A DNA stretch of 64,000 nucleotides from the NCBI RefSeq assembly GCF_000739085.1, contig NZ_CP009110.1:5456001-5520000 (forward strand), in the 5' to 3' direction. Shown one piece after another: positions 1 through 64,000 of the stretch. The notes beneath the pieces were generated by a model. It saw only the letters and a program-made list of their open reading frames with translations. It did no database searches and was not told where the DNA came from. Source of the stretch: Amycolatopsis methanolica 239. Lineage in GTDB: Bacteria > Actinomycetota > Actinomycetes > Mycobacteriales > Pseudonocardiaceae. Every line of letters starts with the position of its first letter. Position 1 is the stretch's first letter. Both the position numbers and the translations under genes were made by a program.

Positions 1-28
1 GGTGGGACTGGCAACCAACGGTCCCACC
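1..28 (-). terminator. hairpin downstream of the CoA-transferase operon
   Basis: GGTGGGAC at 1-8 pairs perfectly with GTCCCACC at 21-28 around a 12-base loop, 12 bases past the scoB stop codon. It probably ends the scoAB transcript. No clear U-tract is visible and the window edge hides what follows. Confidence 0.5.
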
Positions 29-39
29 CGGTCGCAGTC

Positions 40-683
<644 letters not shown>

Positions 684-687
<4 letters not shown>

Positions 688-1400
688 GCCTCCGTCCCGG
701 CGAGCGCCCGCGGGCGCACCGTGCGCTTTTCGATCTCCTTCTCCCGCGGCGTGGCGACCACCAGGCGGTCGACGAACACGCCGGGGGTGATGACCAGGTC
801 CGGGTCGACATAGCCGTCGAGCAGGACCTCGGTCTCCACCACGGTCACCCGGCCGCAGGTGGCGACCACCGGGTTGAAGTTGCGGGCCGCCATCCGGTAG
901 ACGAGGTTGCCCTCCCGGTCGGCGGTGTGGGCGTGCACCAGCGCCAGATCGGCGACGATGCCGCGCTCCTGCACGTAGGTCTCGCCGTCGAACTCGGCGT
1001 GCGGCTTGCCCTCGGCCACCGGCGTTCCCACGCCCGTCTTCGTGTAGAACGCCGGGATACCGGCGCCGCCCGCGCGCATCCGCTCGGCCAGCGTGCCCTG
1101 GGGCGCGAACTCGACCTCGACCGAACCGTCCAGGTACTGCTGCGCGAACAGCTTGTTCTCCCCGACGTAGGACGCGATCACCTTACGCACCTGCTTGTTC
1201 TCCAGCAGCAGCCCGAGGCCCTTGCCGTCCACACCCATGTTGTTCGACACGATCGTCAGATCGCGGACCCCGGCTTCGCGGACGACCTCGATCAGGTCAT
1301 AGGGGATGCCGGACAGACCGAAGCCGCCGACCGCGATCGTCATGCCGTCTCGCAGCGCGCCTGCCATCGCGTCGGCGGCCGCGCCGAACACCTTGGACAC
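684..1400 (-). CDS. scoA: 3-oxoacid CoA-transferase subunit A
   Basis: Alpha subunit partner of scoB (238 aa). The N-terminal glycine-rich CoA-binding stretch [13 protein letters not shown] lies near residues 26-38, and the family block [16 protein letters not shown] is near the C-terminus. The GTG start at 1400 has an AAGGAG ribosome site a few bases upstream. It is first in a two-gene operon with a 4-base overlap into scoB. The IclR gene starts divergently about 150 bases away and is the obvious candidate regulator, as for pca/sco operons in other actinomycetes; that link is inference. Confidence 0.9.
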
Positions 1401-1498
1401 GTGAACTCTCCTTCGAGCGTCCGTGGGATGAGCACCTGCCCGCAGTCAAGACGACCTGGGGAAACCCGGTCAAGCGCGCCTTCTGGATCTCTCGTCAG

Positions 1499-1525
1499 GT
1501 GAACGGCTCGCGGTTTGGCGTTCAC
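1499..1525. promoter_or_regulatory. inverted repeat between scoAB and the IclR gene
   Basis: GTGAACG at 1499-1505 and CGTTCAC at 1519-1525 form 7-base arms about 20 bases apart in the divergent intergenic region, just ahead of the IclR start. Position and symmetry fit an IclR operator. Binding is inferred only. Confidence 0.4.
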
Positions 1526-1547
1526 TGAGTGGACGTACGATGGCGAC

Positions 1548-2324
1548 ATGCCGCCCGCCCACCTGATCGGCCGGGCCGCGCTGGTGCTGCGTGCGCTGTC
1601 CGCGGCCGGCGAGCCCGGCGCGTCGACCTCGGACGTGTCGCGGCTGACCGGGCTGGCCCGGCCGACGGTCCACCGGTTGCTGGCGGCGCTGGCCGACGAG
1701 GGGTTCGTCGACCGCGACCAGCGCAGCGGCCGCTGGTACCTGGGCCCGGAGCTGTACCTGCTGGGTGAGTCGGCGGCCGCCCGCTACGACGTGACGCAGC
1801 ACGCGCGGGCGAGCGTGCACCGGCTCGCCGCGGCGACCGGGGAGAGCGCGTTCTTCTCCGCCCGGCGCGGCGACGAGACGGTGTGCCTGCTGCGCGAGGA
1901 CGGCGACTTCCCGATCCGGTCGTTCGTGCTGTACGAGGGCGCGCGGTTCCCGCTGGGCGTGGTCTCAGCCGGGCTGGTCGTGCTGTCGCTGCTGTCCGAC
2001 CGGGAGATCGACGACTACCTGGCGCGGGTCGACCTGACGGAGCGGTGGGGCGCGGCGCACGCGCCGGGGCCGCTGCGGGAGCGGATCGCCGAGACGCGGG
2101 AGCGGGGGTACGCGGTCAACCCGGGCCTGGTGGTCGAGGGCAGCTGGGGCATGGCGGCAGCGGTGTTCGGCTCGTCCGGGGAGCCGGCGTGGGCGCTGAC
2201 GCTGACCGGGGTGGAGTCCCGATTCCGCGAGCCGCGGCGGGCGCAGCTGGGCGCGCTGCTGCTCAAGGAGGCCCACGCGCTGACGACGGCCCTCCGCGCG
2301 GACCGGCAGCACGGCGGGCTCTGA
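1548..2324 (+). CDS. IclR family transcriptional regulator
   Basis: A winged-helix regulator of about 258 aa. The N-terminal HTH (TSDVSRLTGLARPTVHRLLAAL) is followed by the IclR effector domain, including SAGLVVLSLL and the C-terminal GSWGMAAAVFG block. The ATG at 1548 gives the normal IclR N-terminus (PPAHLIGRAALVLRAL). A TTG 11 codons upstream is open but adds an unlikely extension. It is divergent from scoAB and probably controls that operon, perhaps with its own gene. The effector is unknown. Confidence 0.88.
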   Translation: MPPAHLIGRAALVLRALSAAGEPGASTSDVSRLTGLARPTVHRLLAALADEGFVDRDQRSGRWYLGPELYLLGESAAARYDVTQHARASVHRLAAATGESAFFSARRGDETVCLLREDGDFPIRSFVLYEGARFPLGVVSAGLVVLSLLSDREIDDYLARVDLTERWGAAHAPGPLRERIAETRERGYAVNPGLVVEGSWGMAAAVFGSSGEPAWALTLTGVESRFREPRRAQLGALLLKEAHALTTALRADRQHGGL

Positions 2325-2570
2325 CGCTGGGGCCGGGGGTTCGGGCACCGCAGGCTGGTGCGGCGGTGGGCCGATCGCCCGCACCAGCCAAGCTGGGGCC
2401 GGGGTGCCGTTGCCGGGCGGCAAGGCGCGCCTCACTGCTGACCGGCCGAGAAGGGCAGCCCGCAATCCGCCGGCCCCCATCCCGGCAGCGGCCGCTCGCC
2501 GCGCGGCGGGCGCCGCGCGGGGAGCGGGGTGCGGCGAGCGGCGCGCCAGGGCCCCCGCGCGGCCCCGGCG

Positions 2571-3740
2571 TCACCGGTCGAGCGTCCGCAGCGCCCGCTG
2601 GTACAGCCGTCGCGCCTCGGTCAGGTTTCCGTGCGCCTGATGGTCCATCCCGAGCGTCGTCAGGCCCGCCGCGGACACCTCGGGGGCGCGCCGGGCCAGG
2701 TGGCGGACCACGTACTCGGCGTCGCGGCCCGCTCCGCCCACCAGCATCGAGCTGAACGAGTGCAGGAACGGCAGCCCGACGAAGTACAGGCCGGGCACCG
2801 ACGTCACGCCGCGCTCCTGCTCGGGGTAGCCGTCCTCGCCGGTGACGGGCAGGTCGATCCACCCGTAGTCGGGGCGGAAACCGGTGCACCACACCACGTT
2901 CGCGACCTCCACCACGCGTCCGTCCGCCAGCACGGGAATGCCGTCCCGGACGCCGGTGGTCTTGTCGACGACCCGCTCCACACCGGCCTTGCGCAGGTCC
3001 TCCTTCTTGACCCGGATCAGCGGCCCGCCGTGCCCGCGCACCTCCGCACGCAGCTTGCGGCCCACCGCCCGGTTCACGGTGAGGACCCGCGTCGCGGCGA
3101 ACCACAGCACCCGCAACGCCACCGACGCGACGTGGCTTTCGAAGTAGAACGGGATCTCGCCGGTGTCCGTGCCGGACAAGATCGTCGGGTGCTCGCGGGC
3201 AACCTCGTAGGCGATGTCCGCGCCGGAGTGGCTGGCGCCGACGACCAGCACCGGCCCTGGCCGCAGCTGCGCCGGGTTGCGGTACTCGCTCGAGTGCATC
3301 TGACAGATCTCCGGGCTCAGCTCGCCCGCGAAGGCCGGGATGGACGGGGCGCCCCACACCCCCGAGGCGACCACCACGTTGGCGGCCTCGAACCGCTGGC
3401 CCCCCGCGGTCACCACGAACTCGCCGTCCTCTTGCGACAGCCGCTCCACCCGCGTGCCGCAGCGCACCGGCAGTTCGAACCGGTTCGCGTAGGCCTCCAG
3501 GTAGTCGGCCATCTCGTCCCGCGTGGGGAAACTGGCGGGTGGCGCGGGGAACCGCATCCCGGGCAGGCCGTCGTAGCGCGCCGGGCTGAACAGCCGCAGC
3601 GAATCCCAGTGCCGCCGCCACGAGTCGCCGATCCGCTCGTGCGCGTCGAGAATCACGAACCGCCTGCCGTCGCGGGCCAGGTGGTACCCGGCCGAAAGCC
3701 CGGCCTGCCCGCCGCCGATGACCACCGTGTCGAACCTCAT
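2571..3740 (-). CDS. flavin-dependent monooxygenase (FMO/CzcO-like NAD(P)/FAD oxidoreductase)
   Basis: A 389-aa single-component flavoprotein. The FAD site GGGQAG lies at residues 9-14, an NADPH-binding GASHSG segment sits mid-protein, and the family block WCTGFRPDYGW is near the C-terminus. It matches the class of FMO/Baeyer-Villiger-like oxygenases annotated as CzcO. The substrate cannot be read from sequence. It is monocistronic, and the regulator downstream (3850-5493) lies on the same strand behind a 110-base gap. The roughly 245 bases between it and the IclR gene hold no gene that I can see. Confidence 0.85.
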   Translation of the reverse strand: MRFDTVVIGGGQAGLSAGYHLARDGRRFVILDAHERIGDSWRRHWDSLRLFSPARYDGLPGMRFPAPPASFPTRDEMADYLEAYANRFELPVRCGTRVERLSQEDGEFVVTAGGQRFEAANVVVASGVWGAPSIPAFAGELSPEICQMHSSEYRNPAQLRPGPVLVVGASHSGADIAYEVAREHPTILSGTDTGEIPFYFESHVASVALRVLWFAATRVLTVNRAVGRKLRAEVRGHGGPLIRVKKEDLRKAGVERVVDKTTGVRDGIPVLADGRVVEVANVVWCTGFRPDYGWIDLPVTGEDGYPEQERGVTSVPGLYFVGLPFLHSFSSMLVGGAGRDAEYVVRHLARRAPEVSAAGLTTLGMDHQAHGNLTEARRLYQRALRTLDR

Positions 3741-3849
3741 CGTGCACCTCCAGCTTTTCCGAGGAGACCGACGCTAGGCCGCGGCCCGTCGCGGAACTTC
3801 GGGTGAACGACCCAATTCCCCGCCGCCCGGCATGGGTAGTTCTGCCCAG

Positions 3850-5493
3850 TCAGCCGATCCGGTGCTGGAACGCGTACGCCGCCGCCGCGGTGCGCGAGCC
3901 CACCCCGAGCTTGGCGAAGATGTTGCTGACGTGGCGCGCCACGGTCTTCTCGCTCAGCACCAGTTCCCGCGCGATCCCGCGGTTGGTGGCGCCGGCGGCC
4001 AGCAGCCGCAACACCTCGGTCTCCCGCGGGCTCAGCAGCGAGGCGCCGCGGCGGGCGCCGCGCACCCGGGCCAGGTCCGGTTCGGCGCCGAGCCGCGCGA
4101 ACACCTCCGCGGCGGCGTCCAGCTCCACCTCCGCGGCGTCCTCGTCGCCAAGAGCGCGGCAGGCCAGCCCGACCAGGTACCGGGTCCGCGCCGCCTCGTA
4201 GGGCGCGTCCAGTTCGCACCACAGCCGCAGCGCCGTCCGCAACAGCGGCAGCGCCGCGGACTCGTCACCCGCGGCGAGGAGCGCCGCCCCGGTCGCGCCC
4301 GACGCCAGCGCGCGCAGGGCGGGCGTGTGGAACCGGCCGGCGATCGCGGTCAGCTCGGCCGCCGCCGAGCGGGCGCACCCCAGGTCGCCGTTGCCGATCG
4401 CGGCTTCCACCTGCGCGGGCAGCAGGCGGGACCGGCTGATGTCGTCCTCGGCCTCGGCCAGCGCGCGGCGCAGGGACGCGTCCGCCGCGTCGGCGCGGCC
4501 CTGGGCCAGGCGGAGCAGCGCCAGGCCCGGCTGGATGTCCCACCCCCTCTCGCCGGCCCGCCGGTAGGAGCTCTCCGCGTCGGCGAACTCGCCGCGCAGC
4601 CGGTGGATCTCGGCGAGCTGGTAGTAGGCCATCCCCGCGACCACCTGCCCGTACCGCTGGTCCAGCCGCGCGCAGGCCGTCCGCGCCTCGCGAACCGCGT
4701 CCGGCCAGTCGCCGACGAGCTGTAGCAGCTCCGAGCGGTGCACCCGGCAGATTCCGGAGTAGGCGCCGTTGAACTGCGGGCTCGCGTCGCACCAGGCGTT
4801 CACGGCGGCGGTCCACTCGCGGGCGCGGCCCAGCTCGTGCACGTCGCGGCAGGCGGCGATCATGCTGCAGTACATCCAACCGGTCACCTGGGACGAGCAC
4901 GCGCCCGCGGAGATGTCGAGCATCGCCTCGTCCAGCAGCGCGAGCCCCTCCTCGACGCGGCCCTGCGCGAGCCGGGCGCGGCCCTGGACCTGCACCCCGA
5001 TGGCCACGAGATCCCGGTCGCCGCACCGGTTCCCCAGCTCGACGGCCTCCGCGGCGGTGGCGAACGCGGCGTCCCCGGTCTGCCGCTCGGCCTCGCTGAT
5101 CAGCAGGTAGCCGCGTTGCGCGCAGTCCGGGTCGTGCGCCAGCAGCCGCGCCGCCCGCGCCATCCAGCCCTGTGCGCGCGAGAACTCGCCATGGAACGCG
5201 CACACCTCGCGCAACCAGAAGGCGCACCGCACGGCCCGGCCGATCGCGCCGGCGTGGACGTGCTGCTCGTAGCAACGGCGGAACGCGTCGGCGGCTTCGT
5301 CCGGACGGCCCAGCAACAGGGCCAGCTCGCCGAGCCGCTCCAGGTCCGGCAGCGCGAGAGGGGTTTCCCGGTCGGCGGCGGCCAGGGAGTCACAGGCGTC
5401 GGCCCAGGCCCGCTGGTCGTAAGCCGCGCCGGCCCGCTCGAGCAGGACGCGCGTGTCCACCGGGTCATTAAACGCCCGCGATGTCCTCGTCAC
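3850..5493 (-). CDS. LuxR-type regulator with long TPR-like N-terminus
   Basis: About 540 aa. Residues 1-450 are alanine-rich helical repeats of TPR type (for example [25 protein letters not shown]). The C-terminal 65 residues are a canonical LuxR HTH ([43 protein letters not shown]). There is no P-loop, so this is not a full LAL ATPase. Two GTG starts are possible: 5493, overlapping the yjbR-like stop by 26 bases, or 5460, just after it. Neither has a strong ribosome site. Translational coupling to the upstream gene is plausible. Its targets are unknown. Confidence 0.85.
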
Positions 5494-5881
5494 CAGGTCC
5501 GCCGGTCAGGCGGCCCCGCAGCTTCGCGGGCGCGACGGCGAGCCACCCGTCGGTGAGCGCTTCGCGCAGCGCTGTGCGGGACACCTTCCGCAACTGGACG
5601 AGCACCGCGGCGTAACCGTCGAAGTGCGGGATCGTGAAGAAGGCGTCCGGGTTCGTCGCGAGGACGGCCTCCTTCTCGCCGAGGTCGTCCACCCGGATCG
5701 CGAGGATCGGCCCGTCCGGTGGGGACTCGTCGCCGAACCGCCGGAGGTCGGCCTTGCTGAACGGCCGCACCCAGGCGAACGCCTTACCAGCGACGGACCA
5801 CGTCTGGTGACCGTGCCGCTCCCCCTCGGTCACGTCGGGCAGCTCGGAAACCAGCCGCGCCACGTCGCCGACAGTCGCCAT
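5468..5881 (-). CDS. MmcQ/YjbR family protein
   Basis: A 137-aa protein of the YjbR superfamily, a CyaY-like fold often annotated as DNA-binding. Family features are the start [22 protein letters not shown], the [14 protein letters not shown] strand pair, and the ending [22 protein letters not shown]. The biochemical role of the family is not settled. It is probably co-transcribed with the LuxR gene, which it overlaps or abuts. Confidence 0.85.
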
Positions 5882-5899
5882 CGTCGAACGGTACCGCGG

Positions 5900-7351
5900 T
5901 CAGGGCGCGCCCGGCAGCTTCCGCCGCTCGAAGCTCTCCCGCAGGGCGGCGCGGCGGGCGTGGCCACGCTCGTACAGGCGCCCGAACACGAACGCGTCGG
6001 TCACCGAATCACCCGTTCGCTGCCGGAGGAGCTCACCCGCGCTCACCAGGTCGTGGTACTCGCCCAGCTCGCTCTGCACCTGCTTGACCGCCCGCCGCCA
6101 CGAGCGCACCCGCTTGCCCAGCAACGGTTTCGCCACATCGGCCGCGTACCGCGCCGCCTTCGCCTTCTTGCGCACCTCGTGCAGAGCGGCGTCCGGGTCC
6201 CTCGCGTCGTGTACCGCCTCGGCCGCGGCCGTCAACCGCTGGTTCGCGCGGCGGAGGGCCTTGCGCAGCTCACGGCGCCCGGACTCGGCGGCGATCGTCA
6301 ACGGCGGATCGGCCACCCACTCGTCGAGCGCGCCCAGCAGCCGGGCATACCGCTCGCCAGTCAGCTCCGCGACCAGCGACTGCCGGTCCCGCTCGGCTGC
6401 TTCGTCCAAATGGGACACAAGCGTGCGGCGGGCGTGCTCGGTTTCCGGCTCGCGCGGGAGGTTCGCGAGCTCGGCGAGCAGCGTTTCGCGCCGGACCTCG
6501 CCGTCGCGGGCCGGGGACAGCACCCGGCCGGCCCGCTTCAGCTCGTCCGCCAGCGCCTTCGCCCGGTCGCGCACGAAGAGGCGCCGGTAGCCGCGCAACG
6601 CGCTCCGCAGCCGCCGCATCGCGACGCGCAACTGGTGGACCGAGTCCTCGTCGCCGAGCCGGACGCCCTCGTCGTATCGGCGGATCGCCTCGACCTGCGC
6701 GCGCATGTAGGTCATGACGGTGTCCCCGGCGTTGCCGGGCTCCTCGTCGGCGGCCAGGTCGGCGGCGAGCAGGCGCCGCAGCTTCGACGGCCAGTGCGCG
6801 GGCCGCACCCCGTCCGCGACGAGGGCCTCGGCGATGGTGTCGAGGAGTTCCGGTTCGGCGTCGTCGAGTTCGACCTCGAGTTCACGCCAGTGGTCCAGGT
6901 GCGCGTGGTCGCCGGCGCGCTCGCCGTGGACGTGGTCGTCGGTGAGCACAGCCAGACGCCGCCCGTCAGTGGCGGCGAGGTCGTGGGTGAAGCGGTCGAC
7001 GCGTAGGTGCGCGATCTCGACGAGGTCCGCACCACCGGTCCACTCGCGCGCGGCGTCGGCGAGTTCAGGTGGCAGGTGGTCGCCCGGCGGCAGCTGGGTC
7101 TCCTCGCGGGCCCCGGCTGTCGCCGGGCGCTTGAGGTGCCAGCCCGCGTCGTCCCCGCCGGTGCGGCGGCGCAGGGTCACGCCGGCGCGCGCCAGCCGGA
7201 GGTCGCGGGTGTCGTAGTAGGTGTTGTCGAGCCAGGACTCCCTCGGCGGGGCCTGCTCCGCCACGGGGCCCACCCCGGCCAGCCGCGGCACCGGCCGGCC
7301 GTCGTCGAAGTCGAACTTCCGCTCCCGCTCGATGACCGTCTTCGCGCCCAT
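5900..7351 (-). CDS. CYTH and CHAD domain protein
   Basis: A 483-aa two-domain protein. The N-terminal CYTH (triphosphate tunnel) domain opens with the metal-binding ExExK signature as IERERK and holds the tunnel residues LDNTYYDTRDLRL and LRRRTGG. From about residue 210 the CHAD domain has conserved histidine helices VHQLRVAMRRLRSALRGYRR and LHEVRKKAKAARYAADV. CYTH domains act on triphosphates and CHAD domains bind polyphosphate, so a role in (poly)phosphate metabolism is likely. The ATG at 7351 fits the family; an open extension to 7435 is probably spurious. It sits 18 bases from the YjbR start. Confidence 0.88.
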   Translation of the reverse strand: MGAKTVIERERKFDFDDGRPVPRLAGVGPVAEQAPPRESWLDNTYYDTRDLRLARAGVTLRRRTGGDDAGWHLKRPATAGAREETQLPPGDHLPPELADAAREWTGGADLVEIAHLRVDRFTHDLAATDGRRLAVLTDDHVHGERAGDHAHLDHWRELEVELDDAEPELLDTIAEALVADGVRPAHWPSKLRRLLAADLAADEEPGNAGDTVMTYMRAQVEAIRRYDEGVRLGDEDSVHQLRVAMRRLRSALRGYRRLFVRDRAKALADELKRAGRVLSPARDGEVRRETLLAELANLPREPETEHARRTLVSHLDEAAERDRQSLVAELTGERYARLLGALDEWVADPPLTIAAESGRRELRKALRRANQRLTAAAEAVHDARDPDAALHEVRKKAKAARYAADVAKPLLGKRVRSWRRAVKQVQSELGEYHDLVSAGELLRQRTGDSVTDAFVFGRLYERGHARRAALRESFERRKLPGAP

Positions 7352-7460
7352 GGCCAGGAGTTCCCGCGCGACGACCGGCGGAAACCCGCCGACCGCCGGA
7401 CAGGGGTCCCAGGCCACCCGGCGCCGCAACTCCACCCCCGGCGGTCGCCCAGCCCACGGT

Positions 7461-7943
7461 TCAGCAGACCGCGTACACGTCCAGCACCACCGCGTCCGGG
7501 CGGCGCAGTGCCGAGCTCACCGCGACGACGTGGTTGAGCCACGCGTGCTCCGGCGAGTCCTCGGCGGTCTCGAAGGTGATCGCGGTGCGGAAGCGGTACG
7601 TGGACGGGTCCGGGCACTGTCCGGCGAGCAACGCGGTCATCACCTCCGGCGGCCCGTGCCGCACGCCCCGGCTGACGATCGACACCAGCGAACCGTCGTC
7701 GGTCCAGGCGGTGTAGCGCGCCTCGACCCGTACCCAGCCGCCGGTCTGCAGGATCTGCCAGTCCGCGCCGCCGGGCAGGACGTCGGCGGACAGCCGCGGG
7801 CCGTCGACGCGGCCGCCCGTGATCGGCACGACCCGACGGCGGCCGTGCGGGGTGCCGCCGAGGTCGAGCACCTCGTCCAGCGTCACCTCCGCCCTGGCGA
7901 GGAACTCCAGACCGGGTCGCGGTGGCTCATACGGGGTCGCCAT
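7461..7943 (-). CDS. DUF3237 family protein
   Basis: A 160-aa beta-rich protein matching DUF3237 (PFLEFLARAEVTLDEVLDLG-like start, GRRRVVPITGG, YRFRTAITFETAEDS). The reading frame stays open upstream into the LysR remnant, but only the part from the ATG at 7943 has coding character. Such proteins often accompany aromatic-compound genes. Here the neighbour is a broken LysR regulator and cyclase, so it may be the surviving member of a decayed catabolic cluster. Function unknown. Confidence 0.8.
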   Translation of the reverse strand: MATPYEPPRPGLEFLARAEVTLDEVLDLGGTPHGRRRVVPITGGRVDGPRLSADVLPGGADWQILQTGGWVRVEARYTAWTDDGSLVSIVSRGVRHGPPEVMTALLAGQCPDPSTYRFRTAITFETAEDSPEHAWLNHVVAVSSALRRPDAVVLDVYAVC

Positions 7944-7957
7944 GACCCGGCAAACTA

Positions 7958-8780
7958 TCAGGGATCCTGATTCAGGACAGCCGTCGCGCGGAGGACGACG
8001 TCCCGGAGGTACCGGTGCTCGGGATCGTCGTCGTACATCGGGTGCCACCACATCGCCTCGCGCAGCGGGCCGATTTCCAGCGGGCACGGCAGCGCCCGCA
8101 CACCCAGCTCGGCGGGCACCCCGGCGGCGAGCCGGCGCTGCAGCAGCGCGACCCGGCCGGTGCCGCGGACCAGGCTCGGCACGGTCAGGAAGCTTTCCGT
8201 CACCACCTGCACGTTCGGCTCGATGCCGAGCATCCGCATCTGCCGCGCGGCGGGCGTGGACGCCGTCGGGCCGTGGTAGGTGACCACCCACGGCATCGTC
8301 TTCAGCTGCTCGACGGTCAGCTCCTCGCCCACGTCCAGGTTGTCCCGGGACACGAGGCACACCCAGTCGTCCAGGTACAGCTCGCGGTAGGGCAGGTCGG
8401 TTGAACCCGTGCGGCGTCAGCAGCAGGTCGTGGTTGACCAGGGCCTGCGCCGCCTGCTCGACCAGCGGCGGGGTGTTCGCGAGAACTCGCGGGCCGAGGA
8501 CGCCGGGTCGAAGTCCGGTTCGGCGGCGAACACCCGCTCCACCCCGGAGATCGCGACGCGCACCCGTTCCTTGAGCTGCACCGCCAGCGGGGTCAGCCGG
8601 TAGGAGTTGCCGACCCGGATCAGCAGGTCGTCGCCGAAGTGCCGGCGCAGCTTGCCCAGGTGCGCGGACACCGCCGGCTGGCTCAGGCCCATCCACTCGG
8701 CCGCGCGCGTGACGCTGCGCTCCTGCAGCAGCGCGTGATACCTCCTATAACCGATTTCGTCTTCCCTGATACCGCTGCTC
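7958..8780 (-). pseudogene. LysR family regulator, disrupted
   Basis: Three frames carry pieces of one LysR protein. The HTH (LLQERSVTRAAEWMGLSQPAVSAHLGKLRRHFGDDLL) is at about 8500-8740. The piece TPPLVEQAAQALVNHDLLLTPHGF is at about 8400-8470 in another frame. The effector domain (CLVSRDNLDVGEELTVEQLKTMPWVVTYHGPTASTPAARQMR onward) runs 8362-7958 in a third. Between HTH and effector, roughly 35-40 residues expected for the family are missing, and the normal N-terminus is replaced by unrelated sequence. Deletion plus frameshifts mean it is not functional. Confidence 0.85.
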
Positions 8781-8789
8781 GCCGCCGCG

Positions 8790-9186
8790 GCCAAGCGGTG
8801 CTCCAACTGGGGGCCGCTGGGGAGCCGAGGACGTCCTCGGCACGCTGAACTTCCTGGACGAGGCCAAGCGCCGCGAAGGCGCCGCGCTCGTCCGGCAGGG
8901 CAAGAGCTTCTCGCTGGCCCAGCCGTTCGAGGCCGAGGGCGAAGGCGACCGGGTGACCGGCATCGAGACCACCGCGGGCCGGATCGCCGACCGCGGCGTT
9001 CTGCTCGACGTCGGGCGCGCGACCGGCGACGACGGCGAGCTGCCGGACGGGTTCGCGATCACGGTCGAGCACCTGGAGGCGACGATCGCCGCGCAGGGCG
9101 CGACCGCCTGCGACGGCCGCGGCGACCTGCTGCTGGTGCGGACCGGGCGGCTCACCCGCGCCCGGCCTCGGACGCGCAAGCGATGA
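8790..9186 (+). pseudogene. cyclase family (kynurenine formamidase-like) protein, internal deletion
   Basis: The start of a cyclase-family protein is recognisable (SNWG, then after a one-base slip GRWGAEDVLGTLNFLDEAKRR). It jumps directly to a late segment, GRIADRGVLLDVGRATGDDGELPDGFAITVEHLEATIAAQG. The middle of the family, about 100 residues including the HxGTHxD metal-binding region, is absent. The C-terminus runs into the next gene. It is a decayed metal-dependent hydrolase and cannot be active as it stands. Confidence 0.75.
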
Positions 9187-9870
9187 GGGTGGCCGGCAAG
9201 GTCGTCGTCGTGACCGGCGCCGGGCAGGGGCAGGGCGCTGCGGAGGCACGGCTGCCGGCCGAGGAGGGCGCCCGGGTGATCCGCGTGGACCTGGGCGCCT
9301 CGCCGGTGGAATGTTGCCGGGGGTCGAGTACGTGCAGCTCGACGTCACCGACTCGGCGGGCTGGGCGGCGCTGGTGTCCCGGCTGGACCGGGTGGACGGG
9401 CTGGTCGCGAACGCCGGGGTCACCTGGCGGGCGCGGCTGGACGAGGTCGACCCGGCCGACCTGGAGCGAGTGCACGACGTGAACGTCGGCAGGGCGGTGC
9501 GGGCGATCCAGGCCGTGCTGCCGCTGATGCCCGCGGGCGGGTCGATCGTGACAGTCGGCTCGGTGGCGGCGCTGACCGGCCAGTACCCGGTGGCGTACAC
9601 GGCGAGCAAGTGGTCGTTGCGCGGGCTGACGCGGGCGGGTGCCTGGAGCTGGGCGCGCACGGGATCCGGGTCAACGCGGTGCACCCCGGCTACATCGAGA
9701 CATTCGATGACCGCCTCGGCGGCGACGGCCTTCCGGGACGCGAACATCGCGGAAACCCCGCTGGGCCGCACCGGAACCGTCGACGAGGTCGCGCCGCTGG
9801 TGGTGTTCCTGCTCCCGGACAAGGCGTCGTTCATCACGGGAGCGGAAATCCCGGGGGCGCCGCGATGGGG
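9183..9870 (+). pseudogene. short-chain dehydrogenase/reductase, multiple frameshifts
   Basis: SDR blocks appear in sequence but in different frames: GKVVVVTGAGQGQGAAEA (9190-9240), LVANAGVTWRARLDEVDPADLERVHDVNVG with the catalytic YTASK (9311-9640), LELGAHGIRVNAVHPGYIETF (about 9650-9705), and AETPLGRTGTVDEVAPLVVFLLPDKASFITGAEI (9750-9850). At least three frame changes are needed to read it through. The TGxxxGxG glycine motif is also changed, with Q in place of the usual G/I. Its end fuses to the MFS remnant. Non-functional. Confidence 0.85.
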
Positions 9871-10600
9871 TTCGGCGGCGGCGTCGCCCTCCTGCTCGGC
9901 GGGGTGCTGGCCGACCTCAGCTGGCGCGGTCCGTTCGCGGTGTACCTGCTCGCGGTGCCGATGGTCGTGCTCGTGCTCCGGTTCGTACCCGAGGCGCCGA
10001 AGTCGCCGCGGGCTCCCGGCGGTCCACAACAGACACCGCGGCTGCTCGGCCTGTACGCGCTGATGTTCCTCGGCGTGGTCGTCTTCTACACCGTGCCGAC
10101 GCATGCGCCGTTCTGGCTGGGCGCGGTCACCGGCACCGGCCCGGTCGTCGTCGGCGTGCTGATGTGCGCGCTGAACCTCGTCATGACGCTGGTCGGCCTG
10201 AACTGCCGGCGGCTGCGCGCCCGGTGGGACTTCCGCGTCCTCGCCGCCGTGCTCTTCGCCGCCTACGCGGCCGGGCTGGTCGTGCTCGGCCTCGCGGGCG
10301 GGATCTGGATGGCGGCGCTCGGCATGCTCATCACGGGCGTCGGCATCGGCCTGCAGAACCCGGTGATGAACGGGTGGGTGGTCGCCTCGGTCGACCCCGC
10401 GGCCCGCACCCGCGCGCTCGGGATGCTGACGTCCGCGTTGTTCCTCGGCCAGTTCGCCTCGCCGCTGCTGGCGCAGCCGGTGGTGAACGCCGTCGGCCTC
10501 GGCAATACCTTCGTGCTCGCCGGTGCTCTCGGCCTGGTGATCTCGGTGGTCCTGGTTTCCTGCGGGGCCGGGCAACCCGGATTCGCCCACCGCGTAAGGA
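9866..10600 (+). pseudogene. MFS transporter, N-terminal half missing
   Basis: In-frame hydrophobic segments of an MFS protein: GGVALLLGGVLADLSWRGPFAVYLLAVPMVVLVL, then LLGLYALMFLGVVVFYTVP and on to the terminal helices ending ALGLVISVVLVS. Roughly the first five transmembrane helices are absent. The fragment joins the SDR remnant without a start codon or ribosome site. The homologous family (Bcr/EmrB-like exporters) has about 400 residues; about 240 remain. The upstream fusion looks like a deletion junction. Confidence 0.8.
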
Positions 10601-10633
10601 GGTGCGTAGGCCCGCCGACAGGGAGGAAAGGGC

Positions 10634-10998
10634 ATGCGCATCAAGGGAATTCTCATGGGGGCGGCGTCCGGGCGATCGGGCTGGCGGTGTTCGCGGCGCC
10701 TGCCGCGAACGCGGCGGACCCGGTGGACCGCGACCCGAACCCCGGCTCGACCGGCTCGTGCGGGTGGGTCAACGTGGTGCCGGACGTCGTCCACCGCGGC
10801 GACGTGGTGGACGTGGAAGCCAACTGCCGCAACGCGGTGGCGCTCCCCGAGTCCGACGTGCTGCTGAACTTCACGCCCACCGGCGAGCCGACGCACTGGT
10901 CGGCGACGGTGCCACCGAAGGCGAAGCGGGGCGCGCACACCGTGTCGATCACCTGCCCGGAAAACACCTGCACGAAGACGTTCTACGTAGTCCGATGA
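10634..10998 (+). pseudogene. small secreted protein with a frameshift in the signal peptide
   Basis: A ribosome site (GGGAGGAAAGG) and ATG at 10634 open MRIKGILMG. The signal peptide core AIGLAVFAAPAANA and mature domain (starting ADPVDRDPNPGSTGSCGWVNV) lie in another frame. One extra G in the G-run near 10655 would restore a single exported protein of about 120 aa with four cysteines. The mature part looks like a small Ig-like extracellular protein with no enzyme motif. This is either a real inactivating slip in a homopolymer or a sequencing error. Confidence 0.6.
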
Positions 10999-11308
10999 GG
11001 AAGCCCGGCGCGGGCCGAAGGTGGGTCTCCTGCTCGCGATGGGGAACGCGGGGTCGCGCCGCGCGACGCGCTCGACCACCGGGCCGCCCCGCCGACGCGG
11101 GCCACGAGTGGCAGGCCGCGTCCGGCCGGTGCGGGCGCCGTCTCCGCCGCGGTCGTCGGCGCGCTCGCCTGCTACGTCGAGGCCTCCGGCGACTGCGCCG
11201 ACCACCCGCCGCCCGTCGTCGGCAGCGGGGCATGAGGAGCACCACCCCCGCCAACCCCCGCGCGGGGCAGGTCCGCCCCGTACGATCGACCGGCACTCAT
11301 CGTGGTCG
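10999..11308 (+). other. intergenic stretch with possible decayed coding remnant
   Basis: About 300 bases without an intact gene. One frame near 11125-11235 reads GAGAVSAAVVGALACYVEASGDCADHPPPVVGSGA then a stop, resembling the end of a small exported or membrane peptide. No start or ribosome site supports it. I see no promoter that I can defend for the kinase gene. Confidence 0.35.
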
Positions 11309-11320
11309 ATGGGAGGACTG

Positions 11321-12388
11321 GTGGTCGCCGAGGAGGAGCCTGCGGGCGTGCGCGCCCTGTGGCGTGCCCGGCGCGCCCCGGACGCCGCCGACGTGCTCGC
11401 CACCGCGCGGCGCGTCGCCGGGCACCTCGCCGACGGGCTGTCCGGGCCGGGCGCGCGGGCGGCGGCGAAGGGCGTCCGGTCCCTGCTCGGCGTGCCCGCG
11501 GCCGGTTTGACCGACCTCTCCGGCGCAACCACCTGGGCCGGTCACCCGTCCGACGAGGACGCGGCCCGCGAACTCGTCTCCGCCGTCCTGCACAGCGAGA
11601 CGCCGGCCGGGAAGGCGCCGCTGCGGGCGGTGCCGCTCGACGTCGACGGCGAGCTCGCCGGGGTGCTCGTCGTCGAGGGCGAGACGCCGCGCAAGGCCGT
11701 GCAGGAGGTGGCCCGGCTGGTCGCCGCCGCGCTGGAACGGGGCAGGCTGGAGGCGTCCGCGGAGCTGGCGGCGCAGTCGGAACTGCGGGCGCTGCGCGCG
11801 GAGATCTCCCCGCACTTCGTCTACAACGCGCTCACCGTCATCGCGTCGCTGGTGCGCTCCGACCCCGACCGCTCCCGCGAACTGATGCTCGACTTCGCCG
11901 ACTACATCCGGCACAGTCTCGCCAGGCACGGCGAGTACACCGCGCTCGCGGACGAGTTCCACGCCATCGAGACCTACCTCGCGCTGCAGCGAGCCGTCCT
12001 CGGCGACCGGTTGCGCGTGCAGATCCGCGTCGCGCCGGACGTGCTCGCCGTGCCGGTGCCGTACCTGGTGCTGCAGCCGCTGGTCGAGAATGCCATCCGG
12101 CACGGGATCGAGCCGCTCGGCAGACCCGGCACGGTCTCGGTGCGCGGCGAGGCGGAAGGGAACGACTGTGTGATCAGCGTGGAGGACGACGGCGTCGGCA
12201 TGCCACCCGCGGACGCGGAAGCGGTGCTCTCCGGCGACGGTGAGCGCGTCGGGCTGGCCAACGTCGACCGGCGGCTGCGCAGCGTGTACGGCCCCTGGTA
12301 CGGCCTGGTCGTGGAGACCGCGCCGGGCGCGGGCACCCGCGTCGTGGTGCGGGTGCCCATGTTCCAGCCCGGGGTGGTCCTGCCGTGA
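11321..12388 (+). CDS. LytS-type sensor histidine kinase
   Basis: A 355-aa cytoplasmic sensor kinase. Residues 20-140 form a GAF-like sensing region with no transmembrane helix. Residues 150-175 hold the HisKA_LytS block EISPHFVYNALTVI (phospho-acceptor H165). The C-terminal HATPase has LQPLVENAIRHGI and DDGVGM. The GTG at 11321 has a GGAGG site 5 bases upstream, which favours it over the ATG at 11309. It overlaps the LytTR regulator by 4 bases and precedes two acetate-type symporter operons, suggesting a carboxylate-sensing system. The signal is unknown. Confidence 0.9.
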   Translation: MVAEEEPAGVRALWRARRAPDAADVLATARRVAGHLADGLSGPGARAAAKGVRSLLGVPAAGLTDLSGATTWAGHPSDEDAARELVSAVLHSETPAGKAPLRAVPLDVDGELAGVLVVEGETPRKAVQEVARLVAAALERGRLEASAELAAQSELRALRAEISPHFVYNALTVIASLVRSDPDRSRELMLDFADYIRHSLARHGEYTALADEFHAIETYLALQRAVLGDRLRVQIRVAPDVLAVPVPYLVLQPLVENAIRHGIEPLGRPGTVSVRGEAEGNDCVISVEDDGVGMPPADAEAVLSGDGERVGLANVDRRLRSVYGPWYGLVVETAPGAGTRVVVRVPMFQPGVVLP

Positions 12389-13140
12389 CCGGGCTGCGCG
12401 TGCTCGCCGTGGACGACGTGCCGCCCGCGCTGGAGGACATCTGCCAGCTGCTGCGGGAGGCGCCCGAGGTGGCGGAGGTGACCGGCGCCGGTGACGCGCT
12501 GACCGCGCTGCGGATGATCCAGAGCGAGCGGTTCGACGCGGTGTTCCTGGACATCTCGATGCCCGGCCTGGACGGGCTCGAGCTGGCCGGCCTGCTCGCG
12601 AAGCTGAGCGAACCGCCGGTGATCGTGTTCGTGACGGCGCACGACGGGCACGCGGTGACGGCGTACGGCATCGGCGCGGTGGACTACCTGCTGAAACCGG
12701 TGCGCGCGGAACGGTTGTCGGCCGCGCTGGGGAAGGTGCTGCGGATGCTGCCCGCGGGCGCGCCGAAGTCGCCCGAACTGGCCGACGCGCTCGCGGCGCT
12801 GCCGGTCGAGTCGCGGGGGCGGACGCGGTACGTGCGGCGCAGCGAAGTGCTGTTCGTCGAGGCGCAGGGCGACTACGTCAAGCTGCACACGCGTGGTGGC
12901 GTGCACGTGGTGCGGATGCCGATCTCGCGGCTCGCGGAGTACTGGGAGGGCAGCGGGTTCGTGCGGGTGCACCGCGGATACCTGGTGGCGCTGGACGCGG
13001 TGCGCGAACTGCGCAGCGATTCCGTCGGAGGGCTGCTGGCACACACGGCGGCCGGGGACGTCCCGGTGAGCCGGCGGCACGCCCGCGAGCTGCGGGAACG
13101 CCTGTTGCGCGCCGCGCAGCGCAGCGAGCTGGGGCGGTGA
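12385..13140 (+). CDS. LytTR-family response regulator
   Basis: A 251-aa regulator. The receiver domain has the acidic pair D10/D11, phospho-acceptor D57 in VFLDISMPGLDG and a conserved lysine in LLKPVRAERL. The C-terminal LytTR DNA-binding domain (residues about 145-245) shows the typical VEAQGDYVKLHT and FVRVHRGYLVAL blocks. GTG start with GTGA overlap to the kinase, so the two are translationally coupled. Direct repeats matching the LytTR consensus lie before the downstream DUF485-actP operon, its probable target. Confidence 0.92.
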   Translation: MTGLRVLAVDDVPPALEDICQLLREAPEVAEVTGAGDALTALRMIQSERFDAVFLDISMPGLDGLELAGLLAKLSEPPVIVFVTAHDGHAVTAYGIGAVDYLLKPVRAERLSAALGKVLRMLPAGAPKSPELADALAALPVESRGRTRYVRRSEVLFVEAQGDYVKLHTRGGVHVVRMPISRLAEYWEGSGFVRVHRGYLVALDAVRELRSDSVGGLLAHTAAGDVPVSRRHARELRERLLRAAQRSELGR

Positions 13141-13310
13141 TCATGGCACTCCCCACCGCGGAGCGCCGCGGCGATCATAGGCGGCCCGGCGGACGCTTCC
13201 GCGCCGCTGCGGCGGCTGCCGCGCAGCGGCGGCACGCTCCGGGATGCCCTCACCTGCGGATCCGAAGTACCGCGGAATCCCCTGTCCCCTACCCCGAGGG
13301 GAGGTGCTGA

Positions 13311-13655
13311 ATGCCCAACCGCCGTGTCGCGGTGATGAGTCCGCAGACCCGGCTCGCCCATGCGCGTCGTAGGCAGCGGGGGCGCTGGCGGCCACCGCGG
13401 CTCGAAGCGGCCGACGCCGAGCGCGCCCTGCGGAACTACCGCCGCCAACGCCGCCGGGCGGTCGCCGCTCTGCTGCTGCTCTTCGCGGTGCTCGCCGGGC
13501 TGCCCGTGCTGTTCGCGGTCTGGCCCGCGCTCGACCACGCGCGCCTCGCCGGGGTGCCGGTCTCCTGGCTGGTGCTGGCGGTCGTGCCGTACCCGCTGCT
13601 GATCGGGCTCGGGCACTGGCACCTGCGTCGCGCCGAACGAGCCGAGAAACCCTGA
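13311..13655 (+). CDS. small membrane protein paired with SSS symporter
   Basis: A 114-aa protein with a basic N-terminus (residues 1-48, many Arg) and two transmembrane segments (about 50-72 and 82-100). A strong GGGGAGG site precedes the ATG at 13311. Its stop overlaps the symporter start by one base (TGATG). By position it mirrors the DUF485 protein of the second symporter operon but is not recognisably DUF485. A partner or assembly subunit role is inferred. The 170 bases before it are GC-rich with short inverted repeats and no gene. Confidence 0.75.
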   Translation: MPNRRVAVMSPQTRLAHARRRQRGRWRPPRLEAADAERALRNYRRQRRRAVAALLLLFAVLAGLPVLFAVWPALDHARLAGVPVSWLVLAVVPYPLLIGLGHWHLRRAERAEKP

Positions 13656-15394
13656 TGGTCGGCCTCTTCGCGGTCGCCCCGGTCGTTCTCGTCACGCTCT
13701 TCATCGGGCTGCGCGGGGTCGCCGCCATGCGCACCACCTCCGACTTCCTCGTGGCCTCCCGCCGGGTCACTCCGCTGCTCAACTCGGCCGCCGTGTCGGG
13801 CGAGTACCTCTCCGCGGCCTCGTTCCTGGGCGTCGCCGGGCTCGTCGTCAAGGACGGGGTCGGCGCGCTTTGGTACCCGGTCGGCTTCACGGCCGGGTAC
13901 ATCGCCATGCTCGTCCTCGTCGCCGCGCCCATGCGCCGCTCCGGGGCGCTCACCGTGCCCGACTTCGCCGAAGCCCGGCTCGCCTCGCCGGCGCTGCGCA
14001 GGCTCGCCGCCGTCGTGGTGCTCGTCATCGGCGCGCTCTACCTCGTCCCCCAGTTCCGCACTTCCGGCCTGGTGCTGAGCGTGGTCAGCGGCACGCCCTA
14101 CTGGGTCGGCGTCGTCCTCGCCGGGGCCGCCGTCGCCACCACGCTCGCGCTCGGCGGGATGCGCGCGGCGACCTACGTGCAGGCCTTCCAGTTCGTGCTG
14201 AAGGTCGTCCTGTTCGCCGTCCCCGCGCTGTGGCTGGCGATCACGGCAGGCGCCGCCGCCCGCGACGAGGCCCTGCACCCCGCCGAATTCACCCAGCTCC
14301 GCGAGGACACGCGCGTGGTCTTCCGCGTCGACGTGACCCTGGAGGCCACCCAGCCCATCCGGGCCAGGGAGTCCGACGGCACACCGGTCACGCTCGCCCC
14401 CGGCCCGCACACCTTCGCCGCGGGCGAGGAACTCGTCTTCCTCGCCGGGCAACCGGTCCCGCGGCTGCCCGGCAGCGCCCCGCCCGGCGCCGCGGGCTGG
14501 GAACGGCCGCTGCTCAACCTGAACAACGAAGGCCACCCGTTGCTCGGCACCCTCGCCGTCCTGGTCGCCATCGTGCTCGGCACCATGGGCCTGCCGCACG
14601 TGATCATGCGCTTCCACACCAGCCCCGACGGCCGCGCCGCCCGCCGCACCGCCGCGCTCACCGTGGCGCTGCTGTCCGCGTTCTACGTCTTCCCCGGCGT
14701 CTACGGCGTGCTCGGCCGGGTCCTGGTGCCGCACCTGTACCTGTCCGGCGCCACCGACACCGCGGTCGTCGCGCTGCCGATGCAGGTCGACACCGGCTGG
14801 GCGGGCACGTTGTTCACCGGACTGCTCACCGCGGGCGCGTTCGCCGCGTTCCTCGCCACTTCACTGGGCCTGCTGCTGGCGGTGTCCGGCGCGATCGCGC
14901 ACGACCTCGCGCCGGGCGGGCTGGCCCGGCTGCGCGGCACGGTGGTCGCCGCCGCGGCCGCGGTGGTGCTGCTCGCGCTGTTCGCCGTGCACCTCGACGC
15001 GGGCGTGCTCGTCACGTGGGGGTTCACGGTCGCGGCGTCGACGTTCTGCCCGCTGCTCGTCCTCGGCATTTGGTGGTCGCGGCTGACCGCGCGCGGCGCG
15101 ATCGCCGGGGTCCTCACCGGACTGCTCGCGTCGTCCGGCGCGATCCTCGCGACACTGGCCGGGGCGGACGTGCACGGCGTGCTCGCGATCCTGCTCGCCC
15201 AGCCCGCGCCCTGGTCGGTTCCGCTGGCTTTCGGCACGATGGTGGTGGTTTCCCTGCGCGGGCGGCCGCCGGCCTGGGCGATCACCGCCATGTTGCGGCT
15301 GCACCTGGACGAGAACCCGCCGCGGCAGGCCGGTCCGCGCCGCCGTTCGACGGGTTTCCGCGACCGCTTGTCGACCGTTCGTCGCGCCCGCTGA
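13655..15394 (+). CDS. sodium:solute symporter (acetate permease-like)
   Basis: A 579-aa member of the SSS family close to ActP/MctC. It has about 13 helices and the family blocks SGEYLSAASFLGVAGLVVKDG, GTMGLPHVIMRFHTSPD and the late WGFTVAASTFCPLLVLGIWWSRLT. It likely imports a monocarboxylate with Na+ or H+. Between two central helices (about residues 200-285) lies a hydrophilic segment some 50 residues longer than in the second symporter, predicted non-membrane and beta-rich. It is coupled to the 114-aa membrane protein upstream. Confidence 0.88.
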   Translation: MVGLFAVAPVVLVTLFIGLRGVAAMRTTSDFLVASRRVTPLLNSAAVSGEYLSAASFLGVAGLVVKDGVGALWYPVGFTAGYIAMLVLVAAPMRRSGALTVPDFAEARLASPALRRLAAVVVLVIGALYLVPQFRTSGLVLSVVSGTPYWVGVVLAGAAVATTLALGGMRAATYVQAFQFVLKVVLFAVPALWLAITAGAAARDEALHPAEFTQLREDTRVVFRVDVTLEATQPIRARESDGTPVTLAPGPHTFAAGEELVFLAGQPVPRLPGSAPPGAAGWERPLLNLNNEGHPLLGTLAVLVAIVLGTMGLPHVIMRFHTSPDGRAARRTAALTVALLSAFYVFPGVYGVLGRVLVPHLYLSGATDTAVVALPMQVDTGWAGTLFTGLLTAGAFAAFLATSLGLLLAVSGAIAHDLAPGGLARLRGTVVAAAAAVVLLALFAVHLDAGVLVTWGFTVAASTFCPLLVLGIWWSRLTARGAIAGVLTGLLASSGAILATLAGADVHGVLAILLAQPAPWSVPLAFGTMVVVSLRGRPPAWAITAMLRLHLDENPPRQAGPRRRSTGFRDRLSTVRRAR

Positions 15395-15402
15395 CGGTTG
15401 GT
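15374..15402 (+). promoter_or_regulatory. candidate LytTR-regulator binding site
   Basis: ACCGTTCGT (15374-15382) and ACGGTTGGT (15394-15402) are 9-base direct repeats, 20 bases from start to start. The published LytTR consensus is two direct repeats of [TA][AC][CA]GTTN[AG][TG] about 10-13 bases apart. The first copy matches fully, the second all but one position. They lie 70-100 bases before the DUF485-actP operon. A TAACGT hexamer at 15436-15441 could be an activator-dependent -10 element, as no -35 is evident. Binding is inferred. Confidence 0.55.
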
Positions 15403-15471
15403 CGCCACGCCACGGCGCCGCACGTCGTGACCTCCTAACGTGTCCGCCACCACACGACAAGGAGGTCTCCA

Positions 15472-15807
15472 GTGGCGGCCACCGAGCACGATCTCGGCCA
15501 CGAGGAGTGGACGCGGGTCCACTCCAGCCCCGAATTCGCGCAGCTGCGCCGAAGGCTGCGGGGCTTCGTCTTCCCGATGACCGCGTTGTTCCTGGGCTGG
15601 TACCTGCTGTACGTCCTGCTCGCCGACTACGCGCACGGGTTCATGTCGACCAAGCTGGTCGGCAACTTCAACGTCGGACTGCTGCTGGGACTGCTGCAGT
15701 TCGTGTCCACGTTCCTGATCACCGGCCTGTACGTCCGCTTCGCCAACCGGAAGCTGGACCCGATCGCCGACCGCATCCGTGAGGACGTCGAGGGAGGCGC
15801 GCGATGA
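15472..15807 (+). CDS. DUF485 membrane protein
   Basis: A 111-aa protein with two transmembrane helices (about residues 36-56 and 68-92) and the DUF485 blocks EFAQLRRRLRGFVFPMTALFLGWYLLYVLLADYAHGFM and FVSTFLITGLYVRFANRKLDPIAD. It corresponds to YjcH, encoded with ActP in enterics. The GTG start at 15472 has a perfect AAGGAGG site 7 bases upstream. It overlaps actP by 4 bases. It probably supports the symporter; its exact role is not known. Confidence 0.92.
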   Translation: MAATEHDLGHEEWTRVHSSPEFAQLRRRLRGFVFPMTALFLGWYLLYVLLADYAHGFMSTKLVGNFNVGLLLGLLQFVSTFLITGLYVRFANRKLDPIADRIREDVEGGAR

Positions 15808-17402
15808 ACCTCGCCGCGGGAGTCGCGGGCAGCAGCCCCGCGCTCAACATCAGCATCTTCGGCCTGTTCGTGGCCGTCACACTGGTGATCGTGCTGCGCG
15901 CCAGCCGGAACACCAAGACCGCGTCGGACTACTACGCGGCCGGGCGCGCGTTCACCGGACCGCAGAACGGCATCGCGATCGCCGGTGACTACCTGTCGGC
16001 CGCATCGTTCCTCGGCATCGCCGGCGCCATCGCGGTGTACGGCTACGACGGGTTCCTGTACTCGATCGGCTTCCTGGTGGCGTGGCTGGTCGCGCTGCTG
16101 CTGGTCGCGGAGCTGCTGCGCAACACCGGCAAGTTCACGATGGGCGACGTGCTGGCGTTCCGGATGCGGCAGCGGCCGGTGCGCGCGGCGGCGGCGACGT
16201 CCACGCTCGCGGTGAGCTTCTTCTACCTGCTGGCGCAGATGGCCGGCGCCGGTGTGCTGGTTTCGTTGCTGCTGGGAGTGTCCAGCGGGATCGGGCAGTC
16301 GGTGGTCATCGCCGTAGTGGGTGTCGTGATGATCATCTACGTGCTCGTCGGCGGCATGAAGGGCACCACCTGGGTGCAGATCATCAAGGCGGTGCTGCTG
16401 ATCGCGGGCGCCGCGCTGATGACCGTGTGGGTGCTGGGCAAGTACGGGCTCAACCTGTCCGCGCTGCTGCAGGGCGCGGTGGACCGCTCCAGCGAGGCGG
16501 TGCTGAACCCGGGCGCCCGCTACGGCGCGACCGGCACGTCGAAGATCGACTTCCTGTCGCTGGGCCTGGCCCTCGTGCTGGGCACCGCGGGCCTGCCGCA
16601 CGTGCTGATGCGGTTCTACACCGTGCCGACCGCGAAGGAAGCCCGTCGTTCGGTCGTGTGGGCCATCGCGCTGATCGGCCTGTTCTACCTGTTCACGCTG
16701 GTGCTCGGCTACGGGGCGAACGCGCTCGTCGGCGCGGACGTGATCCGGAAGGCGCCGGGTTCGGAGAACGCGGCGGCGCCGCTGCTGGCGCTGGAACTCG
16801 GCGGGCCGGTGCTGCTCGGGTTCATCGCCGCGGTCGCCTTCGCGACGATCCTCGCCGTGGTCGCCGGACTGACGATCACCGCCTCGGCGTCGTTCGCGCA
16901 CGACATCTACGCGAACGTGATCAAGAAGGGCAAGGTGGACGACCCCAACGGCGAGGTGCGGGTCGCCCGGATCACCGCCGTGGTGATCGGCGCGGTCGCG
17001 ATCGTCGGCGGCATCCTGGCGAAGAACCAGAACGTCGCGTTCCTGGTGGCGCTGGCGTTCGCGGTGGCGGCGTCGGCGAACCTCCCGACGATCCTGTACT
17101 CGCTGTTCTGGAAGCGGTTCAACACCTCGGGTGCGCTGTGGAGCATCTACGGCGGCCTGGCGATCACGATCACGCTGATCGTGTTCTCGCCCGCCGTGTC
17201 CGGGACGCCGAAGTCGATGCTGCCGAACGCGGACTTCGACTGGTTCCCCCTGCAGAACCCGGGCCTGGTGTCCATCCCGGCGTCGTTCCTGCTCGGCATC
17301 GTCGGCACGTTGCTGTCGAAGGAGCACGACGAGCGCAAGCACGCGGAGATGGAGGTCCGCTCGCTGACCGGCGCCGGCGCCGAAAAGGCGACGGCGCACT
17401 AG
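15804..17402 (+). CDS. actP: cation/acetate symporter
   Basis: A 532-aa SSS-family transporter with strong ActP/MctC resemblance: AGDYLSAASFLGIAGAIAVYGYDGFLYSIGFL near the N-terminus, LGTAGLPHVLMRFYTVPTAKEARRS in the middle, and LAFAVAASANLPTILYSLFWKRFNTSGALWSIYGG near the end. It imports acetate and related short monocarboxylates. It is second in the operon with the DUF485 gene and is followed after 20 bases by a strong hairpin. The LytS/LytTR pair upstream probably controls it. Confidence 0.9.
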   Translation: MNLAAGVAGSSPALNISIFGLFVAVTLVIVLRASRNTKTASDYYAAGRAFTGPQNGIAIAGDYLSAASFLGIAGAIAVYGYDGFLYSIGFLVAWLVALLLVAELLRNTGKFTMGDVLAFRMRQRPVRAAAATSTLAVSFFYLLAQMAGAGVLVSLLLGVSSGIGQSVVIAVVGVVMIIYVLVGGMKGTTWVQIIKAVLLIAGAALMTVWVLGKYGLNLSALLQGAVDRSSEAVLNPGARYGATGTSKIDFLSLGLALVLGTAGLPHVLMRFYTVPTAKEARRSVVWAIALIGLFYLFTLVLGYGANALVGADVIRKAPGSENAAAPLLALELGGPVLLGFIAAVAFATILAVVAGLTITASASFAHDIYANVIKKGKVDDPNGEVRVARITAVVIGAVAIVGGILAKNQNVAFLVALAFAVAASANLPTILYSLFWKRFNTSGALWSIYGGLAITITLIVFSPAVSGTPKSMLPNADFDWFPLQNPGLVSIPASFLLGIVGTLLSKEHDERKHAEMEVRSLTGAGAEKATAH

Positions 17403-17411
17403 CCGCCCCGC

Positions 17412-17459
17412 CTTCTCCCCGGGCCCCGGCGCCGCTGCCCTGGCGCCGGGGCTCGCTCA
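17412..17459. terminator. actP terminator, copy 1 of a 48-base duplicated hairpin
   Basis: GCCCCGGCGCC (17423-17433) pairs with GGCGCCGGGGC (17442-17452) across an 8-base loop, directly after actP. The whole 48-base block recurs almost unchanged at 17702-17749, exactly 290 bases downstream. There is no U-tract, as is usual for high-GC actinomycete terminators. Confidence 0.7.
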
Positions 17460-17701
17460 TGCCGGTGGTGCCGTACCGACCGTGCCGGACTCGCTCACGC
17501 GGAAGTGCCGCCCGCGCGACAAGTCCCACACGGCCGCCGGGGACACGCGCGACCCCACCACGCCTGGAGCCGCACCGACGCCCCGCCCCAACCAACGGCG
17601 CCCCGCCGTTCCCCAAACCCCGGGCACCATCACCGCGGCGCCAGGCCACACCCCTCCGAAGCCCCCCGGCATGTGCCATTCGGCGAAGCCGCGCCGCTGC
17701 C
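17460..17701. repeat. C-rich intergenic segment between the two duplicated hairpins
   Basis: About 240 bases with no recognisable gene, strongly C-rich on the plus strand. The minus strand stays open for about 100 codons (for example GFAEWHMPGGFGGVWPG), but the composition is that of a GC artefact and there is no ribosome site. The flanking 48-base repeats suggest duplication, or an intergenic repeat element carried as a unit. Confidence 0.4.
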
Positions 17702-17749
17702 CTTCACCCCGAGCCCCGGCGCCGCTGCCCCGGCGCCGGGGCTCGCTCA
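17702..17749. terminator. second copy of the duplicated hairpin, ends the ArsR-like gene
   Basis: GAGCCCCGGCGCC (17711-17723) pairs perfectly with GGCGCCGGGGCTC (17732-17744), a 13-base stem with an 8-base loop. It lies at the 3' end of the minus-strand regulator gene. It differs from copy 1 at only three or so positions. Confidence 0.7.
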
Positions 17750-18694
17750 CGTCGAAGCGCCGTCCACCAACGCCATTCCCAGTGGGGTCAGTGAATGACG
17801 CACCGTGTTGCGGTTGCGGTGGCTCGCGATCAGGCCGGCCGCCCGCAGCACCGACATGTGCTTGCTCGCCGCGGACGGGGTCACCCCCAGGCGCGCCGCC
17901 AGGTCCGACGTGCTGCACCCGGCCGCCGCCAGGACCATCGCCGCCGCGCGGGTCGGTCCCAGCAGCGCGGCCAGTGCGCGCGGGGTGGCGTGCCGGGCAC
18001 GGCGGACGCGCGAGTCCTCAGCCGCCGCGGGGTAACCGAGGCGAACCGGGCCCGCCGAGCCGGGCACGATCCACGGCTGCACCGCGAAGTAGGTGGGCAC
18101 CAGCAGCACCCCGGCCGTCCGCCGCGGCGTGCCGGGGCTCGCCACGCCCGTCACCAGGTACGGCGGCTCCCACCGCAGCACCGGGCGCAGCGTGGCCAGC
18201 AAACCGTCCACCCCGCCGTCGGCCAGCGCCTGGATCCGCGCCTGCCGGTCCACCTCGACCCGCGCCCGCACGGTGTCCCAGTGCGGCGCCAGCGCGACCA
18301 TGAAGTACTCCCGCAACGCCTGCACCAGCCGCGACAACGCGGCGTCCGAACCGGACCGCAGGGCCGCGGCCCACGGCGGCAGGCCGTGCGGCTCCGGCAG
18401 CGCCGCCAGCGCGGCACGCAGCCGGTCCGGCGGCGTGCCCAGCACCGTCGCGAGCCCGGACGCCAGGTCACCGCCCGCGGGCAGCAGGAACTCCGGCACC
18501 TCCCCCGGCCCGTACAGCCACCGCAGCACCGGGAACGACTCCGGCAGCCGCCCCCGGACGCGGCGCCGCCACCAGCCGAACGCCACCTCCTCGTCCAGCA
18601 GCAGCCGCACGCTGCTCGCCAGCTCCCAGCACGGATCGGCGGCGTTGGACAGCCCCACGCGGGTGAGGTCGCGCGACTTCAGCTCCAGGCGCAC
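17747..18694 (-). CDS. ArsR-like winged-helix regulator (DUF5937 type)
   Basis: 315 aa. Residues 1-240 form an actinobacterial domain with unknown ligand (MRLELKSRDLTRVGLS start, WRRRVRGRLPESFPVLRWLY, GVLLVPTYFAVQPWIV). The C-terminal 70 residues are an ArsR HTH (AAGCSTSDLAARLGVTPSAASKHMSVLRAAGLIASHRN). The GTG start is preceded by GGAGAGGATC. It is divergent from the lectin gene 190 bases away. Metal-binding cysteine clusters of classical ArsR proteins are absent. Targets unknown. Confidence 0.82.
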   Translation of the reverse strand: MRLELKSRDLTRVGLSNAADPCWELASSVRLLLDEEVAFGWWRRRVRGRLPESFPVLRWLYGPGEVPEFLLPAGGDLASGLATVLGTPPDRLRAALAALPEPHGLPPWAAALRSGSDAALSRLVQALREYFMVALAPHWDTVRARVEVDRQARIQALADGGVDGLLATLRPVLRWEPPYLVTGVASPGTPRRTAGVLLVPTYFAVQPWIVPGSAGPVRLGYPAAAEDSRVRRARHATPRALAALLGPTRAAAMVLAAAGCSTSDLAARLGVTPSAASKHMSVLRAAGLIASHRNRNTVRHSLTPLGMALVDGAST

Positions 18695-18881
18695 CGGCGA
18701 TCCTCTCCGCGAAACTGTGGCAGCACTGGAGAGATCGTTCGCGATACCGGTCCGTTACACCGTTGAACAGCGTTGTTGAGCGTCCGGGAAATGTGGTCGA
18801 CTCCGGAGCGCCGCCACGGCGAAGATCCAATCCCGGGGTGCGGCCGGAGGATTCCGCGCCCCGTCACGGAATGGGGAACCC

Positions 18882-19496
18882 ATGAGAAGACTGAAGCGGC
18901 CGTTCGCGGCCGCGGCACTGCTGGCCGGCCTGCTGTCGCTGTTCGTGGCGCCGAACGCGGGCGCGGCCCAGCAGGCAGGCGAGCCGGTCACGTCGCTGGA
19001 CGGGCTGGTGCTGCGCCCGGCGCACCCGAACCAGGTCAAGGGCGGCGTCAACACGATGGCCGAGGAGCAGGCCTACCTGCTCGGCCCGGCCTCGGACCCG
19101 GCTCGCTGCCTGGACGCCGACCTCAACACCATCAACCGCAACGGCACCAAGGTGCAGCTGTGGGCGTGTGACCAGTACGCGGCTCAGCAGGCCTGGTACA
19201 TCCGGCTGATCCCGGAGGGCTACTACCGGTTCCAGAACGCGTACAGCGGCCGCTACCTCGACGCCGACCTGAACACGATCAACCGCAACGGCACCGTCGT
19301 GCAGCTGTGGGACTACGTGGCAGGCGCGAAGAACCAGTGGTTCGCCGCCAGCGAGATCCCCGAGGGCTACCTGCGGCTGCAGAACGTGCAGAGCGGCCGG
19401 TACCTCGACGCGGACCTGAACACCAGCTACCGCAACGGCACCGTCGTGCAGCTGTGGCAGTACGTGGCGGGTGCGCAGAACCAGTGGTGGTACTGA
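18882..19496 (+). CDS. secreted ricin-type beta-trefoil lectin
   Basis: 204 aa. The Sec signal peptide (MRRLKRPFAAAALLAGLLSLFVAPNAGA) spans residues 1-28. The mature part carries three tandem ricin-B repeats, each with a LDADLNT(I/S)xRNGTxVQLW core and a final QW-type motif (NQWF, NQWW). No catalytic domain is attached, so it is a free extracellular carbohydrate-binding protein. GGGGAA precedes the ATG. It ends at a strong terminator. The sugar specificity is unknown, though galactose binding is common in this fold. Confidence 0.88.
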   Translation: MRRLKRPFAAAALLAGLLSLFVAPNAGAAQQAGEPVTSLDGLVLRPAHPNQVKGGVNTMAEEQAYLLGPASDPARCLDADLNTINRNGTKVQLWACDQYAAQQAWYIRLIPEGYYRFQNAYSGRYLDADLNTINRNGTVVQLWDYVAGAKNQWFAASEIPEGYLRLQNVQSGRYLDADLNTSYRNGTVVQLWQYVAGAQNQWWY

Positions 19497-19507
19497 CGCT
19501 CCGATGC

Positions 19508-19539
19508 ACGCCGGGCGCCGGCAAACCGGCGCCCGGCGT
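19508..19539. terminator. bidirectional terminator after the lectin gene
   Basis: ACGCCGGGCGCCGG (19508-19521) pairs perfectly with CCGGCGCCCGGCGT (19526-19539) around a CAAA loop. It sits between the convergent lectin and xanthine dehydrogenase-like genes. Confidence 0.8.
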
Positions 19540-19548
19540 TCGTCCGGT

Positions 19549-21064
19549 TCAGAGCAGTTTGTCCAGCGTGATCGGCAGGTCGCGCACCCGCCTGCCGGTC
19601 GCATGGAACACCGCGTTCGCCACGGCCGCCGCCACCCCGGTGATGCCCACCTCGCCGGCGCCGACGACACCCAGCGGCGTCGACGGCTCCGGATCGTCCA
19701 GAGTGGACACCCCGATGCGCGGGACGTCGGCGTGCACGGGCACGTGGTACTCGGCCAGGCTGGGGTTCATGATCCGCCCGGTGCGCGGGTCGACCAGGGT
19801 CTCTTCGGACAGGGCCATGCCGATGCCCATCACGATCCCGCCCCGCAACTGGCTCGCCGCGGTCTTCGCGTTGACCACCGTGCCGATGTCGAACACCCCC
19901 AGCCACCGCGAGATCCGCACCTCCCCGGTGTCCGGGTCGACGCGCACCTCGCAGAGCTGCGCCCCGGTCGCGGCCCGCACCCGCCGCCGGTCGCGCACGA
20001 ACCGGCCGATGAGCCGGGCCTGCCCGGCGAGGCGGCCGAACCGGGCGCCGGAGCCGACCGACACCTCCACGTGCGGCACGCCCGCCTGTCGCACGGCCGC
20101 CACCAGGTCGGCCCCGGACCCCTTCGGCAGCCGCCGCTTCAGCTTCTCCGCCGCTGCGAGCACGCTGGCCGCCACGCTCGCGGTCTGCGTCGAACCGCCC
20201 GCGGTGGGCGCCACCGGCAGCGCCGAGTCGCCGTATTCGACGCGCACCGCGTCGACCGGCACGCCGAGCGCGTCCGCGGTGATCTGCGCCTGCGCCGTCG
20301 CGGCGCCCATGCCCATCTCCTGAAAGCCGCAGCGCAGGAGGACCGTGCCGTCGGCCGACAGCCGCAGCGTCACGTTGGTGGTGAACAACCACGCCGGGTG
20401 GTAGGCGGTGGCGACGCCCATCCCGACCAGCCACCGGCCGTCCCGCGTCGCGTCCGGCTCCGGCGCCCGGTCCCGCCAGCCGAACCGCAGCGCGCCGGCT
20501 TCGTAGACCTCCCGCAGCCTGCGGTGGGTGAACTCCTTGCCGTCCAAGGGGTTGCGCTCGGGTTCGTTGCGCATCCGCAGCTCGATCGGGTCCACGCCCA
20601 GTTCGGCGGCCAGTTCGTCGACCGCCGACTCGACCGCGAACGTGCCGATGGACTCGCCGGGCGCGCGCATCGACGTGTTCGGCACCAGGTCCAGTTCGAC
20701 CGTGCTCGCCTGGATGAGGATGTGGTCCGCGTCGTAGAGGTGCCGGGACTGCGAGGTGACCTGCTCCGGCGCGCCGCCGACGCGGCCGACGCGGGTGACG
20801 CTCGTGTGGATCAGCGCGGTCAGCGCGCCGTCGCGGTCCGCGCCGAGCGCGACGCGCTGGATCGACGGCGTCCGGCCGCCGACGGTGCGGTACACGTCCG
20901 CGCGGGTCAGCGCGAGCCGGACCGGCCGTCCGGTCGCGCGGCGGCCAGCGCGGCGAGGATCGTGCCCGGCCAGACCATGGCCTTGCCGCCGAAACCGCCG
21001 CCGACGAACGGCGCGATCACCCGCACGTCGGCGAGGGGCACGCCGAAGCGGACGGCGAGGTGGT
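19549..21064 (-). pseudogene. xanthine dehydrogenase family molybdopterin-binding subunit, truncated and frameshifted
   Basis: The C-terminal two thirds of an XdhB/CoxL-type large subunit. In one frame from about 20935 down to 19549 it reads PVRLALTRADVYRTVGGRTP onward and includes GAPGESIGTFAVES-like MRAPGES, CGFQEMGMGAATAQAQ and a C-terminal GVVGAGEVGITGVAAAVANAV. A further piece, VRFGVPLADVRVIAPFVGGGFGGKAMVWPGTILAALAAAR, lies upstream in another frame (21060-20940). About 200-250 N-terminal residues are missing at a junction near 21065. No FAD or 2Fe-2S subunit genes are adjacent. Non-functional. Confidence 0.85.
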
Positions 21065-21065
21065 T

Positions 21066-21216
21066 GCGGCACCGCTACCCGCCGCCGGTGATGGCGAAGC
21101 TGTACGCGGAGGACCCGGTGATCGCCGAGTTGTGCATCGAGTTCGCCCCGACGGCGAAGCGGATGCTGCGAGCACTGGCGGCGGGGCTGCCGACACTGCG
21201 CGAAAACCGCGACTGA
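21066..21216 (+). pseudogene. C-terminal fragment of an unidentified protein
   Basis: About 50 codons on the plus strand (RHRYPPPVMAKLYAEDPVIAELCIEFAPTAKRMLRALAAG and on to a TGA) look coding: biased third positions and a helical, sensible composition. They have no start of their own and abut the truncated xanthine dehydrogenase remnant. This is probably the far side of the same deletion. I do not recognise the family. Confidence 0.45.
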
Positions 21217-21291
21217 ACCTCCCTTGTCCGGTGTGGACAGAATCCGCCGAACCCCTCGTCGGCGGCGGTTTCCGGCGCTAGGGTCACGATC

Positions 21292-22257
21292 GTGACGACG
21301 CTGTACGACTTGCCGCTGTCCGAGCTGGCCGAGTACCGGCCGCCACTGGACGAACCCGCCGACCTGGACGCCTTCTGGGCCACCGCGCTGGCCGAAGCGG
21401 ACCGGTCACCGCTGGACCCGGTTTTTCGTCCACAGAAGACGTTGCTGCGGACGGTGGACGTGTTCGACGCGTCGTTCACCGGCGCGGCCGGGCAGCGGAT
21501 CTCCGCGTGGCTGCTGCTGCCGCGCGACCGGCCGGCCAAGCTGCCGTGCGTCGTGCAGTACCTGGGGTACAACCTGGGGCGCGGCCTGCCGCACGATTAC
21601 CTGACCTGGTCGGCGTTCGGGTACGCCCACCTGGTGGTGGACACGCGCGGCCAGGGCGGGAAGTCGGTGCCCGGCGCGACGGGAGATTCGTGGTCGGCGG
21701 GGCCGCACGTGCCGGGGTTCATGACGCTGGGAATCCGGGACCCGGCGCAATACTTCTACCGGCGGGTGTACGTCGACGCGGTGCGCGCGGTGGCTGCGGC
21801 GCGGGCGCACCCGTCGGTGGACGCGGACCGGATCGTGGTGGCGGGCGGCAGCCAGGGCGGTGGGATCACGATCGCCGCTGCGGCACTGGCGCCCGGGGTC
21901 GCGGCCGCGATGCCGGATGTGCCGTTCCTGTGCCATTTCCGCCGTGGGGCGGAGATCGCTTCCGAGGGGCCGTACCTGGAGCTGGTGACGTGGCTGGCCG
22001 CGCACCGGCACCGGGCCGGAGAGGCGTTTGCCACGCTGCGGTATTTCGACGGGGCTGTGTTGGCTTCGCGGGCTTCGGCGCCTGCTTTGTTCAGCGTGGC
22101 GTTGCGGGATCCGGTTTGTCCTCCGTCGACGGTTTTCGCGGCGTTCAACCGGTGGGGTGGGGATTCGGAGATCCGGGTGTGGGAGTGGAATGAACATGAA
22201 GGGGGGCAGGGGGCTCAGGTCGCTGAACAGGCCTCTTGGCTTTCTGGGGTTTTATAG
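21292..22257 (+). CDS. acetylxylan esterase / cephalosporin-C deacetylase family (CE7) esterase
   Basis: A 321-aa alpha/beta hydrolase of carbohydrate esterase family 7. Family marks are YLGYNLGRGLPHDYLTWSAFGYAHLVVDTRGQGG, the nucleophile elbow GGSQGG (serine near residue 182), an acid Asp in ALRDPVCPP and the catalytic His in WNEHEGG. No signal peptide, so it deacetylates small acetylated sugars in the cytoplasm. GTG start at 21292. It converges on the NanR-like gene with 78 bases between, so it may act on O-acetylated sugars imported by the neighbouring locus; that is inference. Confidence 0.85.
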   Translation: MTTLYDLPLSELAEYRPPLDEPADLDAFWATALAEADRSPLDPVFRPQKTLLRTVDVFDASFTGAAGQRISAWLLLPRDRPAKLPCVVQYLGYNLGRGLPHDYLTWSAFGYAHLVVDTRGQGGKSVPGATGDSWSAGPHVPGFMTLGIRDPAQYFYRRVYVDAVRAVAAARAHPSVDADRIVVAGGSQGGGITIAAAALAPGVAAAMPDVPFLCHFRRGAEIASEGPYLELVTWLAAHRHRAGEAFATLRYFDGAVLASRASAPALFSVALRDPVCPPSTVFAAFNRWGGDSEIRVWEWNEHEGGQGAQVAEQASWLSGVL

Positions 22258-22333
22258 GCGCTACGCGTTTTTGTGCGTTGCCGGGCGCCGGTTTGCGGTG
22301 GTGGCTGTGAGAAGAAGAAACCCGCGTAGCGCC
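22257..22333. terminator. long-loop inverted repeat between convergent genes
   Basis: GGCGCTACGCG (22257-22267) is perfectly complementary to CGCGTAGCGCC (22323-22333). The 55-base loop begins with TTTTT and ends with a purine run, so a T-rich tract follows the left arm on each strand. It fills the gap between the esterase and nanR-like stops. Confidence 0.5.
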
Positions 22334-22335
22334 CC

Positions 22336-23046
22336 CTAGTCAACCGGCGCCGCGGCCCCGAAACCCCCGTACTTGCCGGCCTTCGCGCGCTTCCGCACCT
22401 CGTCGAAGTGCCGGTGCACGGCCTCCTCAGCGGCATCGGCGTCCCCGGCCGCCAGCGCATCGACGATCGCCTGGTGACGCTTCGCCGTGGAGCTCGCCGA
22501 GCCGGCTGGGCCGCCCAGCTCGGCCTCCGCCGCCCGGTACACGTCCCAGAACAGGCGCGTCAGCTCGCGGGCCAGGTCGAAACCGGCCTCGGCGCAGATC
22601 AGGTCGTGGAATTCACGATCGGCGGCCGCGCTGTCCGGGCCCTTGCGCATCCGCGCCACGCACGACTCCAGCGCCGCGATCAGCTCCGGCCGGTGCCGCC
22701 GCGCCACCCGGCGCGTCAGCTCGGTCTCCAGCATCTCCCGTACCTCGAGCAGGTCCCGCAACCGGCCCGTCGTCCCGGCCCCGGGCGTCCGCGTGCGGAA
22801 CAGCAGCCACGTCCGCAACGCCTCCGAACCGGCCGAGCCGACGAACGTGCCGTAACCGTGCCGCACCTCGACGATCCCCAGTGCCCGCAGCGCCCGGATC
22901 GCCTCGCGGATCGAATTGCGGCTCACCCCGATGTCGGCCATCAGGTCGAGCTCCGTCGGCATCGGCGAGCCGGGCGGGAGGTCCCGCTCGATGATCAGGT
23001 CGATGATCCGTTTGCTGATCTCGTCGCCGAGCTGAGGGCGTGCCAC
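22336..23046 (-). CDS. nanR: FadR-type GntR regulator, NanR-like
   Basis: 236 aa. The winged HTH (PTELDLMADIGVSRNSIREAIRALRALGIVEVRHGYGTFVG) is at residues about 30-75, then an FCD ligand domain (LLEVREMLETELTRRVARRH, DREFHDLICAEAG, KRHQAIVDALAAGDADAAEEAVHRHF) with the metal-ligand pattern. The GTG at 23046 has GGGGAG 8 bases upstream; a longer open frame exists but begins in the promoter. It is divergent from the transporter-lyase-sialidase operon. Corynebacterium glutamicum NanR is a FadR-type GntR protein at an equivalent locus. The symbol is assigned by context. Confidence 0.75.
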   Translation of the reverse strand: MARPQLGDEISKRIIDLIIERDLPPGSPMPTELDLMADIGVSRNSIREAIRALRALGIVEVRHGYGTFVGSAGSEALRTWLLFRTRTPGAGTTGRLRDLLEVREMLETELTRRVARRHRPELIAALESCVARMRKGPDSAAADREFHDLICAEAGFDLARELTRLFWDVYRAAEAELGGPAGSASSTAKRHQAIVDALAAGDADAAEEAVHRHFDEVRKRAKAGKYGGFGAAAPVD

Positions 23047-23080
23047 ATCCAACTCCCCGCCTGCTGACCGCCGGATTTCC

Positions 23081-23094
23081 GGACATCCTACGTC
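23081..23094. promoter_or_regulatory. candidate NanR operator 1
   Basis: GGACATCCTACGTC, repeated with one change at 23144-23157. It lies immediately upstream of the -35 hexamer of the operon promoter and 35 bases upstream of the regulator's own start, so it could serve both directions. Confidence 0.5.
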
Positions 23095-23101
23095 AGACCC
23101 C

Positions 23102-23131
23102 TTGACCACGGGACGCGCCACTGTTTACAGT
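23102..23131 (+). promoter_or_regulatory. sigma-70-like promoter of the sialic acid operon
   Basis: TTGACC (23102-23107) and TACAGT (23126-23131) are separated by 18 bases, fitting -35 and -10 elements. Transcription would start near 23138, about 70 bases before the binding-protein ATG. It is framed by the two copies of the GGACnTCCTACGTC repeat. Confidence 0.5.
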
Positions 23132-23143
23132 CACCCGATCGCA

Positions 23144-23157
23144 GGACGTCCTACGTC
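23144..23157. promoter_or_regulatory. candidate NanR operator 2
   Basis: GGACGTCCTACGTC, followed by CTA, so the minus strand reads two TAGGACG units in tandem. It sits just downstream of the predicted transcription start, where a bound repressor would block elongation or promoter clearance. Confidence 0.5.
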
Positions 23158-23206
23158 CTACTTCTCTGCTCCGGCCTGATCAACGACGCACAAGTCAGGA
23201 GACGTC

Positions 23207-24808
23207 ATGTCGCACAGCCTGTCCGGCCTCAGCCGCCGCGATTTCCTGCGGTACACCGGACTCGCCGGCACGGCCGCGGCCTTCTCGGTCACCTTGGGGG
23301 CCTGTGGCGGACCGGCGTCCACCAACACCACGGGCAGCTCCACCGGCACGCTCACCGCGGTCATCGGCTACGGCAACAACCAGACCTGGGACCCGCTGCA
23401 GACCGCGTCGGCCTTCTCGATGGCCGCCAACCTGCACTGCTACGAATCGCTGGTCGAGGGCGACCCAATCACCCGCGACCCGTTCCCCGGCCTGGCCAAG
23501 GCGCTCCCGGCCGACCTCACCGGCACCAGCCTGAAGTTCGAGCTGCGCGACGGCGCCAAGTGGCACGACGGCACCCCGGTGACCGCCGACGACGTCGTCT
23601 TCACCTACGCCCGCGTGCTCGACCCCAACGAAAAGGTGCTGGTTCACAGCTTCTTCGCGGACTGGCTCGCCGAAGTCCGCAAGACCGGCGAGAACTCCGT
23701 CGAGTTCGTGCTCAAGCACCCCTTCCCGTACGCGCTCAAGCGCATCCAGACCGCCAAGATCTGCCCCAAGCACGTCTTCGAGGGCAAGTGGAAGGACGCC
23801 GCGGGTGGCAAGGTCGTCGGCTCCGGCCCGTACAAGGTCGTCGAGCAGGCCCCGCTGTCCTACACCCGGTTCGAGAAGTTCGCCGAGTACAACGGCCCGC
23901 GCCCGGCGGCCTACCAGTCCATGCTGTGGAAGTCGATCGTGGACGCCGCGCCGCGCGTCGCGGCCATCTCCGGGGCCAACCCGGAGGCGCAGATCGTGGA
24001 GAACATCCCGGCGGCCAACGCCGAGCAGCTGCGCAAGTCCGGCCGCAGCGTCGAGTTCGCCGACGGCGGTAACAACCTGTTCCTGATGTTCAACACCGCG
24101 CACGCGCCGTTCGACAACAAGCTCGTGCGGCAGGCCCTGCACTACGCCATCGACAAGCAGAAGATGATCCAGATCGGCCTGCAGGGCGCGGGCACGGCGG
24201 CGACCTCGTTCATCAACCCGAAGCTGCCCGCGTCCCAGCCCGCCGCCAACGACTTCGCCTACAACCCGGACAAGGCGAGGCAACTGCTCCAGCAGGCCGG
24301 CGTCACCAACCTGACGATCACCCTGTCCACCACCAACACCTCGCTCGTCTCGGACTGCGTGAAGGTCATCAAGGAGGGCTGGGACGCGATCGGCGTGACC
24401 ACCACGCTGGACTCGCAGGACACCAAGGCGCTGTTCTCGAAACTGGACAGCGGCAAGGACTTCGAGGTCGTCGCCACCACCAACAACCCGCTGCAGTTCG
24501 GCAACGACCCGGACCTGCTGACCCGCTACTACTACGACAAGACGTCGGTGCTGATGACCACCTACGCCCGGTGGACCGGCCCGGAGTCGCAGGCCCTGCT
24601 GGACCTGCAGAACCAGGCCGCCGCGGAGACCGACGAGGCGCGCCGCGCGCAGCTCACCAAGCAGCTGCTGGACCTGATCTCCGAGCACGCCGTCATCTAC
24701 CCCGTGGTGTTCACCCAGCTCGGCACGGCGTGGAACGCGCAGAAGATCACCGGCGTGCGGGCACAGGGCTACCCGGGCATCTACCTCAACCAGGCCAAGC
24801 CGGTCTGA
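23207..24808 (+). CDS. siaE: ABC transporter substrate-binding lipoprotein (family 5), probable sialic acid binder
   Basis: A 533-aa SBP_bac_5 protein. The N-terminus has a twin-arginine motif (SRRDFL, residues 9-14) and a lipobox ending LGAC (Cys near 33), so it is a Tat-exported lipoprotein. Family blocks are LKFELRDGAKWHDGTPVTADDVVFTYARV and VRQALHYAIDKQKMIQIG. An AGGAG site precedes the ATG. Family 5 mostly binds peptides, but C. glutamicum SiaE and Haemophilus ducreyi SatA of this class bind sialic acid. The downstream lyase and sialidase favour that substrate here. Confidence 0.75.
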   Translation: MSHSLSGLSRRDFLRYTGLAGTAAAFSVTLGACGGPASTNTTGSSTGTLTAVIGYGNNQTWDPLQTASAFSMAANLHCYESLVEGDPITRDPFPGLAKALPADLTGTSLKFELRDGAKWHDGTPVTADDVVFTYARVLDPNEKVLVHSFFADWLAEVRKTGENSVEFVLKHPFPYALKRIQTAKICPKHVFEGKWKDAAGGKVVGSGPYKVVEQAPLSYTRFEKFAEYNGPRPAAYQSMLWKSIVDAAPRVAAISGANPEAQIVENIPAANAEQLRKSGRSVEFADGGNNLFLMFNTAHAPFDNKLVRQALHYAIDKQKMIQIGLQGAGTAATSFINPKLPASQPAANDFAYNPDKARQLLQQAGVTNLTITLSTTNTSLVSDCVKVIKEGWDAIGVTTTLDSQDTKALFSKLDSGKDFEVVATTNNPLQFGNDPDLLTRYYYDKTSVLMTTYARWTGPESQALLDLQNQAAAETDEARRAQLTKQLLDLISEHAVIYPVVFTQLGTAWNAQKITGVRAQGYPGIYLNQAKPV

Positions 24809-24819
24809 GGAGCGCTGCC

Positions 24820-25779
24820 GTGGCCGTCGTCGTGCGGATGCTGCTCGCCCGCATCCTCGCCCTGATCCCGCTGGTGCTCGGGGTGGTCCTGTTCGTCTTC
24901 ATCGTCATGCAGTTCTCCCCTGTGGACACGGCCGTGGCCGCGCTCGGCGACGCCAACCCCACACCGGAACAGCTCCGGCAGTTCCGCCAGGAGAACGGCC
25001 TGCTCGACCCGCTCCCGCTGCAGTACGTGCACTTCGTGTGGCACCTGCTGCAGGGCGACTTCGGCACCAGCGTGATCACGAGGGAGCCGGTCGGGCAGGT
25101 CATCGCCACCGCACTGCCGTTGACCGTGCAGCTCACGCTGCTGGGTCTGCTGATCGCGATCGTCGCCGGGCTCGTGCTCGGCGTGACGTCGGCGCTGTTC
25201 CGCGACCGCTGGCCGGACCAGCTGATCCGGATCGTCACGCTGGCCGGTGTCGCCGCGCCCGCGTTCTGGATCGCGGTGCTGCTCGTCCAGTGGCTCGCGG
25301 TGGGCGAAGGGCTCTTCCCCACCAGCGGCTACGTCAGCCCGGCCGACTCGTTCGGCGGCTGGCTCAACTCGCTGGCGCTGCCCGCGATCTCGCTCGCGCT
25401 GCCGGTCGCCGCGCAGCTGACGCGCATCATCCGCACCTCGATGGTCGAGGAGCTGGACAAGGACTACGTCCGCACCGCGCGCGGCGGCGGGCTGCCGCCG
25501 GTGGTGGTCGTCGGCCGCAACGTGCTGCGCAACGCGCTGATCAACCCCCTCACCGTGCTCGGCCTGCGGGTCGGCTACCTGCTGGGCGGCGCCGTCGTGA
25601 TCGAGACGATGTTCGCGCTGCCCGGGATGGGACAGAACATGATCCAGGCCGTCAAGGACGGCGACACCGCGAAGGTCCAGGGCTTCGTGATCACCATCGC
25701 GGTCGGGTTCGTCCTGGTCAACCTGATCGTCGACGTGCTGTACCTGATCGTGAACCCGCGCCTGCGGAGCCGGTCGTGA
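24820..25779 (+). CDS. siaF: ABC transporter permease (DppB type)
   Basis: A 319-aa permease with six helices, the family N-terminus (LLARILALIPLVLGVVLFVFIVMQFSP) and the EAA loop near AARGGGLPPVVVVGRNVLRNALINPLTVLGLRVG. The GTG at 24820 follows GAGGAG, giving the best ribosome spacing; GTG 24832 and ATG 24838 are also in frame. The stop overlaps the next ATG as TGATG. It would form the channel with the permease half of the next protein. Confidence 0.82.
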   Translation: MAVVVRMLLARILALIPLVLGVVLFVFIVMQFSPVDTAVAALGDANPTPEQLRQFRQENGLLDPLPLQYVHFVWHLLQGDFGTSVITREPVGQVIATALPLTVQLTLLGLLIAIVAGLVLGVTSALFRDRWPDQLIRIVTLAGVAAPAFWIAVLLVQWLAVGEGLFPTSGYVSPADSFGGWLNSLALPAISLALPVAAQLTRIIRTSMVEELDKDYVRTARGGGLPPVVVVGRNVLRNALINPLTVLGLRVGYLLGGAVVIETMFALPGMGQNMIQAVKDGDTAKVQGFVITIAVGFVLVNLIVDVLYLIVNPRLRSRS

Positions 25780-27755
25780 TGCGGCAGCTGTACCGGCCCG
25801 GGCTCACCAAGCGCCTGTCCCGGCCCGGCATCCGGTTCCGCCGGTTCAACACGGCGTCGTGGATCGCGATCGGGGTGCTGGCCGTGCTCGCGCTGGTGGC
25901 GCTGATCGGCCCGCTGCTGGTCAAGGCCCCCTACGCGCTGGGCACCGAGGTCACCGGGCCGAACGCCGCGCACTGGTTCGGCACCGACCAGTCCGGCCGC
26001 GACATCCTCTCCCGCGTGGTGCACGGCGCCCGCTGGTCGCTCGCGATCGGGCTCGGCGCCGCCGCGCTGGCGCTGGTCTGCGGCGCGCTGATCGGGGCGC
26101 TCGCCGCGACCTCCCGGCGCGGGGTGGACTCGGTGGTCATGCGCGTGCTCGACGTGCTGATGGCCTTCCCCGGCATCGCGCTCGCGGCCGTGCTCGTCGC
26201 GGTGTTCGGCCGCGGCATCGGGGTGCTGATCCTGGCGATCGCGTTCGTCAACGTGCCGCCGGTCGCGCGCGTGGTGCGGGCGAACGTGCTGGCGCAGTAC
26301 AGCGAGGACTACGTCGCGGCCGAGCACATCATCGGCGCGCGCCGGTTCTTCATCCTGGTCAAGCACGTGGCGGTGAACTGCGCCGCGCCGATCCTGGTGT
26401 TCTGCACGGTGATGGTGGCCGACGCGATCGTGTTCGAGGCGTCGCTGTCGTTCATCGGCGCCGGCATCCAGCCGCCCGACCCGTCGTGGGGCTCGGTGCT
26501 CGCCGACGGCAAGGACATGGTGCTCAACGGCGGCTGGTGGGCCACGTTGTTCCCGGGTCTGATGATCCTGTTCACGGTGCTGGCGCTGAACGTGCTGTCC
26601 GAAGGGATTTCCGACGCGTGGGCGGCGCCGTCGTCCCGCACGGCGAAGGCGGCGGAGGTCGCCAAGGCGGTCGTCGCCAAGGAGGCGGCCGAGAACGTCG
26701 CGCCGGTGCTGCCGATCCGCGGTCTGCGCGAGGTGGGCGAACGGCTGTCCCGCCGCGCCCGTGCGCTGACCGGGCGGGACACCCTGCTCTCCGTCGAGGG
26801 GCTGACGATCGCGTTCCCGGAGCGGCACAACGGGGTCAACGTCGTCGACGACGTCTCGTTCACCGTGCGCTCGGGCGAGGTACTCGGCCTGATCGGCGAA
26901 TCGGGCTGCGGCAAGTCGCTGACCGCGCTGTCGATCGTCGGGCTGCAGCCGCGGACCGCGCGGCTGTCCGGCCGGATCCGGTTCGCGGGCGAGGACCTGC
27001 TCACGATGAAACCGTCCGCGCGGCGGCGGCACCTCGGCCACGACATCGCGATGATCTACCAGGACGCGCTCAGCTCGCTGAACCCGGCGATGACGATCCA
27101 GGCGCAGCTCAAGCAGTTCACCCGCCGCGGCGGCACCCGCACCCCGCGCGAGCTGGTGGAGCTGGTCAACCTCGACCCGGACCGCACGCTGCGGGCCTAC
27201 CCGCACGAGCTGTCCGGCGGGCAGCGGCAGCGGGTGCTGATCGCGATGGCGTTGTCCCGCAGCCCCAGGCTGATCGTGGCCGACGAGCCGACCACCGCGC
27301 TGGACGTGACCGTTCAGGCACAGGTGATCTCGCTGCTGCTGCGCCTGCAGGAGGAACTGGGCTTCGCGCTGGTGCTGGTGTCGCACGACCTGGCGCTGGT
27401 GTCCGATGTGGCCGATCGCGTGGTCGTGATGTACGGCGGGCAGGTCGCCGAGGCCGGCACCACCGCGCAAGTCGTCGGCGCACCGCGGCACCACTACACG
27501 CGCGGCCTGCTCAGCGCGGTGCTGTCGCTGGAGGAGAACGACGCCCGGCTCACCCAGATCACGGGCGTCGTCCCGGCCCCGGCGGACTTCGCGCCCGGCT
27601 GCCGGTTCGCCGACCGCTGCCCGGCGGCGCGGGCGCACTGCCGCACCGACCTGCCGGTGGTGGCGGGATCCGGGATGGACCACCTCGTCGCGTGCCACCA
27701 CCCCGCCGAACCGATGGCGGAACCGGAGGTCCTGGTGAAGGGAGCGCCGGCATGA
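25779..27755 (+). CDS. siaG: fused ABC permease and ATPase (DppC-DppD fusion)
   Basis: A 658-aa fusion. Residues 1-285 are a DppC-type permease (FGTDQSGRDILSRVVHGARWSLAIG, EAA loop EHIIGARRFFILVKHVAVN). A linker of about 40 residues, rich in Ala/Lys/Glu, leads to an ABC ATPase with Walker A GESGCGKS, signature LSGGQRQR, Walker B LIVADEP and the H-loop VSHD. It ends with the oligopeptide-type cysteine domain (GCRFADRCPAARAHC). Corynebacterial sialic acid transporters have the same permease-ATPase fusion. Overlaps siaI by 4 bases. Confidence 0.85.
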   Translation: MRQLYRPGLTKRLSRPGIRFRRFNTASWIAIGVLAVLALVALIGPLLVKAPYALGTEVTGPNAAHWFGTDQSGRDILSRVVHGARWSLAIGLGAAALALVCGALIGALAATSRRGVDSVVMRVLDVLMAFPGIALAAVLVAVFGRGIGVLILAIAFVNVPPVARVVRANVLAQYSEDYVAAEHIIGARRFFILVKHVAVNCAAPILVFCTVMVADAIVFEASLSFIGAGIQPPDPSWGSVLADGKDMVLNGGWWATLFPGLMILFTVLALNVLSEGISDAWAAPSSRTAKAAEVAKAVVAKEAAENVAPVLPIRGLREVGERLSRRARALTGRDTLLSVEGLTIAFPERHNGVNVVDDVSFTVRSGEVLGLIGESGCGKSLTALSIVGLQPRTARLSGRIRFAGEDLLTMKPSARRRHLGHDIAMIYQDALSSLNPAMTIQAQLKQFTRRGGTRTPRELVELVNLDPDRTLRAYPHELSGGQRQRVLIAMALSRSPRLIVADEPTTALDVTVQAQVISLLLRLQEELGFALVLVSHDLALVSDVADRVVVMYGGQVAEAGTTAQVVGAPRHHYTRGLLSAVLSLEENDARLTQITGVVPAPADFAPGCRFADRCPAARAHCRTDLPVVAGSGMDHLVACHHPAEPMAEPEVLVKGAPA

Positions 27756-28708
27756 CCCTGCTGGAACTGGACCGGGTGCACGTGGTGCACAAGATCCGCT
27801 CGTCCGGCCTGTTCGGGCACGACTCCGTGCACGCGCTGACAGACGCGACGCTGACCGTGCGGCCCGGCGAAACGATCGGCGTGGTCGGCGAGTCCGGGTG
27901 CGGCAAGACGACGCTGGCGAAGGTGGTCGTCGGGCTGCAGAAGCCGACCAGGGGCGTCGTGCGCTACCGCGGCGAACCGGTGTCGGACCAGCGTGGGTTC
28001 GGCCGCGACATCGGCATGATCTTCCAGGACCCGTCGACCGCGCTGAACCGGCGGATGTCGATCGCCCGCATCGTGCGGGACCCGCTCGACGTGCACCGCG
28101 TCGGCACCCCGGCGCAGCGGGCCGAGCGGGTGCGCGAGCTGATGGAGCTGGTCGGCCTGCCGCCCAGCGTCGCGGACGCGGTGCCCGGCCAGCTGTCCGG
28201 CGGCCAGCGGCAACGCGTGGCGATCGCGCGTGCGCTGGCGCTGGAGCCGTCGCTGCTGGTCGCCGACGAGCCGACCTCGGCGCTGGACGTGTCGGTGCGC
28301 GCGCAGATCCTCAACCTGCTGCTCGACCTGCGGGACCGGCTGGGGCTGGCGATGATCTTCGTGTCGCACGACATCCAGACCGTGCGCAAGATGAGCGACC
28401 GCATCGTCACGATGTACCTGGGCCGCATCGTCGAAGACGCCCCGGCCGCCGCGATTCCCGGCGCCGCGCGGCACCCGTACACGCGGGCGTTGTTCTCCGC
28501 CACGCCGAGCCTGCTGAACCCGATCGAACCCATTGTCCTGACCGGGCCGGTGCCGTCCGCGGTCAGCCCGCCGAGCGGGTGCGCCTTCCGCACCCGCTGT
28601 CCGAAAGCGACGGACGAGTGCGCGGGCGCGGTGCCCCCGTCCGCCGACGCCGGCGACGGGCACACCTACCACTGCATCCACCCCGAACTCGAAGTGAGCG
28701 TGCGATGA
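27752..28708 (+). CDS. siaI: ABC transporter ATPase (DppF type)
   Basis: 318 aa with Walker A GESGCGKT, Q-loop MIFQDPSTALNRR, signature LSGGQRQR, Walker B LLVADEP, H-loop VSHD and the C-terminal cysteine-rich domain (GCAFRTRCPKATDEC). It pairs with the ATPase half of the fused protein. ATGA overlaps couple it to both neighbours, placing the transporter and lyase on one transcript. Confidence 0.85.
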   Translation: MTLLELDRVHVVHKIRSSGLFGHDSVHALTDATLTVRPGETIGVVGESGCGKTTLAKVVVGLQKPTRGVVRYRGEPVSDQRGFGRDIGMIFQDPSTALNRRMSIARIVRDPLDVHRVGTPAQRAERVRELMELVGLPPSVADAVPGQLSGGQRQRVAIARALALEPSLLVADEPTSALDVSVRAQILNLLLDLRDRLGLAMIFVSHDIQTVRKMSDRIVTMYLGRIVEDAPAAAIPGAARHPYTRALFSATPSLLNPIEPIVLTGPVPSAVSPPSGCAFRTRCPKATDECAGAVPPSADAGDGHTYHCIHPELEVSVR

Positions 28709-29628
28709 CTCGATTCACCGGCATCATCCCCCCGCTGTGCACCCCGTTCCGCGACGACTTCACCATCGACGTGGACTCGCTGCGCCGGCACCTGGACGTC
28801 CAGCTGGACGCCGGGGTGCACGGGGTGTTCGTGCTGGGCTCGTCCAGCGAGGTGGCGTTCCTGCCGGACCGGCAGCGCCGGGTGGTGATCGAGACGGCGG
28901 TGGCGCACGTCGGCGGCCGGATCCCGGTGCTCGCCGGGTGTATCGACATGACGACGCTGCGGGTCGCCGAGCACATCCGGGTCGCCGAGGAGGCCGGCGC
29001 GGACGCGCTGGTCATCACCGCGCCCTACTACACCCGCACGCATTCCGCGGAGATCGAGCAGCACTTCCGCCTGCTGCACGCGCAGGCCTCGCTGCCGATC
29101 TTCGCCTACGACATCCCGGTCGCGGTGCACTCGAAGCTGGACCGGGAGATGGTCCTGCGGCTGGCCGAGGACGGTGTGCTGGCCGGGCTGAAGGACTCCA
29201 GCGGCGACGAGGCCGGGTTCGGCGCGCTGCTGCTGGGCCGACGGGAGCGCGGGCTGTCGGAGTTCGCCGTGTTCACCGGTTCCGAACTGGTGGTGGACCT
29301 CGCGCTGCAGATGGGCGCGGACGGCGCGGTGCCCGGACTGGCCAATGTGGACCCCGCCGGGTACGTGACGATCTGGGACCGGGTGCGGGCGGGCGACCTC
29401 GCCACGGCACGGCGGGAACAGGACCGGCTCATGCGGCTGTACGACATCACGCACGCCGCCCCGCCGGAGCGGATGGGCCGCGGCTCGGCCGGGCTGGGCG
29501 CGTTCAAGGCGGCGATGAAGATGCGCGGGTTCATCGACAACTCGGTGATGGCGCCGCCGCAACTGCCGCTCAACGACGAGGAACTGTTGCGCATCAAGGG
29601 TGCGCTCACGGAGGCGGGCCTGCTGTGA
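28705..29628 (+). CDS. nanA: DapA-family aldolase, probable N-acetylneuraminate lyase
   Basis: A 307-aa class I aldolase of the DHDPS/NAL family. The Schiff-base lysine is K163 in LAGLKDSSGD, the catalytic tyrosine Y135 in FAYDIP, and the carboxylate loop is GSSSE at 45-49. The PYYTRTHSAEIEQHFR stretch recalls corynebacterial NanA. Context (sialidase, GntR, family 5 transporter) argues for cleavage of N-acetylneuraminate to ManNAc and pyruvate. Another 2-keto-3-deoxy sugar acid aldolase remains possible. GTG/ATG overlaps on both sides. Genes nanK, nanE, nagA and nagB are not in the window. Confidence 0.75.
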   Translation: MTRFTGIIPPLCTPFRDDFTIDVDSLRRHLDVQLDAGVHGVFVLGSSSEVAFLPDRQRRVVIETAVAHVGGRIPVLAGCIDMTTLRVAEHIRVAEEAGADALVITAPYYTRTHSAEIEQHFRLLHAQASLPIFAYDIPVAVHSKLDREMVLRLAEDGVLAGLKDSSGDEAGFGALLLGRRERGLSEFAVFTGSELVVDLALQMGADGAVPGLANVDPAGYVTIWDRVRAGDLATARREQDRLMRLYDITHAAPPERMGRGSAGLGAFKAAMKMRGFIDNSVMAPPQLPLNDEELLRIKGALTEAGLL

Positions 29629-31598
29629 TCCACTACGGCGCGGACTACAACCCGGAACACTGGGCCGAGGACGTCTGGGACGAGGACGTCAAGCTGATGA
29701 CCGAGGCCGGGGTCACGCTGGTGACGCTCGGTGTCTTCTCCTGGGCGAAGGTCGAGCCGCGGCCGGGCGAGTACGACTTCGGCTGGGTCGACACCGTGAT
29801 GGACAAGCTCGCGGCGGCCGGTATCCAGGTGGCGCTGGCGACGATGACCGCCTCACCGCCGCCGTGGCTGCCCCACCGCCACCCCGAGGTGCTGCCCGTG
29901 CGCGAGGACGGGACGCGGCTCTCGCCGGGTTCGCGGCAGCAGTTCTGCCCGTCCAGCCCGGTGTTCCGCGAGCACGCGGCGCGGCTGGTGGAGCAGCTCG
30001 CGAACCGGTACGGCGACCACCCGGCGCTGAAGATCTGGCACGTCGGCAACGAGTACGGCTGCCACATCCGGGCGTGCTACTGCGACACCTCTGCCGAGGA
30101 CTTCCGGTCCTGGCTGCGCGAGCGGTACGGCACGCTGGACGCGCTGAACGCGTCGTGGTCGACGACGTTCTGGTCGCAGGGCTACTCGGACTGGGCCGAG
30201 ATCCAGCCGCCGCGGGTGGCGCCGTCCTTCCGCAACCCCGCCCAGCAGCTGGACTACCAGCGGTTCTCCTCCGACGCGTCGCTGGCCTGCTACCGGGTGG
30301 AGGCGGAGGTGCTGCGCCGGGTCACGCCGGACGTCCCGCTCACCACCAACTTCGTCGGGCTGGTGCAGAAGGCGCTGGACTGGCACGTGTGGGAGCCGCA
30401 CGAGGACGTGGTGTCGCTGGACTCCTACCCCGAGCCCTACGACCCGCGCGGGCACGTCGAGGCGGCGTTCGGGTACGACGTGGTGCGGTCGCTGAAGAAC
30501 GGGCAGCCGTGGATGCTGCTGGAGCACGCGCCGAGCGCGGTGAACTGGCGCAAGCACAACGGCGCCAAGGCCCCCGGCGTGATGCGGCAGGGTGTGCTGC
30601 AGGCGGTGGCGCGGGGCGCGGACGCCGCGATGTTCTTCCAGTGGCGGCAGAGCCGCGGTGGCGCGGAGAAGTTCCACTCGGCGATGGTGCCGCACGCCGG
30701 CGCGGACACCCGGGTGTTCGCCGAGGCGCGGGCGCTCGGGCAGGACCTCGCGGCGCTGGCCGACGTGGCGGGCACGCGGGTGCGGTCGGACGTGGCGTTC
30801 CTGCACGACTGGAACAGCTGGTGGGCGCTGGAGCTGGACGCGCACCCGTCGGCCGACGTCACGCAGCTCGACGCGCACCTGGCGCACTACGCGCCCTTCT
30901 TCGACGCCGGCATCTCCTGCGACGTGGTGCGCCCCGACCGGCCGGCGGGGTACCGGCTCGTCGTGGTGCCGAACCTGTACCTCCTCGATCCGGACACCGC
31001 CGAGGGGCTGCGGCGGTACGTCGAGGGCGGCGGGCACCTGGTGGTGTCGTTCTTCTCCGGCATCGTCGACTCGTGCGACCGGGCCCACCTCGGTGGCTAC
31101 CCGGTGGCCCCGCTGCGGGAAGCGCTCGGGGTGTCGGTGGAGGAGTTCTGGCCGCTGGCGCCGGGCACGTCGGTGCCGTTGAGTCCGGAGTGGACCGGCA
31201 CTCTGTGGTCGGAAGCCGTGGAGCTGCGGGGCGCGGAGGCTGTCGCGTCATTCGACGGCGGCGACCTGGCCGGCTCTCCCGCCGTGACCCGACACGCCTA
31301 CGGCGCGGGTGTCGCCTGGTACCTCGGCACGCGGCTCGACCCGGCCGGGATGCGCGAGCTGGTCGACCGGGTGGCCGCGGAAGCGGGTGTGCGGCCGGTC
31401 CTGCCCGGCCTGCCCGCCGGTGTCCAGGCGGTGCGCCGGGAAGCCGCGGACCGGCAGTTCCTGTTCCTGCTCAACCACAACACGGATGCGGTCGCGGTGG
31501 ACCTGGGAGAACCGGCCCCCGACCTGCTCACCGGTTCCGCGCCGTCGGCCCGGCACACGTTGCCACCGCGCGGCGTCGCAGTCCTCCGGCTCCACTAA
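29625..31598 (+). CDS. GH42 beta-galactosidase
   Basis: A 657-aa glycoside hydrolase family 42 enzyme. The acid/base E143 lies in HVGNEYGC, the nucleophile E300 in WMLLEHAPSAVNW, and Cys108, 146, 151 and 153 match the GH42 zinc site. A Rossmann-like trimerisation domain (about 390-600) and a short beta C-domain follow. No signal peptide: it acts in the cytoplasm on imported galactosides. The GTG start overlaps the lyase stop (GTGA). Between lyase and sialidase, it suggests that galactose left after desialylation is also harvested. Confidence 0.9.
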   Translation: MIHYGADYNPEHWAEDVWDEDVKLMTEAGVTLVTLGVFSWAKVEPRPGEYDFGWVDTVMDKLAAAGIQVALATMTASPPPWLPHRHPEVLPVREDGTRLSPGSRQQFCPSSPVFREHAARLVEQLANRYGDHPALKIWHVGNEYGCHIRACYCDTSAEDFRSWLRERYGTLDALNASWSTTFWSQGYSDWAEIQPPRVAPSFRNPAQQLDYQRFSSDASLACYRVEAEVLRRVTPDVPLTTNFVGLVQKALDWHVWEPHEDVVSLDSYPEPYDPRGHVEAAFGYDVVRSLKNGQPWMLLEHAPSAVNWRKHNGAKAPGVMRQGVLQAVARGADAAMFFQWRQSRGGAEKFHSAMVPHAGADTRVFAEARALGQDLAALADVAGTRVRSDVAFLHDWNSWWALELDAHPSADVTQLDAHLAHYAPFFDAGISCDVVRPDRPAGYRLVVVPNLYLLDPDTAEGLRRYVEGGGHLVVSFFSGIVDSCDRAHLGGYPVAPLREALGVSVEEFWPLAPGTSVPLSPEWTGTLWSEAVELRGAEAVASFDGGDLAGSPAVTRHAYGAGVAWYLGTRLDPAGMRELVDRVAAEAGVRPVLPGLPAGVQAVRREAADRQFLFLLNHNTDAVAVDLGEPAPDLLTGSAPSARHTLPPRGVAVLRLH

Positions 31599-31614
31599 AC
31601 CGAAGGGAAGGCAC

Positions 31615-33471
31615 ATGAGATCGTTCGCAGCGTGGCGCGCGGTCCCGCTCGTGGCGGTGCTGTTCGCCAGTCTGCTCGGCGGCGGGGTCACCGCCTCCGC
31701 CGACACCGCCAGACCGGGCTTCGACCAGCAGTCGCTGTTCAACCCCAAGCAGGAGCAGGGTTACTTCTGCTTCCGCATCCCGGCGATCGTCAAGAGCACC
31801 GCGGGCACCCTGCTCGCGTTCGCCGAGGGCCGGGTCAACGACTGCGGCGACGCCGGTGACATCGACCTCGTCCTCAAGCGCTCCACCGACGGCGGCCGGA
31901 CCTGGTCACCGCTGGAGGTCATCAACTCCGGAGACGGCGACACGCACGGCAACCCGGTCCCGATCGTGGACCGGACGACCGGCCGGATCGTCCTGATCAC
32001 CACCTACAACGCCGGCCGCACCGACGGCAAGGGCTGCGACGTGCCGTGCGCCCGCCCGCCGCACGTGCAGTACAGCGACGACGACGGGCTCACGTGGTCC
32101 GCGCCGGTCGACATCAGCGCGCAGGCCAGCAGGCCCGAGTGGGACGCCTGGTACGCCTCCGGTCCGGTGCACGGGATCCAGCTCACCCAGGGCGAGCACC
32201 GCGGCCGCCTGGTGTTCGGGGTGAACGCGGAGACCGCGCAGGGCACCGACCCGGTGGCCAACCACGCCGCGCTCGTCTACAGCGACGACCACGGCGCGAC
32301 CTGGCACATCGGCGCGGTGGACAGCTACCCGTTCCAGGCGAAGGGCCCGTTCACGCAGAAGCCGCAGGAGATCACCGTCGTGGAGCTCGCCGACGGGTCG
32401 ATCTACGCCGGCGGCCGAGAGCAGGGTGGCACCGACATCGGCAACCGCGACTACGCGATCAGCCGCGACGGCGGCGAGACCTTCAGCCAGCCGTTCCGGA
32501 CGATCCCCGACCTGGTCACGCCGATGGTGCAGGGCTCGCTGCTGCGCTTGGACCGGCCGGGGCCGGACCGGATCCTGTTCGCGTCGCCGTCGGACACCGA
32601 CCGGCGCCGGTGGATGATGATCCGCTCGTCCTACGACGGCGGGCGCAGCTGGGAGAACGCCGAGCAGGGCACACGGGTGACCGACGAGTGGTCCGGCTAC
32701 TCGGACATGGTGCAGATCAGCGACCGGTCCGCCCGCACGACCGAGATCGGCCTGATGTACGAGGGCGGCCCGGTCGACGCGCGCGACGAGATCCGGTTCG
32801 CCCGCTTCACCGAGGACGTGCTGGGCTGGCACAATTCGGCCGGCCCGACGACGCGGGACGTGTCCGGTGAACGGTCGGACGCCTACCTGGTCGGCGGCCC
32901 GGTTCCGGTGCCCGGCCGCTACGGTGACGCGCTGGAACTGGACGGCGTGGACGATTTCGTGCGCGTGCCCTACGACAGCGCGCAGGTGGTCGGCGACGGC
33001 GACTTCACGTGGACCGGCTGGATCCGGTACGGCGCGTCGACGGGCAACCAGGTGTTCTTCTGGATGGGCGGCATGGGCTCGACCGCGCCGCAGATCTGGC
33101 TGCGCGGTGAACCGGCGGCGAACCGCCTGATCGCGTCGATGACCACCACGGCGGGCACGAAGCAGGTCACGTCGGCGGGCGCGTTCAACGACCAGCAGTG
33201 GCATCACGTGGCGCTGCAGCGCACCGGCGGCCAGTTGCTGCTGTTCGTCGACGGCGTGCAGGTGGCGGCCGGCCCGGCAGCGGCCGGTTCGGTGACGGAG
33301 CGGGTGTCGTTCCAGTTCTGGCTGGGCCGCCGCCTCGATGGAGGCATGGGACTGGACGGCGCGCTGGACGACGTCCGGCTCTACCGCAAGGCGCTGTCAC
33401 CGTCCGAACTGGACGCTGTGCGGGCGAACGCCCCCGTGCGGGACGCCCTCGCGCTGCGGCTGCCGTTCTGA
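31615..33471 (+). CDS. nanH: secreted exo-alpha-sialidase (GH33) with LamG domain
   Basis: 618 aa. The signal peptide spans residues 1-30 (cleavage after TASAD-like end). The GH33 propeller has the FRIP motif (residues 53-56, triad Arg54) and five Asp boxes (STDGGRTW, SDDDGLTW, SDDHGATW, SRDGGETF, SYDGGRSW). The nucleophile tyrosine is probably in EWSGYSDM. Residues about 430-600 are a LamG/concanavalin-type module (GDFTWTGWIRYG, WHHVALQRTGGQLLLFVDGVQV). GAAGGGAAGG precedes the ATG. It releases sialic acid outside the cell, feeding the transporter encoded upstream. Confidence 0.9.
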   Translation: MRSFAAWRAVPLVAVLFASLLGGGVTASADTARPGFDQQSLFNPKQEQGYFCFRIPAIVKSTAGTLLAFAEGRVNDCGDAGDIDLVLKRSTDGGRTWSPLEVINSGDGDTHGNPVPIVDRTTGRIVLITTYNAGRTDGKGCDVPCARPPHVQYSDDDGLTWSAPVDISAQASRPEWDAWYASGPVHGIQLTQGEHRGRLVFGVNAETAQGTDPVANHAALVYSDDHGATWHIGAVDSYPFQAKGPFTQKPQEITVVELADGSIYAGGREQGGTDIGNRDYAISRDGGETFSQPFRTIPDLVTPMVQGSLLRLDRPGPDRILFASPSDTDRRRWMMIRSSYDGGRSWENAEQGTRVTDEWSGYSDMVQISDRSARTTEIGLMYEGGPVDARDEIRFARFTEDVLGWHNSAGPTTRDVSGERSDAYLVGGPVPVPGRYGDALELDGVDDFVRVPYDSAQVVGDGDFTWTGWIRYGASTGNQVFFWMGGMGSTAPQIWLRGEPAANRLIASMTTTAGTKQVTSAGAFNDQQWHHVALQRTGGQLLLFVDGVQVAAGPAAAGSVTERVSFQFWLGRRLDGGMGLDGALDDVRLYRKALSPSELDAVRANAPVRDALALRLPF

Positions 33472-33479
33472 GTCACGGA

Positions 33480-33508
33480 GTCCCGGCCCCGTGCGACGGG
33501 GCCGGGAC
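33480..33508. terminator. bidirectional terminator after the sialidase operon
   Basis: GTCCCGGCCCCGT (33480-33492) pairs perfectly with ACGGGGCCGGGAC (33496-33508) around GCG. It separates the sialidase from the convergent dehalogenase pseudogene. Confidence 0.85.
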
Positions 33509-33509
33509 T

Positions 33510-34265
33510 TCAGTGCGCGTCCAGCCAGGCGGCCAGCGTGGCGGCGATCGCCGCCGGCTGGTCCTCCGGGGTGTGGTGCCCGGCGGGGAGATCGTGGTGG
33601 ACGATGTCGAGAGCAGCGATGTGCTCCGCGCACCACGCGATCATCCGGTCGTCCATCATCGTGTCGAAGCCGGGGCCGAACGTCATGAGCAGCTTCGGCA
33701 CGTCCACGCTGGCCGCGAGCCACATGTCGTAGTGCTCGACGCGTTCGACGACGTCGGCCGGCTCCCCGCCCAGCGGCATCGAGCGCGCCCACGTCAGCAG
33801 CGGCACGCGGCTCTCGCGCGCCGGGTAGGGCCGCAGGTAGGCGGCGCGGTCCTCGTCGGCGAGCGCCATCGATTCCAGGAAGATGTTGTCGTCCAGCATC
33901 ATCTTCTCGCCGACGCCCGGGGTCTTGAGCGCCTGGAAGATCTCGGCGCCTGCGGGCGGGAACTCCTCCCAGGACATGGGTTTGACGATCGTCTCGGTGA
34001 CGGCGACGCCCCAGTCGTGGCCGACCAGCACCACGTCGTCCAGCCCGAGGTGCTGGAACCAGGCGTCGAGGTAGCGGGCGTGGTCGTCGAAGGTGTAGCC
34101 GATGTCCGGCTTCGCCGACTCGCCCATGCCGATCAGGTCGGGCGCCAGCTTCCGGCCCGGGCCTGCCGCGGGCACGATGTGCCGTCACAGGTGGGACGAC
34201 GCGGGGTTGCCGTGCGGGAAGACGATCGGCTGGCCGTCCCCGGTCTCGCGGTGGTGCAGGATCAC
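33510..34265 (-). pseudogene. haloalkane dehalogenase-like alpha/beta hydrolase with in-frame stop and deletion
   Basis: The frame from GTG 34265 reads HHRETGDGQPIVFPHGNPASSHL, then TGA at 34187-34185 where the family has tryptophan (HLWRHIVPA), then continues in frame as APDLIGMGESAKPDIGYTFDDHARYLDAW to the end. The nucleophile region VLVGHDWG is present, but about 20 residues after it (the helix following the elbow) are missing, running straight into ETIVKPMSWEEF. The GTG overlaps the NmrA-like stop. A stop plus an in-frame deletion indicate decay. Confidence 0.75.
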
Positions 34266-35083
34266 TTGAACACCGCCGCGTTCGCGCCCGCCCACTCGGG
34301 GAAGCTGCGCGCCGGGCGCCGTAGGACGCGCTCGACGTCCTCGCTGACCCGCTGCTCCGCCGGCGTCGGCGTGGCGAGGATGTCCAGTGTGGACTCCACG
34401 ACCGGCTCGGGCATGACCTGCAGCATCCGCGTCCGCGCCTCCGCCCGGCTGAGCTCCGCGAAGCGCACCGGCTCCCCCAGCGCGTCGGCCATCGCCGCCG
34501 CCCGCTGCCGCGGCGTGATCGGCTCCGGCTCGGTAAGCGTGTACGCATGGCCGGCGTGCCCGTCCTCACGCACCGCCGCGGCGGCCACTTCGGCGATGTC
34601 CAGCGGGTCCACGGTGGGCAGCGCGACGTCCCCGAACGGCGCCTCGACCGTCCGCCGGGTGCGCACCATGTCGGCCCAGCCGAACGCGTTGGAGTGGAAG
34701 CCGCCCGGCCGCAGGAGGGTCCACTCCAGGCCGGAGGTGACGACCGTTTCCTCCAGTCCCGGCGCGTGCCGCCCGGTCGCCACCCCCTGCGACGACAACA
34801 ACACAACCCGTCGCACGCCGCTCGCCTTCGCTGTGTGCAGGACGCCGGTGAGGCCCCCGCCGGCCGCCAGGAAGTCCGGCGAGGTGAGCAGGAACAGTGT
34901 CCGCGCCCCGTCGAGCGCGGGCTTGAGCGTCTCCGGCTCGACGAGGTCCGCCCGCACGTGCCGCACACCGGCAGGCAGGTCCGCTTCCTTGCGCGACACC
35001 GCCGTCACGGGCTCGCCGGTCCTGGCGAGCGCCTGCACCAGCGGCCGCCCGACGTTACCGATAGCTCCGGTCACCACAAACAT
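34262..35083 (-). CDS. NmrA/SDR-like NAD(P)-binding protein
   Basis: A 273-aa atypical SDR. The N-terminal Rossmann motif is VVTGAIGNVGRPLVQAL. GVRRVVLLSSQGVATGRHAPG and LRPGGFHSNAF follow the NmrA pattern, and there is no YxxxK pair. Such proteins act as redox sensors or quinone/NADPH reductases (QorB-like). It is divergent from the HxlR gene with a palindrome between them, a common pairing in actinomycetes in which HxlR represses the oxidoreductase. Confidence 0.85.
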   Translation of the reverse strand: MFVVTGAIGNVGRPLVQALARTGEPVTAVSRKEADLPAGVRHVRADLVEPETLKPALDGARTLFLLTSPDFLAAGGGLTGVLHTAKASGVRRVVLLSSQGVATGRHAPGLEETVVTSGLEWTLLRPGGFHSNAFGWADMVRTRRTVEAPFGDVALPTVDPLDIAEVAAAAVREDGHAGHAYTLTEPEPITPRQRAAAMADALGEPVRFAELSRAEARTRMLQVMPEPVVESTLDILATPTPAEQRVSEDVERVLRRPARSFPEWAGANAAVFK

Positions 35084-35134
35084 TTCCGCTCCCGTTCTCT
35101 TCGTGTGGGAGCGACGCTACTGTCGTGGGGCTAG

Positions 35135-35144
35135 TAGGTACCTA
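35135..35144. promoter_or_regulatory. palindrome, likely HxlR operator
   Basis: TAGGTACCTA is a perfect 10-base palindrome flanked by CTAG on the left and G on the right (CTAGTAGGTACCTAG overall). It lies midway between the divergent NmrA-like and HxlR genes. HxlR-family sites of this GTAGGTACCTAC-like form have been described; binding here is inferred. Confidence 0.55.
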
Positions 35145-35154
35145 GAGGAAAGTA

Positions 35155-35538
35155 GTGGCTCCGGTGACCGAAACCACAGTCAGTCCCGAGCTGGCCTGCC
35201 CGATCGCGCCCGTGGTCGACCTCGTGTTCAGCCGGTGGACCACGCCGATCCTGTGGACGCTGAACGAGTACGGCAGGCAACGTTTCGTGGAGCTGTCCCG
35301 CCGCATCACGACGATCACGCCGAAGGTCCTGACGCAGCGGCTGCGCCAACTGGAGCGCGACGGGCTCGTGGTGCGCTCCTACCACGCCGAGGTGCCGCCG
35401 CGGGTGGAGTACGAGATCAGCGACCTCGGCCGCAGCCTGGCGCCGCTGTTCGCCACCCTCGCGGAGTGGTCGCCGAACCTGGCGAAGGTCGAGCGGGCCC
35501 GCGCCGAGTACGACGCGCGGCAGAAGAAGCGCCCCTGA
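35155..35538 (+). CDS. HxlR family transcriptional regulator
   Basis: A 127-aa winged-helix regulator typical of HxlR: CPIAPVVDLVFSRWTTPILWTLNEYGRQRFVELSRRI, then TPKVLTQRLRQLERDGLVVRSYHAEVPPRVEYEISDLGRSL. The N-terminal cysteine in ELACPIAP is at the position used for redox or electrophile sensing in some members. GTG start with GAGGAAAG upstream. It probably represses the divergent NmrA-like gene and the dehalogenase behind it. Confidence 0.88.
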   Translation: MAPVTETTVSPELACPIAPVVDLVFSRWTTPILWTLNEYGRQRFVELSRRITTITPKVLTQRLRQLERDGLVVRSYHAEVPPRVEYEISDLGRSLAPLFATLAEWSPNLAKVERARAEYDARQKKRP

Positions 35539-35749
35539 GCTGAGGCCGTCAGGAAGCTGATCACCGCCCGGGCGCCAGGTGGATCAGTCCCGCATCGGTC
35601 GTTCACGAAGCCGACCGGGAGCACGGTCGACCATCTCGTCGTCGGCGATGGGATCCCGCCAGATGTAGACGATCACTTCACTCACGCGGCCACCTGCAGC
35701 GGAGCAATTGGTTTGCCGGGGAGTCGTCGCTCAGAGCAGGATCAGGGAC

Positions 35750-36178
35750 GTGCCGAGGACATTCATCGGGTTCCGGGGCGCCGGGTTCTGGGCGCCTGAC
35801 GCCCACACCGAGACGTGGATGTACTTGGTGTGCGCCGAAATCGACCGTATGGCCGAACCGCCGGGCTGGCTGCTGGAGGCTCGGGAGTGGTGGTTCGTCC
35901 TCGCCACGGTTCGGATCAACGGTGTCATGGACCCGAGCTACCACACACATCTCGGTGAGGACGAGGCGCGGATCGGGCTGGTGCAGGAGATCCACGAGCG
36001 CGTGCTGCGCCGTTTCGAGTCATTCGGCGAGAAGATGCCACGGCTGAGCGTGCCCGACGGCGTCTGGGCCTTCGACGGCTCCGTCGACACCGAGTTGTTC
36101 GCGGAGACCTTTGCGTCGTTCGCCGGTGTGTTGCGTGGCGAGGGCGAGGATCTGCTTGGTGGTCGTCCCGTCACCTGA
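35750..36178 (+). CDS. hypothetical protein
   Basis: An unrecognised protein of about 142 aa, rich in aromatic and acidic residues (FRGAGFWAPDAHTETWMYLVCAEID, EAREWWFVLATVRINGVMDP, WAFDGSVDTELFAETFASFAGVL). The GTG at 35750 is chosen because upstream codons look non-coding; the frame is open from 35708. Ends in VT then TGA. It resembles small immunity-type or DUF proteins of actinomycetes, without a motif I can name. The 210 bases before it hold no convincing gene. Confidence 0.55.
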   Translation: MPRTFIGFRGAGFWAPDAHTETWMYLVCAEIDRMAEPPGWLLEAREWWFVLATVRINGVMDPSYHTHLGEDEARIGLVQEIHERVLRRFESFGEKMPRLSVPDGVWAFDGSVDTELFAETFASFAGVLRGEGEDLLGGRPVT

Positions 36179-36386
36179 TGGCGTCTGCCTGCCCAGCGAG
36201 GGCATCTTTCATGCGTTGCATCCGGGTCACCGGCCGCGGGCTGCTGGTCCAGGAGCACACCGAGACCACGCCGGGATGCGCGCCATCCGGCCGCCGACGT
36301 GGGTCATGGACATGCTCAAGCGGCGGTACTAAGCATGGGCTGGTCAGGGCCTTGATCGGAGATGGGGGTCCTGACCAGCCAAGATG

Positions 36387-36460
36387 CGCCCCCGGCAGGA
36401 CTCGAACCTGCGACCTAGAGATTAGAAGGCTCTTGCTCTATCCGGCTGAGCTACGAGGGC
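36387..36460 (-). tRNA. tRNA-Arg (anticodon TCT)
   Basis: The minus strand folds as a cloverleaf: acceptor GCCCTCG with CGGGGGC, D arm GCTC..GAGC, anticodon loop CTTCTAA giving TCT, and T arm GCAGG-TTCGAGT-CCTGC. The anticodon stem has one C-T mismatch next to the loop. CCA is not encoded in full. Reads AGA codons, which are rare at this GC. Confidence 0.93.
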
Positions 36461-36542
36461 CTGGCGCCGACGACCACAGGCCGTCCTGACCTGCAGTTTA
36501 GTCACCGTCACTTCCCCTATCGCCGGATGGCGGGGGAACGTT

Positions 36543-37280
36543 TCAGCCTCTGCCGATGAACGGCATCTTCGTCGCCGTGACGGTCATGAACTGCACGTTC
36601 GCGGTGAGCGGGAGCCCTGCCATGTACCGCACGGCTTCCGCGACGTGTCTCACGTCGAAGGTGGGTTCGGGCAGCTCACGACCGTCCGCCTGGCGTGCGC
36701 CCCTGGCGATTCCCGCCGTCATCTCGGTCGCCGCGTTGCCGATGTCGATTTGGCCACACGCGATGTCGTACGGACGGCCGTCCAGCGACAGCGACTTCGT
36801 CAGCCCGGTGATGGCGTGCTTCGTCGCGGTGTAGGCGGCGCTGCCGGGTCGCGGGGCGTGCGCGGAGATGGATCCGTTGTTGATGATGCGGCCACCGCGC
36901 GGGTCCTGGCGCTTCATGATCCGGAAGGCCTCCCGCGCGCACAGGAACGCGCCGGTCAGGTTCACCGCCACCGTCTGCTGCCACGCCTCGACCGGGATCT
37001 CGTCCGGGTCGCCCGCCGGGCCGAAGGTGCCCGCGTTGTTGAACAACACGTCCACCCGGCCCCAGCGGTCCGCGACCGCCTCGAACAGCGCGCTGACCTG
37101 GGCGGGGTCGGCGACGTCGGCCGGGTGCACGAGGGCGTCCGGCGCACCCGCGGCCGTCTCCGACAGCGCGGCGGCTCTGCGGCCGGCCAGTGCGACGCGG
37201 TAGCCGGCACCCAGCAGCGCCTGCGCCACGTGCCGTCCGATGCCCGAACCGGCGCCCGTCACGATGGCGACCCCACCCAT
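36543..37280 (-). CDS. SDR family oxidoreductase
   Basis: A 245-aa classical [11 protein letters not shown] cofactor motif near residues 10-17, NNAG, catalytic Ser in NNGSISAHA, and YTATK for the Tyr-Lys pair. The ATG at 37280 has GGGAGG 7 bases upstream. An Asp-free ARR after the second strand (LAGRRAAAL) favours NADP(H). Substrate unknown. It is 40 bases downstream of the quinone oxidoreductase gene on the same strand, so the two are probably co-transcribed. Confidence 0.88.
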
Positions 37281-37319
37281 GCGCACCTCCCGCTCGACCC
37301 CGGCCCCGCGGCCGGCCCG

Positions 37320-38228
37320 CTAGACAGTCAACACGACCTTGCCACGTCCGTGCCCGGTCTCGATCTCCCGGTGCGCATCGGCCGCCTCGCCCAAACGGTA
37401 CGTGCGCCGCACCAGGAAGCTCAGCTCGCCCCGGTCGTACAGGCGGGCCAGCTCGGCCAGCCGGTCCGCCGACCGCTGCCCGCGCACCAGCTGCACCCCG
37501 AGCGACTCCGCCCGATCGTGGTCCACCAACGTCACCACGCGACGCCGCTCCTTCACCAGTGCGAGTGAAAGATCAAGCGCGACACCACCCGCGCCGTCCA
37601 GGACCGCATGCACCCCGCCGGGTGAAAGCGCTCGCAACCGGTCCTCCAAGCCGTCGCCGTAGACGACCGGCGTCGCGCCGAGCGAACGCACGTAGTCCTG
37701 GTTCGCCTCGCTCGCGGTGCCGATCACGGACGCGCCCCACAGCCGTGCCAGCTGGACCGCCGCGGTGCCGACCGAACCCGCCGCGGCGTGCACCAGGACC
37801 GTGTCCCCCGGCCCGACCCCGAGCTGCCGCAAGGCCAGGTACGCCGTCTGCGCCCCGGCGGTGAACCCGCCCGCGACGGTCCACGGCATGCGTGCCGGCT
37901 TGGCGGTGATCTGGTCCTGCCCCACCACCACGGACTCGGCGTAGCAGCCCAGCACGTTGAAGCCGAGCACCTCGTCGCCGACCGACCACGCGGCCCCGTC
38001 CCCGACCTGGTCCACCACGCCGGCGAACTCGTTGCCGGGTATCCGCGGCCACGTCAGCCCCGTCGCGTACGGCGGTTCCCAGCCGGCCCGCACCGCCGCG
38101 TCGAACGGCTGCACACCCGCCGCCCGCACGCGGACCCGGACCTGTCCCGGACCCGCCTGCGGGTCCGGGACGTCGATGGCGCGCAGAACCTCCGGGCCAC
38201 CTGGCTCGGTGAATGCCGCTGCCTTCAT
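37320..38228 (-). CDS. zinc-free quinone oxidoreductase (QOR/MDR family)
   Basis: A 302-aa NADP-dependent MDR enzyme: KAAAFTEPGGPEVLRAIDVPDP start, PGNEFAGVVDQVGDGA, Rossmann VHAAAGSVGTAAVQLARLWGA, and C-terminal TYRLGEAADAHREIETGHGRGKVVLTV. No zinc-ligand cysteines. Members reduce quinones or enones. Directly upstream lies a MerR-type palindromic operator with TTGACC, so expression is probably induced by an electrophile or redox stress. Confidence 0.88.
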   Translation of the reverse strand: MKAAAFTEPGGPEVLRAIDVPDPQAGPGQVRVRVRAAGVQPFDAAVRAGWEPPYATGLTWPRIPGNEFAGVVDQVGDGAAWSVGDEVLGFNVLGCYAESVVVGQDQITAKPARMPWTVAGGFTAGAQTAYLALRQLGVGPGDTVLVHAAAGSVGTAAVQLARLWGASVIGTASEANQDYVRSLGATPVVYGDGLEDRLRALSPGGVHAVLDGAGGVALDLSLALVKERRRVVTLVDHDRAESLGVQLVRGQRSADRLAELARLYDRGELSFLVRRTYRLGEAADAHREIETGHGRGKVVLTV

Positions 38229-38261
38229 GAGGTGCCTCCTCGATCTCGACCTGCGAGATCA

Positions 38262-38292
38262 ACGGTGGCACCTCCAGTTAACTGGAGGTCAA
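38262..38292 (-). promoter_or_regulatory. MerR-family operator-promoter for the quinone oxidoreductase
   Basis: On the minus strand, TTGACC (38292-38287) is followed by a 19-base spacer and CACCGT (38267-38262). Spacer and -35 overlap the perfect 20-base palindrome acctccagttaactggaggt (38270-38289). A 19-base spacer with a dyad of type CCTCnAGTTAACTnGAGG is the hallmark of SoxR/MerR-class promoters. No MerR gene adjoins it; the only one here (60840) is broken. Confidence 0.65.
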
Positions 38293-38294
38293 CC

Positions 38295-39692
38295 TCAGAA
38301 GTTGATCATGTGCCCGGCGAGACCGTGGATGGCCTCCTTGACCGCCTCGCCGAGGGTCGGGTGCGCGTGCACGTTGCGGGCCACCTCGTGCACCGTCAGG
38401 TCCCACTGCTGCGCCAGCGTCAGCTCGGGCAGCAGCTCGGTCACGTCCGGGCCGATCAGGTGCGCGCCGAGCAGCTCGCCGTACTTGGCGTCGGACAGGA
38501 TCTTCACGAAGCCACCCGCGTCGGCGAGGCCGTGGGCCTTGCCGTTCGCGGTGAACGGGAACTTGGCGACCTGCACGTCGTAGCCCTGCTCGCGCGCCTG
38601 CGCCTCGGTCAGGCCGAAGCTCGCGACCTGCGGCTGGCAGTACGTCGCGCGCGGGATCATCGTGTAGTCGAGCTCCATGGTCTCCGCGCCGCCGATCGTC
38701 TCGGCCGCCACGATGCCCATCGACTCGGCCGCGTGGGCCAGCATCAGCTTCGCGGTGACGTCGCCGATCGCGAAGATGTGCGGCACGTTCGTGCGGCAGC
38801 GGCCGTCGACCGCGATGGCGCCGCGCTCGGTCAGCTCGACGCCGGTGTTCTCCAGCCCGTAGCCCTCGACGCGCGGCTGGAAGCCGATCGCCTGCAGCAC
38901 CTTGTCGGCCTCCAGCGTCTGCTGGTTGCCGCCGCTGGACACGGTGACCTTGACCTTGGCGCCGCTGTCGTCGATGCTCTCGACCTTCGTGCCGGTCAGG
39001 ACCTTGATGCCGAGCTTCTTGTAGCGCTTGGCCAGCTCCTTGGACACGTCGGCGTCCTCGAGCGGCACCATGCGGTCCAGGAACTCCACGATCGTCACGT
39101 CGACGCCGTAGTTGTGCATGACGTAGGCGAACTCGACGCCGATCGCGCCGGCGCCGGCGATGATGATGCTGCCCGGCAGGTCGCGGGAGAGGATCTGCTC
39201 CTCGTAGGTGACCACGCGCTCGGACAGCTGCGTGCCCGGCAGCAGCTTGGTGGTGGCGCCCGCGGCGATGATGCAGTGGTCGAAGGTGACGGTCTCGACG
39301 CCGTTCTCGCCGGTGACCTCGATGGTGTGCGCGTCGGTGAACTTGCCGCGGCCGGTGAACTCCTGGATGTTGTTCTTCTTCATCAGGAAGTGCACGCCCT
39401 TGACGCGGCCGTCGGCGACCGAGCGGCTGCGGTCGAACGCGGCGCCGTAGTCGAAGGTGATCGGCCCGTCCGAGCTGATCCCGAAGGTCTTGGCCTCCTT
39501 GGTGACCAGGTGGGCGAGCTCCGCGTTGCGCAGCAGCGCCTTCGACGGAATGCACCCGACGTTCAGGCACACGCCGCCCCAGTACTTCTCCTCGACGATC
39601 GCCGTCTTCAGGCCGAGCTGCGAAGCCCGGATCGCCGCGACATACCCGCCGGGCCCGGCACCCAGCACCACAACGTCGAAATGCGCACTCAT
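38295..39692 (-). CDS. lpdA: dihydrolipoyl dehydrogenase (E3)
   Basis: A 465-aa flavoprotein disulfide reductase. It has the FAD motif GAGPGG near residue 12, the redox disulfide [10 protein letters not shown], the NAD motif [27 protein letters not shown], and the C-terminal catalytic HAHPTLGEA (His-Glu pair). It regenerates lipoamide for pyruvate, 2-oxoglutarate or branched-chain dehydrogenase complexes, or the glycine cleavage system. The ATG at 39692 fits the family start ([13 protein letters not shown]). It stands alone, as lpd often does in actinomycetes. Confidence 0.95.
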
Positions 39693-39758
39693 ACCCGTCA
39701 CCCTATGCCCTCGCGGGCGAGCCGGTCGTGGGTGCTCGGACCCACGACCGGCCCCTGA

Positions 39759-40163
39759 TCAGGCGCGCTCGAGGACCACGACAGGGATCTCGCGGTCCGT
39801 CTTCTTCTGGTACTCGTCGTAGTCCGGCCACACCTTCGCCATCTTCGCCCAGAGCGTCTCGCGCTCCGCGCCGGTGGCGGTGCGGGCCTTCGCGGTGAAC
39901 TTGTCGGCCTTGACCTGCACCTTGACCTCGGGGTTGGCCTGGAGGTTGAGGTACCAGCCGGGGTGCTGGGGCGCGCCGCCCTTGGAAGCGACGATCACGT
40001 AGGCGCCTTCGTGCTCCTGGTAGATCAGGGCGAACTTGCGCTCCTGGCCGGACTTGCGACCGGTGGTCGTGAGGATCAGGATCGGGGCGCCCTTCTCCCA
40101 GTCGTGACCGACTTCACCATCGGTCTCCTCGTACCGGCGGACGTGTTCGTCACCGAAGAGCAT
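39759..40163 (-). CDS. F420-dependent nitroreductase/quinone reductase (Ddn) family protein
   Basis: A 134-aa split-beta-barrel protein of the deazaflavin-dependent nitroreductase family: ILILTTTGRKSGQERKFALIYQEHEGAYVIVASKGGAPQHPGWYLNLQANPEVKVQV. These proteins use F420H2 to reduce quinones or nitro compounds at the membrane. The ATG at 40163 begins at the family start. Not obviously in an operon; lpdA lies 66 bases downstream on the same strand. Confidence 0.88.
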   Translation of the reverse strand: MLFGDEHVRRYEETDGEVGHDWEKGAPILILTTTGRKSGQERKFALIYQEHEGAYVIVASKGGAPQHPGWYLNLQANPEVKVQVKADKFTAKARTATGAERETLWAKMAKVWPDYDEYQKKTDREIPVVVLERA

Positions 40164-40332
40164 GCGGGGTCCTTTCGTCGGGGCAGATGTCTCTCGACAA
40201 CCGCAACGCGGCGGGGCGCGCACGTATTTCCACGATCACACTCGGTCATCCCCACTCGCTCGGGTGGTCCTGACCAGGCGAAAGCCGGAAACCGACCTAG
40301 AATTCGGCGCAACGCCGACCGCGGGAGGAACG

Positions 40333-41379
40333 ATGAGCGACCGGCCACACGTGACGCTCGAGGACGTGGCGAGGAGCGCCGAGGTCTCGCTCGCGACGGC
40401 GTCCCGTGCGCTCAACGGCACGACCAGAGTGCGCGACGACCTGCGGGAGCGGGTGCTGTCGGCCGCCGCGGAGCTGGCGTACACGCCGAACGCGCACGCG
40501 CAGGCCCTCGCCGGCGGGTCGCGCCGGACGGTGGGGGTGATCTGCCACGACATCAGCGACCCGTACTTCGCGGCGATCACCCGTGGGGTCATGCGGGTGG
40601 CCGACAGCCACGGCCTGCTCGTGATGCTCGCCGGCACGTTCGCCGACCCGGACCGGGAGCTGGCGTGCGTGTCGACGCTGCGGGCGCAGCGAGCGTCGGC
40701 GATCCTGCTGACCGGTTCGGCGTTCGAGGACCGGGCGTGGGAGCGGCGGATGGCGGCCGAGCTGGAGCCGTACCGGCGCGGTGGCGGGCGGGTGGCCGTC
40801 GTGACGCGGCACCGGTCGCTCAAGGCGGACACCGTCGCGCCCGACAACCGGGGCGGCGCGCGGGCCCTGGTGGAGGCGATGCACGGGCTGGGCCACCGGC
40901 GGTTCGCGGTGGTGACCGGGCCGACGCGCCTGACCACAGTGGCCGATCGGGTGGCCGGGTTCCGGGAGGGGCTGGCCGGGCTGGGGATCGAACTGTCCGA
41001 ACGGGACGTGTTCGCCGGCTCGTTCGACCGGGACGGCGGTTACGAGGCGACGAAGGCCCTGCTGGCGGCCAAGCACAAGGCGACGTGCGTGCTGACGGCG
41101 TCGGACGTGATGGCCGTGGGGGCGGTGAGCGCGCTGGGTGCCGCGGGGCTGTCGGTGCCGGAGGACGTGTCGGTCACGGGGTTCGACGACGTGCCGCTGG
41201 TGCGGGATTTCGGTTTGACCACGGTGGGGTTGCCGCTGGAGCGCATCGGGGCGGAGGCGCTGGAGCTGGCCCTCGACGACGCCGGCGGTGGCGGGGCGCG
41301 GGGGCGCGTTCGGCGGGTTTCGGGCGAGGTGCTGCTGCGCGGGAGCACGGCGAAGCCCCGCCGCCGGCGACGGGGTTGA
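40333..41379 (+). CDS. LacI family transcriptional regulator
   Basis: 348 aa. The N-terminal HTH with hinge (VTLEDVARSAEVSLATASRALNGTTRVRDDLRERVLSAAAELAYTPNAHAQALAGG) is followed by a periplasmic-binding-like ligand domain (VGVICHDISDPYFAAITRG, LTASDVMAVGAVSALGAAGLSVPEDVSVTGFDDVP). A GGGAGGAA site precedes the ATG. No sugar transporter or catabolic gene lies next to it, so its target is elsewhere or only its own promoter. Confidence 0.9.
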   Translation: MSDRPHVTLEDVARSAEVSLATASRALNGTTRVRDDLRERVLSAAAELAYTPNAHAQALAGGSRRTVGVICHDISDPYFAAITRGVMRVADSHGLLVMLAGTFADPDRELACVSTLRAQRASAILLTGSAFEDRAWERRMAAELEPYRRGGGRVAVVTRHRSLKADTVAPDNRGGARALVEAMHGLGHRRFAVVTGPTRLTTVADRVAGFREGLAGLGIELSERDVFAGSFDRDGGYEATKALLAAKHKATCVLTASDVMAVGAVSALGAAGLSVPEDVSVTGFDDVPLVRDFGLTTVGLPLERIGAEALELALDDAGGGGARGRVRRVSGEVLLRGSTAKPRRRRRG

Positions 41380-41484
41380 CCTCTGCGTGGTCGGCTCTCC
41401 GGGTGGTCACGGTGGCGGCAAGAGAGCCGGCGGCGACCCGCGAAGGCTCCGCCGACGTCCAACCCGGACAGCCGACCAAGCCCC

Positions 41485-42423
41485 TCAATAGCAGCCCGAC
41501 ACCACGGGCAGGCACACGTACGTGTCGCCCCAGTGCCCCTGTCCCGTGATGTTCGTCGCGTAGCGGACCAGCGGCGCGAGCCGGGCGAGGCCCGCTGCCA
41601 GTGCCTCTTGGTTCCGCTGCAGCATCCCGGTCAGCTGGTCGAGCGACGCCAGCACCGGGCGCAGCGCGGCATCGTTGTCCGCCACCAGTCCCTGCACCTG
41701 CCGGGACAGCGACTGCGCCCCCGTCAGCAGCGCCGAGATCGTCGACGCCCTGGCCGCCACTTCGGCCAGCACCAGGTTCCCGTCCGCCATCAACCGCACC
41801 ACCTGGGCATCTCGATCTGCCAAGGTTCGTGACAACGCCGCCGTGTTCCCCAGCAGCCGCGACAACTCCGCATCCCGCGAAGCGATCGTCGTCGACAGCT
41901 GGGACAGGCCGTCCAGTGCGCCGCGCACCGAGGAGCCGCCTGGCAGCGCCGCCGACAGCGCGTCGAATGACCGGGCGAGCCGGTCTGTGTCCAGCCCGCC
42001 GACGGTCTTCGACAGGTCCCGGAACGCGTCCAGCACGTCGTACGGCGCGATCGTCCGCGAGCGCGGGATCACCTCGTCGAGTGGCCGCGAACCCAGCGGA
42101 TCCAGCGCCAGGTACTTCTGCCCCAGCAAGGTCTTGATCTTGATCGCCGCCGTCGTGCGGTCGCCCAGCCAGGTGTCCGACACCTTGAACCGGACCCGCA
42201 CCGACGCCCCGTCCAGGCCGACGTCCACCACCTCGCCGACCTTCACGCCGGCCACCCGCACCTCGTCGTCCACGGCGAGGCCGCCCGCCTCGCTGAACTC
42301 CGCCTCGTACGACACCCCCGCGCCGATCAACGGCAGCGAATCCGCGTGCACCGCCGCGACGAACCCCAGCACCAGCACCACGAGACCGGCAATTCCGATA
42401 CCGGCAGGATCCCGATCACGCAT
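41485..42423 (-). CDS. orphan MlaD/MCE family protein
   Basis: 312 aa. One N-terminal transmembrane helix (residues 8-26), an MlaD domain (YEAEFSEAGGLAVDDEVRVAGVKVGEVVDV, residues 38-115), then a long helical region of MCE type (residues 130-290) ending in a small Cys-containing tail (YVCLPVVSGCY). MCE proteins normally sit in operons of six with two YrbE permeases for lipid or sterol import; none of those are here. A single copy facing a TetR regulator suggests a specialised or relic role. Confidence 0.85.
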   Translation of the reverse strand: MRDRDPAGIGIAGLVVLVLGFVAAVHADSLPLIGAGVSYEAEFSEAGGLAVDDEVRVAGVKVGEVVDVGLDGASVRVRFKVSDTWLGDRTTAAIKIKTLLGQKYLALDPLGSRPLDEVIPRSRTIAPYDVLDAFRDLSKTVGGLDTDRLARSFDALSAALPGGSSVRGALDGLSQLSTTIASRDAELSRLLGNTAALSRTLADRDAQVVRLMADGNLVLAEVAARASTISALLTGAQSLSRQVQGLVADNDAALRPVLASLDQLTGMLQRNQEALAAGLARLAPLVRYATNITGQGHWGDTYVCLPVVSGCY

Positions 42424-42484
42424 TTCCGGCCCCTTCCGCCGGGTTACGCTATTAACACGTGCCTCCGATCGAATGACGTATTCG

Positions 42485-42496
42485 CCGACATGTCGG
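42485..42496. promoter_or_regulatory. palindrome between the MCE and TetR genes
   Basis: CCGACATGTCGG is a perfect 12-base palindrome located 62 bases before the MCE start and 44 before the TetR start. Its length and divergent placement fit a TetR operator controlling both genes. Confidence 0.5.
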
Positions 42497-42539
42497 AAAA
42501 GAACAACTCCCCTGAGTGACCCGTGCCAGCATGTCGCCC

Positions 42540-43157
42540 ATGACGGACTCCCAGCCCCGGTGGCGGAGACTCGAACCGGACGCGCGCAGGGAGCAGATCT
42601 TCACCTGCGCCGCCCGGCTGTTCGGTGAGCGCCCATACGCCGAGGTATCCACATCGGACATCGCAGCGGCAGCGGGCGTCGCCCGCGGGCTGATCAACCA
42701 CTACTTCGGCACCAAGCGTGAGCTCTACCTGGCGGTGCTGCGCCGCGCGATGACGATCCCGACCACGGCGCTGGACATCGTCACCGACGGGCCGCTCGAA
42801 GAAAAAGCACGCGTCGCGGTCGACTTGTTCCTCACCCTCGTCACCAAGCAGGGCAAGACCTGGCTCGTCGCCACCGCGCCCGAAGGCCTCGGCAGCGATC
42901 CGGAGGTCGAGGCGATCCTCGTCGAGGCCGAACGCCGCTCCGCCGCGCGCGTGCTGGACGCGCTGGGCGTGAAGGTCGACGCCGCACACGCCGAGGCTTG
43001 CAACGCCCTCATCCGCGCCTACGGCGGCATGGTCAAGGCCGCCGGCCGCGAGTGGCTGCTGCGCGGCGAACTCGACCGCGACCAGGTCCACACCCTGCTG
43101 TCCCGCTCGCTGGTGACCCTGATCGAGGACGTGTTCCCCGCCGTCACCGATAGGTGA
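42540..43157 (+). CDS. TetR family transcriptional regulator
   Basis: About 205 aa. The HTH is DARREQIFTCAARLFGERPYAEVSTSDIAAAAGVARGLINHYFGTKRELYLAVL, followed by a helical ligand domain. It starts at ATG 42540 (an ATG three codons earlier is also in frame). It is divergent from the MCE gene. Its 3' end overlaps the convergent phosphatase gene by 14 bases. Confidence 0.88.
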   Translation: MTDSQPRWRRLEPDARREQIFTCAARLFGERPYAEVSTSDIAAAAGVARGLINHYFGTKRELYLAVLRRAMTIPTTALDIVTDGPLEEKARVAVDLFLTLVTKQGKTWLVATAPEGLGSDPEVEAILVEAERRSAARVLDALGVKVDAAHAEACNALIRAYGGMVKAAGREWLLRGELDRDQVHTLLSRSLVTLIEDVFPAVTDR

Positions 43158-43806
43158 GCAGGCGGGCGGCGCGGCCCTCGAAGTGCGCGTGCTCGTTGAA
43201 CGACACGAGCGTCACCCCGCCGCGCCCGGTCACCAGCTTCGTGATCCCGCAGTTCACGGTGACCCGGTTGAGCTGCAGCAACCCCATCGCGGGGTCGCCG
43301 AGCAGGTGCCCGGCGAGCGTGCCGATCACCCCGCCGCTGGTGAAGACCACCGCGCTCTCGCCCTTGCGCAGCACCGCGACCAGGTCGGCCAATGCGACGC
43401 GCACCCGCTCGGCGAACTGCGGCCAGGTCTCCGCGCACGGCCCGTCGTCACCGGCGCGCACCCACGCGGCCAGCGACGCGTCCAGCACCTCCTGGTACCC
43501 GCGCGGGTCGTTAGCGTCCTGCAGCGCGCCGCCGCCGTGCCGGGCGACGATGTCGACGTGGTCGTACTCGTTCCAGCGCGGATCCTCCTTGGCCGTGGCG
43601 CCCGCCCCGAGCCAGTCCAGGACGATCTCCGCGGTGGCGCGCTGACGGGCCATCGACCCGGTCCGGCCCTCGGTGAAGCGGATCTTGCGCCGCAGCAGCT
43701 CGGCGCCGACCACGGCGCCCTGCTCGATCCCGGTGCTGGACAGCTGGTCGTAGTCGGCCGCGCCGAAGGAGGCCTGACCGTGCCGGATCAGGTGGATGGC
43801 GCCCAT
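43144..43806 (-). CDS. histidine phosphatase family protein
   Basis: A 220-aa branch of the phosphoglycerate mutase superfamily. The catalytic LIRHGQAS is at residues 6-13, a second Arg in SMARQRATAEIV and the second histidine region near FTSGGVIGTLAGHLL, where the family often has SHGG. Cytoplasmic; substrate unknown. It overlaps the TetR gene tail to tail. Confidence 0.85.
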   Translation of the reverse strand: MGAIHLIRHGQASFGAADYDQLSSTGIEQGAVVGAELLRRKIRFTEGRTGSMARQRATAEIVLDWLGAGATAKEDPRWNEYDHVDIVARHGGGALQDANDPRGYQEVLDASLAAWVRAGDDGPCAETWPQFAERVRVALADLVAVLRKGESAVVFTSGGVIGTLAGHLLGDPAMGLLQLNRVTVNCGITKLVTGRGGVTLVSFNEHAHFEGRAARLLTYR

Positions 43807-43842
43807 CGGCCGTCCTTTCGCTCGCCGTCGCCCGCCCGCAGC

Positions 43843-45006
43843 CTATCCAGCGGTGTTCAGGAGGCGGTTGGGCGTGCCCGAGGTGGCACCGTTGATCTTG
43901 CCCGGGGTGGCTGAGGCGATCAGGGCGTCGGCGACCTGCGCGGGTGTGGCGTCCGGGTGTCCGGCCAGGTAGAGGGCCGCAGCGCCGGCCACGTGCGGGG
44001 TGGCCATCGAGGTGCCGCTGATCGTGTTGGTCACGGTGTCGCCGGTGCCCCACGACGACGTGATGCTCACGCCCGGCGCGTAGAGGTCGACGACGCTGCC
44101 GTAGTTGGAGAAGCTCGCCTGCCGGTCGGTCCGGTCGCTGGCCGCGACCGTGATCGCCTCGGTGACGCGCGCCGGGGAATCGTTGCCGGCGTCGGCGCCC
44201 TCGTTGCCCGCGGCGATCGCGAAGGTGACGCCCTTGGCGATCGCGCCGCGGACGGCGTCGTCGAGGACGGTGTCGGCGCTGCCGCCCAGGCTCATGTTCG
44301 CCACGGACGGGCCGCTCGCGTTCTGCACGACCCAGTCGATCCCGGCGACGACCTGGTCGGTGGTGCCGCTGCCCTGCGCGTCGAGCACGCGCACCGGGAC
44401 GATCCGCACGCCCTTGGCGACGCCGTACTCGGCGCCGCCGATGGTGCCCGCGACGTGGGTGCCGTGACCGTGCTCGTCGGTGGGGTCGTCGTCGTTGTCG
44501 ATGAAGTCCTTGCCGCCGGTGACGCGGCCGCCGAAGGTCTCGTGGCTCGCCCGCACGCCGGTGTCGATCACGTAGGCGGTGACGTTGTCCGCCGGGGTGT
44601 CGTAGCGGTAGGCCGAGTCCAGCGGGAGGTTCGCCTGGTCGATGCGGTCCAGCCCCCAGGACGGCGGGTTCTGCTGCACGTCGGCGATGCGCAGGACGTG
44701 GTTCTGCACGACGTAGGCGACGTCGGGGTTCGCGGCGAGGCGCTTGGCCTCGGTTTCGCCTGCGCTGACGGCGAAACCCTTCAGCGCGGCGCTGAAGGTC
44801 CGGGTGGCCGAGCCGCCGTAGCGGCTGGTCAGGTCGTCGGCCCGGGAGGTGGCGCCCGGTTTGAGGACCACCAGGTAGCTGTCCGCGACCGAGCCGGGGG
44901 TGCCCGCTTCGAGGATCCGCCCTTCTCTGGCTTGGGCTGGGCCGGCCCAGACCGTCGTGGCGACGACTGCCGCCGCGAGTACGGACCACATCGCGCGCTT
45001 CCGCAT
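43843..45006 (-). CDS. secreted subtilisin-like serine protease (S8)
   Basis: 387 aa. The signal peptide spans residues 1-26 (MRKRAMWSVLAAAVVATTVWAGPAQA), an I9 inhibitor-type propeptide about 30-110 (YLVVLKPG, KGFAVSAGETEAKRLAANPDVAYVVQN), and a mature proteinase K-type domain with the triad in VIDTGVR (Asp), HGHGTHVAGTIGG (His) and SGTSMATPHVAGAAAL (Ser). The oxyanion Asn is in AIAAGNEG. The ATG at 45006 gives the signal peptide; the frame is open further upstream. Extracellular protease, monocistronic. Confidence 0.93.
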   Translation of the reverse strand: MRKRAMWSVLAAAVVATTVWAGPAQAREGRILEAGTPGSVADSYLVVLKPGATSRADDLTSRYGGSATRTFSAALKGFAVSAGETEAKRLAANPDVAYVVQNHVLRIADVQQNPPSWGLDRIDQANLPLDSAYRYDTPADNVTAYVIDTGVRASHETFGGRVTGGKDFIDNDDDPTDEHGHGTHVAGTIGGAEYGVAKGVRIVPVRVLDAQGSGTTDQVVAGIDWVVQNASGPSVANMSLGGSADTVLDDAVRGAIAKGVTFAIAAGNEGADAGNDSPARVTEAITVAASDRTDRQASFSNYGSVVDLYAPGVSITSSWGTGDTVTNTISGTSMATPHVAGAAALYLAGHPDATPAQVADALIASATPGKINGATSGTPNRLLNTAG

Positions 45007-45437
45007 GAGCCGCCGTCTCCTCTCCCCGACCGGGTGATGCGGTCTCATGCAATCCCGGGGGCTTGAGCGGGGGCAATGATTCACAGTTACCAACTAGCTA
45101 GCGGCTTGCCCCACAGCCCCCTGACCAGGACTAACAGGGGAAGGTGAAATATCTGGGGGCAACGGCTTACCCTCAGATATCCCGTACTTCGGGACCATGA
45201 TCCGACACGGCGCGTTTCACCCCGACGAGGGACACGGGCGCTTCCTGCGAGCCGTCCGTAATCACCCCTGTCAGATCATTCGCGCAACTTCCTGATCTGC
45301 GCTCGGAGATCATCCAAGTTCCACCGTGCGGGACCGGACCACCGAGGGTCGCCTCGGTGGCGTGATCTTGCCCTCGCGCGCCCACCGCGCCAAAGCAACA
45401 CGAGGTGCACCAGGGCTCCCATTGCCCGGAGATCGGC
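45007..45437. other. non-coding gap with an inverted repeat
   Basis: No gene that I can support. The notable element is ATATCTGGGGG (45149-45159) facing CCCTCAGATAT (45170-45180), a near-perfect stem with a 10-base loop. It may end transcription from the DUF3558 operon. Base composition becomes less GC-rich from here to about 47650. Confidence 0.45.
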
Positions 45438-45959
45438 TCACCGTGTCTTCGGCAGCAACGCCTCCACCCGAACCGCCAGGTCTCGCGCCAGCGGGCATGC
45501 TTGCGGATTGTTCTCGGGCTGGGACATTGCCATCTGAGCGAGGACACGGGCGTGCTCACTCACCTCGAACGCCACCGTGCATCCGAGGGCGTTCTGCACC
45601 TCCAACGCCTTCCGGCCGTTCACGGTTGTTTCCGTTGCATCCGGATCGGTTTCGCGGAATTCGGCTAGCCCCTGCACCGGGTCGAGTGCTAGCCCATTAC
45701 TACCAAGACCAGGCTTCGTTGCCGTGCACTCGTTGCGATGGCTGATGTTGTCGCCGTGGTTGAAACCTTGCCCGGCGTTGAGTTGGTCAAGTACCTGGCA
45801 AGCGACCAGTCCTGCGAATGGGTCGTTGGACGCCGACGTTGGTACCCCGCTTGTCGCGGGTGAAGGCGTACCGTGCACGGCTGACGTGCATCCGACCACA
45901 ACCGCTCCGAGAATTGTGATTGCGCTCGCCGCAACGCCACTTCTGGTGCTGATTTTCAC
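45438..45959 (-). CDS. DUF3558 family lipoprotein
   Basis: A 173-aa predicted lipoprotein: a hydrophobic signal ending in the lipobox VVVGCTS (Cys near residue 25), a Ser/Thr/Pro-rich spacer, then a DUF3558 domain (LVACQVLDQLN, CTVAFEVSEHARVLAQMAMSQPENNPQACPLARDLAVRVEALLP). DUF3558 proteins are typical of Pseudonocardiaceae and mycobacteria; their function is unknown. The GTG at 45959 lies 4 bases after the upstream stop, so the two form an operon. Confidence 0.8.
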   Translation of the reverse strand: MKISTRSGVAASAITILGAVVVGCTSAVHGTPSPATSGVPTSASNDPFAGLVACQVLDQLNAGQGFNHGDNISHRNECTATKPGLGSNGLALDPVQGLAEFRETDPDATETTVNGRKALEVQNALGCTVAFEVSEHARVLAQMAMSQPENNPQACPLARDLAVRVEALLPKTR

Positions 45960-45963
45960 CGGG

Positions 45964-46389
45964 TCAGTCCTCTTTAAAAGTGCCGAGATACCGCGTTGTC
46001 GCCTCATTAGAGGCGTCGTACTTGCTCATAGCGATGTCGAGCGCTTCTCTGATGGTCTTCAGATTGCTCAACACAGTCTCATAAACGGGAATTAACGACT
46101 GCTGATCGGAGTCCATCGCTGCCTGAAAATGCGTCGCGGCCTTCTGGGCGTAGTCGTCATTGCCAAATTTGGGTTTGCGACGAAGGCGCTCAATGTTAAG
46201 GGAAATTCGGGAGAGCCGGTCCTCGGCTTGGGTGATCGCGTTACGCAGATGTGTTCCCGTCTCCTCATCTACTGCCCAGCCACCGGACTTGGCGTCGGCC
46301 AGCAGACGTTGCGCTTGGTCGCCCATCGCCTTGAGTTGTTCCTGATCGCCTAACGCGCCGGTCAGGCCCGCGCCGGTCCAGTCTGTCAC
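45964..46389 (-). CDS. helical hypothetical protein upstream of DUF3558
   Basis: 141 aa, almost entirely helical and lacking a signal peptide (LRNAITQAEDRLSRISLNIERLRRKPKFGNDDYAQKAATHFQAAMDSDQQSL). Small helical proteins of WXG100/ESX-like size often precede DUF3558 genes in this group, but there is no WXG motif here. The GTG at 46389 is the only start near the coding signal. Lower GC than the flanking chromosome. Confidence 0.65.
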   Translation of the reverse strand: MTDWTGAGLTGALGDQEQLKAMGDQAQRLLADAKSGGWAVDEETGTHLRNAITQAEDRLSRISLNIERLRRKPKFGNDDYAQKAATHFQAAMDSDQQSLIPVYETVLSNLKTIREALDIAMSKYDASNEATTRYLGTFKED

Positions 46390-46642
46390 GGTTTCGACTG
46401 CCCCCCCAGTGCGCCCACAAACTGCGGGACACAGAGTAGCAGGCCGCGCACAGTATGGTCGGTATGAAAGCAACCAAGGCCCCACCTCCCGTAGACTCAG
46501 CACTCCCTGACGAGATCGAAAATTCCAGGGCAGCAGGGGCAGCGCAGGGGTTCTATGCGGCCGGAAGCTACCCGGCGGACGGCACGGCCGGGCTCACCGC
46601 CCAGGACAACGCCAACACCAACCCGGTCGGCTGCCGGGCAGG

Positions 46643-46828
46643 GTGCGCGTCCCCACAACAACATCAACCGCCGCCCTGGTCCTCAGTTTTGTCGGGGCGG
46701 CCTTTCTGTGCCTGTACAGCCGGTCTCACCGGTCGTTTCAACAAGAGGGCACGGGGGAGCGCACCCCCGGAACCAATGCGCTCAACCCCGCGACCCGGGT
46801 GACGCCGGTCAACGCCGCGCGGCGGTAA
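46643..46828 (+). CDS. possible small single-helix membrane protein
   Basis: A 61-codon frame from GTG 46643 encodes one clear hydrophobic segment (STAALVLSFVGAAFLCLYS, residues 8-26) and a polar tail. A GGGCAGG stretch could be its ribosome site. Other frames here are also open, so support is weak. The remaining sequence from 46390 to 46970 holds nothing I recognise. Confidence 0.25.
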   Translation: MRVPTTTSTAALVLSFVGAAFLCLYSRSHRSFQQEGTGERTPGTNALNPATRVTPVNAARR

Positions 46829-46972
46829 GGATGGGGACACAGAACCCGCCACCGGATAGACCGGCGTCAGAATCGTGCTCACGGCGCAGGTACGGCTAGT
46901 GGAAAGAAACACATCATGGCCGCCCTTGCCTAAGAGTTTCGGTTAGGTTTGACGCCGTGTCACGATTCGTCA

Positions 46973-47164
46973 TCAGGGTTGATTCAGTAGCCGGAACGCT
47001 TCCGGTATCGAGACTCCTGCACCTAACCGCGAGTAGGCGATAAACCCGCGCGCGGCATAGGGCCGGTTGTTGGCGGTATGCAGCAGATGGGGCACGAGTT
47101 CAACCGTAAGTCCCGTTCGGCGATTCACCGTGTAATTCGTGAAGTCACCGATCACGAGGACGTT
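46973..47164 (-). pseudogene. phage major capsid protein (HK97 fold), C-terminal remnant
   Basis: About 62 codons match the end of HK97-type capsid proteins: NVLVIGDFTNYTVNRRTGLTVELVPHLL, then NNRPYAARGFIAYSRLGAGVSIPEAFRLLNQP and a stop. The family pattern is GDFxxYxIxDRxGxxVELxPHLF..NRRPTGxRGxYAYxRxGADV. A stop codon closes the frame about 10 codons upstream of NVLVIGDF. The rest of the capsid gene is gone, so this is a prophage relic. Confidence 0.65.
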
Positions 47165-47246
47165 TGATGCGTGGTGTTGTTCACGAAATCACTCATGTAA
47201 GAATGTGTATGCAGAGGTTTCGTGAGCAGGCTCGCGTTTTCGTTGC

Positions 47247-47387
47247 TCATCTCCGGGAACATGAGCGGTCCAAGTACTGATCAACACTCACCCGGTAGGA
47301 GTGCCGCGTGTTGCGGGCCAGGTTCTCCGCCTCCATGTGGATCATCCAGGAGTCCACAAGGTCGCGGAGCTGATCAGTGGTGAGCAT
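47247..47387 (-). pseudogene. tyrosine recombinase (integrase), N-terminal remnant
   Basis: Forty-six codons from ATG 47387 (LTTDQLRDLVDSWMIHMEAENLARNTRHSYRVSVDQYLD) look like the SAM-like core-binding domain that begins phage-type integrases. The catalytic domain with the R-H-R-Y residues is absent, and the frame stops after RSCSRR. It lies 80 bases upstream, on the same strand, of the capsid remnant, consistent with one large internal deletion. The 300 bases after it (47388-47683) contain no gene I recognise. Confidence 0.55.
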
Positions 47388-47683
47388 GGCGTAGTCCTCC
47401 GCCGATGGGGTGATCTCGGCTTCGCCCGATCGGGGCGGCCGATATCCGTACAGCCTAACGGCCTGCCCTCCCACTTGTGGTCCTGCGCAGGACAAAGTCG
47501 CAGGTCAGGACAAGGTTCGCAGTCCGGGAAGAGGACCGCGACTTCACAGTTACCAGTACTCACCCGATGGGGCTATTCGTTAACCACCCAATGGGATGAC
47601 GTCCTGATCATCATTCTCGGACGAGTAGAGGTCACACACTGCTACCATCAGCGGTGGCGAAGTCGATTTCCAGGTGGTAGCAG

Positions 47684-48589
47684 GTGTCCACGTCCGAGCG
47701 CGCGGTGCCGAGCCCGTTCGCCAGCAGACTCCGGTCCGCGATCGCCCGCAGTGGGCTGAGTCTCGATCGCATCCAGGCCCGCTTGCAGGCCAGCGGCGTG
47801 CCGATCAGCGTCACGGCCCTGAGCTACTGGCAGTCCGGCAAGCGGCAGCCCGAGCGGCAGAGCTCGATCTCGGCGGTGCGGGTGCTCGAGGACGTCCTCG
47901 GCCTGCAGCGCGGTGAGCTGCTGTCCCTGCTCCCGCCGCCGCGCCCGCGCGGGCTGCCGTCCCGCAGGCAGGCGGACGGTGTGGTCAAGTTCCCGATGGA
48001 GGCGCTGCGGATCCTGCTGGAGCGGGTAGGCGCGCCGCACGCGCTGGAGCAGCAGCACCGGCTGAACCTGGTCAACCTGCACGACCGGTGCGAGATCGCG
48101 GCCGGTGGCCGCCAGCGGTCGCTGACCACGCGCTCGGTGTTCCAGGCCACCGCCGACCGGCAGGACCGCTGGATCCTGGTGTACGACCACGGCGGCGCGC
48201 CCGCGCCGACGCTGCACCAGCTGCGCAACTGCCGCAGCGGGCGGGTCGAGATCGCCCCGGAGCACGGCCTGACCGTCGCGGAACTGCTGTTCGACCGCCC
48301 GATCCACCGCGGCGAGACCTGCCTGATCGAGTACACGCTCACCAACAGCGGGCCGCCATACCCGGACTGCGAGAACACCTACTACCGCGAGTTCCGCCGC
48401 CCCATCCGCGAGTACCTGCTGGAGATCCGCTTCGACGAGGCCGAGGCCCTGCGCAAGTGTTGGCAGTACGCGCGCCGGGGCTCCGCGGAGACCGAGGAGC
48501 GGCGGGAGCTGCACCTGGACACGGCCGGCGGGGTGCACGCTGTGGCGCTCGACTACGGGCCCGGGGTGTTCGGTATCTCCTGGGAGTGA
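47684..48589 (+). CDS. XRE-type HTH protein with C-terminal effector-like domain
   Basis: 301 aa. Residues 10-75 form an HTH_3/XRE domain (FASRLRSAIARSGLSLDRIQARLQASGVPISVTALSYWQSGKRQPER). The remainder (about 105-300) is a beta-rich domain of unknown ligand (RWILVYDHGGAPAP, LFDRPIHRGETCLIEYTLTN, CENTYYREFRRPIREYLLEIRF). Start GTG 47684. An imperfect inverted repeat (GCTACCA..TGGTAGC) lies just upstream at about 47640-47680 and may be an autoregulatory site. Probably a DNA-binding regulator common in Pseudonocardiaceae. Confidence 0.75.
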   Translation: MSTSERAVPSPFASRLRSAIARSGLSLDRIQARLQASGVPISVTALSYWQSGKRQPERQSSISAVRVLEDVLGLQRGELLSLLPPPRPRGLPSRRQADGVVKFPMEALRILLERVGAPHALEQQHRLNLVNLHDRCEIAAGGRQRSLTTRSVFQATADRQDRWILVYDHGGAPAPTLHQLRNCRSGRVEIAPEHGLTVAELLFDRPIHRGETCLIEYTLTNSGPPYPDCENTYYREFRRPIREYLLEIRFDEAEALRKCWQYARRGSAETEERRELHLDTAGGVHAVALDYGPGVFGISWE

Positions 48590-48683
48590 CCGGGCCGGCC
48601 TCGGCTGGATCTCACCCGACGCGGACGAGGAGCCGCACGGGTGGGCGCGCGACGGTGGGACCCCACGAGCCGGGAGGTCTGCC

Positions 48684-49145
48684 ATGAGCGCGCCGGAAGC
48701 CACCACCACCGCGACCGGACTCGACGAGATGGGTCCCGTCGACTACCTGGTGATCGAGATGCCCGCGGACCGGATGACCGGGCGCGGGCTCGACCTGCTC
48801 CTCGACCTGGTCGACCGCGGGATCATCCGGGTGATCGACCTGGAGATCGTCAGCACGGGGACGGACGGGAGCATCACTCGGCTCGAGCTCGACGACCTCG
48901 ACGGCGAGCCGTCGGTGGAGCTGTCGGTGTTCGCCGGTGCGCGGTCCGGCCTGCTGGACGACGAGGACGTCGCGGCCGCCGGCGGGGTCCTCGAACCGGG
49001 CACCGTGGGGGTGGTCCTGCTGTACGAGAACCTGTGGGCCGCGCCGCTCGCGCGGGAGCTGCGGCGCAACGGCGCGCAACTGGTCGCAGGCGGGCGCATC
49101 CCGGTGCAGGCGCTACTCGCCGCCCTCGACGCCGCCGAAGCCTGA
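48684..49145 (+). CDS. DUF6325 family protein
   Basis: A 153-aa acidic protein resembling DUF6325/DUF1269 (GPVDYLVIEMPADRMTGRGLDLLLDLVDRGIIRVIDLEIV, GTVGVVLLYENLWAAPLARELRRNGAQLVAGGRIP). A GGGAGG site precedes the ATG. It is followed after 30 bases by a SHOCT protein, a pairing seen repeatedly in actinomycetes. Function unknown; possibly membrane-associated. Confidence 0.8.
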   Translation: MSAPEATTTATGLDEMGPVDYLVIEMPADRMTGRGLDLLLDLVDRGIIRVIDLEIVSTGTDGSITRLELDDLDGEPSVELSVFAGARSGLLDDEDVAAAGGVLEPGTVGVVLLYENLWAAPLARELRRNGAQLVAGGRIPVQALLAALDAAEA

Positions 49146-49175
49146 TCCACCACCGAGGACGACAGGAGGTCCACC

Positions 49176-49430
49176 ATGCCCGGTCTGCTGCGGGGGATCG
49201 CCCGCACCGCCATCGTCGCCGGCACTGCCAAGGGTGTCGCGAACCGCGTCACCCGCAGGCAGGAAGGCCGGTGGGCTCGGCAGGACGCGGAGCGCGCCGC
49301 GGAGACGGCACCACCCGCGCCCAGCCAGGCCGACGTGCTGTCCCAGTTGCGCGAGCTAGGACAGCTGCGGGACCAGGGGGTGCTCACCGAGGCGGAGTTC
49401 CAGGCGCAGAAGGCCCGCCTGCTCGGCTGA
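49176..49430 (+). CDS. SHOCT domain protein
   Basis: An 84-aa protein. A basic, weakly hydrophobic N-terminus (GLLRGIARTAIVAGTAKGVANRVTRRQ) leads to a C-terminal SHOCT motif (DVLSQLRELGQLRDQGVLTEAEFQAQKARLLG, residues 53-84). AGGAGG precedes the ATG. Co-transcribed with the DUF6325 gene. SHOCT segments are oligomerisation or linker elements; the role is unknown. Confidence 0.88.
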   Translation: MPGLLRGIARTAIVAGTAKGVANRVTRRQEGRWARQDAERAAETAPPAPSQADVLSQLRELGQLRDQGVLTEAEFQAQKARLLG

Positions 49431-49766
49431 TCAGACGCTGCCGAGGCGCCTGCTGTGCCAGTGGTCGGCGATCTTGACCACGACCAGCGCCAGCATCGAC
49501 AGCACCGTCAGCGGGATCGCCTTCAGCAGCGCGAACACGATCATCGCCAGCGACGACGCCGCGGTCAGGACCACCAGCGCGACTCGCCACACCCGTGCCC
49601 CGCCCCGCGCGGTCCGCCGGAGGAACCGCCTGCCCCCGGGACGAGCGGGTGGCGGGCGGTCCTGGGGTTCGACCGCCGCCAGGAACGACTCATCGAGCAC
49701 GACCTTCCGCCGTTCCGGCGACTGCACCTGCCGCGGATCTTCGCGGCGCGGTTGTACGGTGGGCAT
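49431..49766 (-). CDS. hypothetical membrane protein
   Basis: 111 aa. A charged, proline-rich N-terminal half (residues 1-58) precedes two predicted transmembrane helices (RVALVVLTAASSLAMIVFALL and IPLTVLSMLALVVVKIAD). Tail-to-tail with the SHOCT gene, with no gap. Not recognised. The 200 bases upstream (49767-49971) show no gene. Confidence 0.6.
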   Translation of the reverse strand: MPTVQPRREDPRQVQSPERRKVVLDESFLAAVEPQDRPPPARPGGRRFLRRTARGGARVWRVALVVLTAASSLAMIVFALLKAIPLTVLSMLALVVVKIADHWHSRRLGSV

Positions 49767-49971
49767 GTTGATGCCTTCCTCTCCGAGAGGGACGGTCGAC
49801 GCCGCGCGGCTCCCTGTGGCAGCAGGGGGCCGCGCTCCATGTCGCGGCAGGGCGCGACCTCACTCATCGTGCAGAAACGAGTTGCCACCGTCACGAGATC
49901 GTCGGGTTTGAGCGCCCACCGGCCGGTCACCGTCGCCGAACGGCCCGTCTCGGTAGCCCGACGCCACTCGT

Positions 49972-51038
49972 TCAGGTGAAGACCGCGAGGACGGCGGCGA
50001 CCGCCGCGAGCACGGCGAGCAGGATCAGGGCCGTGCTGTACCCGCCGACGCGCTCGGCGAGCACGATCCCCCCGGCGCGATGGCCGTCGCCGCGGTGATC
50101 GGGGCGTTGAAAATCCCGTTGAGCGCCCCGAAGCGGGCCGTCGTCCACCGGTCGGCGACGGCGGTGGCCTGGACAAGCGTGTAGGCCCCGCGGGCCCTCC
50201 CGAGCACCACCGCGACCGCAAGCAACGCACCCGCGGGCCCGGGCAGCAGAGCCAGCAGGACCAGCGCGGCGCAGCTCGCGGCGAGGACGCCGACCGTGCG
50301 GGACGCGGGCGCGCTGGTGCGCGGGACGGCGGCGAAGACGAGCCGCCCGAGGACCTGCCCGGCGCCGACGAGTCCCAGCGCGACCGACGCGATCGTGTGG
50401 CTCAGACCCCGTTCGACGAACAGCGGCACGACCACGACCGCGGAGGCGTACAACCCGAGAGCGGCCAGGGTCATCGCCGTCTGCAGCGACCGGAACCGGG
50501 CGGAGCGGGTCACCTGCCGCACCGGCGTGGCGGCCGGTCACGTGCGGTGGTCCGGCCAGGCCGGCGTGAGCAGCAGCCAGTGCACGGGCAGGTTGACGAG
50601 CAGGAAAACCGCGGCGTAGACGAGGTAGCTCGCGCGCCGGCCGACGTGGTCTACCAGCAGCGCGGTGAGCGGGGCGAACACGGTGCTCGCCAGGCCGCCG
50701 ACGAGCGTCACGACGGTCAGCGGACGCGCCCGGCGCTCGCCGTACCAGCAGGTGATGGCCGCGAACACCGGCGGGTACAGCTCGGCCGCGAGCGCCGACC
50801 CCGCGGTCATCACCGGCCGTGGGCCGTACCGGTCGAGCAGGCGGCCGACCGGGATTCCCGCGACCGCCGCGACCAGCAGGCCGGCCGAGCAGGCGAGCGT
50901 GATCGTGCCCGGTGTCCACCCGGTGGTGCCCGCGATCTGCGCGGTGGCGACCGGGAGTGCGTAGTACAGCGCGCCCCAGCTGACCACCTGGGTCCCGCAC
51001 ATCCCGATCAGGGCGCGGCGGAGGCGGATCTCCTCCAC
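49972..51038 (-). pseudogene. MFS transporter with two frameshifts and a small deletion
   Basis: From ATG 51038 the protein starts well (RRALIGMCGTQVVSWGALYYALPVATAQIAGTTGWTPGTI). It lacks about 20 residues between TAGSAL and AAELYPPVFAAITCWYG, then shifts frame near 50530 (RQVTRSARFRSLQTAMTLAALGLYASAVVVVPLF follows in another frame) and again near 50065 before the last helix (YSTALILLAVLAAVAAVLAVF). Located 6 bases after the acyl-CoA synthetase gene on the same strand. Not functional as written. Confidence 0.82.
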
Positions 51039-51044
51039 GGCGCG

Positions 51045-52673
51045 TCAGCTCAGTTTGTTGCGGAGGACCTTCCCGGTGGCGTTGCGTGGCAGCTCCGGCA
51101 CGAACTCGACGTCGCGCGGCACCTTGTAGCGGGCGAGGTTGCCCTTGACGTAGTCGCGGACGGCGTCGGCGTCGAGCTTGGAGTCCTTCTTCGTCACCAC
51201 GATCGCCTTGAGGCGCTGGCCGAAGTCGGCGTCCGCCACGCCGATCACGGCGGCTTCGAGCACGTCCGGGTGCTCGACGAGCAGGTTCTCCACCTCGACC
51301 GGGAACACGTTCTCGCCGCCGGAGACGATCATCTCGTCGTCACGGCCGTCGATGAACAGCAGGCCGTTCTCGTCGAAGTGGCCGACGTCGCCGGTGGAGA
51401 GCAGGCCGTCGATGATCTCCTTGTGGCGGCCGTCGGTGTAGCCCTCGAACGACAGGCCGCTGCCGACGAAGACGCGTCCGGTGACGTGCGGCTCGGTGAT
51501 GCGGTTGCCCTGCTCGTCGTACAGCTGGACCTTGCAGGTCACCGGCGGGCGGCCGACGGTGCCGGGGGCCTTGCGCCAGTCCTCGGGGGTGGCGACGGTG
51601 GCGACCGCGACCTCGGTGGAGCCGTACAGGTTGTAGATCACGTCGCCGAACGCCTCGGTGGCGCGGTTGCCGAGGTCGGGGGACAACGCGGAGCCCGCGA
51701 CGAAGATGATCCGCAGCGACGACGTGTCGTACTTGCCCAGGACCTCCGGCCCGAGGTCGACGATGCGCTGCAGCATGGTCGGGACGAGGACCAGCGCGGT
51801 GCACCCGTGGTCGGCGACGCCCTTCAGGGTGGCTTCGGGGTCGAACCGGCGGCGCAGCACGACCTTGCAGCCGAGCGCGAACGACAGGATGAACTGCGAG
51901 ATGCCGGTGCCGTGGAAGATGGGCGCGCCGAGGAACGTGGCCTCGCCGGCGCGCAGCGGGATGCGGTCGAGGAACTGGACGGTGGCCAGCACGGAGGTCC
52001 GTTCGCGCGGCGCGCCCTTCGGGGTGCCGGTGGTGCCGCTGGTGAGCAGGACGAACCCGCCGCGCTGGGGCGGCGCCGGCAGGGGGCGGTCGTCGGTGCT
52101 GGCGATCAGCTCGTCGAGGACGGGGATGCGGTCCGCCGGGTCGGGCTCGTCCACCCAGGCCAGGTAGCGGTCGACGGTGTCCGGGATGCCGGAGAGGAGG
52201 TCGGTGAACTCCTGGTCGTAGACGAGCGCCTGCACCTTCTCCCGTGCGGCGACGTCGGTGAGCTGCGGTTTCGCGAAGCCGGTGTTCATCAACAGCAGGC
52301 GCGCGCCGACCTTGCCCGCCGCGATCATGACCGTGACCAGTCCGCGGTGGTCCCGGCACAGCGCCGCGATGACGGAGCCCGGGCGGACGCCGCGTTCTTC
52401 CCAGGCCCGGGCGAGGGCGTTGGAGCGCAGGTCGAGCTCGCGGAAGGTGAGCGGCCCCAGCTCGTCGACCAGCCCGATGGCGTTCGGATCGCGCCGGGCG
52501 GACGTCTGCGCCGCGGCGGCGAACGGACCCACCTTGCGGGTCGCGATCACGCTGCGCAGGCCCTCGTCCAGCCGGGGAAACGGGACGAGCCCGGCGCGCC
52601 ACATGACCTCCAGGCCGCGGGCGGTCTCCGCCACCTTGCCGGGGAGCACGGACAAGCGGGGCGGAATACGCAT
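51045..52673 (-). CDS. AMP-dependent acyl-CoA synthetase (FadD-like)
   Basis: A 542-aa ANL-superfamily ligase. The P-loop LLTSGTTGTPKG, NLYGSTEVA, motif STGDVGHFDENGLLFIDGRDDEMIVSGGENVFPVEVE, and the C-terminal catalytic lysine in RNATGKVLRNKL are all present. It activates a carboxylic, probably fatty, acid with ATP and CoA. It resembles mycobacterial FadD12-type enzymes. The ATG at 52673 has GGAGG 11 bases upstream; an ATG five codons earlier is possible. Followed by the broken MFS gene. Confidence 0.9.
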   Translation of the reverse strand: MRIPPRLSVLPGKVAETARGLEVMWRAGLVPFPRLDEGLRSVIATRKVGPFAAAAQTSARRDPNAIGLVDELGPLTFRELDLRSNALARAWEERGVRPGSVIAALCRDHRGLVTVMIAAGKVGARLLLMNTGFAKPQLTDVAAREKVQALVYDQEFTDLLSGIPDTVDRYLAWVDEPDPADRIPVLDELIASTDDRPLPAPPQRGGFVLLTSGTTGTPKGAPRERTSVLATVQFLDRIPLRAGEATFLGAPIFHGTGISQFILSFALGCKVVLRRRFDPEATLKGVADHGCTALVLVPTMLQRIVDLGPEVLGKYDTSSLRIIFVAGSALSPDLGNRATEAFGDVIYNLYGSTEVAVATVATPEDWRKAPGTVGRPPVTCKVQLYDEQGNRITEPHVTGRVFVGSGLSFEGYTDGRHKEIIDGLLSTGDVGHFDENGLLFIDGRDDEMIVSGGENVFPVEVENLLVEHPDVLEAAVIGVADADFGQRLKAIVVTKKDSKLDADAVRDYVKGNLARYKVPRDVEFVPELPRNATGKVLRNKLS

Positions 52674-53249
52674 GGACAGCACCTCCATTGGGCCGACCGT
52701 ACTGGGAGTATGTGTGGTTACTGGACAGTAGCCGAAAGGCGAGGAGGCGCGCCAGCGGTTCGGCGGGGGTGGGGCGAAACGGATAAATCGGGCGGGATTG
52801 GGGTGGGGTGGTGCTGGGGTGGGGGTGGTGGAGCGAAGCGGAGCGGGCGCGGGGTGCGCAGGCCGCGGAGCAGATCGCGAGGGGCCGAAGATCGCCCGAG
52901 GCGCGGCAGCGCGAGAGCCGCGACCAGGGCGCGGTAGCGGTGGGGGCGGCGGCGCTGGGGTGCGGCGGCGTTGGGATGGGGCAGCGCGCACAGTCAGCGC
53001 GCGGCGCGCATCAGTGCCAGCCGTCTCGGGAGGTGAAGCGCGGGCCCCGGGAGGTGAAGCGCGCGCCGCGGCGCGCCCAGGGAGCGCGGCGAGCGCGGCG
53101 GAGCGCGCAGCGCATGCCCTGAACCCAACCATGCTGGGTGGTCATCCCGGAGCCTGTCCGCCCGGCGAGGACATCTCTTGATCTCTGAACCGCCGCCCGG
53201 CACGGCGACGCGCGCCGTAACTGTCGTACCCCCAGCGCACAATGGACAG
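52674..53249. other. purine-rich non-coding gap with G-quadruplex motif
   Basis: About 575 bases with no credible gene. The plus strand is strongly G-rich from about 52760 to 53110. At 52800-52828 four G-tracts (GGGG, GGGG, GGGG, GGGGG) are separated by loops of 1, 7 and 1 bases, a strict G4 pattern. CGGGAGGTGAAGCGCG occurs at 53027-53042 and again at 53048-53063. It lies upstream of both the acyl-CoA synthetase and the polymerase genes. Confidence 0.6.
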
Positions 53250-54908
53250 GTGCAGGTCATCGTCACGCGGGAGGAGGACGGCGACTTCCTCGTATCCACC
53301 CCGCACCAGCAACTGCGCCTGCCCGAGCACCACCTGGCGGCACACCTCGAAACACTGGAGCGCACCGAAGCCCCGCGCTGGGTCTTCCCCTCCGTCCCAC
53401 AGCTCTACCCCCTCCTGCTGCGCGCGAACCTCCGCCTGCGGCGCTGCCACGACCTCGCGCTCACCGAAGGTCTCCTGCTCGCCGCGGAGGGGAAAGCCGG
53501 TCAGCCCAAGGCGCTGCCGGCCGCGTGGGCCCGGCTCAACGGTCAGGAACCACCACCGGACGCGCCCAGCCACGCCGACTCCCAGCCCGCTCTCTTCGAG
53601 ACCCGCGGCTCCGGCCTCCCGCCCGGCACCAGCGTCGCCGAGGCGGCCGCCGCCGTGCTCGAGAACCAGGAGCGCCGCATGAGGCACGTCGAGCACCCGG
53701 AGCGCTTCCGGTTGCTCGTCGCCGCCGAATCGGCCAGCGCGCTCGTCGCCGAGGAGATGCGGGCGGACGGGTTGCCGTGGCGGGCCGACGTGCACGACGC
53801 CCTCCTGACCGAGCTGCTCGGGCCGCGCGTGCCTGCCGGCCAACGGCCCAAGAAGCTCGTCGAGCTCGCGGCGCGCATCAGCGAAGCCTTCGGCGGCAAA
53901 CCGGTGAACCCGGACAGCCCGCAGACCATCGTGCGCGCGTTCGGCCGCGAGGGCATCTCCATCCCGTCCGCCAGGGCGCACGTCCTGCGCGACATCGACC
54001 ACCCGGCCGTCCCCCTGCTCGTCGAGTACCGCGAACTCTCCCGGCTGCATTCCGCGAACGGCTGGGTGTGGCTGGACGAATGGGTCGCCGACGGGCGGTT
54101 CCGGCCCGAGTGGGTCGTCGGCGGCGTGGTGTCCGGCCGGTGGGCCAGCAGCGGCGGCGGCGCCCTCCAGATCCCCAAGACCCTGCGCGTGTGCGTGCAA
54201 GCCGACCCCGGCTGGAAACTCGTCGTGGCCGACGCCGCCCAGCTCGAACCCCGCGTGCTGGCCGCCCTGTCCGGCGACCGCCGCCTGGCCGAAGCCTCCG
54301 CCTCCACCGACCTGTACGCCCGCCTGTCCGAAGCCATGTTCGCGGGCACGATGACCCCCGAAGCCGGACGGCCCCGCGCGAAGATCGCCATGCTGTCCGC
54401 GATGTACGGCGGCACGGCCGGTGAAGCCGCGTCGCTGCTCGCCCTGCTGCGGCAACGCTTCCCGGACGCCGTGTCCTATGTGGAGCGTGCCGCGCACGCC
54501 GGGGAACGCGGCGAGCGCGTCCGTTCCCGGCTCGGGCGCGTCTCCCCCGCGCCGAGCGAAGCGTGGCGCGCCCTCACCGGCGGCGCGAACGAGGACGAGA
54601 CCCGCGCCCGCCAGGCGGCCCGCAACTGGGGCCGCTTCACCCGCAACTTCGTCGTGCAGGCCAGCGCGGCCGACTTCACCGCGGTGCTGCTCGCCACCCT
54701 GCGCCGCAAGCTGCCCGAGCCCGCCCACCTGGTGTTCTTCCAGCACGACGAGGTCATCGTGCACTCGCCCGCGGAGCTGGCGCCCGCCGTCGAAGCCGCC
54801 ATCGGCGAGTCCGTGCCCGAGGCCGCCGCGCTCACGTTCGGCGCCGCCTGCCCTGTGCACTTCCCCATGCAACCGGTCACCGTGGACACCTACGCCGACG
54901 CCAAATAG
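53250..54908 (+). CDS. PolA-like DNA polymerase (annotated class: bifunctional 3'-5' exonuclease/DNA polymerase)
   Basis: A 552-aa family A polymerase relative lacking the 5' nuclease domain. Palm/fingers motifs are visible: motif A VVADAAQLEPRVLAAL, motif B RPRAKIAMLSAMYGG (the R..K of the O-helix), and motif C FFQHDEVIV with the HDE catalytic pair. The N-terminal 200 residues show no clear exonuclease carboxylates despite the usual annotation. GTG at 53250 just after GGACAGG. Ends 8 bases from the convergent hrpA. Likely an accessory repair polymerase of actinomycetes; its role is not established. Confidence 0.82.
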   Translation: MQVIVTREEDGDFLVSTPHQQLRLPEHHLAAHLETLERTEAPRWVFPSVPQLYPLLLRANLRLRRCHDLALTEGLLLAAEGKAGQPKALPAAWARLNGQEPPPDAPSHADSQPALFETRGSGLPPGTSVAEAAAAVLENQERRMRHVEHPERFRLLVAAESASALVAEEMRADGLPWRADVHDALLTELLGPRVPAGQRPKKLVELAARISEAFGGKPVNPDSPQTIVRAFGREGISIPSARAHVLRDIDHPAVPLLVEYRELSRLHSANGWVWLDEWVADGRFRPEWVVGGVVSGRWASSGGGALQIPKTLRVCVQADPGWKLVVADAAQLEPRVLAALSGDRRLAEASASTDLYARLSEAMFAGTMTPEAGRPRAKIAMLSAMYGGTAGEAASLLALLRQRFPDAVSYVERAAHAGERGERVRSRLGRVSPAPSEAWRALTGGANEDETRARQAARNWGRFTRNFVVQASAADFTAVLLATLRRKLPEPAHLVFFQHDEVIVHSPAELAPAVEAAIGESVPEAAALTFGAACPVHFPMQPVTVDTYADAK

Positions 54909-54916
54909 CCAGGCCG

Positions 54917-58789
<3,873 letters not shown>

Positions 58790-58932
58790 ACGGCTTCCAG
58801 GATAGCTCCGCGCGATCCGACTGGCCTGCGAATATGCCCGCACCGCACGTGAGGTGGCCGGAGTGATCGCCGTCACCGGGAGCGCGGCGGTGCCGGTGCC
58901 CGGGAGCCGCGTATCGCGGCCGCTCGGTGTCG

Positions 58933-60096
58933 TCAGGACCGCTGCAGCGACTCCGGCCCCAGCTCCCCGATCGAGCGGTGCCCGGTCAGCCCCAGGGTGA
59001 GGTCGAGGTCCGCGAGGAGGCTGCGCAGCACGTGCCGCACGCCGTCCTCGCCCGCGTGGCCCAGCCCGTACACCCAGGGCCGCCCGACGAGAACTGCCTT
59101 CGCGCCCAGCGCCAGCGCCTTCAGGACGTCCGCGCCGGTCCGCACGCCGGAGTCGAACAGCACCTCGATGCGGTCCCCGACCGCGCTCACGATCGGCGGC
59201 AGCGCCTCCAGGGAGCCGATCGCGCCGTCGACCTGCCGTCCGCCGTGGTTGGACACCACGATGCCGTCCATCCCGGCGTCCACCGCGCGCCGCGCGTCGT
59301 CGGGGTGCTGGATGCCCTTGAGCACGATCGGGCCGTCCCAGTGCTCGCGCAGGAACGGCAGCTGGTTCCAGCTGTGGTCGGTGCCGGTGAACAACGACAC
59401 CCACCGCAGGATCGCCGACGGCATGTCGTCCTCCGGCGCCTTCTCCAGCAGCGCGCGGAACGCCGGGTCGGACAGCGGCGTGGCCAGGCCCTCGCCCTTG
59501 AGAAAGGGCAGGTAGGCGGAGTCGAGGTCCCGCGGGCGCCAGGCCAGGGTCCACGTGTCCAGCGTGACGACGAGCGTGGTGTAGCCGGCCTTCTTCGCGC
59601 GGGTCAGGATGCTCGCGGTGACGTCCGAGTCGGACGGCCAGTACAGCTGGAACCAGCGCGGGCCGTCGCCGGAGGCTTCGGCCACCTCCTCGATCGTGTG
59701 CGACGCCGCGGTGGACAGGATCATCGGCAGGCCCAGCGCCGCCGCGGCCCGCGCCGTCGCCGGCTCGGCGTCCGGGTGCACGATCGACTGCACCCCGACC
59801 GGCGCGAGCAGCACCGGCGCCGGCAGCTCGGACCCGAGCACGGTGGCCGACGTGGTGCGCGCGGTGGCGTCGGTGAGCATGCGCGGCACGAGCTTCCAGC
59901 GGTCGAACGCCGCGCGGTTGGCGTCCATCGTCGCGCCCGAGCCCGCGCCGCCCGCCACGTAGCCGTAGGCCTCCGGGGTCATCACCTCGCGGGCCGACTC
60001 CCCCAGCCGCACCGGATCCGTGGTGAACGGCGGCTTCGTCCCGCCGAGTCCGTGCAGGTAGATCTCGTTCTGGTAGCCACCGAACCGCTCGGCCAC
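58933..60096 (-). CDS. FMN-dependent alpha-hydroxy acid oxidase (lactate 2-monooxygenase type)
   Basis: A 387-aa member of the LldD/glycolate oxidase/lactate monooxygenase family. It has FMN-binding PVLLAPVGVQSIVHPDAE, WFQLYWPSDSDV, the lysine in GPIVLKGIQHPDDA, catalytic His with SNHGGRQVDGA, and LFDSGVRTGADVLKALALGAKAVLVGRPWVYGLG. It oxidises L-lactate or a related 2-hydroxy acid. The insert LDTWTLAWRPRDLDSAYLPFLKGEG is typical of lactate 2-monooxygenases. The GTG at 60096 follows GAGGAGG. Divergent from the HNH gene. Confidence 0.9.
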   Translation of the reverse strand: MAERFGGYQNEIYLHGLGGTKPPFTTDPVRLGESAREVMTPEAYGYVAGGAGSGATMDANRAAFDRWKLVPRMLTDATARTTSATVLGSELPAPVLLAPVGVQSIVHPDAEPATARAAAALGLPMILSTAASHTIEEVAEASGDGPRWFQLYWPSDSDVTASILTRAKKAGYTTLVVTLDTWTLAWRPRDLDSAYLPFLKGEGLATPLSDPAFRALLEKAPEDDMPSAILRWVSLFTGTDHSWNQLPFLREHWDGPIVLKGIQHPDDARRAVDAGMDGIVVSNHGGRQVDGAIGSLEALPPIVSAVGDRIEVLFDSGVRTGADVLKALALGAKAVLVGRPWVYGLGHAGEDGVRHVLRSLLADLDLTLGLTGHRSIGELGPESLQRS

Positions 60097-60131
60097 GCGC
60101 ACCTCCTCGTCGACACGCCGGAGACCGCAGC

Positions 60132-60144
60132 GTACCGCCGGTAC
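60132..60144. promoter_or_regulatory. palindrome in the divergent promoter region
   Basis: GTACCGCCGGTAC is a perfect 13-base palindrome in the 70-base gap between the hydroxyacid oxidase and the HNH nuclease genes. It is a candidate operator for an unidentified regulator. Confidence 0.35.
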
Positions 60145-60166
60145 TTGATCACTTAACCTCACCGAC

Positions 60167-60805
60167 GTGAAGGCGCGGGTGTGGGTTCCGCTGATCGTCG
60201 TCGTGGCGATCGCGGTTCTGGTGGTGGTGTGGCGGCCGGGTCCGGTGCCGCCGTCGAAGGCGAATCCGGGGACGGATCCGGGCGTGGCGCGGCAGCAGCT
60301 CGCCGAGCTGCAGGTCAAGCCGCGGGGCACGCTGAACGGCTATTCGCGGGAGAAGTACCCGCACTGGGACACCGTCGAGGGCGCCTGCAACACCCGCGAG
60401 GAGGTGCTCAAGCGCTCCGGCACGAACGTCGTCGTCGGCAAGGACTGCTCGCCCACCTCGGGCACCTGGGTCAGCCCCTACGACGGCGCGACCTGGACCA
60501 AGGCGTCCGATGTGGACATCGACCACATGGTGCCGCTCGCGCAGAGCTGGGTCAGCGGCGCGTCGGCGTGGACGCAGGCCCAGCGCGAGGCCTTCGCGAA
60601 CGACCTGGTGCGCCCGCAGTTGTGGGCGGTCACCGACAACGTCAACCAGTCGAAGAGCGACAAGGCGCCGGACGAGTGGCGGCCGCCGCTGGAGTCGTTC
60701 TGGTGCACCTACGCCACCGACTGGATCGAGGTCAAGCACTACTACCAGCTGAGCGTCACCACCGCGGAGCAGGCGGCGCTGACCGACATGCTGAACCGCT
60801 GTTGA
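60167..60805 (+). CDS. exported HNH nuclease-like protein (DUF1524)
   Basis: 212 aa. One N-terminal hydrophobic segment (WVPLIVVVAIAVLVVVW, residues 6-22) anchors or exports it. The domain is the GmrSD/DUF1524 HNH fold: VDIDHMVPLAQSWVSGAS for the metal-binding DH and H, then DNVNQSKSDKAPDEW, with cysteine pairs (CNTRE, DCSPTS, WCTY) suited to an extracellular protein. Such proteins occur widely in actinomycetes as secreted nucleases. GTG start at 60167. Confidence 0.85.
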   Translation: MKARVWVPLIVVVAIAVLVVVWRPGPVPPSKANPGTDPGVARQQLAELQVKPRGTLNGYSREKYPHWDTVEGACNTREEVLKRSGTNVVVGKDCSPTSGTWVSPYDGATWTKASDVDIDHMVPLAQSWVSGASAWTQAQREAFANDLVRPQLWAVTDNVNQSKSDKAPDEWRPPLESFWCTYATDWIEVKHYYQLSVTTAEQAALTDMLNRC

Positions 60806-60839
60806 CCTTCGACCTGCTGGAAGCCGCAGAATCGGCGGC

Positions 60840-61690
60840 ATGCTGACCATCAGCGCCTTCGCGCGGCTGGCCGGGCTCACCCCGAGCACGCTGCGCTTCT
60901 ACGACGACTGCGGCGTGCTCACGCCCGCGCGCGTGGACGGTGCCACCGGCTACCGCTACTACCGCGAGGACCAGGTCGAGCGGGCCGTCCGGCTGCGTGA
61001 ACTACGGGCGGAGGGCCTGCCACTGGCGCAGGTCACGACGGTGCTCGACGGACCGTCGACCGAGGCGCGGCGGTGCTGGAGGCGCACCGGCGGCGGCTGC
61101 GGGAGGACTTCCGCGCCGCGTCGACGGCGGTCGGGCGTCTGCTGCCGGGCCCGGTGCGGGTCGCCAGTCTCGACCTGGCGAGCGCGATCCGGCAGGTCGC
61201 CCCCGCCGCGGGCGCGCCGCTGGACTTCGTGCTGATCGAGGCCGACGGCGACGAGGTCCGCGTCGTCGCCACCGACCGCTACCGGCTCGCGCTGCGCGTC
61301 CGCAGCCCGTGCACGGCGGCACCGACCGGTTCGTCGTGTCCGCCGGGGAGCTGGCCGCGCTCGGCCCGCGGCTGGCGCGGCAGGACGAAGTGCCCCTCGA
61401 CGGGACGACGCTGCCGCTGCTGAACCAGGACTTCCCGGACTACCGAGCGGTGCTCGACGCGCTGCCCGTCCCGGCGCAGCGGGTCGTCGTGGACCGCGTC
61501 GCGCTCCGGGACGCGCTGCCCGCCGTCTGCGGTGGCGAGCTGCGCATCGGCCTCGACCCCGCGGTGCTGGGCGCCGCACTGGAGGCGGGCGTCGGGCCCG
61601 ACGTGCTGCTGGAGTTCGCCGGGCCGCAGCAGGTCGCCCGCGTCCGCTCAGCCGACCAGGGCTCGTTCACGACGCTGGTGATGCCCGTCG
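60840..61690 (+). pseudogene. MerR regulator fused to a sliding-clamp-like domain, two frameshifts
   Basis: The first frame gives a MerR HTH (LTISAFARLAGLTPSTLRFYDDCGVLTPARVDGATGYRYYREDQVERAVRLRELRAEGLPLAQV). After a slip near 61070 the second reads LEAHRRRLREDFRAASTAVGRLL and DFVLIEADGDEVRVVATDRYRLALRV. After another near 61310 the third reads TDRFVVSAGELAALGPRLARQ to FTTLVMPVAL. The last 170 residues resemble the DNA polymerase III beta-clamp fold, an architecture found in some actinomycete MerR proteins. The original stop is lost, and the 3' end runs into the antiporter gene on the other strand. Confidence 0.75.
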
Positions 61691-62848
61691 CGCTCGGAAC
61701 AGCCGCCCCAGGTGCTCCGACCTCAGCACCGCCAGGGGGCCGATGATCGCGAGCAGCAGCACGTAACCCGCCACGAACGGCGCGACGCGGGAGTCCAGCC
61801 CGGCCGCCGCCGCGAGCGTGGCCAGCACCAGCGAGAACTCGCCGCGGGTGAGCACGGTGAGCCCGATGTTCAGCCCGGCCTGGCCGTCGAACGAGTGCAG
61901 CTTCGCCGCGATCGCGCCTGCCGCGAGGTTCAACGCGAGCGTCAGCGCCACGGCGATCAGCACCGGCACCACGACCGTCCCGACCGCGCCCGGGTCGATG
62001 CTCAGCCCGAAGATGAAGAAGAACAACGCGCCGAACGCGTCCCGCAGCGGCAGGACCAGCTTGTGGATGCGGGGCGCCACCTTCGAGCCGCCCAGCATCA
62101 TGCCGACCATGAACGCGCCGATCGCGTCGGAGACGCCCAGCTCCTCGGCGACCGCGGCGCCCAGCACCGCGACACCGACGAAACACACGGTCAGCAGTTC
62201 GTCGTCGGCCGAGCCGAACAGCTTCGACACCAGCCGCCCGCCCCAGCGGGCCAGCGCGGCGAGCGCCAGCAGGAAGCCGAGCGCCTTGCCGAAGTCGGCG
62301 AGCGCGGGCCAGAACGAGTCGGCGCCGGAGAGCACCGGCTGCAGCAGCGCCAGGTACAGCGCGAGGAACAGGTCCTCGATCACGATGATGCCCATGATCA
62401 GGCGTGATTCCGGGTGCCGCGTGCGGCCGGTTTCGACGAGCAGTTTGGTCACGATCGCCGAGGACGAGATCCCGATCGCGCCCGCGATCACCAGGGCCTC
62501 GCTGGAGCCCCAGCCGAGCAGGAACCCGAACGCGAGCCCGCCGCCGATGTTGAGCGCGAGGTAGACCAGGCCGGACACGGCGAGCTTGCGGCCGCCCTTG
62601 GCGAGGTCGTCGAGCGAGAACTCCAGGCCCAGGTAGAAGAGCAGGAACACCAGGCCGAGCCCGGCGAGCACGCTCAGCTCACCCGGGTCGTGCACCAGCG
62701 ACAGGCCGGGGGTGTTGGGGCCGAAGATGAACCCGGCCAGCATGAACAGGGGGATCGTGGGCAGCCCGATGCGGGCGCCGGCTCTGGCCAGGACGCCGGC
62801 GGCGAGGAAGGCGCCGCCGACGGCGAGCAGGGCGTGTCCGGTTTGCAT
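61667..62848 (-). CDS. cation:proton antiporter (CPA2, KefB-like)
   Basis: A 393-aa membrane antiporter of about 12 helices: LPTIPLFMLAGFIFGPNTPG, FLLFYLGLEFSLDDL, GAIGISSSAIVTKLLVETGR, ELGVSDAIGAFMVGMMLGG, LTVLTRGEFSLVLATLA. No C-terminal TrkA-N domain. Exchanges K+ or Na+ for H+. The ATG at 62848 has GGAGGGAC 9 bases upstream. CPA2 genes of this type often follow a TrkA-C regulatory subunit, which is absent here. A proline-rich exported peptide gene lies upstream instead. Confidence 0.9.
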   Translation of the reverse strand: MQTGHALLAVGGAFLAAGVLARAGARIGLPTIPLFMLAGFIFGPNTPGLSLVHDPGELSVLAGLGLVFLLFYLGLEFSLDDLAKGGRKLAVSGLVYLALNIGGGLAFGFLLGWGSSEALVIAGAIGISSSAIVTKLLVETGRTRHPESRLIMGIIVIEDLFLALYLALLQPVLSGADSFWPALADFGKALGFLLALAALARWGGRLVSKLFGSADDELLTVCFVGVAVLGAAVAEELGVSDAIGAFMVGMMLGGSKVAPRIHKLVLPLRDAFGALFFFIFGLSIDPGAVGTVVVPVLIAVALTLALNLAAGAIAAKLHSFDGQAGLNIGLTVLTRGEFSLVLATLAAAAGLDSRVAPFVAGYVLLLAIIGPLAVLRSEHLGRLFRARRASPAS

Positions 62849-62920
62849 GTGGTGAAGTCCCTCCAGGGCATGGCGAAGCGCACCGCGGATCGACACGGTG
62901 TGCGGATGGGGTCCGGGGCA

Positions 62921-63241
62921 CTACCTGGAGGGCGGCGCGCGGGCACCCAGAGCGGTGGCCTGAGCACGGGCGGGCGCGGGGCCGCCGGGCCACGGCCGGA
63001 CTTCCGCGTGCCCGCGCGGTGGTTCGGCGCCGACGACCGGCGGCAGATCCGCGACCGGCAGCGGGGTGGCCGTGACGTGCGGCAACGGCTCCGCAGCGAG
63101 GGCCGCGATGCCGTCCGGCGCGGGCGGGTGCGGGTGGCTCTCCGGCGTCGTCGGCGTGACGAGGCTGAGCAGCAGCAGGGCCAGGACGAACAGGCCGCGG
63201 ACGGACCGGTGCCGGGATTTCGTTCCCAGCTTCCGCCCCAC
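62921..63241 (-). CDS. small proline-rich exported or anchored protein
   Basis: About 106 aa. A basic start and one hydrophobic segment (VRGLFVLALLLLSLVTP, residues 13-29) precede a low-complexity Pro/Ala/His-rich tail. The GTG at 63241 follows GAGAGGAG with good spacing, which supports translation. It is 72 bases upstream of the antiporter gene and may share its transcript. Not recognised. Confidence 0.5.
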   Translation of the reverse strand: MGRKLGTKSRHRSVRGLFVLALLLLSLVTPTTPESHPHPPAPDGIAALAAEPLPHVTATPLPVADLPPVVGAEPPRGHAEVRPWPGGPAPARAQATALGARAPPSR

Positions 63242-63268
63242 GGCACTCCTCTCGACAACGGTCCGGTT

Positions 63269-63305
63269 TGTCCAGTATACCAGACAGTTGAGTCCACTAT
63301 GGACT
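63269..63305. promoter_or_regulatory. two palindromes in the divergent region before the antiporter and Bcr/CflA genes
   Basis: TGTCcaGTATACcaGACA (63269-63286) is symmetrical except for the two central-flanking pairs and includes a TATAC core that could be a minus-strand -10. Four bases on, AGTCCA-CTA-TGGACT (63291-63305) is a perfect inverted repeat. Both contain TGTC/GACA or TCCA/TGGA arms, suggesting one regulator with two sites or a promoter with overlapping operator. Confidence 0.45.
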
Positions 63306-63399
63306 GATCGGGGCCGGGTGTTCCGCACCACAGCGGGGAATGCGGACGTGATCTCCGGTGTTCGTTGTTACCGGGCGGATCTGGTCGACTGGAGGCGGA

Positions 63400-64000
63400 G
63401 TGAGCACGGCAGCGGTCACGGCACCGGCGAAGACCAGACGGACACCCGGAACCCTGCGGTACGCGCTGATCCTCGGCGGGCTGTCGGCGTTCGCGCCGCT
63501 CTCGATCGACATGTACCTGCCCGCGCTCCCCCGCATGGCCGACGACCTGCACAGCTCGGCGCCGACGCTGCAGCTGACGCTGACCGCGTTCATCATCGGA
63601 CTGGCGTTGGGGCAGCTGATCGCCGGGCCGCTGTCGGACTCGCTCGGCCGCCGCCGTCCGCTGCTGGCCGGGCTCGTCCTGTACGCCGTCGCGTCGGTCC
63701 TGTGCGCGGTGAGCCCGACGGCGGAACTGCTGATCGCGGGCCGGTCGGTGCAGGCGCTCGGCGCGGCGGCCGGGATGGTGATCGCGCGGGCGTGCGTGCG
63801 AGACCTGTTCGCCGGCACCGCGATGACGAAGTTCTTCTCGATGTTGATGCTGGTCAGCGGGCTGGCGCCGATCCTGGCGCCGGTGATCGGCGGGCAGGTG
63901 CTGCGGCTGACGTCGTGGCGCGGGGTGTTCGTCGTGCTGGCCGTGTTCGGCGCGGTGCTGCTGGTGGCCGCGGCGCTGGTGATGCCCGAGACGTTGCCCG
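63400..64000 (+). CDS. Bcr/CflA-type MFS drug exporter, 3' end outside window
   Basis: The first 200 residues are present: a short basic N-terminus, then helices with the Bcr/CflA blocks LSAFAPLSIDMYLPALPRMADDL, LTLTAFIIGLALGQLIAGPLSDSLGRRRPLLAG (motif A) and ARACVRDLFAGTAMTKFFSMLMLVSGLAPILAPVIGG. Expected length is about 400 residues. The GTG at 63400 has GGAGGC 4 bases before it. Drug:H+ antiporter of the inner membrane; substrate unknown. Confidence 0.9.
   Translation, partial: MSTAAVTAPAKTRRTPGTLRYALILGGLSAFAPLSIDMYLPALPRMADDLHSSAPTLQLTLTAFIIGLALGQLIAGPLSDSLGRRRPLLAGLVLYAVASVLCAVSPTAELLIAGRSVQALGAAAGMVIARACVRDLFAGTAMTKFFSMLMLVSGLAPILAPVIGGQVLRLTSWRGVFVVLAVFGAVLLVAAALVMPETLP

Follow-up and report, generated by a model that had tools for sequence, protein, structure and literature searches.

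A probable Kdn-harvesting operon without nanK and nanE in Amycolatopsis methanolica 239

Canonical sialic acid catabolism is defined by the clustering of nanA, nanK, and nanE, as set out by Li & Huang (2022; PMC8754123). Passages of PMC7845648 describe breakdown of Kdn in H. influenzae that depends on NanA, an enzyme acting on both Neu5Ac and Kdn, and those of PMC10017367 describe a Kdn-specific aldolase and a KDNase in Sphingobacterium, and assign PDB entry 5Z99 to SatA of H. ducreyi. A streptomycete wall polymer made of galactose and Kdn is described in parts of PMC11481543 and PMC7831098. No actinomycete Kdn catabolic operon was found in the literature searched, whose coverage leaves out most subscription journals. 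The names nanA and sialidase, when met in soil actinomycetes, are easily taken as a sign of animal sialic acid use.

The window is a 64,000-nt stretch of the A. methanolica 239 genome, which is complete and consists of one contig of 7,237,391 bases. All eight genes described in the first-pass annotation were found, and their Pfam domains agree with it. The gene for a FadR/FCD-type regulator (gntR, 22336-23046, minus strand; GntR+FCD) faces a series of plus-strand genes. These encode a Tat-exported family 5 binding lipoprotein (SBP) of the SatA (SAT/ST3) family (23207-24808; SBP_bac_5), an ABC permease (24820-25779; BPD_transp_1, with Pfam run on the longer frame 24571-25779), an ABC permease-ATPase fusion (25776 or 25779 to 27755; BPD_transp_1+ABC_tran+oligo_HPY), an ABC ATPase (27752-28708; ABC_tran+oligo_HPY), an NAL-family aldolase (28705-29628; DHDPS), a GH42 β-galactosidase (29625-31598), and a secreted GH33 enzyme with a C-terminal LamG module (31615-33471; BNR_2+Laminin_G_3). 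Four junctions overlap as first described; the overlap is 4 bases in three of them and, in the fourth, either 4 bases or a single base, according to which start codon is used, but the SBP-permease and GH42-GH33 junctions are gaps of 11 and 16 bases, respectively. The same eight genes are collinear in eight further Amycolatopsis regions (L026-L033), with protein identities of 83-100%, and the arrangement is therefore not due to chance. Among named species, the closest relatives are A. tucumanensis (aldolase identity 99%), A. deserti, and A. thermalba. An AXE1-family acetyl esterase gene (21292-22257, plus strand; Pfam E 3.1e-102) adjoins gntR, as it does in six of the eight full Amycolatopsis regions; relatives of the esterase also occur near some NanE-linked operons. 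It is possibly an accessory sugar O-deacetylase, although its membership in the system is uncertain.

The locus had been assigned to Neu5Ac use, with nanK, nanE, nagA, and nagB expected elsewhere in the genome, a reading that its own proposed genome search did not bear out as regards NanE and NagB. Besides the absence of nanK and nanE from the locus itself, no NanE was found in the complete genome. There was likewise no match to GlcNAc 2-epimerase (PF07221), in a search that gave matches in 2 of 14 genomes as a control, and no NagB, the sole PF01182 match being pgl, which scores over the TIGR01198 cut-off and lies beside zwf- and opcA-like frames. ManA is present, together with 14 ROK-family matches. 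Neither locus nor genome contains the clustered nanA/nanK/nanE of the canonical pathway or, given the lack of a PF07221 match, the nanA with NanE-II of Bacteroidetes-type catabolism. Because they lack the defining cluster, loci of this kind would go uncounted in the nanA/K/E survey, as its criterion is given in passages of PMC8754123. The absence of NanE extends to all 12 Amycolatopsis genomes carrying an aldolase ortholog at ≥75% identity (0/12). Across 393 genomes sampled from the class, the aldolase occurs at E ≤ 1e-60 in 35, which divide into 17 with a strong NanE match and 18 with no NanE match at E ≤ 0.001.

Comparison of relatives revealed two versions of the operon. In one, nanK-nanE is present, the sialidase is of the Micromonospora type, and the SBP has a mean identity of 54% to the Neu5Ac-binding HdSatA. 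The other, which includes the window, is without nanK-nanE, has an SBP with a mean identity of 38% to HdSatA, and carries a GH33 with Arg at a position discussed below (R171). The nanK-nanE relatives share the gntR and transporter layout of the window, as presumably does the C. glutamicum sia/nan locus in its regulator and transporter. Thirteen diagnostic SBP columns are HdSatA-like in 20/21 NanE-linked proteins and not HdSatA-like in 78/79 NanE-less ones. Sialidase type, binding-protein type, and NanE thus co-segregate. The association between residue and NanE corresponds to three matched changes on the aldolase tree (two independent pairs on supported branches), a number too small for it to carry statistical significance.

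The window SBP has a twin-Arg motif (SRRDFLR, residue 9) and a lipobox (LGAC, residue 30), in agreement with the Tat-exported lipoprotein first annotated. Among PDB chains, it is most similar to that of 5za4/5z99/5yyb (5za4: E 2.5e-92, 38.8% identity over 479 aligned positions). With an SBP homologous to HdSatA and with family 5 permease and ATPase domains, the transporter belongs to the SAT/ST3 (SatABCD) group. By homology, the protein thus appears to be a SatA-family member rather than the peptide binder against which the first reading was to be checked.

The GH33 enzyme has a signal peptide, as judged by eye, and the secreted enzyme with a LamG module proposed earlier is thereby upheld. Motif and alignment place Arg54, Arg268, Arg337, Asp79, and Tyr362 in its catalytic set, which we take to be the Arg triad, the acid Asp, and the Tyr nucleophile. 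Two aligners agree that Arg147 aligns with R171 of AfKdnase (numbering presumably equal to chain number + 20). This position is Arg in 71/71 readable NanE-less GH33 sequences and in 0/10 NanE-linked ones, which have L, T, Q, or I instead; it is Leu in 1eur, Ala in sialidase-1 (8du5), and Leu in PDB 4m4v. Three additional columns, chosen after a scan of all 164 (T121, N124, and W202 in AfKdnase numbering), divide between the operon versions in the same manner. For the first half of the catalytic domain (residues 41-210), the best PDB matches are the fungal chains 7p1b and 2xcy, which we take to be the Trichophyton and Aspergillus fumigatus Kdnases. Both are labeled as sialidases in the PDB file. 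For the whole protein, however, the top PDB match to the single sequence is sialidase-1 (8du5), followed by a tight group of 7p1b (E 1e-28), 1eur, and 2xcy, and a catalytic-domain profile of 17 GH33 rows is nearer the Micromonospora sialidase (E 1e-55) than the Kdnases (E 7e-48), so the Kdnase signal comes from particular columns and from the N-terminal half. Long-branch warnings apply to the GH33 tree, and the R171L change in AfKdnase reportedly altered preference only modestly.

The SatA-family SBP and the NAL-family aldolase bear out the earlier view of a system that harvests nonulosonic acids, the sialic acid family to which Kdn belongs. Gene content and sequence features make it probable that the operon harvests Kdn, with the GH33 enzyme and the aldolase proposed as Kdnase and Kdn aldolase; we infer both this substrate and the polymer from which it comes. 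The animal-derived glycans suggested at first are disfavored, since the SBP and sialidase are those of the NanE-less version, and the sialidases of that version carry the residue set of the fungal Kdnases. A system for Neu5Ac (sialoglycans) like that of C. glutamicum, in which unrecognized or non-homologous enzymes deal with ManNAc, could draw on the many ROK kinases, the kinship of the SBP with Neu5Ac-binding HdSatA, the 50% identity of the aldolase to the NAL chain 5c54, and a whole GH33 domain that is as near Neu5Ac sialidases as Kdnases. Nevertheless, it is unlikely: NanE, GlcNAc 2-epimerase, and NagB are all missing, and relatives possess a nanK-nanE version of the operon with a different SBP and GH33.

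The aldolase is far closer to 5c54, presumably the C. glutamicum NAL chain, than to E. coli NanA (26% identity). It groups with characterized NAL, and its Lys163 and Tyr135 align with the Schiff-base Lys165 and Tyr137 of E. coli NanA, placing it in the NAL subfamily; the concern that it might be a KDG or DapA enzyme was not substantiated. The NCBIfam nanA and dapA models both score below cut-off, dapA the higher. Both Neu5Ac and Kdn can be substrates of NAL-type aldolases, and there is no clean division of the two operon versions by pocket residues. Active-site residues were rejected as a substrate marker, as positions 49 (Ser/Gly) and 192 do not track NanE. At the latter, the tail-binding Glu192 of E. 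coli NanA, the window enzyme has Leu. This substitution would suit another ulosonic acid, such as the Kdo or Dha of plant pectin or the pseudaminic or legionaminic acid of bacterial surfaces, as would the inclusion of an RG-II Dha hydrolase in GH33 and the frequency of NeuB-family matches in the class (220/393 at E ≤ 0.001, many weak). Such a substrate is more doubtful still than Neu5Ac: 5c54 also lacks Glu192 (it has Thr), so the residue is not diagnostic, the SBP remains within the sialic-acid SatA family, and the GH33 has specific residues in common with the Kdnase chains. Use of Neu5Ac or several nonulosonates for the pyruvate half only, with ManNAc discarded, is very improbable, being wasteful and leaving the fixed GH33 and SBP differences unexplained, even though H. 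influenzae NanA acts on both Neu5Ac and Kdn (passages of PMC7845648).

In the proposed Kdn pathway, the secreted GH33 would free α-linked Kdn, or galactosyl-Kdn, from an extracellular Kdn polymer, and the SatA-family ABC transporter would take in the product. The β-galactosidase matches Glyco_hydro_42 (E 5.5e-152), has the trimerization and C-terminal domains, and belongs to GH42 by virtue of both catalytic Glu residues (Glu143 and Glu300, in what we take to be the catalytic motifs). These features confirm the enzyme, but not its supposed action on externally exposed galactose: the protein begins at the catalytic domain with no signal peptide by eye, and its substrate would therefore be a galactoside already taken up into the cytoplasm, with β-galactose being stripped from galactosyl-Kdn. 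GH42 adjoins only 15/70 NanE-less named loci and 0/10 NanE-linked ones. The aldolase would then cleave Kdn to mannose and pyruvate. NanK, NanE, NagA, and NagB would be dispensable, because mannose could enter glycolysis via a housekeeping sugar kinase and ManA. No gene recurs in more than 3 of 24 NanE-less loci chosen outside Streptomyces, and thus no dedicated mannose kinase was found among them.

The polymer consumed is most likely the teichulosonic acid of actinomycete walls, built of galactose and Kdn, a source that would account for the GH42 enzyme. The polymer would be taken from neighbors, since the window genome has no NeuB. Recycling of the organism's own wall was rejected here in favor of scavenging for this reason and because, within Amycolatopsis, genomes with the operon do not have NeuB more often than those without (4/12 genomes with a ≥75% aldolase ortholog; 5/7 others). 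Self-recycling may occur in a presumed Streptomyces group, in which NeuB is present in every one of the 20 sampled genomes that carry the aldolase. It is quite possible, though we stop short of calling it probable, that actinomycetes, Amycolatopsis and Streptomyces among them, use the NanE-less version as a pathway dedicated to consuming the teichulosonic acid, a wall polymer of Kdn and galactose, of neighboring or dead actinomycetes. GH33 would then trim the polymer, galactosyl-Kdn would be imported intact and split inside by GH42, and the aldolase would supply glycolysis with mannose and pyruvate.

The regulator, a GntR+FCD protein facing the operon as annotated, has NanR as its best NCBIfam model (E 4.4e-32), although its score of 111.6 bits is below the cut-off of 260. 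Its gene faces the operon in the eight further Amycolatopsis regions, and was not detected in L035. Two predicted operator copies are conserved in the intergenic alignment: GGACATCCTACGTCA (23081-23095), directly upstream of the -35 element of a putative plus-strand promoter (TTGACC-18-TACAGT, 23102-23131, identified by conservation and consensus match only), and the palindrome GGACGT-CCT-ACGTCC (23144-23158). At ≤1 mismatch, the motif occurs in only two places in the genome, both in this intergenic region (0 and 1 mismatch). No regulon beyond the locus was discerned, as ≤2 mismatches gave 28 genome matches (26 at exactly 2) versus 30 for the reversed motif. Upstream of the SBP gene, the motif (≤1 mismatch) is found in 61/76 NanE-less and 3/20 NanE-linked regions (reversed-motif control, 0/96), and this shared predicted operator marks the NanE-less version. 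We propose that the GntR protein senses either the nonulosonic acid that is imported or a product; we infer the direction of regulation, in which it would act at both copies of GGACRTCCTACGTCC to repress the operon and its own gene until the ligand appears.

Should Kdn prove to be the substrate of these loci, the annotation that implies animal sialic acid would be partly wrong and the nutrient would be a polymer of bacterial walls. This would also provide a genetic handle on teichulosonic acid breakdown. Among known systems, Sphingobacterium resembles the proposed one in combining a Kdn sialidase and a Kdn aldolase within one genus, but it belongs to another phylum, and the passages of PMC10017367 make no link to teichulosonic acid or GH42. 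The SatABCD (SAT/ST3) transporter of Haemophilus ducreyi is related through its SBP (38.8% identity), whereas the diagnostic columns carry the NanE-less letter at 13/13 positions in the window and 0/13 in HdSatA. The Kdnases of Aspergillus fumigatus (2xcy) and Trichophyton (7p1b) share Arg171, Thr121, Asn124, and Trp202 with the window GH33, but are fungal, and the whole-domain profile of the window enzyme is nearer the Micromonospora sialidase. The sia/nan system of Corynebacterium glutamicum and the actinobacterial nanA/K/E clusters likewise place an NAL-family aldolase in an operon with an ABC transporter; the window differs from them in having no nanK/nanE in the locus, NanE nowhere in the genome, and an SBP and a GH33 of other subgroups.

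The operon described in the first-pass annotation proved to be real, with correct coordinates, when its gene frames and domain assignments were checked. A FadR-type gntR gene on the minus strand (22336-23046) faces a run of seven genes (23207-33471) encoding a SatA-family Tat lipoprotein (the binding protein, SBP), a permease, a permease-ATPase fusion, an ATPase, a NAL-family aldolase, a GH42 protein, and a GH33 protein with a LamG module. Among named organisms, the source genome is closest to Amycolatopsis tucumanensis, A. deserti, and A. thermalba. The aldolase was found at 75% identity or more in 12 of the 19 genus genomes examined, the source genome included, and in 8 of the 11 other aldolase-bearing Amycolatopsis genomes the fetched region has an identical gene order, running through gntR, the transporter, the aldolase, GH42, and GH33. 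Region L035 has all but a detected adjacent gntR, L036 is a contig of only 4.7 kb, and L034 retains the aldolase alone. An AXE1-family esterase gene (21292-22257) adjoins gntR in six of eight full Amycolatopsis regions, with relatives near the NanE-linked operons L174, L180, L181, and L183, and may encode a sialate- or Kdn-O-deacetylase. Two sodium:solute symporter family genes (13655-15394 and 15804-17402) lie upstream of the locus on the same strand, a gene at 18882-19496, about 3.7 kb ahead of the point where the first operon gene begins, encodes a protein of 204 residues with ricin-type beta-trefoil lectin repeats, and an MlaD/Mce-type protein gene is located at 41485-42381.

The expectation that nanE and nagB would lie elsewhere in the genome was not borne out. 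The complete genome (7.24 Mb, one contig) gave no match to NanE (PF04131; control positive in 8 of 14 known genomes) and none to GlcNAc 2-epimerase (PF07221). Its sole PF01182 match was rejected as NagB, being a 6-phosphogluconolactonase that exceeds the NCBIfam cut-off and whose neighbours, judged by eye, are zwf- and opcA-like frames. Going by these three families, the Neu5Ac pathway is absent from the genome. ManA and 14 ROK-family matches are present. NanE was likewise detected in none of the 12 Amycolatopsis genomes carrying the aldolase ortholog.

Among 393 genomes sampled across the class, 35 carried an aldolase at E <= 1e-60, of which 17 had a strong NanE match and 18 had none at E <= 0.001. 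Sequence stretches surrounding aldolase or NanE genes, none longer than 20 kb, were compared, together with 80 named loci (the best 80 of 555), and a locus was called NanE-linked when NanE lay inside the fetched stretch. Aldolase loci with NanE linkage mostly follow the order gntR, SBP, permease, permease-ATPase, ATPase, aldolase, nanK, nanE; L173 carries an insert, and in L180, L181, and L183 the aldolase-nanK-nanE set neighbours the transporter set rather than forming a single run. NanE-less loci share this transporter, regulator, and aldolase but lack nanK and nanE. Ten of the 80 named loci were NanE-linked and 70 were NanE-less, a status that covers the fetched stretch only; some contigs end early, and some of the 70 repeat genomes fetched earlier. 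A third, simpler layout, likewise without NanE, pairs an aldolase (44-50% identity) with a NanT-like transporter (L038-L041, L043-L045); a gntR match lies near all of these modules except L038, and a search of their genomes found no NanE. They are possibly a transporter-swapped Kdn system. Three Streptomyces-like regions (L155, L157, L161) have the aldolase gene without the operon's transporter, which relatives keep there, and look like cases of locus decay.

The two versions differ in their sialidases. The position aligned with Arg171 of the Aspergillus Kdnase was Arg in all 71 readable GH33s of NanE-less loci (72 examined, one an unreadable fragment; at least six of these sequences duplicate another because their record was fetched twice, and genome-wide NanE absence was tested for 21 of the 71, from 19 genomes), versus Leu, Thr, Gln, or Ile in all ten NanE-linked GH33s. 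Thr121, Asn124, and Trp202 split likewise (71/71 versus 0/9 or 0/10). The aligned residue is Arg in the fungal Kdnase chains 2xcy and 7p1b, Leu in 1eur (the Micromonospora sialidase, a Neu5Ac enzyme), and Ala in sialidase-1 (8du5). In the printed chains, the mutant PDB 4m4v has Leu at this residue. In a GH33 tree of 151 columns, for which the program warned of long branches, nine NanE-linked GH33s grouped with 1eur (97% support), and the remainder, NanE-less GH33s and fungal chains, formed their own branch (85%). Against a Kdnase reading, the best PDB match of the whole window GH33 protein was sialidase-1, and a profile built from these GH33s across the full catalytic domain matched the Micromonospora sialidase better than the Kdnases; only the N-terminal half of the window domain favoured the Kdnases. 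In L239 and L263 (Actinoallomurus, Actinomadura), three and two Kdnase-type GH33 genes, respectively, with GH42, surround one transporter operon, which suggests a richer polymer-degrading set.

The binding proteins and operators divide in the same way. Mean SBP identity to the H. ducreyi SatA chain (HdSatA) was 53.9% in 21 NanE-linked loci versus 38.2% in 78 NanE-less loci. Thirteen diagnostic columns were HdSatA-like in 20 of 21 NanE-linked loci, the other (L173) being mixed, and of the other type in 78 of 79 NanE-less loci, the window included, with some rows repeating a genome. The sole NanE-less exception, L248, is probably a truncated NanE-linked locus, since its contig ends just past the aldolase gene and it falls within a NanE-linked clade. 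The motif GGACRTCCTACGTCC occurred upstream of the SBP gene, with at most one mismatch, in 61/76 NanE-less versus 3/20 NanE-linked regions (74/76 versus 7/20 at two mismatches; reversed-motif control 0/96), counts in which 4 of 16 Amycolatopsis regions repeat one record. Of 44 Kdnase-type GH33 entries not belonging to the listed Amycolatopsis loci, 8 had the motif within 400 bases upstream at one mismatch and 12 at two (control 0/44), versus 0 of 4 Micromonospora-type entries. In the window, two copies, the only genomic sites within one mismatch, flank a putative promoter, TTGACC-18-TACAGT.

Sialidase type, SBP type, and operator thus co-segregate with NanE linkage; aldolase residues do not separate the versions. 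On the aldolase tree, NanE linkage changed at least six times over all 127 rows; over the 63 rows in which a GH33 gene lies next to the aldolase, it changed only three times, as did Arg171. Independent pairs numbered two on supported branches, both in step, and three on all branches, too few for significance. The case is strong in the agreement among parts and weak in the number of independent events.

If the substrate is Kdn, a sialic-acid cousin, and the aldolase product is mannose, uptake plus an aldolase makes sense without NanK or NanE, which would be dispensable. In some wall polymers, beta-galactose side chains may be attached to a backbone of Kdn; if so, galactosyl-Kdn would be the expected import. 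The GH42 protein has no signal peptide, so galactose would be removed inside the cell, after import. Of the named loci (best 80 of 555), 15 of the 70 without NanE have an adjoining GH42 gene, its position varying, versus none of the 10 NanE-linked, and none were found in NanE-linked regions L168-L183. The source genome has no NeuB match, so that Kdn from its own wall, made by the known route, is an unlikely source. In streptomycetes, Kdn and galactose make up the principal polymer of the wall (PMC11481543, PMC7831098), and an alpha-Kdn polymer with glucose is described for Promicromonospora (PMC6801904); Kdn-polymer prey or debris should be common in soil.

The Li & Huang survey required clustered nanA/K/E and counted 3 of the 169 species of Pseudonocardiales among its positives; its main text contains none of the terms "Kdn", "Amycolatopsis", and "galactosidase" (PMC8754123). 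Among the papers that the literature searches listed, none dealt with Kdn catabolism in actinomycetes or with a sialidase operon in Amycolatopsis. Kdn use itself is already known in other bacteria: Sphingobacterium employs a KDNase and a Kdn-specific aldolase (PMC10017367), and in H. influenzae NanA breaks down Kdn after its uptake (PMC7845648).
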